Positions 1 to 64,000 of a DNA stretch of 64,000 nucleotides are shown one piece after another (within the stretch, counting starts at the first letter, position 1; the number at the start of each line of letters is the position of its first letter). The notes under the pieces are model-generated. The model had not been told where the DNA came from. It saw only the letters and a program-made list of their open reading frames with translations, and made no database searches. Where the stretch lies: assembly GCF_002201535.1 (NCBI RefSeq), contig NZ_NIWW01000008.1:1-64000 (forward strand), in the 5' to 3' direction. The position numbers and the translations under genes were made by a program. The DNA comes from Lacimicrobium sp. SS2-24. GTDB taxonomy: Bacteria; Pseudomonadota; Gammaproteobacteria; Enterobacterales; Alteromonadaceae.

Positions 1-54
1 ATGATGGCCACCATTCTCCTCGCTCCTTACCCGTCACACCTATCTGATACCCTC

Positions 55-70
55 TGGCCTGATTGTTGCT
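55..70 (+). promoter_or_regulatory. Sigma-54 promoter of the flhA operon
   Basis: The sequence TGGCCTGATTGTTGCT matches the sigma-54 (RpoN) consensus TGGCACGNNNNTTGCW at all fixed positions except the fifth and sixth bases. The GG (56-57) and GC (68-69) dinucleotides have the required 10-base separation. Transcription would start near 80, about 26 bases before the flhA ATG. In Vibrio, flhA operons are known to be RpoN/FlrC class genes, so the position fits. Confidence 0.75.
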
Positions 71-106
71 ACACCCCTGCAGTTGTCAAATTTTCGTTGT
101 CTGAGA

Positions 107-2206
107 ATGGAACTAAGCACCTACCTAAACCGATTCGACAAAAACCGGGTCAAACAGCTGACTACCGGGCTTGGCGCACCAACCATACTGCTTGCCATTA
201 TGGCGATGGTGATTCTGCCACTGCCTCCCTTTTTACTGGATATTCTGTTCAGTTTTAACATTGCCCTGTCGCTGGTTGTCATTTTGGTGGCGGTATTTAC
301 GCAAAAACCAGTGGAATTCGGGGCCTTTCCCCTGGTGCTGCTGATTGCCACTGTTCTGAGGCTGGCTCTGAATGTCGCCAGTACCAGGGTGGTGTTGCTG
401 CACGGCCATGAAGGCGGAGATGCTGCCGGTAAAGTAATTGAAGCCTTCGGTGAAGTGGTTATCGGGGGCAACTATGCGGTCGGTATTGTGGTGTTTGCCA
501 TTCTGGTCATCATCAATTTTAAGGTGGTCACCGCGGGTGCCGGACGTATCTCTGAAGTAAGCGCTCGCTTTACATTGGATGCTATGCCAGGCAAGCAAAT
601 GGCCATTGATGCCGATTTGAATGCAGGCTATATCGATCAGGATCAGGCCAGAGCCAGACGTCAGGAAATCACCTCTGAGGCCGACTTTTACGGCTCCATG
701 GACGGTGCGTCAAAATTTGTTAAAGGTGACGCTGTTGCCGGTCTGATTATCATGATCATCAATATCGTTGGTGGTTTGTTTATCGGCATCATTCAGTACG
801 ATCTGACCTTTGGCGAAGCGGTCCAAATCTACACGCTGCTGACCATTGGTGACGGCCTGGTTGCGCAGATTCCTTCTTTGCTGCTGTCTGTTGCAACCGC
901 CATTATTGTGACACGGGAAAATGAAGATCAGGAAATTGGCGCCGAGCTGACTACTCAGCTGGGTAATCGCCGGGCACTGTTTATTGCTACCGGCGTACTG
1001 TTTGTGATGGGGATTGTCCCTGGTATGCCTCACATTGCCTTCCTCGGCCTGGCCGCCATAGTGGGGGGGTATGCCTACTATGGCATGTGGAAGGAGAGTC
1101 GCGAGCAAACCCAGACGCAGCTTACGGATGTGAAACAGGAGCATGCCGCTCAGACTACCGAAATCAAAGAGCTTGGCTGGGACGATGTACAACATGTGGA
1201 CACCATCGGACTGGAAGTGGGGTATCGGCTTATTCCGCTGGTGGATAAAAGTCAGGGGGGAGAGCTGCTGGCGCGTATTAAAGGGGTGCGTAAGAAGCTG
1301 TCTCAGGAATTAGGTTTTCTGGTTCCACCAGTGCATATTCGAGACAATTTGGATCTCAGCCCTAATACCTACACCATCGCCATGCTGGGCGTCACCATAG
1401 GCGAGGCCGATATTAGTCATGACAGCGAACTGGCGATTAATCCGGGCCAGGTATTTGGCAAACTCGATGGCAAGGCGACCAAGGATCCGGCCTTCGGACT
1501 GGACGCTGTATGGATCAAACCGGAACAGCGCGAGCATGCACAGACCCTGGGGTATACGGTCGTTGATGCGGCAACGGTAGTGGCCACCCATTTAAGTCAG
1601 CTTTTGACAACCAATGCCTACCAGTTGCTTGGTTATGAGGAAGTGCAGCAACTGCTGGATATGCTGGGTAAAAGCAATCCTAAACTGGTGGAAGGACTGG
1701 TGCCTGACATTCTGCCGATGAGCACCGTCGTCAAAGTGTTGCAGACCTTACTCTATGAAGGTGTTCCTATCCGAGACCTGCGCACCATCATCCAGACATT
1801 GTGTGAATACGGGCCTAAGAGTCAAGATCCCGACGTACTGGTCTCTGCGGTGAGAATCGCGCTGAAGCGCCTGATTGTGCAGGAAGTCAATGGTGGCGGT
1901 CATGAGATCCCGGTTATCACGCTTGCGCCAGAACTGGAACAGATGTTGCATCAGTCCCTTCAGGCAGGCGGCGGTGAGGGTGCCGGTATCGAGCCGGGGC
2001 TGGCTGAGAAGTTACAGCAGTCACTCAGTGATGCCTCTCAGCAACAGGAGTTGGCCGGTGAACCATCGGTGTTGCTGACGTCAGGTATGCTAAGGCCGGT
2101 GTTATCGCGATTCCTGAAGCATGCCATCAGCGGATTACACGTTCTGTCTTATCAGGAAATTCCTGATGACAAACAAATCAAAATTGTCAGCGCTGTAGGC
2201 CAATAG
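107..2206 (+). CDS. flhA: Flagellar type III export protein FlhA
   Basis: FlhA is the large inner-membrane component of the flagellar export gate. Its membrane half channels proton-driven export and its cytoplasmic half docks chaperone-substrate complexes. The 699-residue product has the family's usual length, with about eight membrane segments in the first 330 residues and a soluble C-terminal half. The FHIPEP signature region (LVLLIATVLRLALNVASTR) is visible near residue 85. A TTG eight codons upstream (83) would give 707 residues, but it lies at the predicted transcription start, so the ATG at 107 is preferred; its ribosome site is weak. It is followed by flhF after 56 bases and is probably cotranscribed with flhF, flhG and fliA. 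Confidence 0.97.
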   Translation: MELSTYLNRFDKNRVKQLTTGLGAPTILLAIMAMVILPLPPFLLDILFSFNIALSLVVILVAVFTQKPVEFGAFPLVLLIATVLRLALNVASTRVVLLHGHEGGDAAGKVIEAFGEVVIGGNYAVGIVVFAILVIINFKVVTAGAGRISEVSARFTLDAMPGKQMAIDADLNAGYIDQDQARARRQEITSEADFYGSMDGASKFVKGDAVAGLIIMIINIVGGLFIGIIQYDLTFGEAVQIYTLLTIGDGLVAQIPSLLLSVATAIIVTRENEDQEIGAELTTQLGNRRALFIATGVLFVMGIVPGMPHIAFLGLAAIVGGYAYYGMWKESREQTQTQLTDVKQEHAAQTTEIKELGWDDVQHVDTIGLEVGYRLIPLVDKSQGGELLARIKGVRKKLSQELGFLVPPVHIRDNLDLSPNTYTIAMLGVTIGEADISHDSELAINPGQVFGKLDGKATKDPAFGLDAVWIKPEQREHAQTLGYTVVDAATVVATHLSQLLTTNAYQLLGYEEVQQLLDMLGKSNPKLVEGLVPDILPMSTVVKVLQTLLYEGVPIRDLRTIIQTLCEYGPKSQDPDVLVSAVRIALKRLIVQEVNGGGHEIPVITLAPELEQMLHQSLQAGGGEGAGIEPGLAEKLQQSLSDASQQQELAGEPSVLLTSGMLRPVLSRFLKHAISGLHVLSYQEIPDDKQIKIVSAVGQ

Positions 2207-2262
2207 GTCCAGTCACAGGCTAAACCAGTTAGTTTCTATTGCCGCTGGCAAGGGGGTGAGAA

Positions 2263-3621
2263 GTGAAAATCAGACGTTTTTATGGAAAGGACATGCGTGA
2301 TGCCCTGAACCAGGTTAAAGAAGAACTGGGTGGCGATGCGGTAATCATGTCGAATAAAAAGGTGGCTGAGGGGATAGAGATTGTCGCGGCCTATGATAAA
2401 GAGCCGGTAAAAACGGCGGGTCAACGCCAGTCGGCTCAGACCAAGGCGAGTGTCAATGTGGCGCCGCTGCACAGCCGCTCATCCTCCTCTGCCAGCGGTA
2501 AACCGGCTAGAACCCAGGGTACGCCGAGCCTGAGTGAGATCATCGGTGATTCAGGTCCTGACAGCTTACGCGCCTTACTGGAAAAACAGAATAAGCAGGA
2601 AGCCTCCGCAGCGGCGCAGCCATCCCGGGCAGCACAGCCGGTTTCCGCAGCCCAGACATCAGTCCCACAGAGCTCCCCATCCAGACAGCAGGATGACAAA
2701 GCCATGGATGATATCCGCCATGAACTGCAGTCATTGCGTAATGTGCTGGAATTTCAGGTCTCTGGGTTGTTAAAGCAGGAGCGACAGCAGAGCCGCCCCT
2801 TGCACAGCTATCTGATTGATCAACTCCAGCGCCTTGGTATTACGCCATCACTGGCCGAGCAGGTGGTGTCCTATGCGCCACCGAATTGTGAACAGCGGGA
2901 TGCCTGGAAATTTTTGCTTAAATTGCTGATGAACAGAGTACACACCAGCAATAACGAGATTTTGACACATGGTGGTGTGGTTGCGCTGGTAGGACCCACC
3001 GGAACCGGTAAGACCACCACCATTGCTAAGCTGGCGGCGCAATATGCCCGTAAATACGGTCACCAGCAGGTGGCACTGATTACCACAGACAGTTACCGCA
3101 TTGCCGCCTACGAGCAGCTCGCAACCTACGGTAAAATCATTGGCTGTAATGTAAAAAAGGCCAGTACCGCAGAGGAACTGTCGGACCTGTTGTATCAGTT
3201 TCGCAACAAGGGCCTGGTGCTCATCGATACAGCCGGTTTTGGACAAAGAGACGCCCGATTAATCAAACAGTTAGATACCTTGCGCGAATCATCTTGTGCT
3301 AATATCAAACATTATCTGGTTTTGGCAGCTAATGCGCAGCATCAGGTAATGGAGCATACATTGAAAACATACCGACAGATTTCTTTGCAGGGCTGTATTT
3401 TCACTAAACTGGATGAGTGTTACAGTCTCGGTGAGGCGATTAGCCTGGCCGTTGAGCATAAACTGCCGGTGGGGTATCTGACCGATGGCCAGAAAGTACC
3501 CGAAGATATTAAAGTGGCTGATGGAAAATATCTGATTTCATGTGCAGCCAGGCTCTATAAGCAGTATGCTTCATTACCCACGAGAACTCAGCAGGTTGCA
3601 AACTCAGCAGTATCATTATGA
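2263..3621 (+). CDS. flhF: Flagellar biosynthesis GTPase FlhF
   Basis: FlhF is an SRP-family GTPase that recruits the first flagellar components to the cell pole. The GTG start is set by AGGGGGTGAG just upstream and gives the typical N-terminus MKIRRFYGKDMRDALNQV. The first ~65 residues form the B domain, followed by a Ser/Ala/Gln-rich linker, then N and G domains. The P-loop GPTGTGKT lies at residues 244-251, with DTAGFGQRD and TKLDE (G3 and G4) further on. The 452-residue length is normal for polar flagellates. Its stop overlaps the flhG start in ATGA, indicating coupled translation with the antagonist FlhG. Confidence 0.97.
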   Translation: MKIRRFYGKDMRDALNQVKEELGGDAVIMSNKKVAEGIEIVAAYDKEPVKTAGQRQSAQTKASVNVAPLHSRSSSSASGKPARTQGTPSLSEIIGDSGPDSLRALLEKQNKQEASAAAQPSRAAQPVSAAQTSVPQSSPSRQQDDKAMDDIRHELQSLRNVLEFQVSGLLKQERQQSRPLHSYLIDQLQRLGITPSLAEQVVSYAPPNCEQRDAWKFLLKLLMNRVHTSNNEILTHGGVVALVGPTGTGKTTTIAKLAAQYARKYGHQQVALITTDSYRIAAYEQLATYGKIIGCNVKKASTAEELSDLLYQFRNKGLVLIDTAGFGQRDARLIKQLDTLRESSCANIKHYLVLAANAQHQVMEHTLKTYRQISLQGCIFTKLDECYSLGEAISLAVEHKLPVGYLTDGQKVPEDIKVADGKYLISCAARLYKQYASLPTRTQQVANSAVSL

Positions 3622-4490
3622 TTGAGGATCAAGCGAGTAGCTTAAGACGAATGAACCAACCCAATTTAATTAAAGTTATCGCTGTAACAGGCGGCAAAGG
3701 CGGGGTCGGTAAAACCAATATCACCCTCAACACCGCGATTGCCATGGCGAAGCAGGGCAAGCGAGTCATGGTACTCGATGCTGACCTTGGCCTGGCAAAC
3801 ATTGACGTGATGCTGGGATTACGGGTAGAGAAAAATCTTTCCCATGTGCTGTCGGGCGAATGTCTGCTTGAAGAGGTGCTGGTGGAGGGGCCTGCGGGAA
3901 TTAAGATCGCCCCGGCCACATCTGGCACTCAGTCCATGACCGAACTCACTCCCACCGAACATGCCGGCCTTATTCGCGCCTTCAGTGAACTACAGAGCAA
4001 GATTGACGTACTGATTGTGGATACCGCAGCGGGCATCTCCGATATGGTGCTGAGTTTTTCGCGGGCGGCACAGGATATTATGGTGGTGGTCTGTGATGAA
4101 CCCACATCTCTTACTGATGCCTATGCGTTGATTAAAATCCTGAACCGCGATCACGGTGTATTTCGATTCAAAGTGGTCGCCAATATGGTGCGTAATTTAC
4201 GCGAAGGGCAAGAGCTATTCGCCAAGCTTTCCAAAGTGACTAACCGGTTTTTGGATGTGGCACTGGAGCTAGTGGCCACTGTGCCATTTGATGAGAACAT
4301 CCGCAAAGCCGTACGCAAACAAAAGGCCATTGTGGAAGTCTTTCCCAGTTCACCGGCAGCGATTGCAATAACGAATCTGGCCAAACAGGCACTCAAATGG
4401 CCTGTTCCGGCACAACCAGGAGGACATCTGGAGTTCTTCCTGGAGCAATTAGTGGATCAAGGGACTGAGGTGCAGAGAGATAAAGTGTGA
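3618..4490 (+). CDS. flhG: MinD-like ATPase FlhG (FleN), flagellar number regulator
   Basis: FlhG limits polar flagella, usually to one, by stimulating FlhF GTPase and restraining the master regulator FlrA/FleQ. The 290-residue product has the deviant Walker A motif GGKGGVGKT at residues 25-33 and the MinD-type motif VLDADLGLANIDVMLGL shortly after. A short N-terminal segment with QASSLRRMN resembles the FlhF-activating helix (DQAxxLR) of the family. It overlaps flhF by ATGA and fliA by GTGA, so the three are translationally coupled. Confidence 0.96.
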   Translation: MIEDQASSLRRMNQPNLIKVIAVTGGKGGVGKTNITLNTAIAMAKQGKRVMVLDADLGLANIDVMLGLRVEKNLSHVLSGECLLEEVLVEGPAGIKIAPATSGTQSMTELTPTEHAGLIRAFSELQSKIDVLIVDTAAGISDMVLSFSRAAQDIMVVVCDEPTSLTDAYALIKILNRDHGVFRFKVVANMVRNLREGQELFAKLSKVTNRFLDVALELVATVPFDENIRKAVRKQKAIVEVFPSSPAAIAITNLAKQALKWPVPAQPGGHLEFFLEQLVDQGTEVQRDKV

Positions 4491-5212
4491 ATAATAAAGC
4501 CGCTGCCTATCAGCAACTGGATGATAAACGAAAGCTGGTGGAGCAACATGCTTCGCTGGTCAAGCGCATTGCGCACCACCTGATGGCAAGACTCCCTGCA
4601 AGTGTTTTAGTTGACGATTTGATTCAGGCTGGCATGATTGGCTTGCTGGAAGCGTCAAAAAATTTCGACGGCTCCAAAGGCGCCAGTTTTGAGACTTTCG
4701 CCGGTATCCGGATCCGCGGTGCGATGCTCGATGAAATTCGTAAAGGGGACTGGACGCCCAGATCGGTGCATAAAAATAGCCGCGCGATTGCCGAGGCGAT
4801 TTCGCAGGTGGAGAAAGAAACCGGGCGGGATGCCAGAGACCATGAGGTGGCCGAAAAGCTTCAGGTAGGTATGGATGAATATCATCAGATGCTCAACGAA
4901 GTGAACGCCGGGCGCATGGTTGGCATCGAGGATTTGGGTGTCACAGAAGATGTAATTACCACTGAGCAGAGCCGGGGAACCGACGCACCTTTTGACGATT
5001 TGTTACAGGGATCGTTTCAAAAAGCGCTTGCCCATGCTATTACTACTTTGCCGGAGCGCGAAGCCATTGTATTGTCATTATATTATGATGAAGAGTTGAA
5101 CCTCAGGGAAATTGGTGAAGTACTGGAAGTGAGTGAGTCGAGGATCAGTCAGATACACTCACAGGCAATGCTCAGGTTGAAAACCAGGATGCAGTCCTGG
5201 CGCGTTACATAA
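4487..5212 (+). CDS. fliA: Flagellar sigma factor FliA (sigma-28)
   Basis: FliA directs RNA polymerase to late flagellar and chemotaxis promoters and is held by the anti-sigma FlgM until the hook is built. The 241 residues show region 2 (LVKRIAHHLMARLP, DDLIQAGMIGLLEA, FETFAGIRIRGAMLDEIR), region 3 and region 4 with a helix-turn-helix (LREIGEVLEVSESRISQIH). The start is GTG inside the GTGA overlap with the flhG stop. Position after flhAFG is the standard order in polar flagellates. Confidence 0.97.
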   Translation: MNNKAAAYQQLDDKRKLVEQHASLVKRIAHHLMARLPASVLVDDLIQAGMIGLLEASKNFDGSKGASFETFAGIRIRGAMLDEIRKGDWTPRSVHKNSRAIAEAISQVEKETGRDARDHEVAEKLQVGMDEYHQMLNEVNAGRMVGIEDLGVTEDVITTEQSRGTDAPFDDLLQGSFQKALAHAITTLPEREAIVLSLYYDEELNLREIGEVLEVSESRISQIHSQAMLRLKTRMQSWRVT

Positions 5213-5258
5213 TTTTCAATAAGAATAACAGTTAGTTGAATCCTCACTGGAGGCAGTT

Positions 5259-5642
5259 TTGGATAAAAATATGAAAATTCTCGTTGTCGACGACTTTTCG
5301 ACAATGAGACGTATAATCAAGAACTTACTTAAGGATCTTGGCTTCACAAATGTGCAGGAGGCCGATGACGGCAATACCGCCCTGCCGATGTTGCAGCAAG
5401 GGGATTTCGACTTTGTCATTACCGACTGGAATATGCCGGGAATGCAGGGCATTGATTTGCTCAGGGCTATTCGCTCTGACGACAGCCTCAAACATCTGCC
5501 TGTGCTGATGGTGACTGCCGAAGCCAAGAAAGAGCAAATCGTTGCGGCAGCCCAGGCCGGTGTCAACGGCTATGTGGTTAAACCCTTTACGGCGGCAACG
5601 CTGAAGGAAAAACTCGACAAGATTTTTGAGCGCCTAGGGTAA
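5259..5642 (+). CDS. cheY: Chemotaxis response regulator CheY
   Basis: CheY is the single-domain receiver that, once phosphorylated by CheA, binds the flagellar switch (FliM). The acidic pair D11/D12, phospho-acceptor D56 in TDWNMPGM, T86 and K108 are all present in the 127-residue product. Two starts are possible, TTG 5259 and ATG 5271. The ribosome site GGAGG at 5249-5253 is five bases from the TTG but 17 from the ATG, so TTG is chosen. It begins the cheYZAB-parCP-cheW run, 46 bases after fliA. Confidence 0.97.
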
Positions 5643-5677
5643 TCCTGGTGGGTCCTGAACAAAGAGGAAACACCTGA

Positions 5678-6418
5678 ATGACTGATAAAGCGCCTATTTC
5701 ACTCGAAGACGCCCGTCGACTGGTTGAATTACTTGAGGCCGGTGACAATGCAGCGGCCAGTGAACTGTTCGACAGCGTATCAGAACATGACTCGGTAGAA
5801 TTGTTTGCCGAGGTCGGCAAGCTGACCCGTCAGTTGCATGACTCACTGAACAACTTTCAACTGGATGCCCGCATTGCCAACCTTGCCAATGAAGACATCC
5901 CGGACGCACAGACGCGTCTTAACTATGTAATAGAAACCACCGAAGATGCTGCCAACCGCACCATGGACGCGGTGGAAACCAGCATGCCTATCGCTGAACA
6001 ACTCAATGCCAAGATTACCGGCATTCTTCCTGAGTGGAAGAAACTCATGACCCGGCAGATTGAACTGGGTGAGTTTAAGGCATTGTGTCATGACCTTGAC
6101 AAAATACTTGAAGAAGCCAGCGTTGATTCGGCTAAGCTTAACGAGTTACTCACTGAAGTGTTGATGGCTCAGGGGTACCAGGATCTCACCGGGCAGGTTA
6201 TTCGCAGAGTCATCGAGTTGGTGAAAGAGGTTGAAGACAACCTGGTACACATGCTGACTGTCTTTGGTGAGCCGGAAGTTGATGAAAATGCTAATAAATC
6301 TGACAACAAGTCCGATAAGGAAATGGCCGAAGGACCAATAATTGATGCTGACAGTCGAGATGATGTGGTATCGGGTCAGGATGACGTAGATGATCTACTT
6401 TCAAGCTTAGGGTTTTAA
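5678..6418 (+). CDS. cheZ: CheY-P phosphatase CheZ
   Basis: CheZ dephosphorylates CheY-P and ends the signal. The 246 residues are mostly helical, consistent with the long four-helix hairpin. The catalytic segment QGYQDLTGQVIRRV carries the glutamine that enters the CheY active site. The acidic tail ends in DDVDDLLSSLGF, the C-terminal helix that captures CheY-P. It lies 35 bases after cheY and 11 before cheA in the same operon. Confidence 0.96.
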   Translation: MTDKAPISLEDARRLVELLEAGDNAAASELFDSVSEHDSVELFAEVGKLTRQLHDSLNNFQLDARIANLANEDIPDAQTRLNYVIETTEDAANRTMDAVETSMPIAEQLNAKITGILPEWKKLMTRQIELGEFKALCHDLDKILEEASVDSAKLNELLTEVLMAQGYQDLTGQVIRRVIELVKEVEDNLVHMLTVFGEPEVDENANKSDNKSDKEMAEGPIIDADSRDDVVSGQDDVDDLLSSLGF

Positions 6419-6429
6419 GGAGCTGACGC

Positions 6430-8643
6430 ATGTCGTTTGACGTTGACGAGGATATCCTACAAGACTTTCTGGTGGAAGCCGGAGAGATCCTGGAGCAACT
6501 TCAGGAACAGCTTGTCGATCTGGAGAATAATCCCGAAGACGCCGACCTGCTGAATGCCATTTTCCGTGGATTCCATACTGTGAAAGGTGGTGCAGGGTTC
6601 TTATCATTAACCCCTTTGGTTGATGCCTGCCACGGTGCTGAGAATGTTTTTGATACCCTGCGTAACGGTCAGCGTGAAGTTACATCGGAATTGATGGATG
6701 TGATCCTGCAGTCGCTGGATTGCATCAACGACATGTTTGCCAGTGTTAAGGCCCGGGAAGAACTTACCCCGGCCACGCCAGAATTACTTGATGCCTTGCA
6801 TAAACTGAGTAAGCCCCAGTCTGAGGACGAAGCACCAATAGAAGTTCCCGGTGCACCCGCTGCCGAAGCGCCTCCAGCACCCGCTCCAGCACCTGAACCT
6901 GAACCGGAAGCGCCAGCCCCCGCAGCCAGCGAATCGTCAGGGGGGGATATCGATGAAATTAGCGAAGACGAATTTGACAAGCTTCTGGATGAATTACACG
7001 GTCCGGGTGGCGGTCCTTCAAAGCAGGGCGGAGAAAAACCTGCTGAAACTCCGTCTGCTCAGGCTAAATCTGGCGCCAGTGATGATGAAGATATTACCGA
7101 TGATGAATTTGAGGCACTTTTAGATCAGCTTCACGGAGAGGGCAAATTCAAAGCCCCTGACGAGGATAATGTCGCCAAAGCAGAAGACAAAAGTGCTCAG
7201 GCTGATGATGAAATCACCGATGACGAATTTGAAGCCCTGCTAGACCAGTTACACGGTTCGGGTAAAGGCCCCAGTGCTGCGGAAGAAGCGGCGGCTAAAG
7301 CTGCTGCGGAAAAAGCCGCCGCACCTGCACCAGCGCCATCACCCGCTCCGGCACCAACTCCAGCGCCTGCAGCAAAATCGCCGGCACCAGCGTCTAAAGC
7401 GCCTGCTGCGAAAAAAGAAGAGAAAAAACCGCCTCCGCCACCGGCTGAAACCACCGTACGTGTGGATACCAAGCGTCTTGATGAAATCATGAACATGGTT
7501 GGTGAACTGGTACTGGTGCGCAACAGATTACTGAGCCTGGGCATTAATATTGCTGATGAAAGCATGTCAAAGGCTATCGCCAATCTGGATGTGGTCACAG
7601 GGGATCTGCAAGGGGCGGTAATGAAAACCCGCATGCAGCCAATCAAAAAGGTGTTTGGTCGCTTCCCGCGTGTTGTCAGAGATTTGGCCCGTAGTCTTAA
7701 AAAAGAAATTAATCTCAATCTGGTCGGTGAAGATACCGACCTGGATAAAAACCTCGTTGAGGCCCTCGCCGATCCTTTGGTTCACCTGGTGCGCAACTCC
7801 GTCGACCACGGGATTGAAATGCCCGATGAGCGTGAAGCCTCCGGAAAAGCGCGAACTGGCTCTGTGACCTTGTCTGCATCGCAGGAAGGGGATCATATTC
7901 TGCTCACCATCGAAGATGATGGTAAAGGCATGGATCCGAACAAACTCAAAGAAATTGCGATCAATCGTGGTGTGCTGGATGCAGATGCTGCGGCACGAAT
8001 GTCAGATGTGGAAGCCTTTAACCTGATTTTTGCCCCGGGTTTCTCCACCAAAACCGAGATATCCGACATCTCAGGCCGCGGTGTGGGCATGGATGTGGTG
8101 AAAACCAAGATTAATCAGCTAAACGGTACCGTACACATTGATTCGCAGCTGGGCGTTGGCACCAAACTGGAGATTAAGGTTCCGCTGACGCTGGCTATTC
8201 TGCCGACCTTAATGGTGGTGGTGGGCGAGCAAACCTTCGCGCTGCCATTAGCCGCGGTAAGCGAGATCATCAATGTGGATTTAGAACGCACCAACACGGT
8301 GGATGGTCACCTGACCATGATTGTGCGCAACAAGGCTATCCCACTGTTCTATCTTAAAGAATGGTTGCACCGTGGAGAAGGGCGTCCGCAGGTTGATCGT
8401 GGTAAAGGTCATGTGGTGGTTGTGCAAATCGGTACCCAGCAGTTTGGCTTTGTGGTCGACTCACTGATTGGTCAGGAAGAAGTGGTGATTAAACCGCTGG
8501 ATGCGCTGCTGCAGGGCACGCCGGGCATGGCCGGTGCAACCATCACCAGCGATGGTGGTATCGCCCTGATTCTGGATATCCCGAGTTTGCTCAAACGTTA
8601 CGCCCGTAAAGGTATTAAAGAACTTAGAAAAGCAGTGAACTGA
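6430..8643 (+). CDS. cheA: Chemotaxis histidine kinase CheA with triple linker repeat
   Basis: CheA autophosphorylates in receptor arrays and passes phosphate to CheY and CheB. The 737 residues hold the P1 Hpt domain with the phospho-histidine in [11 protein letters not shown] (about residues 45-55), a long Ala/Pro-rich acidic linker, then P3 dimerisation (from about 340), P4 ATPase ([25 protein letters not shown]) and P5 CheW-like domain. The linker carries three copies of a D/E-D-E-F-x-x-L-L-D-x-L-H-G motif near residues 178, 224 and 264. Vibrio CheA has a comparable linker region (LID) that binds ParP, and ParP is encoded downstream. The stop overlaps cheB in TGATG. Confidence 0.97.
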
Positions 8644-9749
8644 TGCAGTATAAAGTGCTGGTGGTTGATGATTCGACCTTCTTTCGTAAACGGGTAGCGG
8701 ATTTTCTGGAACAAGACCCCGGGTTAACGGTTGTCGGGCAGGCGCGTAATGGCCAGGAGGCCATAGACATGGCCGCCAGTCTTAACCCTGATGTGATTAC
8801 CATGGATGTGGAAATGCCGGTAATGGACGGCATTACCGCGGTGAAAAAGATCATGGCGCAAAAGCCCGTGCCAATTCTGATGTTTTCCTCCCTTACCCAC
8901 GACGGCGCCGAGGCTACCTTAAACGCACTGGATGCCGGCGCACTGGATTTCTTACCCAAGAAATTTGAAGACATTGCCCGCGAACGGGCAGAAGCCATTT
9001 CATTGTTGCAGCAACGCGTTAAAGCACTTGCCAGGCGCCGTGGTTTTTCCCGACCTGTGGCCCCAAGACCCGCAGCCAGAAGCAGTGTCAGTACCGCACC
9101 AGCACCCAAAGCGCCGACGCCTGCACCGGCAGCACCAGCGCCGCTGAAAAGTGGTTCGGGCAAGCGTTATGCCGTACTGGCAATCGGTGCATCAACAGGG
9201 GGGCCGGTGGCCTTACAAACGGTATTGACGGCGTTGCCAGCCAGTTTCCCTTATCCGATTTTTCTGATTCAGCATATGCCGGGCACCTTTACCAGCGCCT
9301 TTGCCTCTCGAATGAACAATTTGTGCAAGATTAACGTCAAGGAAGCCGAAAACGGTGAAACAGCAAGACCGGGATGGGCCTATCTGGCACCGGGTGGCAA
9401 GCAAATGCTGTTTGAAGGAACTAGTCGCGCGCCGCGTATTCGTATCGTTGAAGATAAAGATCAGAGTAATATCACCTACAAACCCAGTGTGGATTTGAGC
9501 TTTGCGTCCCTGGCGCGTATTTATGGTGGGGATGTTCTGGCCGTCATTCTTACCGGCATGGGCGCAGATGGCCGCGAGGGCGCACGTTCGCTGAAGTCCC
9601 GTGGGGCGACTATCTGGGCTCAGGATGAAAAAACCTGCGTGGTGTATGGTATGCCTCAGGCCGTTGCCGCCGCCGGGATTTCTTCTCAGTCGATGGCTTT
9701 GGGCGATATTGCCGCGAATATTAAAACGGAAATGTCAGTGAGTGGCTGA
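8643..9749 (+). CDS. cheB: Chemotaxis methylesterase/glutaminase CheB
   Basis: CheB removes methyl groups from chemoreceptors and deamidates receptor glutamines, resetting adaptation. An N-terminal receiver ([18 protein letters not shown], then DVEMPVMDG with the phospho-Asp) is joined by a Pro/Ala linker at about residues 135-175 to the esterase domain. Esterase motifs include IGASTGGP with the catalytic Ser, [12 protein letters not shown] with the His, and [11 protein letters not shown] with the Asp. At 368 residues it is full length. It overlaps cheA by one base of TGATG. Confidence 0.96.
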
Positions 9750-9866
9750 TATCGGGCCAATCATCTCAGTCTGTGAAGCCCGTGCCTTAGGTTTGTGCGA
9801 AAAGATCGGCATTACCGGCCGGGGCATAGAGCATTAACACGGCAAAAGAGCATAAAAGGTGAGTCA

Positions 9867-10646
9867 TTGATCGTCTGGACCGTTGCCAATCAGAAAGGTG
9901 GAGTTGGTAAGACCACCACCACCGTGACACTTGGGGCACTGTTGGCGCTGCAGGGCAAGCGGGTGGTGTTGGTGGACACGGACCCCCATGCCTCCATGAG
10001 CTATTATTTTGGCGTTGATTCAGAGGAACTCTCTACCAGCGTCTATGATGTGTTTATGGCGGGAAAATCGCTGAATCAGGATCTTGTTTTAGATTGTCTT
10101 TGTCCAACCAAGCTTGATTCGCTGTTTCTGCTGCCCGCTACCATGGCACTGGCGACACTGGACAGAAGTATGGGGCATCAGGGTGGCATGGGGCTGATTC
10201 TGCAAAAGGCCTTGCAAGCCATTGACGGTGAATTCGATTATGCGCTGATTGATTGCCCACCTGTTTTAGGGGTGCTGATGGTCAATGCACTGGCGGCCTG
10301 TGAGCGCATATTGGTGCCGGTACAAACAGAATTCCTGGCCTTGAAAGGCCTGGACAGAATGATGCATACGCTGGAGATTATGCGTAAATCCCGAAACAAT
10401 GATTATCAGTATACCATCGTGCCTACTATGTTTGATAAGCGCACCAATGCCGCCATGGAGTCTTACCAGGCCTTGCGCGGAACCTATGGTGACAGCGTGT
10501 GGAGTGGTGTGATCCCGGTTGATACCCGCTTTCGTGATGCCAGTCAGGCACAGAGCCCGCCTCCCGTATTTTGTCCCAAAAGCCGTGGCGTGTATGCCTA
10601 TGCCAGTTTGCTCAAACACCTGCAGTCCACAAGGGGGCAGGCATGA
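9867..10646 (+). CDS. parC: ParA-like ATPase ParC, polar placement of chemotaxis arrays
   Basis: ParC is a ParA/Soj-type ATPase that brings chemoreceptor arrays to the old pole and, with ParP, to the new pole before division in Vibrio. The deviant Walker A motif is NQKGGVGKTTT near the N-terminus, with LVDTDPHASM and DYALIDCPP further on. TTG 9867 is chosen because AAAGGTGAG ends three bases before it and the product then starts at the conserved IVWTVANQKGG. A GTG at 9795 would add 24 residues of non-conserved leader. The 259-residue protein overlaps parP in ATGA. The name rests on context as well as sequence. Confidence 0.88.
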   Translation: MIVWTVANQKGGVGKTTTTVTLGALLALQGKRVVLVDTDPHASMSYYFGVDSEELSTSVYDVFMAGKSLNQDLVLDCLCPTKLDSLFLLPATMALATLDRSMGHQGGMGLILQKALQAIDGEFDYALIDCPPVLGVLMVNALAACERILVPVQTEFLALKGLDRMMHTLEIMRKSRNNDYQYTIVPTMFDKRTNAAMESYQALRGTYGDSVWSGVIPVDTRFRDASQAQSPPPVFCPKSRGVYAYASLLKHLQSTRGQA

Positions 10647-11410
10647 GTAAGGGTCAATTTGCCAATGAAGGGGTGATGGAAGCCTATCTGGATGCCTTGC
10701 TCACGGATGATCCGGTGATCGAGGATGTGCAGAAACAATCTGTGGCGCGATTACTCGAGCAGGCTCAGCATCAGGTGGAAGAAAACCTGAACGTGCCAGA
10801 AAAGCCGGTTGTGGTGCCTCCTGTGGCCCCTCCGGAGCCGGTTGTGGTTCCTGAGACACCGTCGCAACAGGACATTGTCGAAAAAGTTCAACAGAAATCC
10901 GCAGACTTGCCGACAAAAGAAGAGCAGGCCGAGTATCGTCAGGGCAGTTTTCAGGCGCTGTTTTTTAAAGTGGCGGGTCTGACGCTGGCGGTACCGCTGA
11001 CTGAACTCGGCGGGATCCACAAGATGGAGAAGACCAGCGCGCTGATTGGTAAACCCGATTGGTTTACCGGCGTCATGTTACACCGAGACGAAAAACTCAA
11101 TGTTGTGGACACTGCACAATGGGTAATGCCAGAAAAATACGACGAAACACTGGCAGAATCCTTAAATTATCAATATCTTATTATGTTAGGTGACAGTGGT
11201 TGGGGATTATCCTGCGAATCACTGGTGAATACGGTCAAGCTGGAACAGGATGACGTTAGATGGCGTGAACATCACGGTAAGCGTCCCTGGCTGGCTGGCT
11301 TGGTGAAAGAAAAAATGTGTGCCCTTATCAATGCTTCTCAATTGGTGAACATGCTGGAGCAGGGGCTGAACAGTAATGATGAAGACGATGCCCGGGAGCC
11401 AGTCTTATGA
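10643..11410 (+). CDS. parP: CheW-domain polar array tether ParP
   Basis: ParP links ParC to the chemosensory array by binding CheA through a C-terminal CheW-like (AIF) domain. The 255-residue product begins with a short conserved helix (GVMEAYLDALLTDD), then a Pro/Val/Gln-rich linker to about residue 95, then the CheW-like domain (FFKVAGLTLAVPLTELGGI, NVVDTAQWVM). ATG 10643 lies in ATGA overlap with the parC stop and behind AAGGGGGCAG; an upstream in-frame start at 10571 lies inside parC and is rejected. It overlaps cheW by ATGA. Confidence 0.87.
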   Translation: MSKGQFANEGVMEAYLDALLTDDPVIEDVQKQSVARLLEQAQHQVEENLNVPEKPVVVPPVAPPEPVVVPETPSQQDIVEKVQQKSADLPTKEEQAEYRQGSFQALFFKVAGLTLAVPLTELGGIHKMEKTSALIGKPDWFTGVMLHRDEKLNVVDTAQWVMPEKYDETLAESLNYQYLIMLGDSGWGLSCESLVNTVKLEQDDVRWREHHGKRPWLAGLVKEKMCALINASQLVNMLEQGLNSNDEDDAREPVL

Positions 11411-11898
11411 GTGACGACAGAACCAGCAGCAATGTTGCAACAGACGCAGACGAAGTCCTGCAGTGGGTGACCTTCAAGCTCGGCGAAGAAACCTACGGTA
11501 TAAATGTAATGCAGGTTCAGGAAGTACTGCGCTATTCCGAGATCGCCCCGGTGCCAGGTGCCCCGGATTATGTGCTAGGGATTATTAACCTGCGCGGTAA
11601 TGTGGTGACCGTGATTGATACCCGCTCTCGTTTTGGTCTGGAAACCAACGAAGTCACGGATAACTCGCGTATTGTGATCATTGAGTCTGAGCAGCAGGTG
11701 GTCGGTATTCTGGTCGACAGCGTTGCTGAAGTGGTCTATCTGAAATCCTCCGAGATCGACAGCGCACCTAATGTGGGCACAGAAGAGAGCGCCAAGTTCA
11801 TCCAGGGTGTCTGTAACCGGGAGGGACAGCTGTTGATTCTGGTGGATCTGAACAAGCTACTGACCGATGAAGAATGGGATGAAATCACCAGTTTGTAA
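11407..11898 (+). CDS. cheW: Chemotaxis coupling protein CheW
   Basis: CheW couples chemoreceptors to CheA in the array. The 163-residue product is a single CheW domain, with VTFKLGEETYGINVMQVQEVL near the start, then PDYVLGIINLRGNVVTVID and the C-terminal GQLLILVDLNKLL. It starts in ATGA overlap with parP. A separate ParP CheW-like domain immediately upstream makes two related but distinct array proteins in tandem, as in Vibrio. Confidence 0.97.
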   Translation: MSDDRTSSNVATDADEVLQWVTFKLGEETYGINVMQVQEVLRYSEIAPVPGAPDYVLGIINLRGNVVTVIDTRSRFGLETNEVTDNSRIVIIESEQQVVGILVDSVAEVVYLKSSEIDSAPNVGTEESAKFIQGVCNREGQLLILVDLNKLLTDEEWDEITSL

Positions 11899-11915
11899 GC
11901 TGTATGATTCGATGG

Positions 11916-11933
11916 TGCCCGGGGTACCGGGCA
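11916..11933 (+). terminator. GC-rich hairpin after cheW, possible terminator
   Basis: TGCCCGG (11916-11922), a four-base loop and CCGGGCA (11927-11933) form a 7-bp perfect stem 17 bases after the cheW stop. There is no following T tract, so an intrinsic terminator is uncertain; it may only stabilise the upstream message. Confidence 0.35.
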
Positions 11934-12036
11934 TCGCGCTGCTTCTGGCAGATGATTGGCCAGTCGAGTTGACCCTTAGTAACGATCACAAAGCCTCTTT
12001 CCTTTTCTCCACTGAGACCTTTTTCGCGGAACCTCT

Positions 12037-12435
12037 ATGACCCTGATTGAAGCCTTGTTGTTTGGTTTTTTGATCGTGTTAGCTGCTGGGGTGGTGCGGT
12101 TATTTCGCCAACAACAGACCCAGCAAGGCAATGTCGTTCAGTGCACAGAACAGCTTTCAGAGCTAAACCGACAGCTGACCTTACTTACAGAGTCCATGCA
12201 TGAACTGCGCAGCGGCAGTATTGGTGTCGGCAAAAAGGTTAAGGGGCTGGAAGCACAACTTCGCCAGCTACAGGAAAAGCAGCAGCAACTGGAAGAGATG
12301 GAGCCTGAGAGCAAACTCTACTCCGGGGCAGTGAAACTGCTTCAGCAAGGCGCCAGCGTCGAAGAGGTCATGCAGGAGTGCGAATTACCGCGCGCCGAAG
12401 CGGAGTTGTTGTTTAGTCTTCACGGAAAGGGATAG
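12037..12435 (+). CDS. DUF2802 membrane-anchored protein
   Basis: A 132-residue protein with one N-terminal membrane segment (ALLFGFLIVLAAGVV), a Gln-rich coiled coil at about residues 25-90 and a short helical C-terminus (GASVEEVMQECELPRAEAELLFSLH) that resembles a small helix-turn-helix. DUF2802 genes commonly follow cheW in Vibrio and Alteromonas relatives; their function is not established. The conserved place suggests a role linked to motility or the polar array, which is inference. The ribosome site is weak. Confidence 0.8.
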   Translation: MTLIEALLFGFLIVLAAGVVRLFRQQQTQQGNVVQCTEQLSELNRQLTLLTESMHELRSGSIGVGKKVKGLEAQLRQLQEKQQQLEEMEPESKLYSGAVKLLQQGASVEEVMQECELPRAEAELLFSLHGKG

Positions 12436-12516
12436 CACGCCGTTATCAGCTTTCAGCGGTCAGTTACCAGAGGTTAGTCTTCCCATTCTCCGCGGTAAAT
12501 TTACTATCATCAAAGA

Positions 12517-12916
12517 GCGCTGGATGCCCGACAACCACGTTCGGGCATGACCAAGGTAGGAGTTTTTTTAAATCCAGACACACCGTCATTCCCCCGTAGG
12601 CGGGAATCCAGTGCCTTTTGGTAAGGCTTGACTGTCAGCTTAAGGTCACTGGATGCCCGACAACCACGTTCGGGCATGACCAAGGTAGGTGCTTTTTTAA
12701 ATCCAGACACACCGTCATTCCCGCGCAGGCGGGAATCCAGTGCCTTTTAGCACTAGAGCCCAACAGGCGCTGGATGCCCGATAACCGCATTCGGGCATGA
12801 CGGTTGATTGCGATTGTTTTCTCTTTTATGTCATTCCCGCGCAGGCGGGAATCCAGTGCCTTTTAGCACTAGAGCCCAACAGGCGATGGATGCCCGATAA
12901 CTACACTCGGGCGTGA
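12517..12916. repeat. Alternating array of two palindromic REP-like repeats
   Basis: Two short palindromic units alternate a-b-a-b-a-b-a. Unit a has the stem TGCCCGA/TCGGGCA around a short loop, at 12517-12550, 12647-12679, 12767-12804 and a degenerate copy at 12881-12916. Unit b has the stem ATTCCCGC-GCAG-GCGGGAAT followed by CCAGTGCC, at 12584-12617 (one stem mismatch), 12714-12747 and 12829-12864. Parts of the spacers are copied too. The same family recurs at 63557-64000. Short open frames across it are by-products. Such repeats are usually mobilised in trans by REP-associated (RAYT) transposases; none is in the window. Confidence 0.9.
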
Positions 12917-13059
12917 TAGAACGTCTTCCTGCCCCTTGGATGCGGCGAAGCAGAATCCGGGGAAAATGTGGGGGTGTAAGATCCTAAACGCGCAATCTGC
13001 AGTGCTCTTTGAAGGCTACCTACTCCTCACTACAATCACAAATGCACACATAAACGGGA
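12917..13059. other. Gene-free stretch with an imperfect hairpin and a partial JUMPstart-like word
   Basis: This completes the 714-base gap between the DUF2802 gene and the OPX gene. An imperfect hairpin at 12932-12962 pairs CCCCTTGGAT with AATCCGGGG. At 13000-13008 is CAGTGCTCT, identical to the first nine bases of the JUMPstart element found before many polysaccharide operons, but the rest of that element and the ops core GGCGGTAG are not seen. Confidence 0.4.
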
Positions 13060-13087
13060 TTGTTAGTCTTGGGCATCTTCCTATAGA
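13060..13087 (+). promoter_or_regulatory. Sigma-70 promoter of the OPX gene
   Basis: TTGTTA at 13060-13065 and TATAGA at 13082-13087 are separated by 16 bases. Each differs from consensus at two or fewer key positions. Transcription would begin near 13094, at the left arm of a nested inverted repeat. Confidence 0.55.
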
Positions 13088-13093
13088 ATAGCG

Positions 13094-13130
13094 CGGTTAA
13101 CATACCAAATGGTATAAAGCCCATTAACCG
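13094..13130. promoter_or_regulatory. Nested inverted repeat in the OPX leader
   Basis: The outer arms CGGTTAA (13094-13100) and TTAACCG (13124-13130) are perfect complements. Inside lies ATACCA-AA-TGGTAT (13102-13115). The structure overlaps the predicted transcription start, 20-56 bases before the ATG. It may be an operator or an RNA leader hairpin; the sequence cannot tell which. Confidence 0.5.
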
Positions 13131-13149
13131 AAGTTGGACTGACGAGAGA

Positions 13150-15891
13150 ATGAGAGCTATACGGACAGCAAGCCTGATTTTATTTTCCCTGTTACTGATG
13201 TCTTTTTTTACCAGTGCACAGACGCTGACTCAGGCACAGATGAATCAACTGAAAAATATGTCAGCGCAGGAGCGGCAGCGACTCGCCCAACAGATGGGGA
13301 TCGATGTATCCTCCCTGCAGGGTATGGGCCTTGGGCAAAGTCAATCTGGTGTTGGTAACATGAAGCCGGACGCTCAAAGCAGAATCTATCCTCGTGGTAC
13401 CCAATTTGATGAGTTCGGTAACCCTCTGGACCCGCATGAGAGGGAGCAGCAGGAGATGCTCGAAGACGAGGAAGATGATGAACTCAAACTGTATGGCTCC
13501 CAACTGTTTGCCAATGCGCCTTCGACATTCTCGCCTGTAGCCGATACTCCGGTTCCCGCCAATTATATTATTGGACCAAGTGACGAACTGGTGCTGCAGC
13601 TCTATGGCAAAGAGAACCAGGAATACCGACTGGCGGTGACCCGCGAAGGCACCATCGTGATTCCGAAACTAGGACCGGTAACTTTAGCCGGTAAAAGCTT
13701 CTCGGAAGCCAAGTCTTATCTGGCTGAACTGATTAAACGGCAGATTATCGGCGTTGAAGTCAGCGTGTCCATGGGTGAGCTGCGTACGATGCGGGTATTT
13801 GTTATGGGTGAAGCCCACAAACCCGGGGCTTACAATGTCAGTTCACTATCCACCATGACCCATGCGTTGTTTGTCAGTGGTGGCGTGACCGAGATTGCCT
13901 CCCTTCGGAATATCCAGTTAAAACGCGGCGGCAAGCTGGTGCAAACCCTGGACCTTTATGACCTGCTCAATGCAGGCGATGCATCAAAAGATGCCTTGTT
14001 GCAATCCGGTGATGTGGTCTTTATTCCAGCTGTAGAAAAAACCGTTATTGTTGATGGGCAGGTACGACGCCCGGCTATTTACGAGCTTAAGCATGAAGAG
14101 ACCCTCAGTGAGGTCATCAAACTTGCCGGAGGTAAGTTGCCGGAGGGCTATGACCGTGGCATTGGCGTTAAGCGATTCACTGACGGTGTGCAGATGCAGC
14201 TGACGGTCGATCTTACCCGGGAAGATATTAGAGTACAGAACGGCGATGAGGTGCGTATTGCCAGGGTCGCACCTCAGGTTACGAATGCCGTGACCCTGAT
14301 TGGTGCCGTTGCACGACCGGGTAATTACCAGTGGCATGAAGATCTGCGTATTTCAGACCTGTTAGGAAACCGTAAAGAAAGTCTGCTGGAAACTGCTGAT
14401 ACCAGTTATGTTCTGATCCTCAGAGATCAGGATCAGTCAGGTGAACTTGATGTGTTGCAAACGGATTTAGCAGAGCTCAGTCTGCCGGAAAGAGACTTGC
14501 TATTGGCGCCGAATGATAAGGTGCTGGTGTTTTCGCGTATAGAAAGTGAAAGTATGGGGGATATCAAGCTTGAAGACTTAGCTTTTACCGACACCGAGCT
14601 GGATGAAAAAGAGAAAGAAAAATGGCAACAACGCATTGAAGAGAAGTTGTTCTGGCAACAGATTGGTTTGCGCGAAGGCGATGAAGAGCAAGGATCCTTT
14701 GATAATGAAATGGATTTACTCTCACAGCAGTCTTTGATCGAACTGACCGAGGCAGAACGGGAAAATATTCTTGAGTATAAGGATGCAACCTATTTTTCCC
14801 GTAAACGTATGCTGACTCCCGTAATTGCCAAACTGCGTGAGCAGGCAAGGCTAGGCCAACCCCTAAAATTGGTGGAAATTGTTGGCGAAGTCAAAGTGCC
14901 GGGAGTGTATCCCCTTGCTGAAGATGCCAAAGTACTGGATTTGATTAAAGCGGCTGGTGGCCTGACTGAATCCTCATACGGCTATAACTCAGAAATTACC
15001 CGAACGGTGATTAACGACAAAGGCGTGGCTGAAATTACCCACGTAAACTTCAGCCCTAAGTCACTGATAGAAGGGGATTCTACCACCAATGTATCACTGG
15101 AAAGTAAAGACAGAGTCAACATTTTCACTATCCCTTCCTGGCAGGAAGATCTTCGTGTAACCATTCAGGGCGAAGTGGAGTTTCCCGGCGAATACACTAT
15201 CCGCCGGGGCGAAAACTTATCAGATTTGTTAAGGCGAGCGGGGGGACTGACCGAATATGGCGATCCCCAGGCGGCTGTGTTTACGCGTGAAGACTTAAAG
15301 GAACAAGAACGTAAAAATCTGGTCAGACTAGCGGAAGAGTTGCGTAAACAAATTGCATCCCAGAGCTTGCGTAAACAAAGCGGTGCGGGATCTATTGTCA
15401 GCTACAGTGAGGCGAAAGAGCTTCTCAGAGATTTGACCAGAGTACAGCCAGTGGGACGTTTGGTTATCGATCTTGCTGCGATCGCAGAAGGCCGTTCTCA
15501 GCGAGATGTTGAGCTGGAAGATGGTGACGTACTGTACATTCCGGGACGCAGCCAGTCTGTCAATGTTATTGGCGAGGTGTATGTGCCTACTTCTCACTTA
15601 TACACTGCAGATGCGAGCTTCGAGGATTATATTACCCGCAGTGGAGGGTATAAGAGTCTCGCTGATGAGGACCGAGCTTATATCATCCGTGCGGATGGCT
15701 CGGTGAGTGTGCCCAATCGTGACGGTGGATTCTGGTTTAGCTCAGATGCTTCGAACGAGGGTATAAGACCCGGTGATACTATAGTGGTGCCGTTTGATTC
15801 AGAACATGTCGATAACACAACGCTGTGGACTAATGCCACGCAGATTATCTATCAACTGGCAGTAGCTGTTGCAGCCATTGGTAGCTTGTAA
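13150..15891 (+). CDS. Large outer-membrane polysaccharide export protein (OPX, SLBB repeats)
   Basis: This is a Wza-superfamily protein that would let capsule, O-antigen or exopolysaccharide cross the outer membrane. At 913 residues it is about twice as long as Wza and resembles the OtnA/WbfF type of Vibrio. It has an N-terminal signal peptide (LILFSLLLMSFFTSAQ) without a lipobox cysteine, an acidic Gln-rich stretch, a Poly_export domain from about residue 135 (NYIIGPSDELVLQLYG) and about six SLBB-like repeats, recognisable by G-x-V-x-x-P-G-x-Y. A hydrophobic C-terminus (IIYQLAVAVAAIGSL) could be the membrane helix. It stands alone, 70 bases before the type II secretion-like cluster. Confidence 0.92.
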   Translation: MRAIRTASLILFSLLLMSFFTSAQTLTQAQMNQLKNMSAQERQRLAQQMGIDVSSLQGMGLGQSQSGVGNMKPDAQSRIYPRGTQFDEFGNPLDPHEREQQEMLEDEEDDELKLYGSQLFANAPSTFSPVADTPVPANYIIGPSDELVLQLYGKENQEYRLAVTREGTIVIPKLGPVTLAGKSFSEAKSYLAELIKRQIIGVEVSVSMGELRTMRVFVMGEAHKPGAYNVSSLSTMTHALFVSGGVTEIASLRNIQLKRGGKLVQTLDLYDLLNAGDASKDALLQSGDVVFIPAVEKTVIVDGQVRRPAIYELKHEETLSEVIKLAGGKLPEGYDRGIGVKRFTDGVQMQLTVDLTREDIRVQNGDEVRIARVAPQVTNAVTLIGAVARPGNYQWHEDLRISDLLGNRKESLLETADTSYVLILRDQDQSGELDVLQTDLAELSLPERDLLLAPNDKVLVFSRIESESMGDIKLEDLAFTDTELDEKEKEKWQQRIEEKLFWQQIGLREGDEEQGSFDNEMDLLSQQSLIELTEAERENILEYKDATYFSRKRMLTPVIAKLREQARLGQPLKLVEIVGEVKVPGVYPLAEDAKVLDLIKAAGGLTESSYGYNSEITRTVINDKGVAEITHVNFSPKSLIEGDSTTNVSLESKDRVNIFTIPSWQEDLRVTIQGEVEFPGEYTIRRGENLSDLLRRAGGLTEYGDPQAAVFTREDLKEQERKNLVRLAEELRKQIASQSLRKQSGAGSIVSYSEAKELLRDLTRVQPVGRLVIDLAAIAEGRSQRDVELEDGDVLYIPGRSQSVNVIGEVYVPTSHLYTADASFEDYITRSGGYKSLADEDRAYIIRADGSVSVPNRDGGFWFSSDASNEGIRPGDTIVVPFDSEHVDNTTLWTNATQIIYQLAVAVAAIGSL

Positions 15892-15961
15892 GTCAATGGT
15901 CTCTGAAAGGTTTGGCTTTAGCACGATATTAATTGGAACGGAATAAAGCAGAGGTATTTAA

Positions 15962-16366
15962 ATGCAAAAGAGAAGGGTTTCAGGTTTCACGCTCGTTGAA
16001 CTGTTGATTGTGATTGTCATCATAGGGTTGCTCGGATCTTTAGTTGCTCCCGAAATGTTCTCGAAAGTGGGTTCTTCTAAACAAAGTACGGCAAAAGCAC
16101 AAATGCAGATGTTTGAAACATCCCTGGATACCTATTATCTGGATGTGGGAACTTACCCACAGTCGCTCAACGAGTTATGGCGCTCAGATAAAGACGGATG
16201 GGATGGTCCTTATGTTCGTAAAGAACTGCCAAATGATCCCTGGGGTAACGCATACCAATTAGAGGTGCCAGGGCCCAATGGTATGCAGTATCGTATTCGC
16301 TCACTGGGTAGAGATGGACAACCTGGTGGCGAGGGTGAAGATGCAGATATAGAAGTAGGTCGATGA
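15962..16366 (+). CDS. gspG: Major pseudopilin, GspG-like
   Basis: The main subunit of a type II secretion pseudopilus. The prepilin signal is short and basic (MQKRRVSG), cut before FTLVELLIVIVIIGLLGSLV with the conserved Glu at +5. The C-terminal half has the GspG hallmarks WGNAYQ and a Gly/Asp-rich calcium-site region. The 134-residue length is typical. Its GAGGT ribosome site is seven bases before ATG. It leads an eleven-gene run in which nearly every neighbour overlaps, and overlaps gspE by ATGA. Confidence 0.92.
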   Translation: MQKRRVSGFTLVELLIVIVIIGLLGSLVAPEMFSKVGSSKQSTAKAQMQMFETSLDTYYLDVGTYPQSLNELWRSDKDGWDGPYVRKELPNDPWGNAYQLEVPGPNGMQYRIRSLGRDGQPGGEGEDADIEVGR

Positions 16367-18021
16367 GCATAGAATCGCTATTGAATACCGAATTCAGTGT
16401 ATCGCAGGTAGATATAGATAAAGCGAAAGCTTACCAAAAGAAGTTTGGTGGTCGCCTCGAGAAGTTGTTAGTAAACATAGGCAGCTTGGCGGAGGAGCAA
16501 TTAGTTGATGTTTATGCCAGCCTACTGTCTTTGCCTAAGTTATCTCAGGATGAACTGGAACAGGTTGAATTTGATTTTGAAAGTGAGAATATCGACCTTG
16601 AGCTGTTAATGAGAGCTAACTGGGTCCCCATTGGCGAAAAAGGAAATACCTGGCACTTTGTTACTGACGATCCTCTAGCCTGGGAACCAAATCAACAGTT
16701 GGTTCGCAAAAGCATCAACTTTGAGCTTAGTCTAGCGAGCAAAGCCGATATTGATAGATTGCTGAGTGAGTTCAGGGCCTCTGCTCAAACCCGGGAACAA
16801 CAAGAGTCAGTACTATCAGAGTTCGAAGAAGACAAGTTACGAGAATTAGCGACAGAAGCACCCACTGTTAATTTATTGAACAGCTTAATAGCAAAGGCTG
16901 TCCGTGTTGGAGCTTCTGATATGCATTTAGAGCCCGTAGAAGGCCGTTATCAAGTTCGTTACCGTGTTGATGGTGTGTTAAAAAAAGAAGAACACCTGCC
17001 AGTGTCTTTGCAGTTGGCTGTAATATCGCGCATTAAAATTTTATCAAACATGGATATTGCTGAGAAGCGACGCCCCCAGGATGGTAAAATAGAAACCCGA
17101 ATCTCAAATACAGAGCTCGATATTCGAGTGTCATGCTTGCCTTTAGCTAAAGGCGAAAGTGTAGTCATGCGTTTTTTGCGCAAAGACGCTATTCGATACG
17201 ACATAGATACCTTAGGTATTGCACCTGATATCAGAAAACACATAGAAAAAGACTTGCGCACAACTGCGGGAGTTATTCTGCTAACGGGGCCAACTGGTAG
17301 CGGTAAAACTACGAGTTTGTATACGTTTCTTAATGAACTAAATAATGATGCTGTAAAAATCATCACTCTCGAAGATCCTGTTGAGTATCAATTAGAGGGC
17401 GTCAATCAGGTCCAGGTTAAGCCGGAAATTGGCTTTGATTTTGCAGCAGGTCTGCGCAGCATCGTAAGACAAGACCCCGATATTATTATGTTGGGTGAGA
17501 TTCGTGATAAGGAAACGGCTCAGATAGCTATGCAGTCTGCACTGACTGGGCACCTTGTCTTTAGTACTGTGCATACCAATGACGCACCTAGTGCCTATAC
17601 TCGATTGATTGATTTGGGGGTGGAGGAGTTTTTGCTTAACGCTGCAATCGTTTCTGTTATAGCTCAACGTCTTGTTCGAAAGTTATGTACTGAATGTTCT
17701 GAGCCTGTGGTAGATGCTGAAGCAACTATAAGGCGTTACCAGCTAGATAAACTGGCAAGCACTCTAGAGCAAAAGCCTCAATTAAAAGAAGCCCAAGGAT
17801 GCAGTGCCTGCGGCCACACTGGCTATAAAGGGCGCTTAGCCATACTCGAATATTTGCGCTGCGATGATGATATTCGGGCTTTGCATAAGAATGAGTATTT
17901 TATTCCTGAAGCCAGAAAACTCAACCGAGAGAAAGGTGGGCGTGTATTGCTTGAAGATGGCATGTTAAAAGCTCTCAAGGGAGAAACTACTATTGCGGAA
18001 GTGCTGAGGGTTTGTGCTTGA
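16363..18021 (+). CDS. gspE: Type II secretion ATPase, GspE-like
   Basis: Cytoplasmic hexameric ATPase powering pseudopilus assembly. An N-terminal domain (about 1-150) precedes the ATPase core with Walker A GPTGSGKTT at 309-317, the Asp box around ITLEDPVEYQL, Walker B IIMLGEIRD and the His box HLVFSTVHTNDAPSA. A zinc-binding tetracysteine is present: C445, C448, C480 and C483. At 552 residues it is a normal length for GspE/PilB. Its stop overlaps the next start in TGATG. Confidence 0.95.
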   Translation: MSIESLLNTEFSVSQVDIDKAKAYQKKFGGRLEKLLVNIGSLAEEQLVDVYASLLSLPKLSQDELEQVEFDFESENIDLELLMRANWVPIGEKGNTWHFVTDDPLAWEPNQQLVRKSINFELSLASKADIDRLLSEFRASAQTREQQESVLSEFEEDKLRELATEAPTVNLLNSLIAKAVRVGASDMHLEPVEGRYQVRYRVDGVLKKEEHLPVSLQLAVISRIKILSNMDIAEKRRPQDGKIETRISNTELDIRVSCLPLAKGESVVMRFLRKDAIRYDIDTLGIAPDIRKHIEKDLRTTAGVILLTGPTGSGKTTSLYTFLNELNNDAVKIITLEDPVEYQLEGVNQVQVKPEIGFDFAAGLRSIVRQDPDIIMLGEIRDKETAQIAMQSALTGHLVFSTVHTNDAPSAYTRLIDLGVEEFLLNAAIVSVIAQRLVRKLCTECSEPVVDAEATIRRYQLDKLASTLEQKPQLKEAQGCSACGHTGYKGRLAILEYLRCDDDIRALHKNEYFIPEARKLNREKGGRVLLEDGMLKALKGETTIAEVLRVCA

Positions 18022-19223
18022 TGAGCCAATTTCGCTTTACTGCCTATGATAGCGCTGGTATAAAACTCTCAGATACCATTGAGGCAGAGTCTCTCGATGT
18101 TGCCAAAAATACGCTGAAAAAAAAGGGATTATTGGTATCTGATATTAAACCACTGAACAGTGGTTGGAAGGATATTCGTATTATTCAGGAAAAAGTTACC
18201 CTGGATGATTTAGAGTTTCTCACCTCAGAACTATCCATACTCCTTGCCAGCGGTGTCAAAATTGATAAAGCACTGACAATTATCTCAAAAAACAAAGCAA
18301 GCGGCGCGATGAGCCGGCTTATTAGCGATATCTTAAGCGAGATCAAAAAGGGCCGGCCCTTGGCTGAAGCTTTCGAGGTCGGAAAGTCCATCTTTGACCC
18401 ACTTTATTTTAACTTGATCAGAATTGGAGAAGCGACCGGTCGTTTACCTCAAGTATTTGAGGGGCTTGCCAATGATCTTAAGTTTAGAAAAGAGCTCAAA
18501 GCCAAAATCATTCAGGCGGTAACCTATCCAGCCGTAATTTTATTTGTATGTGTGCTCTGTATCCTTTTTGTATTCAATTACATCGTACCGCAGATGGGTA
18601 GCATATTTGCTGGGTCCGATGATATTCCTGTTTACACCGCCTTTTTATTGGGGGCCAGTGATTGGATGATACGGTATCAGTGGTTTCTCTTTGGCGGGCT
18701 CGCGTTAGGCATCGGGGTACTTTATAGCTCAAGGAAGAACCCCGATGTCGCCGCTCGTCTTGCTGACTTTGCGGTCAGTGCACCACTGATTTCGTCTGTT
18801 GTTATACAAACCGAGAGAATCCGTTTTAATTCTGCGATGTCCCTAATGCTTGAAGCTGGAGTGAATGTTGATAATGCAATTGGGTATGCTGCGAATAGTA
18901 TCAAGAACCCAAGAATCAGAAAAAGTTTAACAGTAGCTAAGGAACGTATAAAAAAAGGTGCGGGTATTACTTCCTCTTTGTCGGCCACTCCCATTTTCAC
19001 CTCTTTTTACTTGTCTTTATTAGAAGTCGGAGAGGAGAGTGGTCGAATGCAATCGGTATTCGATGAAATTTCAAGACGCTCAAAAACGGAGTTTGAAAAC
19101 TGGACGACGCGCATTACCAGCATGTTAGAGCCAGTGTTGATTCTGGTTATGGGAGGAATCGTGGGAAGCGTTGTAGTAACTATGCTCCTTAGCGTTGTAT
19201 CGGTCAATGATGTCGGTATCTAG
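18021..19223 (+). CDS. gspF: Type II secretion inner-membrane platform protein, GspF-like
   Basis: The polytopic platform protein that meets the ATPase and drives pseudopilin insertion. The 400 residues contain two T2SF domains, the first around residues 60-185 and the second around 260-385, each ending near a membrane helix; three hydrophobic helices are visible (AVILFVCVLCILFVFNYI, the WFLFGGLALGIGVLY segment and the C-terminal VLILVMGGIVGSVVVTMLL). ATG 18021 in the TGATG overlap is preferred to the TTG at 18012 inside gspE. Confidence 0.94.
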   Translation: MSQFRFTAYDSAGIKLSDTIEAESLDVAKNTLKKKGLLVSDIKPLNSGWKDIRIIQEKVTLDDLEFLTSELSILLASGVKIDKALTIISKNKASGAMSRLISDILSEIKKGRPLAEAFEVGKSIFDPLYFNLIRIGEATGRLPQVFEGLANDLKFRKELKAKIIQAVTYPAVILFVCVLCILFVFNYIVPQMGSIFAGSDDIPVYTAFLLGASDWMIRYQWFLFGGLALGIGVLYSSRKNPDVAARLADFAVSAPLISSVVIQTERIRFNSAMSLMLEAGVNVDNAIGYAANSIKNPRIRKSLTVAKERIKKGAGITSSLSATPIFTSFYLSLLEVGEESGRMQSVFDEISRRSKTEFENWTTRITSMLEPVLILVMGGIVGSVVVTMLLSVVSVNDVGI

Positions 19224-19614
19224 AAACGGCTTTACTTTGATTGAGTTGTTGGTGGTAATCACCATTATGATGACAGTAATGGGGCTTGTGGGCGGTTTAA
19301 CCGTAGATATGTTGGATAAGTACAAGGTTAAATCTGAACAGAAGCAAGTTTTTGCCATTTTAAATGCCTTATCTCAACGAGCTTTTGTGTTGGAGAGAAC
19401 CTATCGTGTGCAATTTGCTGATTCAATGCTGATTGGCTTGGATGAACAGAGTAATCAGCCGGTTATTGAACAGTCTTTTGAAAGTATTCGTTTCCCGAAG
19501 CAAAGCATTAGCCTAAATCGACAGGGGTTACCTTCTCAGGAAAGCCTCTTCATAAGGGTAGAGGGGGAGTCGAAAAGGCTTTCGCTTGACGGGGTTTTAC
19601 GTGCAACGCCCTAA
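19207..19614 (+). CDS. gspH: Minor pseudopilin, GspH-like
   Basis: A minor pseudopilin of the secretion pseudopilus tip. The prepilin motif is SRNG/FTLIELLVVITIMMTV, with Glu at +5. The remainder (135 residues in all) is short and beta-rich, as in GspH. Starts at ATG 19207 and ATG 19210 are both possible; a TTG at 19195 would only lengthen the leader. The start lies inside the gspF 3' end, so translation is probably coupled. Confidence 0.82.
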   Translation: MMSVSRNGFTLIELLVVITIMMTVMGLVGGLTVDMLDKYKVKSEQKQVFAILNALSQRAFVLERTYRVQFADSMLIGLDEQSNQPVIEQSFESIRFPKQSISLNRQGLPSQESLFIRVEGESKRLSLDGVLRATP

Positions 19615-20017
19615 AGGTTTTACGCTGCTGGAAGTGCTTGTCGCGGGAGTTATCCTTTTTATGGCAATAAGCTCAGCCGCAATAGTTTACTCCAGTGCTC
19701 TAAAAAGTAGTGAGAGTGCTACCAGAGCGGTCATCAGCGCAAGCCAGTTATCCATGCTGATGACTCACATTCAGTCTCAACTTCGCCGAGTTGATAGCCT
19801 TGTTGACAAAAAAGGTCAGGGATACTTATTAGGTAACTCATATCACTGGGTTGCAAGAGTGCAAGAGAGGGCTAAGCCGACACCTGTGTATTCGGGGCCT
19901 GAAGAAGGATTCTCAATACCACCTAAGGACATTATACTTTGGTCGGTGTCATTGAATGTTGAAGCAGAAAGCAACAGCAGAGACTTTCAGTTCTTTGTGA
20001 CAGGTTGGACATCATGA
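19601..20017 (+). CDS. gspI: Minor pseudopilin, GspI-like
   Basis: A minor pseudopilin with leader MQRPKG before FTLLEVLVAGVILFMAISS, and the conserved Glu at +5. GTG 19601 gives a compact basic leader and follows GGGG by six bases; TTG 19586 is an alternative. The 138-residue length and the place between H-like and J-like genes support the assignment. It overlaps both neighbours. Confidence 0.8.
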   Translation: MQRPKGFTLLEVLVAGVILFMAISSAAIVYSSALKSSESATRAVISASQLSMLMTHIQSQLRRVDSLVDKKGQGYLLGNSYHWVARVQERAKPTPVYSGPEEGFSIPPKDIILWSVSLNVEAESNSRDFQFFVTGWTS

Positions 20018-20709
20018 CACGCCACAGAGATTACGGTTTTTCACTAATTGAGTTGTTGGTTGCATTAACGTTGCTCACCCTAATTATTTTTATTGGGAGC
20101 TATGGATATCAGACGTTCTCCAGATATTGGGGCGATGAGCTGGGAGATTTTGGTGCTTCATACGGTAAATCCAGAGGGCTGACGATTGTTGTTGAGGCTA
20201 TAAAGGGAATTAAACCCTATCTTGTCGTAGAGAACCAGCAGCCCTATTTTTATTTTGAAGGTGGGGAGAGTGTTTTTCGAGCTGTACGGGCAAAAGGGGT
20301 GACCACTGACGGTCCAGCTATATTCGAAATTAGGGCGTACAGAGAACAAGGAGTTGATAGCCTATCTCTTCAGTATTCAGAGCTGCCGCTCAGTCGAGAA
20401 AACTTTCAGCAACCGGATAAATGGCGTCAGTTTAGTTATCAAATTACCATTCTTGATGGGCTGGAAGAGTTTAATCTTCAGTATTTTGGGTGGGCTCACT
20501 TCAATGACTTTGCCGAAGAAGATGGTGAAGGCGAAGGATCAGTTCGCTCGCCTGAGTGGTACGGTTTTTACAGCGGGAAAGATACCTGGATTACACCAAT
20601 GAAAATGAAGATGGCTATTCGCTTTGAGGAACATGTCAACGAATTAGAGGTGCCAATCAAAACAATTCGTGAAGATCTGATTGCTTATCATTTGGTGGGT
20701 GACGAATGA
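20014..20709 (+). CDS. gspJ: Minor pseudopilin, GspJ-like
   Basis: The larger minor pseudopilin that, with I and K, caps the pseudopilus. The leader MTRHRDYG precedes FSLIELLVALTLLTLIIFIG. The 231-residue body contains the aromatic beta-strand pattern of GspJ (QFSYQITILDGLEEFNLQYFG). ATG 20014 sits in an ATGA overlap with the gspI stop and is preferred to TTG 20005. It overlaps gspK by ATGA. Confidence 0.83.
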   Translation: MTRHRDYGFSLIELLVALTLLTLIIFIGSYGYQTFSRYWGDELGDFGASYGKSRGLTIVVEAIKGIKPYLVVENQQPYFYFEGGESVFRAVRAKGVTTDGPAIFEIRAYREQGVDSLSLQYSELPLSRENFQQPDKWRQFSYQITILDGLEEFNLQYFGWAHFNDFAEEDGEGEGSVRSPEWYGFYSGKDTWITPMKMKMAIRFEEHVNELEVPIKTIREDLIAYHLVGDE

Positions 20710-21533
20710 AAGTTATGTTAAGGCAAACTGGCGTTGCTCTGATACAGGTTTTATTAATTACAGGGCTGATTTTATTGCTGGTTATTCAGATCAGTAAAGA
20801 TGCCAGGCATCAAGTGACGACCGCACAACTCTGGCAAGATCGGGTTAAGGCAGAGTTGGCACTGAATAACGCTCAGGAACGGTTATTGTTTGGATTATTG
20901 ACGCAAGAGCGACTGCAAACGACTGACACTGAGCTTACACGGTTGTGGAATTTCCATGGCGCCCCTTTTGAACCACTCTCTGCAGATAATGCCAAATTGC
21001 AAGTTACTGTCCAGGATATGGCTGGGTTAGCATCTCTGACCTATTCAACCGACTTAGTGTCTAAACTGATGCTGGCCGAGGGGTACAGTTTATCTGAGGC
21101 CCAGGAAGCCATAGACCTGTTAGAAGACTGGCAGGGTTTGCAAGCAAAGCGAAACTCACGAGGACCAATTCAATTTAGGCAAGAGTTAGACTTTATCAAG
21201 GCAGGGCTTTCCGATGTTCTTTCTGAGGAACTAACGACATATCATCCTGTCAGCTACTTTAACCCTGGAACAGCCCCAAATCCTTTGTTGGCACTTATGC
21301 TCACCGATGATAGTCTTGACAGCGTTCTGGAGAGGCGTCAGAAGGGCACTATAACAGCGCGGGAACTCATGGTGAATCTTACCCCCTCTATTGATGATGA
21401 AGTAAGCGATTATCCAAGTGAAATGCTCCGGCTGACACTTTCCAGTCAGGTCGGAGAGACACAGTTGGAGCGGTCTTTTATGGTCCGCTTACAACCAGAA
21501 AAGTCAGATCCGATAATATTTTTGAGCGAGTAA
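20706..21533 (+). CDS. gspK: Minor pseudopilin, GspK-like
   Basis: The tip pseudopilin. The leader RQTG precedes VALIQVLLITGLILLLVIQI; as usual for GspK the +5 Glu is absent. A helical insertion with the GspK pattern follows (VQDMAGLASLTY, then EAIDLLEDWQGLQ, and PISFRQELDFI-like GPIQFRQELDFIKAG). The 275-residue length is somewhat short for the family. It overlaps gspJ by ATGA and is followed two bases later by gspL. Confidence 0.82.
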   Translation: MKVMLRQTGVALIQVLLITGLILLLVIQISKDARHQVTTAQLWQDRVKAELALNNAQERLLFGLLTQERLQTTDTELTRLWNFHGAPFEPLSADNAKLQVTVQDMAGLASLTYSTDLVSKLMLAEGYSLSEAQEAIDLLEDWQGLQAKRNSRGPIQFRQELDFIKAGLSDVLSEELTTYHPVSYFNPGTAPNPLLALMLTDDSLDSVLERRQKGTITARELMVNLTPSIDDEVSDYPSEMLRLTLSSQVGETQLERSFMVRLQPEKSDPIIFLSE

Positions 21534-21535
21534 TA

Positions 21536-22645
21536 ATGCAACTTAAATGGATTAAAACGTTATTTTCAAATAACTGTTTTTTTTATTGCGAAGAAGTCTA
21601 CAAGCTCTCTAAAGAGGGATTTGAGCTAACCGAAGAAGGTGCTCTGGATAATAGCCATTTTCCTTGCTTAATCATTGGTCGTGAACATTACACGGAGCAG
21701 GTACAGCAGTTCCCGGTTAAAGACAAAAAAGAACTTGAACGGCTAATTTCCCACAGTATGGAAGGCCCATACCTGTATGCAATAGAAGAACGGGGTGATG
21801 CCAGTACCAAGGTAGTGATTTGGTCTGTTGACAAAAGTTTTTTTGAACGCTTTGGCAATAAGTTGATGATATGGATCCCGGAGAGCTTTTTCTTTAATGG
21901 TGTTATCGAGTCACAGCTAATCAGAGCACAACGTCCTCATCGGGAATTATTTATAGCTACAGGAAGTAGCATGAGGACTGTCCCGTCTGAAGGGTTGTAC
22001 AAAAATCCGGATTACTTTCTATTGTCTATAGGGATTGCCGAAGAGGGCATTCAGCACGTTAACATGGCCCAGCCAGAATACGCCCAATTTATTAGACGTA
22101 AGCTTGGTGATTTCGGTATTGTTGAATGGCTTCAGATTCTATCCAGGCAGGGTTACTCAGAAAAGCTCTGGAGTTTGGCCTCTTGGCGCAGTGTCTTTGC
22201 AGGAGCTGTGTTAGCATTTGTTTTACTCAACGGTATCAATTTTTTCTTCCTCAAATATCAAAACACATCAATTGATAATGCGATCGAAGAGTTAGATGTC
22301 AGACATGCTATCGAGCTGAGAAATGCAGTATCGAAAAAAAATCAGTTACTTGCCTCATTGAGTCAGGTGGCAAGTTCAGCAGCAAGTGAGGAGACGTTAT
22401 GGCATATGTTACTGACTTGTATGGATGCTGGTGCAGATGTCCAATTTGTCAGGTCTACGCCTGAAGAACTGGAAGTCAGATTTGAAGCAGATAAAGCCAC
22501 AGATATATTGTCTTTGTTAAGACAGCATTCTGGTGTTGAAAATGCTGAATTTTCAACACCAGTCCGTGAAAGTGTTGGTCGCGAGCGGTTCACTATTTCA
22601 ATGACGCTTAGCGCGGTGGGACCGAGTCAGGGAGACGCAACATGA
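21536..22645 (+). CDS. gspL: GspL-like inner-membrane secretion protein
   Basis: In type II systems GspL anchors the ATPase to the membrane through a cytoplasmic actin-like domain and a periplasmic ferredoxin-like domain. Here residues 1-215 are cytoplasmic, one membrane helix lies near 220-240 (VFAGAVLAFVLLNGINFFFL), and a coiled coil plus small periplasmic domain follow, giving 369 residues. Sequence similarity to textbook GspL is weak by eye, so the call rests on topology and gene order. It could equally be described as PilN-like. Confidence 0.65.
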   Translation: MQLKWIKTLFSNNCFFYCEEVYKLSKEGFELTEEGALDNSHFPCLIIGREHYTEQVQQFPVKDKKELERLISHSMEGPYLYAIEERGDASTKVVIWSVDKSFFERFGNKLMIWIPESFFFNGVIESQLIRAQRPHRELFIATGSSMRTVPSEGLYKNPDYFLLSIGIAEEGIQHVNMAQPEYAQFIRRKLGDFGIVEWLQILSRQGYSEKLWSLASWRSVFAGAVLAFVLLNGINFFFLKYQNTSIDNAIEELDVRHAIELRNAVSKKNQLLASLSQVASSAASEETLWHMLLTCMDAGADVQFVRSTPEELEVRFEADKATDILSLLRQHSGVENAEFSTPVRESVGRERFTISMTLSAVGPSQGDAT

Positions 22646-23190
22646 GCAGGCAGATTACTTTAACCGCTGTTGTTGCTGCCTTAGTGATGGTTAAGTTTGT
22701 TTATCTTCCTTTTCAGGAGGAGTTAGCATCTCTGCGCAATGAACTGACACAAAAACACGAGCGATTAAGTAAGAAAGAGGCTATTGCTGAGGCGCTCCCT
22801 TTATGGCAAGAGCAAGATGAGAAACTAAATCACGAATTAAGCAAGCTGGAAGATGTTTTTCCCAATTATCCTGATGCGGGAATGGCTAAACTGCAGTTTC
22901 AACTTACGTTACAAAAACTGGCACGTGAGCAGGATATGCGTCTAGACAGTGTCGAGTGGCTCGCTATTAGTCCAGGGCAGCCAGAGAGTGCCGTGGTTAG
23001 TGTGAGTTTTGAAGGTAAGTTTACTGATTTGGCAAGGTTTCACTTAGCATTAGCCGAAGTCGGGCCTTGGTTAGCTGTAGATAATTTAGACTTCAGGGTT
23101 AGGGAGCAAAAAATGAAGTGGAAGCGCCCAGGCACAGCTCGGGGAGAGATTTTGCTCAAAATCTATTACATCGTGGGAGGCGGAGTGTGA
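22642..23190 (+). CDS. gspM: GspM/PilO-like inner-membrane secretion protein
   Basis: A 182-residue bitopic protein with an N-terminal membrane helix (ITLTAVVAALVMVKFVYL), a coiled coil at about 25-70 and a small ferredoxin-like periplasmic domain, the plan shared by GspM and PilO. It overlaps gspL by ATGA and the next gene by GTGA. The assignment depends on topology and position between L-like and C-like genes. Confidence 0.65.
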   Translation: MSRQITLTAVVAALVMVKFVYLPFQEELASLRNELTQKHERLSKKEAIAEALPLWQEQDEKLNHELSKLEDVFPNYPDAGMAKLQFQLTLQKLAREQDMRLDSVEWLAISPGQPESAVVSVSFEGKFTDLARFHLALAEVGPWLAVDNLDFRVREQKMKWKRPGTARGEILLKIYYIVGGGV

Positions 23191-23735
23191 TCAAGCTGGG
23201 TTCAGGCTGGAACATCCGCCACCTTTTGTATGGAGTCGCAGTCGTAACAGGGGGGTGGAGTATCGCCCAATTGACCACTTTCAGATCATTCGAGGCTTCG
23301 CAAGAGGAACATTCTGTTGAAGTGGTGGAGTTGGAAGTCAGTCAACTTCAGCACAAAAAAGATTTTAATGCTGTATTGTCACGGTTAGAGAGCCTGGATC
23401 CTCGTGAAGATAATGAACAAGTGAAACAGAACGAAGAGCAAGGCCAGGCTGCCTCCTCAGATAATGAGGTCGTGACCGTTGATAAAACGCTGAAACCACG
23501 TTTTCAGCAAATTGACGATAATTATCAGGTGGGACTGACAGGACTTTTTGATGACAGCAGACCCTTTGCTGTGCTTGAACGCATTAATTTTGTGTCGAAG
23601 CAATCAGAATACGTCAGATTGAATATCGGTGAACGCATTGGTAAATATGAATTGCTGAGTATTACTGAGACAAGCGCCACGCTTGTATCTGAAAATGACA
23701 GAATTACGCTGCGGCTATTTAAGCGGGAGCAATGA
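23187..23735 (+). CDS. gspC: GspC/PilP-like periplasmic linker protein
   Basis: GspC connects the inner-membrane platform to the secretin through its homology region. The 182-residue protein has one N-terminal membrane helix (LLYGVAVVTGGWSIAQL), an acidic Gln-rich linker to about residue 90 and a C-terminal small beta domain (LNIGERIGKYELLSITETSA) like the HR domain. GTG 23187 follows GGAGGCGGAGT and overlaps the gspM stop in GTGA; an upstream start at 23118 lies inside gspM. No PDZ domain is present. Confidence 0.65.
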   Translation: MIKLGSGWNIRHLLYGVAVVTGGWSIAQLTTFRSFEASQEEHSVEVVELEVSQLQHKKDFNAVLSRLESLDPREDNEQVKQNEEQGQAASSDNEVVTVDKTLKPRFQQIDDNYQVGLTGLFDDSRPFAVLERINFVSKQSEYVRLNIGERIGKYELLSITETSATLVSENDRITLRLFKREQ

Positions 23736-23757
23736 ATAAATAATGAAGGACTGTGCA

Positions 23758-25818
23758 GTGAAACATGTTTGTATCTTTCTCGGTTTGGTATTGGCGTTAA
23801 GCGGTTGTGCAACCACAAAGGAATCCTCTCAGCAGGGTAAAGATGAGCGTTTTACATATAAGATCAAACGCTCGTACCTTGAAGGTTCAACTGACAAGAC
23901 TTTACCCGAAGATATTGAGAACAGCGAAATAGAAGGTCGCCCACCTTATGAGCCTTTGCAGCCTATAGCGCAGAATGCCCAAAAGGAACGTAAAGCAAAT
24001 ACGCTCGCTCGTGAGTTTAGTGACTCCGAAAAGGTTACTATTGCAGCAGATAAAATGCCGCTGACCGAATTTTTGCATTATGCTTTTGGCGAAATCCTGG
24101 CAAAGAACTATGTGTTGGCACCTGATCTCAAAGGGAACAAAACCCCGGTGACCCTTAATGTCTCTAACGCCATCAGTAAAAGAGAACTGTTTCGATTAGT
24201 CGCTAATGTGTTAGATAATCAGCAGGTTTCAATAGACTATAGTGGTGATGTTTTCTTTTTTCAGGCTGCGGCGTTAGGAAAAGCAAAGGCGACTATAGGG
24301 ATAGGTCGAACCATAGAAAGTGTTCCATCCGTTGCGGGACAAATCCTGCAAGTCATCCCTCTTAAATATGGCATTCGGATCAGTATGGAGCGCACCATCA
24401 GAGAGCTTATCGAGGCTGATATCCGCTCTGATTACGAGCAAAGTACCTTATTTGTAATGGGAGATCGTAACAACATTCTAAGGGCTATTGAACTCGTACA
24501 AATGTTGGATGTTCCTGCTAATCGAGGTAAACATATAGGGCTAATCTCTCTGACTTATATACCACTTGAGGAGTTTGTAACTCAGACTCAAACGTTGATG
24601 AAGAATGAAGGGCTCGATGTGGGTATTGCGGATGGGCAAAACAAGAATATAGCCTTGGTTACTCTTAACCATATTGGAGCCGCAGCTGTGTTTGCGACCT
24701 CAGAGGAATTGTTGAATCGTGTGCGATACTGGGCCTCGGTTCTTGACAAGCCAACTCGTGGAGACAATGAACAGTATTTTGTCTATCACCCGCGTTTCGC
24801 ACGGGCAACAGACTTGGGTGATAGTGTGGGAAGGTTGATTTCTCTGAGTGGGGGACGCTCTCAAGAGCGTGTTCAGCGAAACAATCAATCCACCGGCGAA
24901 AATGCCGACCAGCTGGCAAACGAATCAGTTCGTTCCAATAGAGTGATTTCCGCCAGTAATATTTCTTTTGTTGTGGATGAGCGCAGTAACTCCCTGATTT
25001 TTAAAACATCAGGCTCTCAATACCAGGCATTGATGCCACTATTGGAGCGACTGGACGTGTTACCTAAGCAAGTACTGCTGGAGGTGCTCATCGCTGAGGT
25101 GACAATGAGTGATGACTTTAAGTTCGGCGTTGAATTTGCACTGAGAAATAGCAGTCGCTTTGCTTTGACTACCAAAGGGGCGTTCAGCGCAGGTGAAACC
25201 GGAGGACTGAATTTGAGTTTTCTGGATGGCGGAACTGAGGCAGTTGCGTCTTTCTTTAAAGAAAATAAGTTCATAAATGTGCTGTCTAACCCCTCCATGC
25301 TCGTGAGAGATGGTGTGTCCGCAAATATTAGCGTGGGTACAGATATTCCTGTTGTAGGGGGCACTGTGTCTCAGGATGGTGGCAATGTGACGACCAATAT
25401 TGTTTACCGTAAGACCGGGGTGGATGTGGCGGTAACGCCCACTATTAATGCACAGGGGGTTGTTATCATGAATATAAAGCAGCAGATCAGTAACACCGTT
25501 GACACCACTGCTGGAAGTGGAGGCTCGCCTTCAATCTTTGAGCGCTCTTTGGACACTGAAGTGGTCGTGGAAAGTGGCCGTACCGTATTATTAGGTGGAC
25601 TTATCAGCGAAGATGTCTCAAATGGTGAGATCAAAGTGCCGGGATTTGGGGATCTTCCTTTTATCGGTAACTTATTTAAAGAGCGCAATGACTCTAAGAC
25701 AAAAACTGAGCTGGTGATGTTGGTTACGCCAAGAGTTATTGAGCGTAACGACGATTGGGAAAAGCTGATGATGGATTTTCAGAACGGACTTGAAAATATA
25801 CGTATACCCTTAAACTGA
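23758..25818 (+). CDS. gspD: Type II secretin with lipoprotein signal, GspD-like
   Basis: The outer-membrane secretin that forms the exit channel. The first residues give a lipoprotein signal (VKHVCIFLGLVLALSGC), so the protein should be acylated at Cys and could reach the outer membrane without a separate pilotin, as HxcQ does. N0 and N1-N3 ring domains occupy about residues 90-430 and the secretin core about 430-680 (VLLEVLIAEVTMSD, VGTDIPVVGG, VVVESGRTVLLGGLI). GTG 23758 is preferred because AAGGA lies seven bases upstream; ATG 23743 is also possible and keeps the lipobox. Confidence 0.93.
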   Translation: MKHVCIFLGLVLALSGCATTKESSQQGKDERFTYKIKRSYLEGSTDKTLPEDIENSEIEGRPPYEPLQPIAQNAQKERKANTLAREFSDSEKVTIAADKMPLTEFLHYAFGEILAKNYVLAPDLKGNKTPVTLNVSNAISKRELFRLVANVLDNQQVSIDYSGDVFFFQAAALGKAKATIGIGRTIESVPSVAGQILQVIPLKYGIRISMERTIRELIEADIRSDYEQSTLFVMGDRNNILRAIELVQMLDVPANRGKHIGLISLTYIPLEEFVTQTQTLMKNEGLDVGIADGQNKNIALVTLNHIGAAAVFATSEELLNRVRYWASVLDKPTRGDNEQYFVYHPRFARATDLGDSVGRLISLSGGRSQERVQRNNQSTGENADQLANESVRSNRVISASNISFVVDERSNSLIFKTSGSQYQALMPLLERLDVLPKQVLLEVLIAEVTMSDDFKFGVEFALRNSSRFALTTKGAFSAGETGGLNLSFLDGGTEAVASFFKENKFINVLSNPSMLVRDGVSANISVGTDIPVVGGTVSQDGGNVTTNIVYRKTGVDVAVTPTINAQGVVIMNIKQQISNTVDTTAGSGGSPSIFERSLDTEVVVESGRTVLLGGLISEDVSNGEIKVPGFGDLPFIGNLFKERNDSKTKTELVMLVTPRVIERNDDWEKLMMDFQNGLENIRIPLN

Positions 25819-25903
25819 TAATTATTTGATAGGGATTTTTAGTTTAAACGTATATAATATAAGCAATAGGCAGGCGTAAGTAGGCTTTTTATTTTTCTAA
25901 GTG

Positions 25904-25931
25904 TTGACAGATACTTATGCTTCATTAAGAA
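25904..25931 (+). promoter_or_regulatory. Promoter of the candidate surface-protein gene
   Basis: A perfect TTGACA (25904-25909) is followed after 16 bases by TAAGAA (25926-25931). Transcription would begin near 25938, giving a leader of about 120 bases. A strong promoter of its own would allow this gene to be expressed well above the secretion genes upstream. Confidence 0.6.
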
Positions 25932-25950
25932 TTAGCTTTGGTAAGAGGCC

Positions 25951-26047
25951 CTCCATAGATGGAGAGCTTCTACTTTAAACCTAGCTAGTAAAGGAACTAG
26001 GAACGGAATATAACGATATCGTTATATTCCCAATTTCATGAAATTGG
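25951..26047 (+). promoter_or_regulatory. Structured leader with two adjoining perfect palindromes
   Basis: Three inverted repeats lie in the leader: CTCCAT-AG-ATGGAG at 25951-25964; a perfect 26-base palindrome at 26005-26030 (half-site GGAATATAACGAT); and a perfect 18-base palindrome CCAATTTCATGAAATTGG at 26030-26047. The last contains the first bases of the ribosome site GGAGA (26046-26050), so in RNA it could hide or expose translation initiation, or protect a long-lived message. Binding by a dimeric regulator to the DNA palindromes is the alternative. Confidence 0.7.
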
Positions 26048-26057
26048 AGAATAAGAA

Positions 26058-27374
26058 ATGAAATCTATTCTTAAGAAGACTCTTATCGCCGCTGCAGTGG
26101 CGAGTGCGGCTTCTGCGAATGCTGCGAACATTACCGGAACCACGTCTGGCGTAGATACTGATGTTGATTGGCAACTCGTTTCAGCCGAAGGTCTGGCGAT
26201 CGCAGAAACTATTACCCTGGGTAGTGGAGCAGGTGAGATTGGAGTGAACTTCGAGACTGAGAAGTCTTACAACGAGAACGATGTGTTGCTGCTAACCTTT
26301 GCAGGCGCAGAGATCGACTCAGTTGACGAAGCTGCTCTGGAAGCGGTGCTGACTGACGGTATTGGTTCGTTCGATGTGCTGGAAGTGGGTACTAACAGTA
26401 TCACTTTGCGTCCTGTGGATGACAACGGCGTAACTGCAACTGATTTCGGTATTCTTGAAGGGATTACCCTGAAAGCGTTCGACGGTGCAGTAACACTGGC
26501 GTCTGTTGGTCAGACTCTGCAAGGCTTTGATATCGATTCTGGTACAGCTACACCAATCGCTCAGGCAGTTTCTGAGTTTGATGTGAGTGTTGCTACAGCT
26601 CTTGATGCCACCATTGACGTTGAAGAAGAGCGTAAGCAGTTCCTGAGCGGAACTACTGATGCGTTCTCAATCACAGTAACACAGGAGGCCGACCTGCTGG
26701 GTGTAACGGGTAGTAGTGTCGCTCTGGATGTTACTGCTGCTAGCACCATGGACTTCCTGTTGGATGGTGACGGTGAGCTGAGCAGTGACTACTACACTGT
26801 AACGGGTGTAACTGAAACAGCTGACAGTGCGCTCAGTGGTACGACTTTGTCAGTTGAGTCTTCAGACTTCGCTGGTACGTTCGGTATCACGTTCGATTCT
26901 CTGGGTTCTGCTGATGAAGATGCAAACCAATTGGTTGCTCAGAGCTTCTCTGGTGATCTGACAGTAAATTATGCGCTGGGCGGTACTACCGGTTCTGTTG
27001 ATGCGTCTGGTCTGAGCCTCGGTGCCTGGGATCTGAGCGGTGCAACCGTAAATATTCCTTACATGCCTTATGGCTCAGGTATCAGCCAAATCATCTACGT
27101 ATCTAACGACGGATCCGTAACTGGTGACATCGAGCTGACTGCATTTGATGACGCTGGAAATGAATACGGTCCAGTAATGTTGGATACTGCTGCTGAAGCG
27201 AACAAAATCACTGCGTTGAGCAGTTCAATTCGTCTCGCTCTGGAAGCAGAAGGGTACGATGGCAGCTCTAAGAAGATGGATATTACCCTGGTAATTAATT
27301 CTCCATCTGGTCAGATTGAAGTATTCAGCGCGTACAATGTACGTGGTGATCGTCTGTACACACCTGTTCAGTAA
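26058..27374 (+). CDS. Abundant secreted surface protein, candidate S-layer protein
   Basis: A 438-residue secreted protein with a Sec signal (KKTLIAAAVASAASANA, cleavage near residue 22), no cysteine, few basic residues and a composition rich in Thr, Ser, Gly, Asp, Ala and Val with alternating hydrophobic residues, indicating a beta-rich fold. These are general traits of S-layer proteins, and size and style recall the Slr4 S-layer family of marine Gammaproteobacteria; this is a resemblance by eye only. No PEP-CTERM or other sorting tail is present. Its own promoter, structured leader, uniform codon choice and strong terminator point to high expression. It directly follows the secretion cluster, which may export it. 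Confidence 0.6.
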   Translation: MKSILKKTLIAAAVASAASANAANITGTTSGVDTDVDWQLVSAEGLAIAETITLGSGAGEIGVNFETEKSYNENDVLLLTFAGAEIDSVDEAALEAVLTDGIGSFDVLEVGTNSITLRPVDDNGVTATDFGILEGITLKAFDGAVTLASVGQTLQGFDIDSGTATPIAQAVSEFDVSVATALDATIDVEEERKQFLSGTTDAFSITVTQEADLLGVTGSSVALDVTAASTMDFLLDGDGELSSDYYTVTGVTETADSALSGTTLSVESSDFAGTFGITFDSLGSADEDANQLVAQSFSGDLTVNYALGGTTGSVDASGLSLGAWDLSGATVNIPYMPYGSGISQIIYVSNDGSVTGDIELTAFDDAGNEYGPVMLDTAAEANKITALSSSIRLALEAEGYDGSSKKMDITLVINSPSGQIEVFSAYNVRGDRLYTPVQ

Positions 27375-27392
27375 TTTTTACTGACTGAATAG

Positions 27393-27422
27393 AAAAGCGA
27401 GCCTCTGGCTCGCTTTTTTTTT
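27393..27422 (+). terminator. Strong intrinsic terminator
   Basis: An 11-bp perfect stem (AAAAGCGAGCC and GGCTCGCTTTT) with a three-base loop TCT, running into nine or more T residues, lies 19 bases after the stop of the candidate surface-protein gene. Confidence 0.95.
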
Positions 27423-27551
27423 GCACTGCAGTGAGAACATAGAAGTTCTTCATCACTATCAGGTGGTTATATCGTAAAAAGTGCTTGCCTCTGAGGCGGC
27501 TTTCGAAATAGCATTTTCCCGTTTTTCTGACATTTACTTATGGAGGTAAGC

Positions 27552-29174
27552 TTGAACGCTCGTGCTGTTCATTGGTTATTTGTTTTTATGGTGTCAACGC
27601 TTTTTGCGTGCGCGTATTATCCGGCTTTAAGCGTGCCTTTTTATCTTGATGACTTTGAGTCAATTGTTAATAACCCCATCATTAATACACTTGATTGGAA
27701 CTTGCTTCACCGCTACTTTCCCATGCGTGAGCTTGGCTATTTTAGTTTTGCACTCAATCAAGCTATATGGGGAGAATCTATTATTGCTTTTCATGCCGTG
27801 AACCTGGTTCTCCACGCGCTTGTAGGCGTCGCCCTGGGGTTCTTGAGCCGCGACTTGATGCTGTGCGCAGGAAAGAGCAGACAAGACGCGCTGCGCGTAG
27901 GTTTAATTGCTGCAGGTATTTTTCTGCTATTGCCCCTGAATACTCAGGCTGTAACGTATGTGGTTCAGCGGCTGGCAGTGATGGCTGCATTGTTCTATTT
28001 GCTGGGTCTTTGGGCTTATTTAAGAGCCAGGCAAGCCTCAACCCTACAGGGTATAGTTGGTTATGGTTTACTTGTTATAGCGGCTTTTGTTGCGGGAATG
28101 CTGACAAAACAGAATATAATTACGTTGCCGGCTGCGGTTCTGTTGCTTGAGGTAGCGTTGCTAAACTCCCGCCTTAAGGTAGTCGTAAAACCACTTTTGG
28201 TTCTTGCACTTGTAACGTTGATTTTTTTGGTCATTGTGCCCTCTGAGGGGCGGCTGGAGACGCTGGACAGCGCTCTTAGGTTGGACTCTGAACTACCGAG
28301 AGTGGATTATTTCGGCCATCAATTGGTCGTTATGTGGCTTTATATTTATAAGTTTTTTGTACCTCACCCCTTATTGTTGGAATATTCAGTTTCCCCCTAT
28401 AGCTGGGGAGACTATCAGGTGTGGTTGGCGGCATTGGGTCATATGTCTGTTTTGGCCATTGTTTGGCAAATGCTCAATCGCGCTCCTTTAGTTGCCTGTT
28501 TAATATTGCTTTATTACCTGGCACACAGCGTTGAGTCAATGTTGGTTGTCTTACCGGATTTGGCTTTTGAACATCGTAGTTACTTACCCAATGCATTTTT
28601 AGTGACGTTGCTATCTGTGGGTTTAATGAAGCTGTTCCAATTGAAGGCGAGAGTGGCAGTCATATTAATTCTGCTTATTTTTACCTCGGCGAGCTATTTT
28701 ACTTATGCTCGCAACGTACTGTGGACAAAGCCAGTAGCGTTCTATCGTCATGAGTTAACCTACACAGCTGATAATTCGAGAACTTACGGAGCGCTTGGCG
28801 CATTATATGCGCGCCGGGACAATATGGCGCAAGCTCAAAAATGGCTGCGAATTGCAATAAAAGTGGGAGCTGATACTGGGCATCTGCAGGCAGCGACTAT
28901 TATTTCATACATGAACGCATTGTATGAAAACGGGAATGCAGAGCGCGCTAAGCACGTGGGTGTGATGGCGCTGAAGGCGGTGACCAGAAATAAGGACAAA
29001 GCAGCGATATTGGCCAATATCGCGAGAATCTATATAAATGACGGGCGCTGCGACTTTGCGATGGGAATGTTAGAGCGTGCCCAGCGGTTAGATAAAACTA
29101 ATGCGCTGACAATATCACTAAAGGAAGGGTGTTCTGATGGCCACATTAATACAGGCTCTGTCAACTCACAGTAA
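27552..29174 (+). CDS. GT-C membrane glycosyltransferase with TPR tail (TMTC/GT105-like)
   Basis: A 540-residue protein with about ten membrane helices followed by a C-terminal TPR-like helical domain from about residue 400 (TYGALGALYARRDNMAQAQKWLRIA). The early loop holds the acidic pair D33/D34 in FYLDDFESIVNNP and then FHAVNLVLHA, the pattern of GT-C enzymes with TPR repeats that use polyprenyl-phosphate sugars to O-glycosylate proteins. GGAGGT at 27542-27547 is the ribosome site of TTG 27552; the ATG at 27540 overlaps that site and is rejected. Placed after the candidate surface protein, it may glycosylate it. Confidence 0.7.
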   Translation: MNARAVHWLFVFMVSTLFACAYYPALSVPFYLDDFESIVNNPIINTLDWNLLHRYFPMRELGYFSFALNQAIWGESIIAFHAVNLVLHALVGVALGFLSRDLMLCAGKSRQDALRVGLIAAGIFLLLPLNTQAVTYVVQRLAVMAALFYLLGLWAYLRARQASTLQGIVGYGLLVIAAFVAGMLTKQNIITLPAAVLLLEVALLNSRLKVVVKPLLVLALVTLIFLVIVPSEGRLETLDSALRLDSELPRVDYFGHQLVVMWLYIYKFFVPHPLLLEYSVSPYSWGDYQVWLAALGHMSVLAIVWQMLNRAPLVACLILLYYLAHSVESMLVVLPDLAFEHRSYLPNAFLVTLLSVGLMKLFQLKARVAVILILLIFTSASYFTYARNVLWTKPVAFYRHELTYTADNSRTYGALGALYARRDNMAQAQKWLRIAIKVGADTGHLQAATIISYMNALYENGNAERAKHVGVMALKAVTRNKDKAAILANIARIYINDGRCDFAMGMLERAQRLDKTNALTISLKEGCSDGHINTGSVNSQ

Positions 29175-29182
29175 GGCTTGCC

Positions 29183-29261
29183 GTGTTTAGCGTATTGCAC
29201 GTAGGGAAATATTTCCCCCCCAGACATGGGGGGATTGAAACCTTTATGGCGCAGTGGTAGG
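29183..29261 (+). pseudogene. 5' stub of a GT4 glycosyltransferase gene, cut off at an IS element
   Basis: From GTG 29183, behind AAGG, the frame reads VFSVLHVGKYFPPRHGGIET and then FMAQW before a stop at the junction. This is the classic first strand and glycine-rich loop of GT4 glycosyltransferases (HVGKFYPPxxGGIE). The rest of the gene is not found on the far side of the IS element at 29262, so the loss is permanent here. Confidence 0.75.
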
Positions 29262-29881
29262 CCTGAGATTTCCAAACACTTTTTATGGTAAAAATGTAAC
29301 TTAAACCATATGAGGTAAATCATGGGCTCAGGTATCCGTTAATCGAATGAATTTAAACAAGAAGTAGTAAATCAGGTTGTCCACCATGGCTACCGTAATC
29401 TGCATTTAGATCTTCTGGAAGCGAATATCCCGTGCGGTCGTAATGGATTTATACGCTCGCAATATTGTTGGCTGGTAGATGAGTGACAGAATGACAGAAG
29501 AGCTGGTGATGGATGCTATAACCGCTGCTTATTGGCGCAGAAAACCACCAGATGCGGTTTACCTGCATTCTGACTAAGGCTCTCAATATAGCAGTGGTAG
29601 CTTCAGAAAGTTACTTAATACACTGGATGTTCCGCCCAGTAGGAGTCTGCGAGGTAACTGTTGGGATAACGCATTAGCGGAGAGTTTCTTCAGCAATCTC
29701 AAGAAGGAGAAAATCAGGCGCATCAAATACAAAACCAGAGATGATGTACGATAAGCAATGTTCCATTACATTGAGATGTTTTACAATCCAAAGCGCCGGC
29801 ACACAAACAACGGGCGACTGTCACCGACTGAGTATGATCGGCAGTAATTCAAGGATATGGAAAGTGTCTAGAAAACTCAGG
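29262..29881 (+). mobile_element. Decayed, internally deleted IS3-family element
   Basis: Imperfect 21-base terminal inverted repeats agree at 18 positions (left 29262-29282 beginning CCTGAGATTTCC, right 29861-29881). The element is 620 bases, about half of a full IS3 element. Inside are an orfA start and the C-terminal part of orfB, both with stop codons. No target-site duplication is apparent, which fits a deletion or rearrangement after insertion. Confidence 0.85.
29322..29847 (+). pseudogene. IS3-family transposase remnant (orfA start joined to orfB end)
   Basis: ATG 29322 reads MGSGIR, a stop, then SNEFKQEVVNQVVHHGYRN, the start of an IS3 orfA. After an internal deletion, from 29437 the frame reads VVMDLYARNIVGW, then stop, then MSDRMTEELVMDAITAAYWR, VYLHSD, stop, GSQYSSGSFRKLL, GNCWDNALAESFFSNLKKE and YNPKRRHTNNGRLSPTEYDR to TAA 29845. 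These are the second and third parts of the DDE integrase core. At least three internal stops make it inactive. Confidence 0.85.
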
Positions 29882-29999
29882 CGTTACCAGTTTAAAAATG
29901 TTTAGTAAATACATTTCAAATAGCTCTTAAGTTTGCGGTTTATCAACGTTACAATGCGCGCCGAACCATTACATTGCTCATAATTTTGGTAGAGACATC

Positions 30000-31079
30000 A
30001 TGGATAAAACGTTTTTAATTACCGGGGGAGCCGGCTTTATTGGTTCAGCTGTGGTCAGGGAACTGATAAATAACACAACTCACCAAGTAATTAACGTAGA
30101 TAAATTGACCTATGCAGGTAACCTGGAATCATTGGCCTCCATTGAGAGTAATCCAAGGTATACCTTTGAGCAAATTGATATTTGCGATGCCATTGGCATA
30201 AAGTCGGTTTTGGATACTCATCAACCGGATGTGATCATGCATCTGGCAGCCGAGAGCCATGTGGACCGCTCTATTGATGGTCCTGCGGCGTTTATCGAAA
30301 CCAACATACTAGGGACGTACATTTTATTGGAGGAGGCCAGGAAGTATTGGCTGGCGCTGAAAGAGAGCCGGACCGATAAGGCTGAAGAGTTTCGCTTTCA
30401 TCATATTTCTACCGATGAAGTCTATGGCGATCTGGAAGGTACGGATGACCTGTTTACCGAACATACTGCCTATGCTCCAAGCTCACCCTATTCCGCCAGT
30501 AAAGCCAGCTCTGACCATCTGGTGCGGGCGTGGCAACGTACTTATGGTCTGCCGACACTAGTGAGTAATTGCTCCAACAACTATGGGCCCTACCACTTCC
30601 CCGAGAAGCTAATCCCACTAATGATCCTAAATGCGTTGGATGGCAAACCTTTACCTATTTATGGGGATGGGGCGCAAATTCGCGATTGGCTGTACGTGGA
30701 AGATCACGCCCGGGCTCTTATTAAAGTTGCCTCTCAGGGGCAAGTAGGGCAGACGTATAACATTGGCGGCCATAACGAAAAGCAGAATATTGAAGTGGTT
30801 CAGACGCTTTGTGAACTTCTCGAGGAGCTGCTGCCCGAAAAACCGAAAGGTTTGGCGAAGTACAGAGACCTAATCACCTATGTGGCAGACCGGCCTGGCC
30901 ACGATGTGCGTTATGCCATTGATGCTGGTAAAATTGAGCGGGAGCTCGGTTGGACTCCTGAAGAAACATTTGAGACGGGCATGCGAAAGACCGTGCAATG
31001 GTACTTGGAAAACAAAGAATGGTGGAAGTGTGTACGCTCTCGTGAGTATCAGGGGCAACGATTAGGGAAATTGGATTAA
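30000..31079 (+). CDS. rfbB: dTDP-glucose 4,6-dehydratase
   Basis: RmlB/RfbB turns dTDP-glucose into dTDP-4-keto-6-deoxyglucose, the second step to dTDP-L-rhamnose. The 359-residue short-chain dehydrogenase-type protein shows the NAD site TGGAGFIGS near the start, the catalytic STDEVYGDL and the YSASK motif (Tyr and Lys). Length and motifs are standard. It opens the polysaccharide genes 118 bases after the IS remnant and is followed two bases later by rfbD. Confidence 0.97.
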
Positions 31080-31081
31080 AT

Positions 31082-31969
31082 ATGGAGCCGCTTAAGATAC
31101 TTATTACCGGGAGTACCGGACAGGTGGGTTACGAGTTAGTACGGGACCTGGCTGTATTTGGAGAGATTTTGGCACCAACCAGAGCTCAGCTAGATCTAGC
31201 TGACGAAAAGGCGGTAGATGCATATTTAGAGGAGCACAAGCCTAGCCTTATTGTTAATCCGGCTGCCTGGACATCGGTTGATAATGCAGAGCAAGAAGTA
31301 CAAGCAGCTAAAAGGTTGAATGCCGAGTTACCAAAACAATTGGCTCGTTATGCTAGTGAAAACGATGCTTGGCTGATTCATTATTCTACAGATTATGTAT
31401 ACCCAGGTGATGGTGATACTCCTTGGGTTGAAAACGATACTCCTGGACCACTTAGTGTTTATGGTGAAACAAAATTGAAAGGAGATGTCGCAGTGCAACA
31501 GCATTGTGATAAGCATCTTATATTCCGAACTAGTTGGGTTTACTCCTACCGGGGGAATAACTTCTTGAAAACAATGTTGAGGTTAGGTCAAGAGCGTAAA
31601 GAGCTGAAAATTGTTGATGACCAAGTAGGAGTACCAACACCAGCAATTCTTATCTCGCATGTAACGATGTTGTTCATTTACAGACTCATTAATAGTCTGA
31701 ATTTTGAGCCTGGCATTTACCACCTTTCACCGCGCGGAGAAACTACTTGGTATAGTTTTGCGAAAGAGATATTTTCGGAAGCAAAATTACAGGGCTTTGA
31801 GCTGATGATTCAAGATGTCAGGGGGATATCTACCTCACAATACCCTACAGAAGCAACCAGACCATTGAATTCACGGTTATCTACTAAAAAACTGGAGAGA
31901 ACCATGGGTTTTATGATTCCTGATTGGCAAACGTTTCTTCCTCTGACCATAAAAAACATAAAGCAATAG
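31082..31969 (+). CDS. rfbD: dTDP-4-dehydrorhamnose reductase
   Basis: RmlD/RfbD makes dTDP-L-rhamnose in the last step of the pathway. The 295 residues carry the NAD(P) site ITGSTGQVGYEL, HYSTDYVYPGD and the catalytic YGETKLKGD (Tyr/Lys). The usual neighbours rfbA and rfbC lie about 1.5 kb further on, beyond two transporter genes, an unusual order. Confidence 0.96.
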   Translation: MEPLKILITGSTGQVGYELVRDLAVFGEILAPTRAQLDLADEKAVDAYLEEHKPSLIVNPAAWTSVDNAEQEVQAAKRLNAELPKQLARYASENDAWLIHYSTDYVYPGDGDTPWVENDTPGPLSVYGETKLKGDVAVQQHCDKHLIFRTSWVYSYRGNNFLKTMLRLGQERKELKIVDDQVGVPTPAILISHVTMLFIYRLINSLNFEPGIYHLSPRGETTWYSFAKEIFSEAKLQGFELMIQDVRGISTSQYPTEATRPLNSRLSTKKLERTMGFMIPDWQTFLPLTIKNIKQ

Positions 31970-31977
31970 GTTCCATT

Positions 31978-32757
31978 TTGAAGCTTTCTCAATATATAGC
32001 TCTAATTGACACACAAGCTCGTCTCAATCTTAAAGCCAACGCAGCCCAGACTTATTTAAGTTACTTATGGTGGCTGCTGGAGCCTCTGATTTATGTAGCG
32101 ATGTTTTACTTGGTTATTGAAGTTCTTTTACTTAGAGGACAACCAGGATTTTTCTTTTTCTTAATTATGGGACAAATTCCCTTCCTATGGTTTGCCAAGA
32201 GCTTAACTGGAGGAGCATGCTGCTTAGCAGGGAAAAGGGGACTGATGGCACAAACTAAAATCCCAATATCAATATTTCCGTTTACTAATATTTTTGAGTC
32301 ACTATATAAACAGTTGGTGGTTTTTGTAGTATTATTTTTATTCATGTTAGTATTAGGTGGAAGCATTATAGATTGGTCTTGGCTCTGGTTAATACCTTTG
32401 ATAGCGGTGAACCTGTTTTTTATAATTGCTCTTACTCTTCCTTTTACTTGGATCGTTGCAATGATCCCTGACGTTCAACACACCATACCAATAGTTACTT
32501 TGTTTTTTATGTTTTCTTCTGGAATATTTTTCGATGTAAACGACATTGAAAGTCAGTTCTATAAAGACATTTTAATTACATACCAACCCTTAGCCTTCAT
32601 TATCGATGGATATCGAAAAATAGTGATTCATAATCAGGTTCCAGATATCAAACACTTAATTATTTTAGGTGGAGTATTTTTATCTATTATTGCTTTTTGG
32701 ATGTGGGTTTTTCATAAAACTCAATATATTATAACATCCAAGGTTATTCACTCATGA
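31978..32757 (+). CDS. wzm: ABC polysaccharide exporter, permease subunit (Wzm-like)
   Basis: An ABC-2 type permease that would export a lipid-linked polysaccharide across the inner membrane. The 259-residue product has six membrane helices and the family segment LSYLWWLLEPLIYVAMFYLV near the N-terminus. TTG 31978 eight bases after AGG, just past the rfbD stop, matches the usual family N-terminus; the frame is open further upstream to 31924 but that lies in rfbD. It overlaps the ATPase gene by ATGA. Base composition becomes clearly AT-richer from here. Confidence 0.9.
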   Translation: MKLSQYIALIDTQARLNLKANAAQTYLSYLWWLLEPLIYVAMFYLVIEVLLLRGQPGFFFFLIMGQIPFLWFAKSLTGGACCLAGKRGLMAQTKIPISIFPFTNIFESLYKQLVVFVVLFLFMLVLGGSIIDWSWLWLIPLIAVNLFFIIALTLPFTWIVAMIPDVQHTIPIVTLFFMFSSGIFFDVNDIESQFYKDILITYQPLAFIIDGYRKIVIHNQVPDIKHLIILGGVFLSIIAFWMWVFHKTQYIITSKVIHS

Positions 32758-33494
32758 AAACAAGTAAAAATATTCTTCTTGAGGTTAAAAATGTATCGCT
32801 AACTTATTCATCGTTAGGCTTTTTTAGTAGATTCAAACATCATGCATTAACCGATGTAAGTTTCTCGGTGTATAAAGGTGAAACCTTCGGAATAATGGGT
32901 AGAAATGGCTGCGGTAAAAGCACTTTACTTCAAATTCTAGCGGATGTCATTGCACCAACTACAGGATATATTGAAACCTCTCAAAAAATAACTAGAGCAT
33001 TACTCTCAGTAGGGTTGGGTTTTAATTTGCATTTGTCAGGAAGAGATAATGCTTTGATCAGTGCGATGCTACAAGGAGCAACCAAAAAGCAAGCTAAACA
33101 GGTACTAGAGTCCATTAAGGAGTTTTCTGAATTAGGGGATTTTTTTGAACAACCGGTTAAGACATATTCTTCTGGTATGAGATCTAGGCTTGGCTTTGCG
33201 ACTGCACTTAAGACTGAAGTTGATTTGTTATTGCTAGATGAGACCTTAAGTGTGGGGGATGCCAGCTTTAATAAAAAAGCGGAGCAAGCAATGATTGATA
33301 AGTTTGATAGTGAGCAAACAGTGATTTTCGTCAGTCATAATGGAGAACAGGTGAAACGTCTTTGCGATAGAGCTATATGGATTGAAAAAGGCAAAGTAAT
33401 TCGAGAAGGTGATGTCGAAGACGTTGCTGATGTCTACCAAGTTTTCATGAAGAAGTTGAAGGACAAAAAAGCAGAGGAGAGGCGTTTTGGCTAA
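32754..33494 (+). CDS. wzt: ABC polysaccharide exporter, ATPase subunit (Wzt/KpsT-like)
   Basis: The ATPase partner of the preceding permease. The 246 residues contain Walker [10 protein letters not shown], signature [12 protein letters not shown] and Walker [13 protein letters not shown]. The C-terminal carbohydrate-binding domain of Wzt proteins that recognise a capped chain end is absent, so export probably does not depend on a terminal modification, as in KpsT-type systems. It overlaps both neighbours (ATGA before, eight bases after). Confidence 0.9.
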
Positions 33495-34401
33495 GAGAAA
33501 AGGTATTATTCTTGCCGGCGGCTCAGGTAAACGCCTCTACCCTCTGACAAAAGGTATTAGCAAACAGTTAATGCCTATTTATGATAAACCTATGATTTAT
33601 TATCCCTTAACGACTCTTATGTTAGCGGGCATTCGCGATATTCTTATCATCACCACCCCTCATGATCAGGAAGGCTTTGTTCGCTTGTTAGGGGATGGTA
33701 GTGATTGGGGCATCAATATTCAGTATGTGGTGCAACCGAGTCCTGATGGTCTGGCACAAGCTTTTATCCTAGGTGAAAAGTTTTTAAATGGTGCGCCAGC
33801 CACACTCGTTCTGGGGGACAATATATTTTACGGCCATGGTTTTTTAAAACTGTTACATAGAGCCAACGAGCGCGATGGTGCGACAGTATTCGGTTACCAC
33901 GTAGATAATCCCAAAGCTTATGGCGTGGCAGAGTTTGATCAAAACGGTAAAGTCATCAGCTTGGAAGAAAAGCCTCAGGACCCCAAGTCGAACTATGCCG
34001 TAACAGGACTTTATTTCTATGATAACGATGTGTGTGACTTGGCTAAAGAAGTAAAACCTTCCGCTCGAGGCGAGTTGGAGATCACTGACCTAAACATGCT
34101 GTATCTTAAGCACAACAAGCTCAATGTTGAAATTATGGGCCGTGGCTATACCTGGCTGGATACAGGGACTCATGGAAATTTACTGAGTGCAGCCCAATAT
34201 GTACAAACCATTGAGGAGCGGCAGGGACTCAAAATGAGTTGCCCTGAAGAGGTTGCATACAGGATGGGCTTTATTGGTGATGAAAAGTTTGAAGCGTTAG
34301 CTGATTCATTAGAAAAGAGTGGTTATGGCGGTTACTTAAAGAAAGTGCTAAATGATCCTTCTCGCCCATCTGGAGAGCTTCTCAAGAGGTTTAGAAAGTA
34401 A
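33487..34401 (+). CDS. rfbA: Glucose-1-phosphate thymidylyltransferase
   Basis: RmlA/RfbA makes dTDP-glucose from glucose-1-phosphate and dTTP, the first step to dTDP-rhamnose. The nucleotidyltransferase motif [19 protein letters not shown], then KPMIYYPL and LGDNIFYG, are intact in 304 residues. TTG 33487 is chosen because GAGGAGAGG lies directly upstream at good distance. The start overlaps the end of the transporter ATPase gene. Confidence 0.96.
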
Positions 34402-34402
34402 T

Positions 34403-34939
34403 ATGAAGGTTATCGATACAGAAATCCCTGATGTGAAAATACTCGAGCCAAAAGTGTTCGGTGATGAACGTGGTTTTTTTATGGAGACTTTTCGTGACAA
34501 CTGGTTTCGTGAACATGTTGCTGATGTAATGTTTGTGCAAGAAAACCACTCATGTTCCAATTACAACACCCTACGAGGATTACACTATCAGAAAAGAAAT
34601 ACTCAAGGTAAATTGGTCAGAGTAGTTAAAGGAGAGGTCTATGATGTTGCGGTTGATGTCAGGCATGGCTCTCCGACCTTTGGCAAATGGGTAGGTGAAC
34701 TTCTTAGTGACAAGAACATGCGTCAACTTTGGGTGCCTGAGGGCTTTGCTCATGGTTTTTATGTAACATCAGAAAAAGCAGAGTTTACGTATAAATGTAC
34801 AAATTACTACGACCCAAGTTCGGAAATATCAATTCATTACAACGACGAGGAAATAAAAATTATATGGCCTCTAAAAACTTCAGCTCAGCCTATCCTATCA
34901 ATGAAAGATAAAAATGCTATACGTCTGTCTGAATTTTGA
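34403..34939 (+). CDS. rfbC: dTDP-4-dehydrorhamnose 3,5-epimerase
   Basis: RmlC/RfbC epimerises dTDP-4-keto-6-deoxyglucose at C3 and C5. The 178-residue cupin has FGDERGFFMETF, the catalytic His in LRGLHYQ, VWVPEGFAHGF-like LWVPEGFAHGFYV and YKCTNYYDP. ATG 34403, one base after the rfbA stop, gives the standard N-terminus MKVIDTEIPDVKILEP; an upstream start at 34352 would lie inside rfbA. With rfbB, rfbD and rfbA it completes the rhamnose pathway. Confidence 0.96.
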   Translation: MKVIDTEIPDVKILEPKVFGDERGFFMETFRDNWFREHVADVMFVQENHSCSNYNTLRGLHYQKRNTQGKLVRVVKGEVYDVAVDVRHGSPTFGKWVGELLSDKNMRQLWVPEGFAHGFYVTSEKAEFTYKCTNYYDPSSEISIHYNDEEIKIIWPLKTSAQPILSMKDKNAIRLSEF

Positions 34940-35080
34940 AATATATCTGTTGTGATAAGCTACATCCTATGTTCGTTTAAAGAATTTATAGTAAAGAGAT
35001 ATCCTTTCTTAAATCAAAATAACAAAGATATGAAGTTTGGCTTCTTTCGATATTTATAATAAATTATCCGGTGATTTTAT

Positions 35081-38000
35081 ATGAAGAACATTATACTGAT
35101 TGTTGGTTGTCACCGTAGCGGAACATCATTCTTATCCAGATCGTTATCTGTAGTCGGTGGTGAGCTGCCAAAATCAACACAGGAAGGAGCTGAAGATAAT
35201 CCAGATGGGCATTTTGAATCATTGAAAATTGTGAAATTGCATGACGAAATACTTAATAAGTTAGGTCTATCTTGGTCTTCTATACAAAATGTTCCTAATT
35301 CATGGTTTAATTCAGATGAATGTCTACTTTACTCTTCTCTGCTAGCTGAAATAATTCAAAGCGATTATCAAAAAAAATCTTTAATAATTGTCAAAGATCC
35401 GAGGGCATCTAGATTTATACCTCTTTGGAAGATTTTATCAGAAAGAGAAGGGTATAAGTTGAATATAGTATGGGCGTTGAGGAATCCCCTTGATGTGGCA
35501 CGGTCATTGGAAAGAAGAAATGGATTGCCTGAGGCTTATGGAATATGGCTCTGGACTAGTTATACGTGTGCTATCATAAAGTCTGATTGTTTGGATAATG
35601 CTATGCTTTTTAATTATCCAAGTTGGACTGATGATGTTTTTTCAAAGCTAGAAGAAATGGAAAATATTTTTGAACTTGTATTTCCAAATAAAACGACTGA
35701 AAATGTTGATGAAATAAAACAAAATTTCAAAGATGAATATGTTCACAGCAGAGAAACTGGAAAAGATAACGAGCTATATCCATTGGCGTATAGACTTTAT
35801 GATCTATTAGTGACTGAAGGCTCAAAATCTGAAATTGAACATTGTAAGGATAGCTTTGAAGCTTCCATGGTTCATTATAATCGAGCTTTGATGACATCAG
35901 GAATTAGACTCGAACGCTTTACAGGTTACTTTGAAGAAAATAATGCGAAAAAATTTAGTGGGCTAAAAGAAGCTATACAAGAAATTGTTGAGTTAGAAGT
36001 AAGTAACAGGCAATTAAGCCGAGATATTAAAAACGAAGTTTTGTTAAGAAATAAGATTGAAATGGAAGGCAGAAAAGAGCTAAAGGATATGAAAAAGCAG
36101 ATGTCGAACCTAGAGGCCATCTTAAGTAAACGAGAGACTAGATTGCAAGAAAGCGAAGATCTTTTAGAAGATCTAAATTATAAGGTCGCCTCTTTAGAGA
36201 GAGAACTAGAGGGCTATAAGGAGAAAGAAGCATCTTTGTTTTTGCACCTAAAGAAAGGAGATTCAGCTTTGTTTATATCAGTATACAGGAGATTATACTC
36301 TCTAGGTGGATTAATTCTGAGAAGACTTTTACCTGATGCGTGGGTTGACTCCATAGGAAGAAAGCTTCCATGGCCTCAGCACCCTTTAGAGCGCGTCATA
36401 TCAAATAACAATTCCTCCCAGTTCCAAAATATCTCATTAGATGGCTTTAAATTAGATTCCTCGAAAAAAGTAATATTTATTTTTGCCATTATTGGGTGGG
36501 ACTTTAGAACTCAACGTCCTCAGCATTTGGCTAGAGAACTATCTGAGGATGGTTGGAGTGTTTTTTACGTAGAGATGGAGCAAGAGGAAAGCTTTGAATT
36601 AATAGAAATTAAAGATAATTTGTACAGAGTTAGGCTTGGAAGGGCGGCGATTGGTCATATCCAGCCATATACAGGTACTGCATCTAATAAAGTAAAACGT
36701 CGATGGTTAGGTGAGTTTCTATCTTTCGCAAGTCGACTAGGTGCAGGGCAAAAAGAAGTGGTTGTCCAACATCCGTATTGGTGGCAGTTTGCTGAGCTTC
36801 TTTCCCCTGAGTTTAGAATCACTTTCGACTGTATGGATGATATAGCTGGTTTCGATAATACAACTTCTCAATTAATTGAGTGGGAAAATCAACTGTTATT
36901 AAAATGTGAAAACTTGGTTGTAAGCTCACAATACCTTTTTGATAAATATAAGGGGCGGAAAACTCCAGTTTTAATTAGAAATGCAGGTCAAATCGAACAT
37001 TTTGAAAGAGATGGTGTAGGGTATGTAGAGCCCACTCTCTTGAAAGAGAAGAAAAGTAAAGTTTCTGCAAAATTTCATGTTGGATATGTTGGAGCTATTT
37101 CAAATTGGTTTGATTGGAAGTTGATTCAAGAGGTGGCAAAAGAAAGATCAGATGTTTTTTTCCATATTGCTGGAGCTGTAACTAACGAAGATGTTTTTAA
37201 GTTAAACAACCTAGATAATGTTCATCTGTATGGTGAAATTCCTTACGCTACTGTCCCTGACTTTGTTGCGTCGATGGACGTTGTATGTATTCCTTTTAAG
37301 ATTATACCGATAATTGAGGCATGCGATCCGGTTAAGTTCTATGAATACTGCGGAGTTGGAAAACCCTGTGTGTCAACGCCCCTGCCTGAGTTAGCACGGG
37401 TTAAGGATATAGTCTATTTTGCTTCAAACCCCCAAGAGTTTTCAAAGCAACTGGATACGGCCATACAAGATGGCAAAAACTTTAATAAAGTAGAAAAGCT
37501 AAGAGAATTTGCACAGTCGAATACATGGAATTCTAGGGCCCACAGCTTCGCTAATGTGGTTGGCGGGGGGTATCCAAAAGTTTCAGTAGTGGTTCTATCA
37601 TATGGCGACTCAGAAATAACACTAGCAACGTTAGACTCTTTGATAGGTAAGAAAACATATCCAAACATGGAACTCATAGTTGTAGACAATGGTTCTGGCG
37701 AGAGTGTACAAGATGCTATTGATGAATACTTGAAACGTTATGAAGATTCATTTGATTGCCTATTTATTAAAAACACCGAAAACCTCGGTTTTGCTGAAGG
37801 CAACAATGTTGGTATCCGCTCAGCTTCAGGTGAATACGTATTGCTTTTAAATAACGATACGTATGTTGCCCCCGGAGCCATTTTTGCAATGGTAATGCAC
37901 CTGCAGAATGATGTTCAAATTGGTGCAGTAGGCCCGCTTACTAATAATATAGGAAACGAAGCTAAGGTGTTTGTCGAGTATGCATCAATGGACGAAATGT

Positions 38001-38368
38001 ATGACGTTTCTAGAAAGGTAGTGTCAGGATACAGGGGAATAAACACTGAAATAGATACATTGGCATACTTCGCAGTTATGTTCAGAAGGAGAGACCTTTC
38101 TGATTTTGGTTATTTAGATACATCATATGGAAGAGGGATGTTTGAAGATGATGACCACTGTATGGTAATTAAGAGTAAAGGATATAGGCTAGCGCTAGCG
38201 GAAGATGCATTTGTTCATCATCACTTGTCGGCAACATTTAGTAAATTAGGAGCAGAAAGAGAAGCTCTATTAGAGCGTAATAGAAAGATATATGAAGAAA
38301 AATGGGGTAAATGGACACCTCATAAATATAGAAGCAATAGACCGAATTCAAGATTAGGTGACAGCTAA
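35081..38368 (+). CDS. Four-part fusion: sulfotransferase, coiled coil, GT4-like and GT2 glycosyltransferase
   Basis: A 1095-residue protein. Residues 1-280 resemble a sulfotransferase, with the PAPS-binding loop GCHRSGTSFLSRSL at 9-22 and VKDPRASRFIP later. Residues about 285-385 are coiled coil (ESEDLLEDLNYKVASLEREL). From about 460 a GT4-like domain begins (GWDFRTQRPQHLARELSE) and continues to about 820, including DVVCIPFKIIPIIEACDPVK. From about 830 a GT2 domain follows (VSVVVLSYGDSE, VVDNGSG, ENLGFAEGNN, LLLNNDTYV). It would build and decorate a repeat unit at the inner membrane face. Strongly AT-rich. The next gene overlaps its stop by one base. Confidence 0.85.
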   Translation: MKNIILIVGCHRSGTSFLSRSLSVVGGELPKSTQEGAEDNPDGHFESLKIVKLHDEILNKLGLSWSSIQNVPNSWFNSDECLLYSSLLAEIIQSDYQKKSLIIVKDPRASRFIPLWKILSEREGYKLNIVWALRNPLDVARSLERRNGLPEAYGIWLWTSYTCAIIKSDCLDNAMLFNYPSWTDDVFSKLEEMENIFELVFPNKTTENVDEIKQNFKDEYVHSRETGKDNELYPLAYRLYDLLVTEGSKSEIEHCKDSFEASMVHYNRALMTSGIRLERFTGYFEENNAKKFSGLKEAIQEIVELEVSNRQLSRDIKNEVLLRNKIEMEGRKELKDMKKQMSNLEAILSKRETRLQESEDLLEDLNYKVASLERELEGYKEKEASLFLHLKKGDSALFISVYRRLYSLGGLILRRLLPDAWVDSIGRKLPWPQHPLERVISNNNSSQFQNISLDGFKLDSSKKVIFIFAIIGWDFRTQRPQHLARELSEDGWSVFYVEMEQEESFELIEIKDNLYRVRLGRAAIGHIQPYTGTASNKVKRRWLGEFLSFASRLGAGQKEVVVQHPYWWQFAELLSPEFRITFDCMDDIAGFDNTTSQLIEWENQLLLKCENLVVSSQYLFDKYKGRKTPVLIRNAGQIEHFERDGVGYVEPTLLKEKKSKVSAKFHVGYVGAISNWFDWKLIQEVAKERSDVFFHIAGAVTNEDVFKLNNLDNVHLYGEIPYATVPDFVASMDVVCIPFKIIPIIEACDPVKFYEYCGVGKPCVSTPLPELARVKDIVYFASNPQEFSKQLDTAIQDGKNFNKVEKLREFAQSNTWNSRAHSFANVVGGGYPKVSVVVLSYGDSEITLATLDSLIGKKTYPNMELIVVDNGSGESVQDAIDEYLKRYEDSFDCLFIKNTENLGFAEGNNVGIRSASGEYVLLLNNDTYVAPGAIFAMVMHLQNDVQIGAVGPLTNNIGNEAKVFVEYASMDEMYDVSRKVVSGYRGINTEIDTLAYFAVMFRRRDLSDFGYLDTSYGRGMFEDDDHCMVIKSKGYRLALAEDAFVHHHLSATFSKLGAEREALLERNRKIYEEKWGKWTPHKYRSNRPNSRLGDS

Positions 38369-39144
38369 TGAGGACTGTAATTTGTCATTATCACATATAT
38401 AAAAATAGTGGTACTACGTTTGATTCTATTCTAAAGGATAATTTTGGTGATGGTCATATATCTTTTGATGGGCCATTTCCTTACTTTTCTATCAATCAAG
38501 AAGAACTTACAAAAATTATTGAAAGGCATCCTTCTGCAAGTGCATTTTCATCTCATCAAACCTATTTACCCTCTCCAAAAGGACTAGATTTCCGCGTTGT
38601 TTCAGTTGTTTTTGTTAGGCATCCACTACTGAGAATAAAGTCTATTTATAATTTCAAAAAAAAGCACTTTGACGGGACTAAAGCCAGCTCACTCGCGCGC
38701 GAGTTCAATTTTAGAAATTGGATTGAGAATCTCATAGAAGATAGGGTGGAAATTAATCACATAAACAATGCGCAGGCAAGAATACTCAGTAGGGATTCTA
38801 GATCTTCAGTTCCAAGACAAACAAAGAAAGGAAAGTGTAAGAGTTTTAATTTAAATCAAGCTCTTAGTAATTTGAATGATGTGGAGCTTTTGGCAAGAAC
38901 TGAATACTTTTCTTCTGATGTTTCAAAATTTTCTCCAATATTAAAGTCTTTTGGTATAGATTTTAAAGTTTCTGATTTTTCACCGAAAAATGTAACAGAA
39001 CATAATCTTCTTCCTGTAAGTCAAAGATTAGAGTTGTTAGAAGAACAACTCACCGAAAAATTATATAAACAGCTGATTGAGCTGAATTGGCAGGATTTAG
39101 AAATTTATGATTATGTTTCAAAAAGATTATCCCAAGAAAGGTGA
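38368..39144 (+). CDS. Probable carbohydrate sulfotransferase
   Basis: A 258-residue protein resembling the sulfotransferase family related to heparan-sulfate 2-O-sulfotransferases. The PAPS 5'-phosphosulfate loop is HIYKNSGTTFDSIL, and the 3'-phosphate region is VVFVRHPLLRIKSIYNF. It would transfer sulfate from PAPS to a sugar of the surface polysaccharide. It starts at the last base of the fusion gene and is followed after three bases by a GT61 gene. The exact acceptor cannot be told. Confidence 0.75.
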   Translation: MRTVICHYHIYKNSGTTFDSILKDNFGDGHISFDGPFPYFSINQEELTKIIERHPSASAFSSHQTYLPSPKGLDFRVVSVVFVRHPLLRIKSIYNFKKKHFDGTKASSLAREFNFRNWIENLIEDRVEINHINNAQARILSRDSRSSVPRQTKKGKCKSFNLNQALSNLNDVELLARTEYFSSDVSKFSPILKSFGIDFKVSDFSPKNVTEHNLLPVSQRLELLEEQLTEKLYKQLIELNWQDLEIYDYVSKRLSQER

Positions 39145-39147
39145 GAC

Positions 39148-40356
39148 ATGCTTGTACCATATGAAAGACGAAGCGATAAGCCAGGTGGGTATGATAACTT
39201 TATAGCGGTAGATTTAGTATCATTCACAAACATAAAAGAAAGTACCGATAAACATGAATTGATTAGATACAACCTTAATTATTATGATCGGGTCTCCTAT
39301 TTAGGAGAAGATGTAGATGAACGCTCTCAAAGATTTTCATTAGAAGTGACAGCTGAATGCTCTTCCTCTATAGTTAACTTGGAAAATGTAGAAATAGTGC
39401 TTCCCTGTGGTTCTCTGTATAGCATTGAAGAAAATTTCTTAGTAGAAGAGACAGTTTTCCAGTCAAAATTGTTTTTTCATCCAAATTTTGCTTGTGACAG
39501 AAATACGCGATGGAAGTGGTTGAAAAAAAGAACGGAGTCAATTGATACTACAATAAACTTTAATTTTTCTTGGTGTTTTCATAGGAATTATTTTCAGTAT
39601 TTTCACTGGTTTATGGATGTTCTACCAAGGGTTGTGGCGTCCGTTGAGTTCTTGCCTAACCTACCTATTTATGTTTGTGAAAAATCAAACTTAAAGGAGT
39701 TTATGTCTACCTCCCTGAAATTATTGGGAGTTTCCACTGATGACTTGGTGGAGTTTGGAGATCACCATAGTATATTAGCTACTCAGGTGTCAGTTCCTCT
39801 TCATCGTTTTAAAGAAAGTCGAGGAATGCGCCCTTCATTTCAAGATGGAATACATTATAAGGGTGGGTGGGACCCTCTCTACTTAAAATATATTAATAGC
39901 GTTTTCGTTCGAGCTGCAAAAGCTAAATATGGTGAAAGTAGTAGGTTTAAAAGGATATATATTAGCAGAGAAGACGCTAAGCATCGCTCTGTTGTCAATG
40001 AAAACGAATTATTGCAGATATTGAATCACTATGGGTTCGAGATAGTAGTCCCTGGATATTATTCATTGTTAGAACAAGTTTTTATATTTTCTCAAGCGGA
40101 AATTGTTGTGGGAGCACATGGTGCAGGGTTGACTAATATTATCTTTTCAGACTTGTACAACGATCCGTTGGTAATAGAATTTATGGTCGCAGGACTGGGT
40201 GATCCCGGATACAGAATGATAACTTCGGCGCTGTCAATTAACTACAAGGCTATCGCTGCTTACCCCATGCATAATAGTGGAAGGGGGCTGGCATTCGATG
40301 ATCTCAAGGTTGATCTGGAGTTGTTATCTTCTATACTCGAAGAAGAGATAATTTAA
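39148..40356 (+). CDS. Glycosyltransferase family 61 protein
   Basis: A 402-residue protein of the GT61 (DUF563) family. The typical second half is clear: KRIYISREDAKHRSVVNENE, EIVVPGYYSLLEQVFIFSQA and VVGAHGAGLTNIIFSD. N-terminal residues 1-140 are less conserved. It lies three bases after the sulfotransferase gene in the same AT-rich block and likely adds one sugar to the repeat unit; donor unknown. Confidence 0.85.
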   Translation: MLVPYERRSDKPGGYDNFIAVDLVSFTNIKESTDKHELIRYNLNYYDRVSYLGEDVDERSQRFSLEVTAECSSSIVNLENVEIVLPCGSLYSIEENFLVEETVFQSKLFFHPNFACDRNTRWKWLKKRTESIDTTINFNFSWCFHRNYFQYFHWFMDVLPRVVASVEFLPNLPIYVCEKSNLKEFMSTSLKLLGVSTDDLVEFGDHHSILATQVSVPLHRFKESRGMRPSFQDGIHYKGGWDPLYLKYINSVFVRAAKAKYGESSRFKRIYISREDAKHRSVVNENELLQILNHYGFEIVVPGYYSLLEQVFIFSQAEIVVGAHGAGLTNIIFSDLYNDPLVIEFMVAGLGDPGYRMITSALSINYKAIAAYPMHNSGRGLAFDDLKVDLELLSSILEEEII

Positions 40357-40846
40357 ATACTCACGCATATTTAAAAGAGAACTTATAAACTAGATGATCC
40401 TGAATCAAACTATTTGGATATTTATAGGAATAAAGTTTTAGCAGATGGTTTTTAAAAATGAGGTACTACGTCGCTCCATATTTTCTTGAGAATTTATGGA
40501 GAGAGGAAAGTAAGTTTATTTTGTGTAAAAAATGGCCTCAATCTCAGTGCACTACAGTAAGCCTTCTAGTAATCGGCTCTTGATTCGGCCGAGACAGCTG
40601 TAGATAAGTTATAGGCATATTTATATGCATTGGGAAGGCGGTCGAAAAAGATTTCTTACTGATAACCGCACATGAGAATTATTCCTTTTTTAAAAAACGA
40701 TGGAATAGTTTGTGTGGAAGTGGGGATGTTAGAAGACATCTAGATCTTTGTCAGAAAAAACCATAATTTTTTCTGTTTAAAAGAAAGGTATTTTTAATTT
40801 TAAGCTTTATTTTTATTTTGGTTTCATATGAAGAATTTGTAGTTAA
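40357..40846 (+). other. 490-base AT-rich gap with small gene-like debris
   Basis: No intact gene was seen. Two short frames look protein-like: one ends DDPESNYLDIYRNKVLADGF at about 40456, and another from ATG 40458 reads MRYYVAPYFLENLWREES and stops near 40580. Neither could be assigned. They may be remnants of sugar-enzyme genes removed by recombination. Several A/T runs but no convincing terminator were seen. Confidence 0.4.
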
Positions 40847-41818
40847 ATGAGTAAATTTCTTATATTAATGGCTACCTATAATGGAGAAAAATACCTGCGT
40901 GAGCAGATTGATAGTCTGAGGCAGCAAACACTTACAGATTGGAAACTATTGGTAAGAGATGATAACTCCGATGATAGCACTACTGAAATAGTAAAGGAGT
41001 ATCAAGAATTAGACCCTAGGATCATTTTGTTAGAGGACTCATATGGAGGAACGGGTTCACCTCATTTGAACTTTGAAAAATTACTTATAGCTTCATTGCG
41101 TTACCAAGCAGAGATATATATGTTTGCAGATCAAGATGATGTTTGGATATGTAAAAAACTAGAAAGAATAAGTAAAAGCGTAGGTATTATGTCTAAGGAA
41201 TGGGCTACTGTGCCAACTATAATTTATTCAGATCTGATGGTGGTAGATGAAAAGTTAAATGAACTTTCTAAATCGTTTATGTCTTTTCAAGGTTTACATC
41301 ATGAGCTAGTTAATCCAGCAAGTACCCTCTCAGTACAAAACTTTGTTACGGGATGTAGTTCAGCTTTTAATAGATGTTTGATTGAACTAAGTGTGCCGTT
41401 TGACACTGCAGTAGTGATGCATGACTGGTGGCTTGCACTATTGGCGTCATTTAATGGTAAAGTTGACTACATTGATGCTCCTTTAGTGAAGTATCGACAA
41501 CATTCTCATAATCAGGTTGGTGCTAAAGGTAAAGATTTATGGAGAAATCCCTTTAAACCATATTTATATAAGAATGTGATAGCGGCTCCATTGAGTTTAA
41601 AGTATACAATTATGCAAGCCATAGCTGCTGCCAAGCGGTCGAATGAGCGTGGATATAGCAACTTTCTTATTGACAGTGTTTCACGGCTAGAAAACGCGGG
41701 ATTAGTAGATAGGTTCAAGGTTTTTTTTGCTAACAGGCTGACTAAACAGCATTGGACATTAAGTATATATATGTATTTTTTGTTGTTTTTCGTTAACTTT
41801 AAAAGCTATAGAGAGTAA
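40847..41818 (+). CDS. GT2 glycosyltransferase, rhamnosyltransferase-like
   Basis: A 323-residue GT-A enzyme of family GT2. It begins FLILMATYNGEKYLREQIDS and carries VRDDNSDDST and the FADQDDVW motif typical of rhamnosyltransferases that use dTDP-rhamnose, plus the KYRQHSHNQVG region. Given the complete rhamnose pathway nearby, transfer of rhamnose is likely but inferred. Its ribosome site is weak. Confidence 0.85.
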   Translation: MSKFLILMATYNGEKYLREQIDSLRQQTLTDWKLLVRDDNSDDSTTEIVKEYQELDPRIILLEDSYGGTGSPHLNFEKLLIASLRYQAEIYMFADQDDVWICKKLERISKSVGIMSKEWATVPTIIYSDLMVVDEKLNELSKSFMSFQGLHHELVNPASTLSVQNFVTGCSSAFNRCLIELSVPFDTAVVMHDWWLALLASFNGKVDYIDAPLVKYRQHSHNQVGAKGKDLWRNPFKPYLYKNVIAAPLSLKYTIMQAIAAAKRSNERGYSNFLIDSVSRLENAGLVDRFKVFFANRLTKQHWTLSIYMYFLLFFVNFKSYRE

Positions 41819-41933
41819 AACACTTTTAAATGAATTGCATTTCTGAAGGACCCGGTAGCTATTTGTTTTATTTTTGTGAAAACATAAAGCTTGTTGTGCT
41901 CTATATCTAATTTGAAATTTAGGGGATAAACGA

Positions 41934-42806
41934 CTGTTTTCCATATGCATTCCACATTATGGCTCTGAAAGCTTTCTTTTGGAGGCAGTAGCTAGTGTTG
42001 TTCAGCAGCATGGCTCTTATAATGAATTAATAATATCCTTGGGTTCTGCAGTATCCGTAAACACAATGTCTAAAATACGAGAACTAGAACCTAAAGTTAT
42101 CATAACAAAACCGTGCAGAGAAGGTATCGCTCAAAACTGGAATCATTGTATAGACCTAGCAACTCAAGAATATACTATTTTATTACATTCAGATGATCGA
42201 CTTCTACTAAACTACCTCACCGTGATGCAAAAGTTAGTTCAAAAATATTCCAACTCAGATGCATGGTTTTGTCGAGTTCGGCTGATAAATGAAAAAGGTA
42301 TAAAGACAAGTACTATTGCTGATAGTATTAAGAGGTTCATTGAGCCGAGCAACAACGAGTATACTATTAAGGGTGATAAAGGATTATCTCAACTACTCAA
42401 GGGGTGCTTTATATATTGTCCGACAATGTGTTATCGAACAAAAGTAATTAAAAAACTATCCTTTTCTAAGGAATGGGAGATGGTCTTAGACTTAGAACTA
42501 TACTCTCGTCTTTTAATGGCAGGTGGAGAAATAGTAGGGAGCAAAGAGGTAGGATTCGAATATCGGCGCCATCATCAAAGCACTACGGCTAAATTAACTT
42601 CTGAACTTACTCGATTTAAAGAGGAATGGCGTTTGTATCATTTGATTGGTCTCCAGGCGAAAGAAAAAATGTGGGTAGGTACATATCGTCAAGCCAAGTG
42701 GAAGTGGATGTTACGTATCCATAGTACATTTTGCTCCTTTAAGTCATTATTGAGGCTGCGCTTTAGTGATTTTCTGCGCTATTTGAAATTGGTATTTAAA
42801 AGGTAG
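41934..42806 (+). CDS. GT2 glycosyltransferase with probable CTG start
   Basis: A GT2 enzyme whose conserved N-terminus (LFSICIPHYGSESFLLEAVASV) lies upstream of the first ordinary start codon, TTG 41979. The frame is open from a TGA at 41913 and contains no ATG, GTG or TTG before the conserved strand. CTG 41934 lies seven bases after AGGGGA (41921-41926), so CTG initiation is proposed, giving 290 residues. Motifs include LLHSDDRLL in place of DDD/DXD, and a late YRRHHQSTT. A mutated start in a dying gene is the alternative. Confidence 0.7.
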   Translation: MFSICIPHYGSESFLLEAVASVVQQHGSYNELIISLGSAVSVNTMSKIRELEPKVIITKPCREGIAQNWNHCIDLATQEYTILLHSDDRLLLNYLTVMQKLVQKYSNSDAWFCRVRLINEKGIKTSTIADSIKRFIEPSNNEYTIKGDKGLSQLLKGCFIYCPTMCYRTKVIKKLSFSKEWEMVLDLELYSRLLMAGGEIVGSKEVGFEYRRHHQSTTAKLTSELTRFKEEWRLYHLIGLQAKEKMWVGTYRQAKWKWMLRIHSTFCSFKSLLRLRFSDFLRYLKLVFKR

Positions 42807-43008
42807 GGTTTATGAGGTTTAGGTATCCTGTAAATACTTAGTCCACAACTCAAGTGAACGGGTGAAGCAGCGTTATTCGTCGCGTTCTTCGATTAGCTAA
42901 CGATATAGATGATATATTTTCTATAACTAATGCGCTTGATGTCGCATATTACATACGACATGACTTGCTACAAAATCTTCATAACTTTCATGGTTAGCAA
43001 ATTAAACT

Positions 43009-43839
43009 TCAACTTGTTCTTCTGGCAAATAGGACGTGCCCTCTTTGCTTGCATTCGTACCCATGATTAACCAACACTTTAATAATTTCATTGGCAGGAG
43101 ACTCATTGTTCCTCTCTGGACTTACATCAATAGCTAGTTTCTTGGGGCGAAGTTCGCCTAAGCCGGTTATGATTTCTGGCTCGAAGCCTTCGGCTTCCAG
43201 TTTTAGGAAGTCTACTCTATCGATACCAATAGACTTAATTAACGCGTCAACTCTTGATATCGCTACTGTCTCTGTATATAAGATATCACCATCATCTGGC
43301 TCTAACAGTGAATGTTCAACGGCGGATGTAGAGCAATTGAGCTGAACAACTCCACACTCATTACCCAGCGCAAAGCGCAAAGCCAACGCGTTTTCGTATG
43401 GCTTAAGGTTGTTGTCTAAGCAGAAATAGTTAAGTGAAGATGGCTCAATCGCAATGATTAATTTTGCTATATTGGCACAAGCAACGGAAAAGCCACCAAC
43501 AAATGCCCCGCAATCAATTATAATATCGCCGTCCTCGACCTCTACAAATCCTTGTAAATGATATTTATTGAACAACCAATTTGCATATCCACACGCAATA
43601 TGCTCAAGCTTTATCCTGGGTAAAGGTAATGGGAAGTGCATAGCATTCCCATATTGTAAAATATTGACATGTTTTTCGTGAATTTCGAAATCAAAGTCTC
43701 TAAGCTCCTCAAATAACGAACAAAGCGCAGAGAATTTATCTAATGCCAAGTGATCTGGATCACTATCTATAGAAAACCTGATTTCCCTTAGGAAGCGAAG
43801 TATTGTAGCGTCGTGAGTTGGGAATCTCATGTTTTTCAA
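43009..43839 (-). CDS. FkbM-family methyltransferase
   Basis: A 276-residue SAM-dependent methyltransferase of the FkbM type, often found in surface-polysaccharide loci where it O-methylates sugars. The SAM motif is IIDCGAFVGGFSVACA, followed by AIEPSSLNYFCLDNN, and late VDFLKLEAEGFEPEIITGL. TTG 43839 overlaps the stop of the upstream gene in TTGA; ATG at 43830 is a near alternative. Last gene of an inverted three-gene cassette, convergent with the preceding GT2. Confidence 0.87.
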   Translation of the reverse strand: MKNMRFPTHDATILRFLREIRFSIDSDPDHLALDKFSALCSLFEELRDFDFEIHEKHVNILQYGNAMHFPLPLPRIKLEHIACGYANWLFNKYHLQGFVEVEDGDIIIDCGAFVGGFSVACANIAKLIIAIEPSSLNYFCLDNNLKPYENALALRFALGNECGVVQLNCSTSAVEHSLLEPDDGDILYTETVAISRVDALIKSIGIDRVDFLKLEAEGFEPEIITGLGELRPKKLAIDVSPERNNESPANEIIKVLVNHGYECKQRGHVLFARRTS

Positions 43840-44450
43840 CTCACTGTTATATTAAATTTGATTTGTTGAAGTTGGGCTTCGCTATAACTAAGGAAAGCCT
43901 TTTTAGTGACATTTTGCTTGTGATGACTACCACGCTCTATGTTTTGATTTAGCTCTCCTTCTATCCATTTGAAAAGGTCTTCCCTGTCTTTACTTTCAGT
44001 AAGATCTACGGCGATAAAGTTGGGGTCTTCTTTAAAAAAGCTACGGACTTCATCATTGTGAGCCATGTACCTTTCAATGAAAGCTTGTTCATTTAGGAAG
44101 GGAGATGATTTACCGTAGAGGAAAAAATTGCACACTTTTAAGCGTTTTGTTGGCGCTCTAAGGGCCAGTGTCTTTTGTCTTTTTATCCAAGTTTCCGGGT
44201 CTGAAACATAGGTATGAACTACTTTTAAGTCCTGATTGGTACTTTTAATTTCTCGGTATAAAAGGTTGAATGGAAAATCATCAGCGGAGTCAATATTAGA
44301 TGCTATCTCTAGTAGTCTCCCTATATTCCCATCTATTAATAAGCCAAAGAGCTCTTCAGTGAAGCTCTCATGCTTGCTGCCTAATTTTTTTAACAGGCTA
44401 CCAACGCTTGTTGTTCCCGTTCGATTCCAACCAGTACATAGATAGTTCAT
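43836..44450 (-). CDS. Sulfotransferase-family protein
   Basis: A 204-residue protein starting MNYLCTGWNRTGTTSVGSLL, a PAPS-binding loop (W-x-R-T-G-T-T-S) typical of sulfotransferases; VHTYVSDPETWIKR lies where the 3'-phosphate site is expected. It is small for the family, so the acceptor domain is minimal. Middle gene of the - strand cassette; it overlaps the FkbM gene by four bases. Confidence 0.7.
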   Translation of the reverse strand: MNYLCTGWNRTGTTSVGSLLKKLGSKHESFTEELFGLLIDGNIGRLLEIASNIDSADDFPFNLLYREIKSTNQDLKVVHTYVSDPETWIKRQKTLALRAPTKRLKVCNFFLYGKSSPFLNEQAFIERYMAHNDEVRSFFKEDPNFIAVDLTESKDREDLFKWIEGELNQNIERGSHHKQNVTKKAFLSYSEAQLQQIKFNITVS

Positions 44451-44483
44451 CTAATTTAAATCCATAGTAATTTTTAAATGCAT

Positions 44484-45521
44484 CTAATTATCAATATGTT
44501 TTAACGCTTTATTAACGATAGCTCGGCTAGCCTCACTGATCATTCTATTCTCTTTAAGGTAAATTAATCTGTCCCTATAAATCGTGAGGTTATCACGATA
44601 AGTTTGCTTTGAGACGTATGACTTCAAAAAATCGTTAAAGCTAGAGCTAGGTTGTGAGTACTTTTCAGTCATCGTGTTTTCATTGTGCAGGCTATGTTTT
44701 AGTGAAGAGTTCTTAACTACTTCATTGAATAGATAAAACAACCAAAAATAAGGGACCGTTCCACGGCTCTCCTGTATATTTAGGTACTGGAATCCTGTTC
44801 CTTCTCTCGAGACCAGCTCAGGAAAGTTGTCTGCATCGGCTGTAGTGATTGGACCTATTGCTATATTTTGTTCTCTCTCCTTAAAGATATAGGAATAAGC
44901 TTCTGACAACAGTTGCTCTACTACAGGGTTTTTAGGCGGAGCAGCTAAAAACCACGAGACTAGCTGTCGGTCAGGGCTACTTGGTGGTTGTGCGAAGGAA
45001 AAAAATAAGTTTTTAGACTGCGGAGTGAGCCATTGACTTAGTGGCTTAAGGCAAAACGTGGTGGCGTCTACCCAAACCCCACCCCAATGATAGAGCAGGT
45101 ATAAACGTAATAAATCTGTCTTACCTGCCATACCCAATTGGGCCGATGCAGGGTTAAAAAAACTTTCTATGTTAAGTCCTATTTGCTGTTCAATATTATC
45201 ACGAGTCAATAAAATTAAGTGACGGTCTGGATTCATGGTTTTCCAGTTGTCATAGCTGATCTTTATAAGATCGGGAGCATTTTGAAGTCCTTCGTCCCAA
45301 AAGAACCATATCGTATTATCACTAAAGTCTACGGTTTGGTCTTTCAGCACATCGGGCAAGATCCATTTTGACACTGCGTTCACTCCTCTTCTGGACACCG
45401 ACCATATTAATGGGTGGACATACAATTGCTGATCTTTGTTGAGTATGGCTGTCTCTAGCATTTTCTGTATTACAGCACACATATAGTTCAGTTTTAACAT
45501 TGAATGCGGTCTTTCGAACAA
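44484..45521 (-). CDS. GT32-like capsular polysaccharide glycosyltransferase
   Basis: A 345-residue protein with the sugar-binding DXD region of GT32/OCH1-like transferases: NPDRHLILLTRDNIEQ, then KTDLLRLYLLYHWGGVWVDA with the DXD-equivalent in the last part. Such genes are labelled capsular polysaccharide synthesis proteins. TTG 45521 has AAGGT five bases before it and is preferred to ATG 45500. First gene of the inverted cassette, divergent from the GT2 at 45608. Confidence 0.82.
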   Translation of the reverse strand: MFERPHSMLKLNYMCAVIQKMLETAILNKDQQLYVHPLIWSVSRRGVNAVSKWILPDVLKDQTVDFSDNTIWFFWDEGLQNAPDLIKISYDNWKTMNPDRHLILLTRDNIEQQIGLNIESFFNPASAQLGMAGKTDLLRLYLLYHWGGVWVDATTFCLKPLSQWLTPQSKNLFFSFAQPPSSPDRQLVSWFLAAPPKNPVVEQLLSEAYSYIFKEREQNIAIGPITTADADNFPELVSREGTGFQYLNIQESRGTVPYFWLFYLFNEVVKNSSLKHSLHNENTMTEKYSQPSSSFNDFLKSYVSKQTYRDNLTIYRDRLIYLKENRMISEASRAIVNKALKHIDN

Positions 45522-45607
45522 AGATTACCTTAAAGAATATCTGAAGGTTTGAACGCTCTACCATTCTGGCTGTTTAGCCCTTATAATCCCGCTCTGAACT
45601 GAGGAGC

Positions 45608-46321
45608 GTGATCATTTTATTCGTTGTTATCCCCGCAAAAAACGAGGCTTTAACCATTGGCGCAGTGGTGACAAGTGTTAGGCAGAGTGTGCCGTGCACT
45701 GTTATTGTGGTGGATGATGGGAGCAGTGACAGTACTGTAGCCAAAGCCGAAGAAGCCGGCGGACTAGTGCTGCCGATGGTGCAATCCATTGGTGCATGGT
45801 TGGCCACCCAGGCGGGGTTACGTTACGCAGCCAGATTAGGTGCACAACAGGTTATTACCATGGATGCAGATGGCCAACATCGCGCTGAGGATATACCTGC
45901 ACTGCTGGAAGCCCAAGAAGAGAATGAAGTGGATGTTATCATTGGTGCTTGCGTTTCTCGTGGCTCTCTCTCTCGTCGGATTGCATGGAGTCTGTTTAAG
46001 CGTCTTACAGGCGTTAATATTGCCGATTTAACCTCTGGTTTTCGTTTATACAACAAGAATGCACTTTTAGTTTTGACCAGTCGTCAGGCTTCCTTACTTG
46101 AATTTCAGGATATGGGGGTTTTGTTGATGCTGCGCTCTGCAGGTTTGAAAATGCATGAAGTAACGGTCAGCATGTGCAGGCGTACAAATGGTATTTCCCG
46201 GGTTTTTTCGTCTTGGGGGAAGGTTACGTATTACATGATGGTCACACTATTTCTATGCTTAGTAAAGGCTTTGCCTGAGCGTTCTACTCGCTATATTCGT
46301 CGTTTGAAACAGGGAAGCTAA
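45608..46321 (+). CDS. DPM-like GT2 polyprenyl-phosphate glycosyltransferase
   Basis: A 237-residue GT2 of the dolichol-phosphate mannose synthase type, likely making a polyprenyl-phosphate sugar donor. Motifs are VVIPAKNEALTIGAVV, VVDDGSSDST and MDADGQHRAEDIP. GTG 45608 follows GAGGAG with only one base between, shorter than usual, so the precise start is unsure. Its stop overlaps the DUF2304 gene start in TAATG; the two are a common pair. Such a donor could serve the GT-C enzyme at 27552, which is inference. Confidence 0.85.
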   Translation: MIILFVVIPAKNEALTIGAVVTSVRQSVPCTVIVVDDGSSDSTVAKAEEAGGLVLPMVQSIGAWLATQAGLRYAARLGAQQVITMDADGQHRAEDIPALLEAQEENEVDVIIGACVSRGSLSRRIAWSLFKRLTGVNIADLTSGFRLYNKNALLVLTSRQASLLEFQDMGVLLMLRSAGLKMHEVTVSMCRRTNGISRVFSSWGKVTYYMMVTLFLCLVKALPERSTRYIRRLKQGS

Positions 46322-46665
46322 TGAGTACACCTCAAATTATATCCTCCATTATTGCGGCCATAATCAGTATTACCATTATCTGGATGGTGCGGCGAGATCA
46401 CCTAATCACTCGGGATGGTCTTAAATGGATTCTTATTTCCATTGCTATCTTACTCTACGGATTTTTTCCGCAAATTAACGATATTATCGGTTCAAGTCTG
46501 GGTATCAGTTATCCACCTATCATACCGGTCCTTTTGGGAATGGGGTTGATTCTTATTAAGCTACTGATTGCAGATATTGAACGAGCTCGAATGCAAGTGA
46601 CCATTAACCGTCTGGTTCAGCGAATGGCGATGCTTGAGGCTGACTTGCATGATAAGAGCAAGTAG
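46321..46665 (+). CDS. DUF2304 small membrane protein
   Basis: A 114-residue protein with three membrane helices (IISSIIAAIISITIIWMV, WILISIAILLYGFF, IIPVLLGMGLILIKLLI) and a short basic coiled-coil tail. DUF2304 proteins regularly partner DPM-like GT2 enzymes, and the gene begins within the stop of such an enzyme. It may anchor the transferase at the membrane; the role is not established. Confidence 0.85.
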   Translation: MSTPQIISSIIAAIISITIIWMVRRDHLITRDGLKWILISIAILLYGFFPQINDIIGSSLGISYPPIIPVLLGMGLILIKLLIADIERARMQVTINRLVQRMAMLEADLHDKSK

Positions 46666-46791
46666 AGGTTGTAATTAACTTACTGATATTCGATAGTACA
46701 ACGACTTGTACATGTTGAATGTTACGGAACTAGGAATGAAATCCTGCTTAACAGGGAATATCTATTCACTTCATATTGAGTCATAAAGCTT

Positions 46792-48702
46792 ATGGCTTGG
46801 CTCAGGTTTTACTGTTGTTTTACAACCATTCTGCTTGTCTCTGCCTGTGGTGGAGGAAGTTCCGGTAGCTCGCAGCCCACTTCTTATGAAAGTGATGTAG
46901 TCGCTGATCCAACGGCTGAGAGCACCAATACCCATCCGTTATTGCGCAATAGCTCGGGCGACTGTTTAAACTCTGTCAGCTGTGCTTCATCCGAGTCTGT
47001 TGTCACCAAGTACAGTGAATCTCCCGGTTTTATCGGGCATGTCTTTGGGCTGGGCTCAACAAGGGAATATAGTTTCACTTTAGATCCCCAGGTCGGGACT
47101 AGCGTAACGCTATCTCATTACAGCGGACCGGTAGCAACTTATTCAGCCAAGCATTATCCGACAGCTGTGGCCTCTGAGCGATATACCTATTTTGTTTTCA
47201 CCGGCCCTGTGATAACCGATGATGGTAAGCAGGTTCTGCATTCTTCCGGGGGCGGAGATAGAGTTTCAAGCCCTTTGTTTCAACGGGAAGATGGACGCAC
47301 GAACGCAGTAGGAACTTTTCTTGCCAGGTACAACCATGCGTCTAAAAAAGTGTCAAAACCTTTACTTTTACATGCCAAGCATACAGACGACCCCCATGAT
47401 AACGCCGTACTCAACTTTGATAATGATGGCAATCTTTATGTATTGATTGCAGGCAGGGAAGTCCGTAGAAGCAGCCTGATGTTTTTTATTGAATCACCAG
47501 ATCAGCATTCTCGTTTTGCTGCTGACGAATTGATTATCAGAGATATCAGTCCTGATAACCTCGACTATAGAGGCTATGCTCCTAGTGGATTGATTGCGCC
47601 TCCTTTTACACCCGTGAGCTACCCACATTTATTAAACACAACAGAAGGGCTTAGACTGGTATTTACGCTGTATTGTAATGGGAACCACAAGAATCAATGT
47701 GCTAAAACAACTCGACAAATCTGGAGTGCCAAAATTGCTTTTGATCCAAATGGAGATGACAAAGCAACGATCATTGACCCGGTGCCATTGGCAGCCTATC
47801 AAGGGCATTATTTTATGGCCAGAGTTGGTGAAAATCGGCGCGATATTGGCTTGGTGTTCAACTACCACCCCGAAGGGGAGGTTAGTCAGCGAACTAACTT
47901 GTACTATTTGTTTTCAAATGATGCTGGAGAAAGCTGGCAATACTTCCACCCTGACACTGGCGAGCCTCTCTCTGCTCAGGAACTCTTACCCCTAACTTCA
48001 CCGAGCGAGTTAAAGCTTGTAGCCGCTTTGGAATATGATTTTAAGGATAAGGTTAAACAACGTATATATTTAAAAGATCTGCACCTCACCGGAGAGGGCA
48101 GTGCAATGAATCCTGCGGCTCTCTTCACACTAACTAGCGGAGCTGCCCAGCATGAGCCTACCTTAAGCGAAGGCCATCGATTAATGCTGAGTTACCGCTC
48201 ACAAAGAGAGTGGCAACACCAAACCGTTACTGATCATGTTGACCATAATTACTCAACAGGGTTTTTATTCAGGAGCGATTTGCAAGAGTATCAGGTTTTT
48301 TTCCCGGGAACGCGTCCGGGAAATGGCAACGCGATGGCGGGTGGCGTGCCTGCGAGCGTAAAGGTTAGCGCCGGCGCCTCGGAGGTAGAGTATTATGGTG
48401 CCGGTCAGAGTGTAGTGGGTGAAAACCACTACCTTACTTCATTATGCGAAATGAATTATGCCAGAAGCATTAAAGAGGCTCCTGCTGACGGAATGATAGG
48501 TATCGCTGCAGCAGCCAACCCTTATCAATTCATTCCCGTGTCTTTTAACTCTAACATGCCCTCAGCCCCACTAATGATGGTTGATGGTTCTGGCACCTGG
48601 TATAGGCTTCCCCTGACCATAAGAGATGCAGATCAACAGGGTGAGGTGGCCCTTACAAAGATATCACGAGGGGAGAAATTGAACTGTGATGATGATATTT
48701 AA
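46792..48702 (+). CDS. Lipoprotein with predicted beta-propeller and Asp-box, possible polysaccharide lyase
   Basis: A 636-residue protein with lipobox ILLVSACGGG (Cys near residue 19), so probably on the outer membrane. The family was not recognised with certainty. Beta-strand alternation throughout and an Asp-box-like FSNDAGESWQYF near residue 377 suggest a sialidase-like propeller, a fold used by some ulvan-type and related lyases. Its stop overlaps the next gene, a GH88 hydrolase that acts on lyase products, which makes lyase activity a reasonable guess. Confidence 0.55.
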   Translation: MAWLRFYCCFTTILLVSACGGGSSGSSQPTSYESDVVADPTAESTNTHPLLRNSSGDCLNSVSCASSESVVTKYSESPGFIGHVFGLGSTREYSFTLDPQVGTSVTLSHYSGPVATYSAKHYPTAVASERYTYFVFTGPVITDDGKQVLHSSGGGDRVSSPLFQREDGRTNAVGTFLARYNHASKKVSKPLLLHAKHTDDPHDNAVLNFDNDGNLYVLIAGREVRRSSLMFFIESPDQHSRFAADELIIRDISPDNLDYRGYAPSGLIAPPFTPVSYPHLLNTTEGLRLVFTLYCNGNHKNQCAKTTRQIWSAKIAFDPNGDDKATIIDPVPLAAYQGHYFMARVGENRRDIGLVFNYHPEGEVSQRTNLYYLFSNDAGESWQYFHPDTGEPLSAQELLPLTSPSELKLVAALEYDFKDKVKQRIYLKDLHLTGEGSAMNPAALFTLTSGAAQHEPTLSEGHRLMLSYRSQREWQHQTVTDHVDHNYSTGFLFRSDLQEYQVFFPGTRPGNGNAMAGGVPASVKVSAGASEVEYYGAGQSVVGENHYLTSLCEMNYARSIKEAPADGMIGIAAAANPYQFIPVSFNSNMPSAPLMMVDGSGTWYRLPLTIRDADQQGEVALTKISRGEKLNCDDDI

Positions 48703-49912
48703 ACCTTTATCCCTGATCATTGCTGTAGCCTTTTTACTCACCATTCAGGCGTGTGGAGGGGGAGGTGAAGCTAAGCTATCGTTGGCAACTCACTTTACAG
48801 AAGCTTCTGGCCCCCAGTCACCTAGCATAAGTCGTGAGGAGCTACTGGATATTGCTGTGGAAAAATACACAAGGGCGGCGGTGAGCGAGCCAGAAGAAGG
48901 ATTTTTTCGCAGTATAGATAATCAAGGGGTGTGGCAGCCAGACTCTATGAGTTGGACAAGTGGATTTTTTACCGGAAGCTTATGGCAACTCGCGCACCAC
49001 AGCCAAAATGAAGAATTAATTAACTTGGCACAAAAATGGACAAGCCCGCTGGCAAGAGCCGCGAGCTGGCCCTCTCATGATATTGGCTTTTTAGTTGATT
49101 CGAGCTTTGGCAAAGCATTAAGAATGACACAGTCTCTTGAGTATGAGCCTGTATTGCGGCGTGCAGCAGAAAACCTCCAGAGAAGGTACTCTCCAAAAGT
49201 AGGCGCCATTCGCTCCTGGGATAGTGGTAATAACTATACCGTAATCATCGACAACATGATGAACCTTGCCTTGTTATTCAAAGCAGCTGAACGTTTTTCT
49301 AACGATGCTTTCTACCAAGCGGCCTATGAACATATGTTGACTACTCAACGACACTTTATTCGAGAAGATGGTGGCACCTATCATGTGGTCGAGTTCGATT
49401 CAGAAACCGGGGCTGTAATTAAAAAACGTACTCATCAGGGATATAGTGATAATTCAGTGTGGTCTCGGGGGCAGGCATGGGCCATTTATGGTTTTGCGAT
49501 GGCAGCACGCTACACCGGTAGCCCATCAGCACTAGAAACAGCCAGGGATGCTGCCGACTTTTTCATCTCTCATTTGCCAGCGGATGGCGTACCATGGTGG
49601 GATTTTCACACACCAGCGGAGCAGGCATATAAAGATTCTTCAGCTTCAGTGATTGCAGCTGTTGGACTGTGGCTGCTCGCAGAGCAAATTGGAGAGGGTG
49701 GCAACTCATACCGGAATCAGTCGTTATCCCTGGTCGACAACTTATTAAACGACGAATATACTTCCGCGGATCCCGCTCAACATAACCTGCTAAGACGGGC
49801 CAGTGGTAGTGTTCCCCATGGTTTAGAGATTGAAACGGGGTTGGTGTATGCCGACTACTACCTTATAGAAGCGATTTTGTTACAAACAGAGGCTATCACG
49901 GAGCCTCTTTAA
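48686..49912 (+). CDS. Unsaturated glucuronyl hydrolase, GH88 family lipoprotein
   Basis: GH88 enzymes remove 4,5-unsaturated uronic acid residues left by polysaccharide lyases. The 408 residues start with a lipobox signal (LIIAVAFLLTIQACGGGG) and continue with the alpha/alpha-barrel motifs SWTSGFFTGSLWQLA, SHDIGFLVDSSF, IIDNMMNLALLF (Asp near 189 is in the catalytic position) and THQGYSDNSVWSRGQAWAIY. GTG 48686 and ATGs 48689 and 48692 are all possible after GGGAGA. It overlaps the preceding propeller lipoprotein gene by 17 bases. Confidence 0.9.
   Translation: MMMIFKPLSLIIAVAFLLTIQACGGGGEAKLSLATHFTEASGPQSPSISREELLDIAVEKYTRAAVSEPEEGFFRSIDNQGVWQPDSMSWTSGFFTGSLWQLAHHSQNEELINLAQKWTSPLARAASWPSHDIGFLVDSSFGKALRMTQSLEYEPVLRRAAENLQRRYSPKVGAIRSWDSGNNYTVIIDNMMNLALLFKAAERFSNDAFYQAAYEHMLTTQRHFIREDGGTYHVVEFDSETGAVIKKRTHQGYSDNSVWSRGQAWAIYGFAMAARYTGSPSALETARDAADFFISHLPADGVPWWDFHTPAEQAYKDSSASVIAAVGLWLLAEQIGEGGNSYRNQSLSLVDNLLNDEYTSADPAQHNLLRRASGSVPHGLEIETGLVYADYYLIEAILLQTEAITEPL
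49888..49910 (+). terminator. Hairpin at the GH88 3' end, possible terminator
   Basis: AGAGGCT (49888-49894) and AGCCTCT (49902-49908) form a 7-bp stem with a seven-base loop that runs over the stop codon of the GH88 gene. The following T run is only two or three bases, so termination would be partial at best. Confidence 0.35.
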
Positions 49913-49988
49913 CCTGAGTTAACACACCTAGAGGCTGATAAAGTTTGTTAAAGCCTAATCTCAGAAGTAATAACGGACAAGTTTATAG

Positions 49989-51131
49989 ATGAATATTGAA
50001 GTTAGGGGCATTGGCTTTCCCAATAAGGGCGCTGAGCTCATGCTAATAGCATTGATCCAGGCCTTGAATAGCAGGCTGGGTGGGGTTCGAGTGGTATTAC
50101 CGCCAAGCACGCCCTATAACGAAAGAGCCAAGTATGGTACCTGGCAACTGGGTTTATGGCATCGCTTTGGCGTCAACTGGCTGTCAATATTGTATTTAAT
50201 GCCTAAGAAAATCCGACAGCACCTCGGTCTGATTATGCCATCTGAGATTGATATCATTATTGACGCGTCTGGGTTTGCATATGGTGATCAGTGGGGAGCT
50301 GAAAAACTACGTAAACGCTTGGCTGATAATATTGCCGATTTTAAAAGACGTCGTAAGAATCGTAAGGTCATTTTACTTCCCCAGGCACTTGGACCTTTTA
50401 CCCAGCCTGAAATGCAATTGGCGATGGCTAAGGTTATTGATACAGCAGATATTATTTTTGCCAGGGATCAGGAATCTCTAGACCATGTTAAAGCGATTCA
50501 AGATGCCAATAACGTGTATCTTGCCCCGGACTTCACTAATTTATTTCAAGCAGCTTATGCGGGAGACTTTGATAAAGATAAACAGCAAATTTGCTTCATA
50601 CCCAATGCCAAGATGGTTCAAATGAAGGAACATGGTGCCGGTAACCCATATCAGGATTTTATGGCGGCGATGCTGAAAAGCGCCGTAGCCAATGATCTAA
50701 AGCCCTTTTTGCTGATCCACGAAGGTGAAAAAGACCGCCAGTTAGGGCATAGAATCATGCAGCAAGCAGGTGTAAGCGTACCTGTTATTCATCCAGATAA
50801 TGCGGCCGATGTTAAAGCTATTATTGGATTGACAAGGCTGGTGGTCAGCTCCCGCTTCCATGGTTTGGTTAGCGCGTTGTCTCAAGGGGTTCCCGTTTTG
50901 GCAACAGGATGGAGTCATAAGTATAAAATGTTATTGTCTGACTATCAGATGCAGCACTACCTCTTTGACGAGACTACTGATACTCAAAAGGCCATCGACG
51001 CAATGCTGGCCTTGTCCACTGATTCTGATTTATATAGTCAGGTTTGTCAGATCGTGTCTGAGCATGCTAGTCAGGAAAAGTCACGTACTCAAAAAATGTG
51101 GGATCAAGTGCAAGGCATTTTGAGTTCATGA
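49989..51131 (+). CDS. Polysaccharide pyruvyl transferase
   Basis: A 380-residue protein of the CsaB/WcaK family that adds ketal-linked pyruvate from phosphoenolpyruvate to a sugar. Conserved parts are the start MNIEVRGIGFPNKGAELML, ILLPQALGPFTQPE-like LLPQALGPFTQP, IIFARDQESLDHV and the late VSSRFHGLVSALSQGVPVLA. It would add negative charge to the polysaccharide. It overlaps the next GT2 by ATGA. Confidence 0.9.
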   Translation: MNIEVRGIGFPNKGAELMLIALIQALNSRLGGVRVVLPPSTPYNERAKYGTWQLGLWHRFGVNWLSILYLMPKKIRQHLGLIMPSEIDIIIDASGFAYGDQWGAEKLRKRLADNIADFKRRRKNRKVILLPQALGPFTQPEMQLAMAKVIDTADIIFARDQESLDHVKAIQDANNVYLAPDFTNLFQAAYAGDFDKDKQQICFIPNAKMVQMKEHGAGNPYQDFMAAMLKSAVANDLKPFLLIHEGEKDRQLGHRIMQQAGVSVPVIHPDNAADVKAIIGLTRLVVSSRFHGLVSALSQGVPVLATGWSHKYKMLLSDYQMQHYLFDETTDTQKAIDAMLALSTDSDLYSQVCQIVSEHASQEKSRTQKMWDQVQGILSS

Positions 51132-52030
51132 AAGACGTCGTAATCATCATTCCGACTCATAATGATAGTGAGCGTTTACGTAAATGCTTGCGCGCGATTT
51201 CTGCTCAAACCTATCCGCTGGAAGCTATTCGCGTGATAGTTGTAGATAATAATTCGAGCGAGAATATTGAGTCGGTTGTGCGGGACTTTGAGTTTTGTGA
51301 GTATCAATTTGAATCTAAGCCTGGCTCTTATTCCGCTCGCAACAAAGCTTTACGTGAAATCAGAGATAAATCCTGCTTCGTTGGCTTCACCGATTCTGAT
51401 TGTATACCTGATGTGAACTGGGTTTCAGCAGCTGTAGCTCTGCTCGAGAAACAACCGTTACTTACGCTAGGTGGTAGGGTTGACGTTTTTCCGTTGCAAC
51501 CGGAAAGGCCAAATATAGCTGAACTCTATGAGCAGCTTAGAGGATTTCCACAACAAGAGTATGTTGAGAAAAGCCACTTTGCTGTCACGGCAAATGTTTT
51601 CACCACCACTGAAGTAATAGAAAAAAATGGTAGGTTTAATGATGAGCTCTTCTCAGGAGGGGATCTGGAGTGGGGAAATCGCTTGAGCCAAAGGGGCTTG
51701 AAACTGCTTTATGCTGATGATGTGATTGTCAGACACCCCGCCAGAAGCTCGATAAGTCAGCTCTTAAAGAAAATACGAAGAACTGTTGGTGGAGCCTATC
51801 GTCAGAAAAATCGGCTACATCAATGTGAAAAGCTCTTTACGCTTCAAGGGATCCTCCGTGGATGTCTGCCACCGCTTAGAGCCATTCCCGCAATGAAACG
51901 TTTTGGATCTCAAGTCAGCGTGTTGATGAAAATCAACCTGTTTCTATTAATGACATTTCTTAAATATTACCAAACAACTTATCGCTTGTTGTACAAGTTA
52001 AGGCTGATTACAACGGACGAAAGGTTTTGA
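51128..52030 (+). CDS. GT2 glycosyltransferase
   Basis: A 300-residue GT-A transferase of family GT2, beginning KDVVIIIPTHNDSERLRKCL, with VVDNNSSENIE, FTDSDCIPD in the DXD position, and a late SGGDLEWGNRLSQRG. ATG 51128 lies in ATGA overlap with the pyruvyl transferase stop; an upstream start at 51098 falls inside that gene. A hydrophobic C-terminal part suggests membrane association. Donor not identifiable. Confidence 0.88.
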   Translation: MKDVVIIIPTHNDSERLRKCLRAISAQTYPLEAIRVIVVDNNSSENIESVVRDFEFCEYQFESKPGSYSARNKALREIRDKSCFVGFTDSDCIPDVNWVSAAVALLEKQPLLTLGGRVDVFPLQPERPNIAELYEQLRGFPQQEYVEKSHFAVTANVFTTTEVIEKNGRFNDELFSGGDLEWGNRLSQRGLKLLYADDVIVRHPARSSISQLLKKIRRTVGGAYRQKNRLHQCEKLFTLQGILRGCLPPLRAIPAMKRFGSQVSVLMKINLFLLMTFLKYYQTTYRLLYKLRLITTDERF

Positions 52031-53340
52031 AAACCATAATTAATAAGCTGAAAGGTTCAGGAGATGTAAGCAAGGCGTTTTCAAACAGCTCCTGGCTGAT
52101 GCTGGAAAAAGCCCTGACGATGCCATTGGGGCTGGTGCTCAGTATCTTACTTGCCCGCCACCTCGGCGTTGAACAACTAGGTAAGTACAGTTATCTGTTG
52201 TCTCTCGTCGCTTTGATAGGCCCAATTGGTGCAATGGGATTAAGCTCTCTGATAACCCGGGAGCTGATAAATCATCCCGAGAAAGAGCATCGGCTTCTGG
52301 GTGCCTCTTTTATTGCTCGCATGTTAGGCGGTGTAATCGGGTTGTTATGCCTGTGCGTTTATGCGCAATGGCAGGACGGTGATGAAGTGGTCTGGCTATC
52401 ACTATTGGCTGTTTCGCAGCTTTTCAATGCCTTCTCTGTAATCGATTTCTGGTTCCAGTCTCGCGTTGAAGTGAAATATTCGGTTTTTTCTCGTCTTGCG
52501 GCCATTGTAACTTTATTTGGCCTCCGTGTAGGTGCAGTTCTGCTGGATGCAAGCCTGGGGCTCTTCATATGGCTTTATGCTATGGAACAGGTGCTTGTAG
52601 GGCTTATGTATGTGCTTACTTATTCAATCAAAGGACAAAAGCTACTTGATTGGCAGATTGATTTTAATACAGCAGGTAGTTTGCTGAAACGTTCTTATTG
52701 GCTAATCTTTTCTGGCTTCGCTGCCATTATATACTTGCGCATTGACATGGTAATGCTAAATCAGCTGATTGGTGACCAGGCCACGGGCTTATACGCAGTA
52801 GCAAGCAGGGTTTCTGAAATTTGGTATTTTATACCTGCCGCATTGGTTTCCTCGTTTTTCCCCCTGCTATTGAAAGTTCGGTTGAGCAGTTACCAGCAAT
52901 ATCAAAATAAGCTACAAAAGCTATGCGATGGCTTATTCGTATTGTCATTATCCATCATTTTACCGGTGGTTTTGTTGGCAGAGTTCTTTATTGTGTTGTT
53001 GTTTGGCGAAGACTTTACTGAATCTGCCCAAATTCTAGAAGTACATATTTTTGCAGGCTTGTTTATTTTCATGCGAGCCCTGCTGAGTAAATGGTTAATT
53101 GCTGAAGAGTTATTTAAATTTTCATTGGTCAGCCAGGGGATGGGAGCTGTTGTTAATGTTGCATTGAACTTGTGGTTAATTCCCCAATATGGTGCTATTG
53201 GTGCGGCTTGGGCCACCTTACTCTCCTATGCTTCGGCATCTTACGGGGCCTTGTTTTTCTCATCGCAAACCCGGCCCTTCGCTTATATAATGACACGTTC
53301 TTTTTTACTGCCATTGCGGCTTGTTAAATTGGGGCGTTAG
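52027..53340 (+). CDS. wzx: Wzx-type repeat-unit flippase
   Basis: A 437-residue polytopic protein of the polysaccharide flippase (MOP) superfamily with about 12-14 membrane helices. N-terminal SNSSWLMLEKALTMPLGLVLSILLARHLG and LGKYSYLLSL are typical. It would move lipid-linked repeat units to the periplasmic face for polymerisation by the Wzy at 56917. TTG 52027 overlaps the GT2 stop in TTGA. It is the second polysaccharide exporter in the window besides Wzm/Wzt. Confidence 0.9.
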   Translation: MKTIINKLKGSGDVSKAFSNSSWLMLEKALTMPLGLVLSILLARHLGVEQLGKYSYLLSLVALIGPIGAMGLSSLITRELINHPEKEHRLLGASFIARMLGGVIGLLCLCVYAQWQDGDEVVWLSLLAVSQLFNAFSVIDFWFQSRVEVKYSVFSRLAAIVTLFGLRVGAVLLDASLGLFIWLYAMEQVLVGLMYVLTYSIKGQKLLDWQIDFNTAGSLLKRSYWLIFSGFAAIIYLRIDMVMLNQLIGDQATGLYAVASRVSEIWYFIPAALVSSFFPLLLKVRLSSYQQYQNKLQKLCDGLFVLSLSIILPVVLLAEFFIVLLFGEDFTESAQILEVHIFAGLFIFMRALLSKWLIAEELFKFSLVSQGMGAVVNVALNLWLIPQYGAIGAAWATLLSYASASYGALFFSSQTRPFAYIMTRSFLLPLRLVKLGR

Positions 53341-53358
53341 CCAACCTAGGTTTTTAGT

Positions 53359-54429
53359 ATGCTAAAGGGTCTTTTACGTAAAATAGTGCCAGTTAGAGTA
53401 AAGCGTTGGCTTAGAGCTGCTCAGGCATCCTTGTCCTTAGCCTTTCTGCGTTTTTTCTGTCTGACACCGCTTCTCAGCACCTGCTATTACGCTCTATTTT
53501 CCTCTCAGTTCAGGCGTGAGCAGTTCTCAGTTTTGAAAGGAAGGGTGAAATACGAAGAGCAGCACCGCAAACAGTTATATACCGCAAAGAGCAGCGCTTT
53601 ACTCAGGCGTAACACGCATCGGCTGGAAAAAGGCCTGATTATGCAGCCTCGTAAACCAGTCTTTGCCGAGCAATATATTCAGGAAACGGTACAAGCTTTC
53701 GCTGAAATTGCCTGTTCAGAGCAGGTTTGTAAAGACGAATTAAAATGGGCGACTGATGTCCTCGGGGCGTACTTTTCAACAGTCACCTTAACACCCAAAA
53801 TAGAGCAGGCTGAAGTTGTTTTTCGAAATACAGGCAAGGTAGCCCAAAACAATTTTGTGCCCTATAAAGATGCGCATCGAATGCGCTCCGAAATAAGTAC
53901 AGATGATTTGAAAGCACTGTTTATGCAGCGTCGTTCGACGCGTTGGTTTAAACCCCAGCCAGTAGAAAATGAAAAGCTTGATACGGCGATCGAAATGGCG
54001 TCTCTTGCACCCAGCGCCTGTAATAGGCAGCCATTTAGCTTTTTTATTGCTAATGACCCTGAAAAGGCAAGGGAAGTCGCTGGGTTTGCTGTGGGTACCG
54101 GCGGATTCGCCCACAATATCCCCTGCATTGTTGCTGTAGTCGGTGACTTAAGTGCATATCCTTATGAGAAAGATCGTCATCTTATTTATATTGATGGTGC
54201 ACTGGCGTCAATGCAGTTTATGTTAGCGCTGGAAACAATGGGGTTAGCATCCTGCCCTTTGAATTGGCCAGACATTGAAATGCGTGAACAGCTTATTAGC
54301 AAGCGTCTTAACTTAGTTTTTGAGCAGCGGGTCGTGATGCTGATTGCCGTCGGTTATGCCCAAGAAGAGGGAATGATCCCGTTTTCGCAAAAAAAGAACA
54401 CCAGCTCCCTGCGTCAGGATATTGATTGA
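53359..54429 (+). CDS. Nitroreductase-family protein in the polysaccharide operon
   Basis: A 356-residue protein: residues 1-185 are basic and helical without a recognised domain, and from about 190 a nitroreductase (FMN-dependent) domain follows, with MQRRSTRWFKPQPVENE, ASLAPSACNRQPFSF and a C-terminal VVMLIAVGYAQEEGMIP. Similar proteins recur in exopolysaccharide loci next to pyruvyl transferases and GTs; their reaction is unknown. It starts 18 bases after wzx and abuts the next GT2. Confidence 0.85.
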   Translation: MLKGLLRKIVPVRVKRWLRAAQASLSLAFLRFFCLTPLLSTCYYALFSSQFRREQFSVLKGRVKYEEQHRKQLYTAKSSALLRRNTHRLEKGLIMQPRKPVFAEQYIQETVQAFAEIACSEQVCKDELKWATDVLGAYFSTVTLTPKIEQAEVVFRNTGKVAQNNFVPYKDAHRMRSEISTDDLKALFMQRRSTRWFKPQPVENEKLDTAIEMASLAPSACNRQPFSFFIANDPEKAREVAGFAVGTGGFAHNIPCIVAVVGDLSAYPYEKDRHLIYIDGALASMQFMLALETMGLASCPLNWPDIEMREQLISKRLNLVFEQRVVMLIAVGYAQEEGMIPFSQKKNTSSLRQDID

Positions 54430-54430
54430 G

Positions 54431-55300
54431 ATGAGTAATACAGCACCTCTAATTACAGTGTACATGCCAACCCATAATCGTCTTGCTTTATTGCAGCGGG
54501 CAGTGGCGTCTATTCAGTCTCAGACCTTTACCGATTTTGAAGCAATCATTGTTGATGACGGCTCCAGCGATAAAACCGCAGATTACCTTCAAGCATTAAG
54601 TGAGAAGGATAAGCGGTTTCGTTTTTTTCGACACGAGAACCCACGCGGAGCTTGCGCAGCCCGCAATCTGGCAATAGAGGCCGCCCGGGGGCAATACATA
54701 ACTGGAATTGATGATGATGACGAATTCTTACCTACCCGGTTAGAGTATTTTGTCGAGAACATTAATGACGATTATGCCTTTTTATTTGCACCGATAATCT
54801 GGGACTTTGGCGTGCGAAAAAAAGTCATGAGGTCCCCTGTACGTGAAATCGATTTAAATACTTTGCTCAGTGCTAACTATGTAGGAAATCAGGTTTTTGT
54901 TAAAACCGAGAGACTCCGAGACATCGATGGGTTTGATGAGTGTATGCCCGCTTGTCAGGATTGGGATACGTGGATAAGATTAAGTGAAAGATTTGGTGTT
55001 GGTTTTTGCCTTGAAGCAGCTACTTATCTTGTGCATTCAGGTCACGAGATGGAACGCATTTCCACGTCCCCAAGTAAAATAGCTGGCCATGCAAAAATTA
55101 TTCAAAAATTCGCCAAAATATCGTCTAAAGAAAATCAACTGTGTCAAACATTGGCATTGAAGAAAGCAGAAGGGAAGCCGTTACCTACAAGTATACTTTT
55201 ACGGTCTTTTAAAACCGACCATCATAAATTGTTCTTTAGGTATTGGGTTGCTTCACGTTATAAGTGGATTTATAGACTCTATCAGTTGAAATGGACGTAG
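54431..55300 (+). CDS. GT2 glycosyltransferase
   Basis: A 289-residue GT2 enzyme with [47 protein letters not shown] and [14 protein letters not shown], so the DXD-type site is intact. ATG 54431 begins one base after the nitroreductase stop; TTG 54422 would overlap it. The C-terminal region is basic. Acceptor and donor are unknown. Confidence 0.88.
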
Positions 55301-55307
55301 AAAGCTT

Positions 55308-55832
55308 GTGCGACTGATTATTTTGTTCTTCTACTATGCGTTTGCACAATTTTTGCCGGCAAATGAGTTGCCTGTTGTTGGAAAACTGGGGCGTTTTTTA
55401 AGGTTCACTTGTATTAAGCGGTTAGCAGGTGAGTGTGGCAGCCATGTGAACATTAATAGAAGAGCACATATTGGAAATCCGCGTTCACTTCGCATTGGTG
55501 ACTTCTCTGGTATTGGTACCAACTGTCGTGTAGCAAACGACACTATCATTGGTCGCTACGTCATGATGGGGCCCGATGTGGTGATCTTTTCTAAAGGGCA
55601 TTATTACAGTGATACGACAAAGCCTATGATGTTCCAAGGGACAACGGAAGCATGCCCGGTAGTGATAGACGATGATGTTTGGATTGGCCAGCGTGTAATG
55701 ATTATGCCGGGAGTGAAGGTTGGTCAAGGCGCGATTTTGGCCGCAGGTGCGATTGTCACCAAAGATGTCCCTGAATACGCAATCATGGCAGGAAACCCGG
55801 CAAAACAGGTAAAATCTAGGCAAAATGATTAA
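55308..55832 (+). CDS. Left-handed beta-helix acyltransferase (probable O-acetyltransferase)
   Basis: A 174-residue hexapeptide-repeat protein. After a short hydrophobic N-terminus, the repeats run from about residue 45 ([19 protein letters not shown]) and end [20 protein letters not shown] followed by AGNPAKQV, the standard ending of maltose/galactoside O-acetyltransferase relatives. The catalytic His is probably in FSKGHYYS. It would acetylate the repeat unit. GTG 55308 is the only good start. Confidence 0.88.
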
Positions 55833-55966
55833 ACCGTATAAAAGTGCGGCTTCTGCGACGGTCTAAAGCGTAGATTGCACATTTGGAGATAACTTAAAAG
55901 CTATAAGTGCATAAATTATCTTCTTTGAAAATGAATATAAAAATGCTTTGAGAAAGGGACGTTGAG

Positions 55967-56905
55967 TTGATTGAATCACACCAAATACAAGAAAGATTTC
56001 AAGACCCTCTGACATTAGCAGGCTTATTAAAGGCGGCGTGGTGCGGTAAATGGTTAATCATTGCTGCCACTTTTTGTGCAGGGCTCGGAAGTATTTATGC
56101 TGCTCTACAGATGCCAAACATGTACACTTCTGAAGCTATCCTTGCGCCCAAAGAGGAGAAAGGCATCTCTGGGGTGTCGGGCCAGCTCGGTGGTTTAGCG
56201 TCATTGGCTGGCATTGATATTGGTGGTGGTAATGGAAATAAAACAGATATCGCCCTGGAAGTGTTGAAGTCACGTAAGTTTTTGAGCGACTTCGTTAATC
56301 GGCACGAAATAGCGCCGGCTCTGGTGGCTGCAAATGGCTGGTTGCATGAATCAGATAGGTTGACTTTTGATGAAGAAATTTATAATCCCTTATCAGATCA
56401 GTTTGTCCGTACAGTAGAGTTTCCTTATACACAAGAACCTTCTGATTGGGAGCTGTATGAACGATTTAAAAATATTATGTCACTGTCCCGGGATCCCTCC
56501 AATGGCATGATTACTGTTGGTATTGAGTTCTACTCGCCTTATCTAGCGCAACAGTGGACTTCAAAATTAGTGGAGGACTTAAACCTCGAGATGCGTCAGC
56601 GTGATCGTGAGCAGGCTAAAAGAAGCATTGAATATCTTCAAAATGAACTGGCGAATGAATCTATTGATAACATCCGAGATCTGTTTTTTGGATTGATAGA
56701 GGAGCAACTGAAAACTAAGATGCTAGCGGAAGTAACTCCCGAATATGCTTTCACGGTAGTAAACCCTCCTCAGGTCACCCTCCTCAAGTCAGCTCCTAAA
56801 CGCAGTCTTATCGTGATTGTTGTCACCTTTCTTGCTGGCTTTATTAGTACCTTACTTGTTGTAATGTATAACACATCTGGGCGTGCAGCCCGAACCAAGG
56901 GCTAA
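55967..56905 (+). CDS. wzz: Wzz-type chain-length regulator
   Basis: A 312-residue polysaccharide co-polymerase that sets chain length with Wzy. It has two membrane helices (about 27-46 and 280-300) flanking a periplasmic coiled-coil domain, and the proline-rich segment PPQVTLLKSAPKRSLIV before the second helix. No BY-kinase domain follows, so it is the Wzz (PCP-1) rather than Wzc type. TTG 55967 is chosen from AAAGGGA seven bases upstream. It is followed after 11 bases by wzy. Confidence 0.9.
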   Translation: MIESHQIQERFQDPLTLAGLLKAAWCGKWLIIAATFCAGLGSIYAALQMPNMYTSEAILAPKEEKGISGVSGQLGGLASLAGIDIGGGNGNKTDIALEVLKSRKFLSDFVNRHEIAPALVAANGWLHESDRLTFDEEIYNPLSDQFVRTVEFPYTQEPSDWELYERFKNIMSLSRDPSNGMITVGIEFYSPYLAQQWTSKLVEDLNLEMRQRDREQAKRSIEYLQNELANESIDNIRDLFFGLIEEQLKTKMLAEVTPEYAFTVVNPPQVTLLKSAPKRSLIVIVVTFLAGFISTLLVVMYNTSGRAARTKG

Positions 56906-56916
56906 GCTCTTAACCT

Positions 56917-58182
56917 ATGTCGCAGCACGAAAAATCGGGGTGGCTAAACTGGCGAGCCGATGCTTGCCAGTTGTTGTGGCTCATGATCGCCAGTTATCTG
57001 ATGGTGGATACGGTCAATGGCTACTTAATGCAGCAATTGTCTCTCAACTTGCGCCTATCGCAAGTGTTTAAGCTGGCCATTATTGCGTTGGGTTTATATA
57101 ACCTGCTCCGTTGGCGAAGTCTTTACATCAGCTGGATTTTGGCCGGATTAATATTGTTGCTCGTGGGACCCATAATGCGACTGCTTAACGCTCCCACTGA
57201 GGGGGTTATGCAATATGATCTGGCCTTTGCTATTCGGATTATCATGTTTTTCGTGGTAATAGCCTTTTGTCTGGAATGCATAAAGCAAGAACCACTTCTT
57301 TATAGACGCTGGGTTGTGAGAAGTTTGAAGTGGGGTTTTATAGTGGTTTCGGCGAATGTGCTAGCGGGTTTTTTAGGTCTAGGGTTTCCGACTTATCCCA
57401 ATACAGGCGTTGGCTTTAAAGGTTTTTTTTATGCCGGAAATGAGGTTAGCGCGGTCTTTGTGTTGCTGTCAGCAATAGTGTGTCATTTGGTTTGGAACAA
57501 GTCTGGTATCCTTCGCTATGGGATTTTTTCTTGTTTTATATTGGCTTTAGGAGTTGGGATTGCTACCAAGGCAGGAATCCTATTCGCAATTCTGGTTATT
57601 ATCCTGACTCCAATGGTTAATTTCCGTGGGGCACTCTTTTCACCGAGGTCACTGCTATTATTTAGTGTACTGACATTGGTGATATCTTTAACAGCTCTAC
57701 AACTAGCCTCTTTCATAGAGGGCTTACCTGCATTTCAACAACTGCAAGCTAATTTCAGTCAAAAAGGGATTTGGCAATTTATCCTTTCTGGACGAGACGT
57801 ATTTCTGGCGCTTTTCTGGCAATCATTAATTGACACTGGAAACGTTGCTCGGATTTTGATTGGCGATGGTGGAGCCTATATGTTGGCTCATGCCAACAAG
57901 GAAGCGGCTGAAATCGATCCCATTGATATTTTCATGTACTTTGGATTTCCTGCCATGGTGATTCTGATCGCCTTTTCAATCGCCAGCATAGTTTTGCCGC
58001 TGCGTCGTCTTAACACTCACTATTTTGCTCCTGCCATTTTACTCGCAAATATTGCTTTATTTGGTTTTGCGGTTATTGCCGGTCACGTCTGGACCTCAGG
58101 TATGTTGAGCATCGCCTGGGCAGTGGCAAATAGCCTTCTGTTTGTGTCCGATAGCTTTAAAGAGAAGAAGCCGGATTTATGA
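56917..58182 (+). CDS. wzy: Wzy-type polysaccharide polymerase
   Basis: A 421-residue protein with about eleven membrane helices and a long periplasmic loop near residues 265-330, the plan of O-antigen ligase/polymerase family proteins. Sequence conservation in this family is low, so the call depends on topology (GFFYAGNEVSAVFVLLSAI, GVGIATKAGILFAILVIIL) and the place between wzz and a GT4. It overlaps the GT4 gene by ATGA. Confidence 0.82.
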   Translation: MSQHEKSGWLNWRADACQLLWLMIASYLMVDTVNGYLMQQLSLNLRLSQVFKLAIIALGLYNLLRWRSLYISWILAGLILLLVGPIMRLLNAPTEGVMQYDLAFAIRIIMFFVVIAFCLECIKQEPLLYRRWVVRSLKWGFIVVSANVLAGFLGLGFPTYPNTGVGFKGFFYAGNEVSAVFVLLSAIVCHLVWNKSGILRYGIFSCFILALGVGIATKAGILFAILVIILTPMVNFRGALFSPRSLLLFSVLTLVISLTALQLASFIEGLPAFQQLQANFSQKGIWQFILSGRDVFLALFWQSLIDTGNVARILIGDGGAYMLAHANKEAAEIDPIDIFMYFGFPAMVILIAFSIASIVLPLRRLNTHYFAPAILLANIALFGFAVIAGHVWTSGMLSIAWAVANSLLFVSDSFKEKKPDL

Positions 58183-59219
58183 TCTATTCAATTGGTACCA
58201 AGGTCCAAAGCGGTAAAGGAGGCATCAGTACCGCGATTGTAGGTTTTGCAACAGCAAAACCGTTACTCGACAAAGGAGTGAAATTTATTTCCTCCCATGA
58301 CGAAGAGGGGGGTAAGGTCATCCCTTTTTTTAAGGCCTTTAAGACCGTGTTATGTGAAGTTAAGAAAGATGATGTGGTCTGGCTTCATTGTGGGCGCTGG
58401 CTGTCAATGCTGCGAAAGCTGCTTTTGGCTGGAGTTGCTAAAATGAAAGGCGCCAAGGTCGTGTTTCACTTTCATGCTGATGTAACAGCTGACTATTTGG
58501 ACTTTTATTTTGGCAGGTGCCTGATTGCTTCTCAATGTCGCCTGGCGGATGGCATTGTGGTTCTCTCCCCATGGTGGAAACGTCTATTGGTACAGCGTTT
58601 TTCGAAGTTCGCAAAGAAGATAGAGGTCATAGCTAATCCACTTGACGCCGAACTGCTTTCCCTGGTTCAGAGTGCTGTAGTAAAACGACAAGAAAACACA
58701 GAGATTAAGTTGTTGGCGATGTCCAGGCTTGTTAAGGGCAAGGGCTTTGAGGAAACGATAAGAGCCATGCGAGTGCTTCCAGACTGTTACTCTCTGAGTA
58801 TTGCTGGGACGGGGATCATGGAGTACGAACTGAAACAGTTGGTTGAGAATCTCGGTATAGCCCAGCGGGTGAGGTTTTTGGGCTGGGTGAACTATCAGGA
58901 GAAAGCCAAAGTGTTTCAGGAGCATGACATATTTGTGCTCCCATCGCAGAATGATTCCTTCGGTATGGTGTATTTAGAGGCTATGGCGATTGGATTACCC
59001 GTGGTGGCGGCGAAATATAGAGCAATCCCAGATGTCGTTCCCGATGGTAGTGCGGGAGTGCTTATTCAGAATGTCGAGCCGCATTCGCTGGCGCAAGCGG
59101 TGATTAAATGCTCTGAGAACCAAACAGGATTTGGAAACTTTGGTAAATGCTACGCTCAAACAGCTTTCAACAAAGACCAACTTGCAGCAAAGCTACTCAC
59201 TTTCTTTGAAACCTTATAA
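58179..59219 (+). CDS. GT4 glycosyltransferase
   Basis: A 346-residue GT-B enzyme. Key features are the basic segment LLAMSRLVKGKGFEETIRAM, the C-terminal donor site FVLPSQNDSFGMVYLEAMAI (E-x7-E pattern) and GLPVVAAKYRAIPDVV. The N-terminal IGTKVQSGKGGISTAI is a variant glycine loop. It overlaps both wzy (ATGA) and the GT26 gene (TAATG), so it belongs to the same operon. Confidence 0.9.
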   Translation: MIYSIGTKVQSGKGGISTAIVGFATAKPLLDKGVKFISSHDEEGGKVIPFFKAFKTVLCEVKKDDVVWLHCGRWLSMLRKLLLAGVAKMKGAKVVFHFHADVTADYLDFYFGRCLIASQCRLADGIVVLSPWWKRLLVQRFSKFAKKIEVIANPLDAELLSLVQSAVVKRQENTEIKLLAMSRLVKGKGFEETIRAMRVLPDCYSLSIAGTGIMEYELKQLVENLGIAQRVRFLGWVNYQEKAKVFQEHDIFVLPSQNDSFGMVYLEAMAIGLPVVAAKYRAIPDVVPDGSAGVLIQNVEPHSLAQAVIKCSENQTGFGNFGKCYAQTAFNKDQLAAKLLTFFETL

Positions 59220-59941
59220 TGAAAAATATGATAGTTGATATTGGCAATTTCCCTATTCGTCTTTATAAAGATAAGCCCTCCCTTTTAAAGTATCTTTTTG
59301 ATGAGATTGAGAGTGACCAATGGCCATTTTTAGTCTCAATTAATCCGGAAAAAATCATCACCCAGAAACACACAGGCCAGCTTGTTCATGAGTTGAAGCC
59401 TCATGACATTTGTTATGCCGATGGAATAGGTGTGGTGAAAGCGGTGGAGCGTAAGAGTGGTATCAAGATCGCTCGTATTCCCGGCTGCGAGCTGTGGGAG
59501 TCTTTGATGCAGGAAGCCGGCAAACGTGGTTTAGGGGTGTTTCTGGTGGGAGCGAAACCTGACGTTCTGGAAGAAACCAGAGTAAAGCTGGGGCGTGAGT
59601 ATCACACCAAGATTGTGGATGCCCAACATGGTTATTTTGACGATGAGCAAGACCTGATACAGCGCATAAAACAAAGTGGCGCCCAAATTGTAACGGTGGC
59701 GCTGGGCTCACCTAAACAGGAAAGCTTTATTTTCAAGTGTCGCGAAGCCGGTATCAAGGCAATTTTTATGGGAGTGGGCGGCACCTACGATGTTTACACG
59801 GGCCATGTGACCCGCGCGCCGGCCTTGTTTTGTAACCTAGGGCTGGAGTGGCTGTACCGATTATTGTCGCAGCCCACACGCTGGCGCAGACAGTTAAGGT
59901 TAATTCACTTTACCTGGCTGATGCTGACCAGACAGCTCTAG
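59219..59941 (+). CDS. wecG: WecG/TagA-family glycosyltransferase (GT26)
   Basis: A 240-residue GT26 protein related to UDP-N-acetylmannosaminuronic acid transferase WecG and to TagA, which add the second sugar to an undecaprenyl-diphosphate-linked first sugar. Motifs include YADGIGVVKA, RIPGCELWESLM, VALGSPKQESFI, GVGGTYDVYTGH and GLEWLYRLLSQPTRWRR. Next to it, on the other strand, is a WecA-like enzyme that would make its acceptor. The exact sugar is not determined. Its stop overlaps that of the WecA gene. Confidence 0.9.
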   Translation: MKNMIVDIGNFPIRLYKDKPSLLKYLFDEIESDQWPFLVSINPEKIITQKHTGQLVHELKPHDICYADGIGVVKAVERKSGIKIARIPGCELWESLMQEAGKRGLGVFLVGAKPDVLEETRVKLGREYHTKIVDAQHGYFDDEQDLIQRIKQSGAQIVTVALGSPKQESFIFKCREAGIKAIFMGVGGTYDVYTGHVTRAPALFCNLGLEWLYRLLSQPTRWRRQLRLIHFTWLMLTRQL

Positions 59942-61014
59942 TCTTTGGGCTTCAGCCTGAATGGCCTGCTTTTCAGGTGATTCATCATTTTAGTGTCCTG
60001 ACGCATCATCACACCGTTATAGATGACGAATAGCACGACAAAGACCAACAGCCGTTTGCTTTCAGATATGCCATATATCTGGCCTAATAGCCCTGCAATA
60101 CTGAACAAAACAGCGAGAGTGGCAATGTATAATGTCGTTTTTTGGGATGAGCAGCCATTGAACAATAATATATGATGCAGATGATCCCGACTGGCTTGCA
60201 GTGGTGACAGGCCCGCCAGAATTCTGCGTAACATCACTGAGACCATATCCATAATCGGAATGGCGATGACCCACAATGCTGTGACCGGTTGGATAAATGC
60301 TTCGCTACCCTGAGAGCTATAGGCTAACAGCCAAATCATGGTGAGCCCAATCAGCATACTGCCGGCATCTCCCATAAAGACTTTATATTTTCCCCCTCTG
60401 AACTGGCCAAGGTTGAAAAACATAAACGCGAAGATGGCACCAAAAAACATCGCCGGCACTTCTGTAAATAATACACCGCCGGAGAGCAGGGCTAACACGC
60501 CGATCGCGACAAAAGCGGTAATGCTCAATGATCCAACGAGGCCGTCCACGCCATCGGTCATGTTAAAGGCATTTATGGATGCTACCACGGCTAGCAGTGT
60601 GAATAGGGGCCCAAAAGGTCCCAATTCTACAGTACCCATTCCAAATAAGTTGCCCAGATCGCTGATATACAGCTCGGCACCAAATACCATCAAGGCACCA
60701 ATCAGGAACTGCGCAATGAGACGCAAGCCTGCGTCCAGGTCATGAAAATCGTCCAGAGCACCGATGAGCACCATAAAGGCAGTGGAAATGAGGTAAAGTT
60801 TGTAGTTAGTGTCAAATTGAACAAAAAGAAAGCTGGACAGGCAAACAGCCGTATATATTGCCAGGCCGCCCACCAATGGCACATTGCCTGTGTGCTGTTT
60901 TCTGGAACACGGCCGGTCTACCAGACCCAAGCCAATGGCCATGGGACGAAAGGTGACAACCGCAAGAAATGACGCCGTAAAAGCAACAACAACGATTAAT
61001 AAGGTCGTTAACAC
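59938..61014 (-). CDS. wecA: WecA-like undecaprenyl-phosphate GlcNAc-1-phosphate transferase
   Basis: Polytopic enzyme that starts lipid-linked polysaccharide synthesis by moving GlcNAc-1-phosphate (or a related sugar) onto undecaprenyl phosphate. The 358 residues have about eleven membrane helices and the family motifs VPLVGGLAIY, DDFHDLDAGLRLIAQF, NAFNMTDGVDGL, FMGDAGSMLIG and RDHLHHILLFNG. It starts with GTG. It lies tail to tail with the WecG-like gene, the two stop codons overlapping by two bases. Confidence 0.93.
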   Translation of the reverse strand: MLTTLLIVVVAFTASFLAVVTFRPMAIGLGLVDRPCSRKQHTGNVPLVGGLAIYTAVCLSSFLFVQFDTNYKLYLISTAFMVLIGALDDFHDLDAGLRLIAQFLIGALMVFGAELYISDLGNLFGMGTVELGPFGPLFTLLAVVASINAFNMTDGVDGLVGSLSITAFVAIGVLALLSGGVLFTEVPAMFFGAIFAFMFFNLGQFRGGKYKVFMGDAGSMLIGLTMIWLLAYSSQGSEAFIQPVTALWVIAIPIMDMVSVMLRRILAGLSPLQASRDHLHHILLFNGCSSQKTTLYIATLAVLFSIAGLLGQIYGISESKRLLVFVVLFVIYNGVMMRQDTKMMNHLKSRPFRLKPKD

Positions 61015-61568
61015 AATAAAACTCTGAAAAATTAAAAAATGAGTCGAAAAAATTCGGTATCGGACTGCTTATGCGTCATCTGCCTGATCTCTCGGTCGGC
61101 CGCGCAATTTTATGGGATGCATTGCGGTTAATCAACCGTGCTCGCATAGTCTTCTCCGATAGTATTGAATTTGCAGAGACTGAGTGCCTTCCTTACCCAG
61201 ACGCTGGAACAGGTAACATTATGGCTTACTGGGAAGGATTTTAGTGCAACTTTCTCGATAATTTTTGTTATTAAGTGCAATTATAGTTTTGATATTGTAT
61301 ACCTTATGCCCGCCGTATGGTGAGGTACCAGCGTTATATCTCAGCCCTGTGGCTACCTGCACCAGAAGTCGTCAGGGTGGGGCATGAGCAGCCACTTCAG
61401 CGCTCACATCAACTTTTCTCAGCTGCTTACTTATCGTGACACCCCCTTTGATATCAGAAACACCGCTGAGGCTATGATGACCATAGACTTTCTGCTAGAT
61501 TCCGCTTTTTCGGGTATCGGTTGATCCGCTATGTCGTTGGATAAAGTAAAAGGAATTAAGGAGTCTTT
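61015..61568. other. 554-base gap between wecA and the S41 protease gene
   Basis: This holds the upstream region of both flanking genes. One open frame of 57 codons lies at 61071-61244 (listed separately). The remainder shows no recognised gene. The ribosome site AAGGAG at 61558-61563 belongs to the protease gene. No clear terminator or strong promoter could be named. Confidence 0.5.
61071..61244 (+). CDS. Possible small protein, 57 residues, unassigned
   Basis: An ATG-initiated frame starting MRHLPDLSVGRAILWDALRL and ending YPDAGTGNIMAYWEGF. The composition is protein-like, with a plausible amphipathic helix, but there is no clear ribosome site and no family was recognised. It may be a remnant or a chance frame. 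Confidence 0.25.
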   Translation: MRHLPDLSVGRAILWDALRLINRARIVFSDSIEFAETECLPYPDAGTGNIMAYWEGF

Positions 61569-63200
61569 ATGCTGAACAATATTAAATTTACCGGGCTGAT
61601 ACTGCTGACTGCAGTGGGTCTGTCGGCCTGCGGTGGTGGAGGCCAGAGTAATTTTAACCCGCCCACGTCGGGCTCATCCGGTGGCACCGGCCCTCAGTGG
61701 CAGGCCGGCGTTTATGCGCCCGAGTCGGAGCTGAAAGACTTTTGTGCTGCTCCTCGTAGCGGCATTGACCCCTACAGTGGCCGTGCATACCCGGATAAAG
61801 CCGGTAGTGCTACCTATGAGAAGCTGTGGCTGCGCTCCTGGAGCAACAATACCTACCTTTGGTATGACGAGCTGGATGACATTAATCCTGCAGGTTACGG
61901 CGTGCAGGAGTATTTTGACCTGCTGAAAACCGATGCCAGAACCCCATCCGGTGCCTTCAAGGATAATTTTCATTTTTACCAGGATACCGCGGAATACAAA
62001 CAGCGCACCCAGTCCGGTGTCGAGTCGGGATATGGCATAGAGTGGAAGTTCAGCGCCTTGTCCCCCCCTCGTAAACTGGAGATCGCTTTTATTGAGCCTG
62101 GTTCGCCCGCAGATTTAGCTGGCCTGGTGCGCGGTGATGAGGTGGTCGAAGTGGATGGCGTGGATTTTATCAATGGCGGTACTCAAAATGACGTGAACAC
62201 CATTAATAATGGCCTGTTCCCCTCAATTGCCGGTGAAAGCCATGACTTTGTGTTTGAAACGGTGGCAGGGGAGCGCATTGACGTAACCATGGCATCGGCG
62301 GATGTGCAGATTACACCGGTTCAGAATGCCTCCGTTATCGAAACCGATTTGGGCCGGGTAGGGTATGTGCAGTTCAATAGCCATATTGCATTGGCACAGG
62401 ATCAGTTAATTGATGCCTTTGAGCTGTTCGTCAACGAGAATGCCACAGAGCTGGTGGTGGACTTACGTTATAACGGTGGCGGCCTTCTGGTGCTGGCGTC
62501 TCAGCTGGGCTATATGGTTGCCGGTGATGCCAACACCGCCGGGCGCACCTTCGAGCAGATGCAATTCAATGACAAACACCCGAGTCGCGACCCGGTTACC
62601 GGTGATCCACTGGTGCCATTGGAATTTGTAGATAAGCGTATTGATTACGATCGTTTTGTGGAAACCAGCGAAAGCCTGCCAACCCTGGCCTTGAACCGTG
62701 TGTTTGTGCTGGCAACAGACGGTACCTGCTCTGCCAGCGAGGCGTTTATTAATGGCTTGCGTGGTATTGATGTGGAAGTGATTCTGATTGGCGATCAAAC
62801 CTGTGGTAAGCCTTATGGTTTCTATCCCACTGATAACTGCGGTACCACCTACTTTACGATTCAGTTTACCGGCGTAAACGACAAAGGTTTCGGTGAATAT
62901 TCAGATGGCTTTTTGCCCACGCCCTCACCGCAGTTCCCCGCCGAGGTTCTGGGTTGCATGGTGGAAGATGATCTGAGTCTGCCGTTGGGCAATCCACAGG
63001 AAGGGCAGCTGCGCGCCGCGCTGGATTACATGAGCAGTGGCAGCTGCCCGCAAAGCAGCGGCATAGAGCGATTCAGTCAAAAAACCGCACCTGAAGGTAA
63101 AGGTTTGCAGATCAAACGGCCGGATCCGCGTTATCGAGCCACGATACTGGAAAATAAGCTGTATCAACAGTTTGGTCGCAACCCGGAATCACAGCCATGA
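61569..63200 (+). CDS. S41-family peptidase lipoprotein with PDZ domain
   Basis: A 543-residue protein with lipobox VGLSACGGGG, placing it on the periplasmic or outer-membrane surface. A PDZ domain lies near residues 155-240 (IEPGSPADLAGLVRGDEVVEVDG within it), then the tail-specific protease-like catalytic domain with LVVDLRYNGGG, CSASEAF at 387-393 holding the nucleophilic Ser, and K414 in CGKPYG. The catalytic Ser/Lys pair of S41 is therefore intact. Four cysteines near the active site could form disulfides. AAGGAG is five bases before ATG. It overlaps the next gene by ATGA. Confidence 0.92.
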   Translation: MLNNIKFTGLILLTAVGLSACGGGGQSNFNPPTSGSSGGTGPQWQAGVYAPESELKDFCAAPRSGIDPYSGRAYPDKAGSATYEKLWLRSWSNNTYLWYDELDDINPAGYGVQEYFDLLKTDARTPSGAFKDNFHFYQDTAEYKQRTQSGVESGYGIEWKFSALSPPRKLEIAFIEPGSPADLAGLVRGDEVVEVDGVDFINGGTQNDVNTINNGLFPSIAGESHDFVFETVAGERIDVTMASADVQITPVQNASVIETDLGRVGYVQFNSHIALAQDQLIDAFELFVNENATELVVDLRYNGGGLLVLASQLGYMVAGDANTAGRTFEQMQFNDKHPSRDPVTGDPLVPLEFVDKRIDYDRFVETSESLPTLALNRVFVLATDGTCSASEAFINGLRGIDVEVILIGDQTCGKPYGFYPTDNCGTTYFTIQFTGVNDKGFGEYSDGFLPTPSPQFPAEVLGCMVEDDLSLPLGNPQEGQLRAALDYMSSGSCPQSSGIERFSQKTAPEGKGLQIKRPDPRYRATILENKLYQQFGRNPESQP

Positions 63201-63574
63201 AAAAGCAGCTGGTAATAGCCGCGTCACTATTGGCTGGTGGCTGTCAGCTTACCCAGGCCAATGAGCCCGTTGCGGCGGTACTGACGAATCCCGGCGCGCA
63301 GACCAAAGCGGAGTTACAGCGGGTTATACAACAGGCCATTGGCGGTACGCCGGTGAGATTAGCCGATGATGCCCTGACCGACACCGATACCCTGTACATT
63401 GAGCAGAACCCGGGCAGGGATGCCCGGGGTAACCCCATTATGGGGCGGCATAATAATAAGCCAGAGGTGTTTCACTTGCGGCTTCAGGGCGAGCAGTGCC
63501 AATTGATACACGGCACAACCGGTGAGGTGTATCTCCTGCAAGAGGTTAGCTGCAGGGCGCTGGATGCCCGATAA
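63197..63574 (+). CDS. Small lipoprotein whose 3' end lies in a REP-like repeat
   Basis: A 125-residue protein with a lipoprotein-like signal (LVIAASLLAGGCQL) and no recognised domain. The late part contains two Cys (GEQCQLIHG and EVSCRALDAR) that could pair. The last six codons and the stop TAA are contributed by repeat unit a (GCGCTGGATGCCCGATAA), so the original C-terminus may have been changed by repeat insertion. It overlaps the S41 peptidase gene by ATGA and is probably its partner; function unknown. Confidence 0.75.
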   Translation: MKKQLVIAASLLAGGCQLTQANEPVAAVLTNPGAQTKAELQRVIQQAIGGTPVRLADDALTDTDTLYIEQNPGRDARGNPIMGRHNNKPEVFHLRLQGEQCQLIHGTTGEVYLLQEVSCRALDAR

Positions 63575-64000
63575 CAACATTCGGGCATGACGGTTTAGGG
63601 TTGGCTTTTGCTTGCTCTTGGTTGTCATTCCCGCGCAGGCGGGAATCCAGAGCCCTTAAGAATGACAGTTCCAAAAGGCGCTGGATGCCCGATAACACCA
63701 CTCGGGCATGACGGTTTACGGCTCTTGCTTGTTCTTGTTTGCGCTTGTTGGCTTTTGCTTGCTCTTGCTTGTCATTCCCGCGCAGGCGGGAATCCAGTGT
63801 CCTTAAGCGCCGGAGCCCTTAAGCATGACAGCCCAAAAGGCGCTGGATGCCCGATAACAACATTCGAGCATGACGGTTTACTGTTTTTTTGCTCTTGTTA
63901 GCTTTTGCTTGCTCTTGTTGGCATGTGTTTGCTTTGTTTGTCATTCCCGCGCAGGCGGGAATCCAGAGCTCTTCAGTGCCAGAGCCCTTCAGCATGACAG
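63557..64000. repeat. Second alternating REP-like array, reaching the window edge
   Basis: The same units as at 12517-12916 alternate again: unit a at 63557-63594, 63676-63717 and 63839-63877, unit b at 63623-63650, 63770-63795 and 63939-63970. Spacers here are partly low-complexity runs built from TTGCTTG and GCTCTTG words (63601-63624, 63721-63770, 63889-63938), almost free of A on this strand. The array continues past the right end. Confidence 0.9.

Follow-up and report, generated by a model that had tools for sequence, protein, structure and literature searches.

Bacteria that carry an S-layer have very large numbers of coat subunits to export. In Pseudoalteromonas tunicata D2, whose S-layer was demonstrated by TEM and by deletion of slr4, type II secretion system (T2SS) genes lie upstream of slr4 and a dedicated T2SS was proposed; in its available part, that report covers a single phylum (Ali et al. 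2020, PMC7821379). Two other S-layer systems are comparable by their descriptions. The vapA gene of the Aeromonas salmonicida A-layer adjoins a T2SS (Noonan and Trust 1995, cited in PMC10765051) that is reported to be essential for the S-layer (PMC10765051). The S-layer protein NpdA of Paracidovorax citrulli is accompanied by 12 gsp genes in a genome that contains another gsp cluster, but differs from the present case in being described, in the available part of the source, from Beta- and gammaproteobacteria that are mostly terrestrial or aquatic (PMC10765051).

The locus described here, in a window of 64,000 nucleotides (the whole stretch of DNA that was analyzed) from Lacimicrobium sp. SS2-24, resembles that of P. 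tunicata in that a T2SS cluster lies directly upstream of a gene of the same protein family. The slr4-T2SS core is therefore known: the 2020 work on P. tunicata described the pairing and put forward a dedicated T2SS. The available text of that account (PMC7821379) does not mention a GT-C gene, a leader hairpin, a Dsb layout, a lipoprotein secretin or relatives in the Desulfobacterota. For Slr4, the privacy of the T2SS to one substrate has so far rested on gene order.

The T2SS-like cluster and its gene order

The cluster and the gene upstream of it are as follows.

13150-15891, + strand: Wza-like polysaccharide export protein with several SLBB domains, lying upstream of the cluster; Pfam SLBB, SLBB_2 and Poly_export; in 42 of 65 loci, SLBB and/or the WecA-like family f0 occurs no more than two genes before gspG
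15962-16366, + strand: gspG, major pseudopilin; Pfam T2SSG (1.1e-30) and TIGR01710, both over cut-off
16363-18021, + strand: gspE, ATPase with MshEN-type N-terminal domain; T2SSE 2.2e-128, over cut-off; MshEN 2.8e-09
18012-19223, + strand: gspF; T2SSF 6.3e-50, over cut-off; first start codon TTG, ATG at 18021
19195-19614, + strand: gspH-like minor pseudopilin; N_methyl motif over Pfam cut-off, conserved position
19586-20017, + strand: gspI-like minor pseudopilin; N_methyl just under Pfam cut-off, conserved position
20005-20709, + strand: gspJ-like minor pseudopilin; N_methyl over Pfam cut-off, conserved position
20706-21533, + strand: gspK-like minor pseudopilin; NCBIfam GspK model NF037980 2.7e-08, under cut-off
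21536-22645, + strand: gspL-like gene, marker of the cluster type; no Pfam match, own HMM
22642-23190, + strand: gspM (Xps type); T2SSM_b over cut-off; NF040576 7.3e-15, 55.1 bits against a cut-off of 60
23187-23735, + strand: short gspC-like gene; position and own family HMM, no Pfam match
23743-25818, + strand: gspD secretin with lipobox LSGC; Secretin 6.2e-44, over cut-off

The initial annotation had read this region as a compact cluster in the order G-E-F-H-I-J-K-L-M-C-D lacking N, O and pilotin genes. Each gene was recovered in that place and order, nearly all of them overlapping, and genes for N, O or a pilotin were not recognized within the cluster. Secretin, ATPase, platform protein F, pseudopilins, L, M and C are all present, L and C being assigned by position and our own HMMs only. 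The GspL model separates the cluster protein (348 bits) from the genome's ordinary GspL (14 bits), which belongs to the second, ordinary T2SS that the annotation had suggested looking for and that lies on another contig (G000:C19). A single Peptidase_A24 match, the prepilin peptidase, was found in the genome, also on a contig other than that of the cluster.

Xps-type T2SSs have the order E-F-G-H-I-J-K-L-M-N-D. The window cluster resembles them in having D last and an Xps-type GspM, albeit one that scores under the NF040576 cut-off, but differs in having G first and a distinct GspL.

Co-occurrence of Slr4 and the cluster

The proposal that the cluster serves the protein encoded downstream of it, at 26058, predicted that the two co-occur, and across 295 genomes of the family they do so nearly one-to-one: cluster GspL is found in 77 of the 79 genomes with an Slr4-like gene, and an Slr4-like gene in 77 of the 78 with cluster GspL. 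Dropping one weak match gives 76/78 in both directions. With Pfam Slr4 and strong GspL matches, 64 genomes have both, 5 Slr4 alone, 3 GspL alone and 223 neither; on a looser count that admits weaker GspL and distant Slr4 homologues, the figures are 77, 2, 1 and 215, all for genomes that are phylogenetically non-independent.

Synteny is similarly tight. The exact order G-E-F-H-I-J-K-L-M-C-D-Slr4 occurs in 60 of 79 fetched loci, the cluster gspE in 71, and the cluster is conserved across 36 genera of the samples. The eight loci without it comprise four second copies (with the cluster elsewhere), two contig ends, one fragment and G476, whose Slr4 match is under the Pfam cut-off and missed by our own profile; the gene after gspD in G476 was rejected as Slr4, matching DMFA2_C instead. 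Conversely, genome G380 has the cluster and lacks Slr4, and in L234, a locus of a gammaproteobacterial MAG, the cluster is rearranged and Slr4 was not recognized. Slr4 is absent from two of the three sampled genomes of the window's own genus. Among 274 genomes of the class, none of the other 273 has a cluster-type GspL above 67 bits. Weaker GspL matches occur in 27 other class genomes; in the eight of these loci that were fetched, the order is E-F-G, partial or otherwise different and nothing is labeled Slr4, and Xps-like orders beginning E-F-G are seen in several distant class members.

Proposed export of Slr4 and a probable self-piloting secretin

The most probable explanation, held with high confidence, is that this is an Slr4-type S-layer locus in which Slr4 is exported by a T2SS of its own with a self-piloting secretin and is assembled on the surface. 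We infer the export route, lattice formation and anchoring to polysaccharide as follows. slr4 would yield its own, terminated transcript, and the product would pass the inner membrane by way of a Sec signal peptide and fold in the periplasm into Ig-like beta-sandwich domains. The private T2SS would then push the folded protein across the outer membrane, through a secretin that would have piloted itself as a lipoprotein, and Slr4 would assemble at the cell surface, probably upon polysaccharide made by the neighboring genes.

Dedicated export, as first suggested for this DNA, is strongly supported by co-occurrence, by synteny and by the separate ordinary T2SS in the genome, from which the route itself is predicted. 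It is unlikely that the cluster exports several surface proteins of which Slr4 is merely the most abundant client. Several genomes do have additional Slr4 paralogues, in tandem or elsewhere, and in six loci the gene directly after slr4 encodes f17, a protein of ~195 aa that has a signal-like N-terminus and matches nothing in Pfam. Against this reading, Slr4 has no equal among the listed unlabeled neighbor families, part of which were identified: none recurs at one position next to the cluster in so many loci. Far less probable still is release of Slr4 through the ordinary T2SS, with the cluster being either a type IV filament system or a remnant; although both systems must use the one prepilin peptidase found, the near one-to-one co-occurrence and the conservation in 36 genera tell against this reading. 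This co-occurrence and the separate ordinary T2SS together offer a clean test, with two secretins and one cargo.

Secretins that pilot themselves as lipoproteins are termed liposecretins, and HxcQ is an example. By a strict pattern, a lipobox is present in 72 of 84 cluster secretins (that of the window included; one, in L064, has a doubtful start), and 11 of the 12 that the pattern missed still have a Cys after the hydrophobic run. The N-terminus of the ordinary GspD of the same genome is a plain signal-like sequence. Thus, the absence of a pilotin gene from the cluster may be explained by the predicted lipoprotein nature of its secretin. Control of the cluster ATPase by c-di-GMP through the canonical MshEN motif (RLGxx..Q, N-domain) was considered and rejected, as 0 of 88 cluster GspE proteins match; in the same genome, the presumed MshE matches and the ordinary GspE does not.

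The Slr4 protein and its leader

The cargo gene and its signals are as follows.

25904-25932, + strand: promoter-like site for slr4, TTGACA-17-AAGAAT; consensus scan, 10/12 bases
26005-26030, + strand: leader hairpin 1, a 26-nt perfect palindrome; sequence
26030-26047, + strand: leader hairpin 2, a palindrome with core TTTCATGAAA (26034-26043)
26058-27374, + strand: slr4, S-layer protein; PF19526 3.5e-61, AlphaFold model pLDDT 88.5
27393-27417, + strand: intrinsic terminator after slr4; sequence and fold, a stem of 11 pairs with loop TCT, followed by a T run

The 438-aa protein, for which comparison with Slr4 S-layer proteins had been suggested, is a member of that family by the PF19526 profile (207.9 bits, cut-off 25). 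Family membership supports its surface-layer identity, which in this organism is predicted from sequence. The AlphaFold model consists of beta-sandwich domains. Threading of Slr4 on RsaA has been published; RsaA is absent among the matches listed for the model, which excludes nothing, and the best solved relative by sequence (E 0.15) is unrelated. The protein has zero cysteines, as annotated. As a general trait of the cargo this was rejected: only 33 of 83 Slr4-like proteins lack Cys, in a raw count over proteins of at least 350 aa from loci without a Dsb gene, in which a number of ORFs start too early and part of the Cys belong to signal peptides. The layout that couples cysteine-bearing Slr4 with a DsbA-like enzyme is seemingly new.

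The annotation had credited slr4 with its own promoter and a strong terminator. The terminator stands on its 11 pairs, T run and fold. The promoter-like site is a candidate, and such sites are no more common in the region than in shuffles (24 versus 22.9). Fold energy of the whole region around the terminator gives z -1.55, with 15 of 200 shuffles equally good. The terminator was left unlisted by a simple scan.

Stems upstream of slr4 outnumber swapped controls across loci. Hairpin 2 meets the ribosome site GGAG (26046-26049), and its palindrome precedes slr4 in 58 of the 67 cases where slr4 comes immediately after gspD, against 0 of 20 slr4 genes placed otherwise. A conserved upstream frame beginning at the palindrome AUG was rejected; an upstream reading frame is unlikely because the frames are spread 24, 15 and 19 over the 58. 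Rfam at the gathering threshold gave no RNA family match within 12000-32000, and a literature search on S-layer leader hairpins returned nothing relevant among the matches listed. The conserved palindromic leader is seemingly new.

It is possible that the conserved two-hairpin leader of the slr4 mRNA (core UUUCAUGAAA in the second hairpin, directly before the ribosome site) sets very high S-layer output, through RNA stability, translation or binding of a dedicated regulator. The leader, Slr4, the private T2SS with its self-piloting secretin and an exchangeable enzyme (such as a GT-C, a Dsb or a sulfotransferase) would then form an S-layer cassette of modular build, and its core of T2SS and cargo would extend to the Desulfobacterota. 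We regard this combined proposal as nearly evenly balanced, leaning slightly to the negative. If the leader does control output, it would be a clue to the mass production of a coat protein, and cargo-matched enzymes could show by what means marine bacteria modify their S-layers.

A GT-C/TPR-like neighbor

Downstream of the terminator lie the following genes.

27540-29174, + strand: membrane protein of GT-C/TPR-like type and candidate glycosyltransferase for proteins; DD and EHR invariant in the family alignment, TPR-like C-terminus
30000-31969, + strand: ORFs that we take to be rfbB and rfbD, with which the adjacent polysaccharide locus begins

The C-terminal TPR-like repeats of the 544-aa protein are under the Pfam cut-off, and Pfam and NCBIfam at E 0.1 gave sub-threshold matches only, mostly to TPR. 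The invariant DD and EHR residues may mark a protein O-glycosyltransferase of the TMTC/PMT type. The Foldseek matches listed for its model (pLDDT 72) are mostly TPR or other helical-repeat proteins, and the best solved relative by sequence (E 0.074) is unrelated.

The initial inference that the surface protein is glycosylated is partly supported. The GT-C/TPR-like gene is the next gene after slr4 on the same strand in 14 of 79 fetched loci, from 10 genera and at distances of 15-292 nt, and Slr4 genomes account for 16 of the 20 strong homologues (Fisher p 4e-8; 17/25 with weak ones included). One species with the gene is Planctobacterium marinum (locus L194). On the other side, 53 of 69 Slr4 genomes have no strong homologue, and a glycosylation signature in GT-adjacent Slr4 was rejected (Ser+Thr 21.2 versus 20.1 percent, p 0.09; N-X-S/T slightly lower, p 0.049), the 17 'GT' proteins of this comparison including the doubtful loci L061 and L085. 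The protein may be an optional partner that glycosylates Slr4, or a co-exported surface glycan, in a minority of species. Enzyme partners of slr4 loci that come and go appear to be new.

A real alternative, to which we give tentative credence, is that the protein serves the adjoining polysaccharide locus, as polymerase, ligase or in glycan modification, and is unrelated to Slr4. Polysaccharide genes flank the locus. Four of the 20 strong homologues are in genomes without Pfam Slr4, in G318 and G322 the homologue lies ~25 and 71 kb from slr4, and here a terminator separates the two genes; the unremarkable composition of Slr4 fits as well. A role in the polysaccharide locus does not account readily for the immediate same-strand position beside slr4 in 10 genera, nor for the concentration of strong homologues in Slr4 genomes.

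Distant cassettes

An Slr4-like cargo beside the same T2SS order is predicted in Desulfobacteraceae relatives, which are sulfate reducers, and is seemingly new; a literature search on Desulfobacter S-layer T2SS returned nothing relevant among the matches listed. In locus L252, the cargo alone scores 10.6 bits against Slr4 (bias 31.7; best of 1000 shuffles 3.7) with an hhalign probability of 3.4 percent, and identification from its own scores was set aside as weak. The cargo is read as Slr4-like because it aligns with those of L294 and L295. G567:C9 has no such cluster. Relatives of the L252 GspD occur in 11 genomes, of which four were inspected: the cassette is absent from G578, the contig of G644 is of insufficient length for a verdict, and the cassette is present in G566 and G663. 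On a Nitrospirae contig (L254), the G-to-D order is found up to gspD, after which the contig stops.

Gene content and identity of the locus

The 438-aa secreted protein encoded directly after gspD, which has no cysteine, belongs to the S-layer family Slr4 (Pfam PF19526, E 3.5e-61). The initial annotation had described the gene order G-E-F-H-I-J-K-L-M-C-D followed by a secreted protein, a terminator and a TPR membrane protein, and every element was found. The locus comprises:

13150-15891, multi-SLBB polysaccharide export gene, upstream of gspG
15962-25818, gspG, E, F, H, I, J, K, L, M, C and D, overlapping nearly throughout (the cluster)
26005-26030 and 26030-26047, two adjoining perfect palindromes directly before the slr4 ribosome site
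26058-27374 (+), slr4
27393-27417, terminator after slr4
27540-29174 (+), 544-aa membrane protein with TPR-like repeats (GT-C/TPR-like protein)

What we take to be flagellar and chemotaxis genes lie upstream of the cluster in the window, and presumably a polysaccharide locus downstream. In 42 of 65 loci, gspG is preceded within two genes by an SLBB export gene and/or a WecA-like gene; surface-polysaccharide loci are thus a frequent setting of the S-layer cluster.

The sections of Ali et al. 2020 (PMC7821379) on which we draw report that Slr4 builds the S-layer of Pseudoalteromonas tunicata, that slr4 there is directly 3' of a T2SS cluster, with similar arrangements recurring in other species, and propose a dedicated T2SS for Slr4. 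The main claim, a surface-layer protein with its T2SS cluster alongside, had thus already been published. Parts of the AnnoView paper (PMC11094555) restate the P. tunicata account, and excerpts of PMC10765051 place two other S-layers, NpdA and the Aeromonas A-layer, likewise beside T2SS genes. The core of the locus is ordinary: a new member of a published family and its known T2SS. What seems to be new, judging by the portions of the literature searched, is the leader element, the layout with a DsbA-like gene and the Desulfobacterota relatives described below.

An AlphaFold2 model of Slr4 (51 sequences; pLDDT 88.5, pTM 0.79) is almost entirely beta; the structures it matches best are Ig-like domains from integrins, surface adhesins and pilins (Z at most 9.6). 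The modeled Ig-like arrangement is a common one and says nothing of function.

Pairing of the cluster with Slr4

The initial annotation had tied the cluster to the protein at 26058, and across genomes the cluster order and homologues of this protein do co-occur. We fetched 79 loci around PF19526 matches from 75 genomes of the order and family samples, with tandem slr4 copies sharing one stretch and the window's locus counted apart; our own Slr4 profile recovers Slr4 in 78 of them, the exception being L125 of genome G476. The cluster gspE is present in 71 of the 79 loci, and the exact order G-E-F-H-I-J-K-L-M-C-D-Slr4 in 60. Four of the eight loci lacking gspE are second copies in genomes that each have another Slr4 locus with the cluster (G313, G350, G325 and G358); in G352 and G375, Slr4 lies at a contig end and the cluster on another contig; the locus in G429 is a fragment, and that in G476 rests on a Pfam match under the cut-off.

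The marker for the reverse test was GspL, whose profile scores 348 bits for the cluster GspL versus 14 bits for the ordinary GspL of the same genome. The family sample held 295 genomes (two draws, both of 295, were taken as the same, their handles agreeing where listed). GspL matches below 40 bits were set aside as other families, 173 genomes having some match at E 0.001. With Pfam Slr4 and strong GspL (>130 bits), 64 genomes had both, 5 Slr4 only, 3 GspL only and 223 neither; middling GspL scores (44-93 bits) occurred in 11 genomes. Ten of the 11 GspL-positive genomes without Pfam Slr4 have, next to the cluster, a gene for a more remote Slr4-like protein. Including such homologues and weaker GspL scores, a post hoc widening based on our own profiles in which the G360, G383 and G537 calls rely on BLAST grouping and a common C-terminus, gives 77 genomes with both, 2 with Slr4 only, 1 with GspL only and 215 with neither, or 76 of 78 in both directions if G476 is not taken as Slr4; these counts cover related, not independent, genomes. 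Genome G380, where the cluster is present and no Slr4 was found, and the MAG locus L234, with a rearranged cluster and no recognized Slr4, count against strict pairing. The dedicated pairing of Slr4 with this T2SS is nonetheless well supported. Whether the genome also has a second, ordinary T2SS, a point raised in the same annotation, is answered by a gspC-to-N cluster at G000:C19.

Several loci depart from the basic arrangement. Extra Slr4 paralogues, tandem or nearby, accompany a single T2SS cluster in each of L065, L069, L087, L095, L096 and L119. The L111 locus (G357) has naturally lost H to D, so that Slr4 follows G-E-F. L083 has two small ORFs (144 and 142 aa) between gspF and gspH; for comparison, PMC11094555 reports a HEPN/MNT insertion in another species. 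Directly 3' of slr4, six loci encode a ~195-aa protein (f17, e.g., L093:4808-5449) that starts with a signal-like sequence and matches nothing in Pfam.

Features of the secretion machine

The window secretin has an N-terminal lipobox, LSGC. A strict lipobox pattern is present in 72 of 84 cluster secretins (among them L064, whose start is doubtful), and all but one of the other 12 have a Cys after a hydrophobic run; the genome's ordinary GspD, the one ordinary secretin examined, has a plain signal-like N-terminus. HxcQ is a self-piloting lipoprotein secretin, and by analogy a secretin of this kind would explain the missing pilotin. Since one prepilin peptidase match was found in the genome, the enzyme must serve both T2SSs. 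None of the 88 cluster GspE proteins has the canonical c-di-GMP motif, which the presumed MshE of the same genome does have.

A conserved leader element before slr4

The paired palindromes lie within the slr4 leader stretch 26005-26057, and the second carries the core TTTCATGAAA. Of 67 slr4 genes directly 3' of gspD (67 genomes of 31 genera), 58 have this core at most 71 nt before the start, in 27 genera. None of the 20 other Slr4 genes whose upstream region could be used has it (tandem or remote copies, Dsb layout and inverted layout; one gene counted twice), though two of these keep the shorter TTCATGAA. Start codons followed our own rule, and five genes without a recognized start, cut-off genes and those below 350 aa were left out. 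By chance the 10-mer core is expected 0.26 times across the entire 64-kb window. The core plus GGA occurs in this genome at slr4 and two other places, and a reversed control pattern at one.

Pairing was counted in 58 of 64 distinct leaders; four of the six omitted (L060, L106, L119, L133, L165 and L173) have no core, which biases the count in favor of conservation. The pair adjoining the core is formed in 58 of 58 (GC 33, AU 22, UA 2, GU 1), the three inner pairs are near-invariant, and the outermost fails to pair in 24. Covariation scores 0.244, versus 0.128 shuffled and at most 0.116 when slid. The adjoining upstream stem is longer than partner-swapped controls (mean 7.0 vs 5.7, 56 leaders, p 2e-7, a value that is optimistic because the loci are related). 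Symmetric change of this kind is expected of an RNA hairpin and of a DNA operator alike, and the leader may act as either. Rfam returned no family match to the leader, and literature searches found no comparable S-layer leader element. An upstream reading frame in the leader is unlikely.

Candidate modifying enzymes

The GT-C/TPR-like protein belongs to a clear family in whose alignment DD and EHR residues are invariant; it matched no curated glycosyltransferase family, and the membrane part of its model is weak. Its gene is next on the same strand, 15-292 nt 3' of slr4, in 14 of 79 loci from 10 genera, in addition to the window. In L061 and L085 a weaker relative (~293 bits, full-length profile), not returned by the membrane-part search, lies on the opposite strand. 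Of the 295 genomes, 20 encode a strong membrane-part homologue (>340 bits), and 16 of these 20 also have Slr4 (Fisher p 4e-8); adding five weak homologues gives 17 of 25 in Slr4 genomes (p 8e-7). This enrichment, together with adjacency, indicates that the link is real but optional. Among the four Slr4-negative genomes with a strong homologue, G380 keeps the T2SS cluster. The amino-acid composition of Slr4 offers no support for glycosylation. The GT-C/TPR-like protein is an optional candidate glycosylation partner of Slr4.

In a second arrangement, the Dsb layout, a DsbA-like thioredoxin-fold protein with a CPFC motif is encoded beside Slr4 in 11 genomes of 7 genera, with the order Slr4-Dsb-G-E-F... 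in 9 of them; these cases probably represent few evolutionary events. The loci are L165-L176 except L173, the gene lying mostly between slr4 and gspG (e.g., L170:17400-18218, with Pfam Thioredoxin_4 and DSBA). Each of the 12 Slr4 proteins measured there (at least 350 aa) contains 2 to 5 cysteines, a count in which two genes appear twice (loci fetched twice), some proteins are truncated by the locus end and a truncated 339-aa piece with one Cys (L174) was dropped; 50 of 83 Slr4 proteins elsewhere, without Dsb, contain cysteines. The DsbA-like enzyme fits a cysteine-bearing cargo, and a dedicated system would be expected to have an enzyme suited to its cargo. A TPR-sulfotransferase family (f13, e.g., L078:14501-16240, Pfam for L078) recurs in eight slr4 loci and is possibly another cargo- or glycan-modifying partner.

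Relatives outside the Gammaproteobacteria

One scan of genome contigs matched at least 476 GspD relatives, of which the 80 best were kept. These include a Desulfobacteraceae MAG locus, L252, where E-F-H-I-J-K-L-M-C-D stand in the window's order and precede the gene for a 487-aa secreted protein rich in Ala, Gly, Ser, Thr and Val. Its GspD, searched at E 1e-60, matched in 11 of 116 genomes of its order. One match is L294, another copy in the MAG that carries L252, on a contig that starts inside gspD; this MAG may be contaminated. L295, in another genome of the order (G663), has E to D in the same order, a Wzy_C protein and then the cargo. With our own Slr4 profile the L294 and L295 cargo proteins score 46.8 and 68.5 bits, with bias terms of ~42 bits, and Pfam Slr4 did not match the Desulfobacterota cargo proteins at E 0.1. 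Aligned together, the three cargo proteins match the Slr4 profile across 298 columns (P 6.7e-12, probability 97.5 percent). Whereas Slr4 was reported from one phylum in the sections of PMC7821379 consulted, Slr4-like cargo near the same T2SS order is found here in Desulfobacterota too. A 633-634-aa membrane protein with no clear Pfam family is encoded 3' of the cargo in L294 and L295, and Wzy_C-type or other large membrane proteins stand beside the cargo in two of the three loci.
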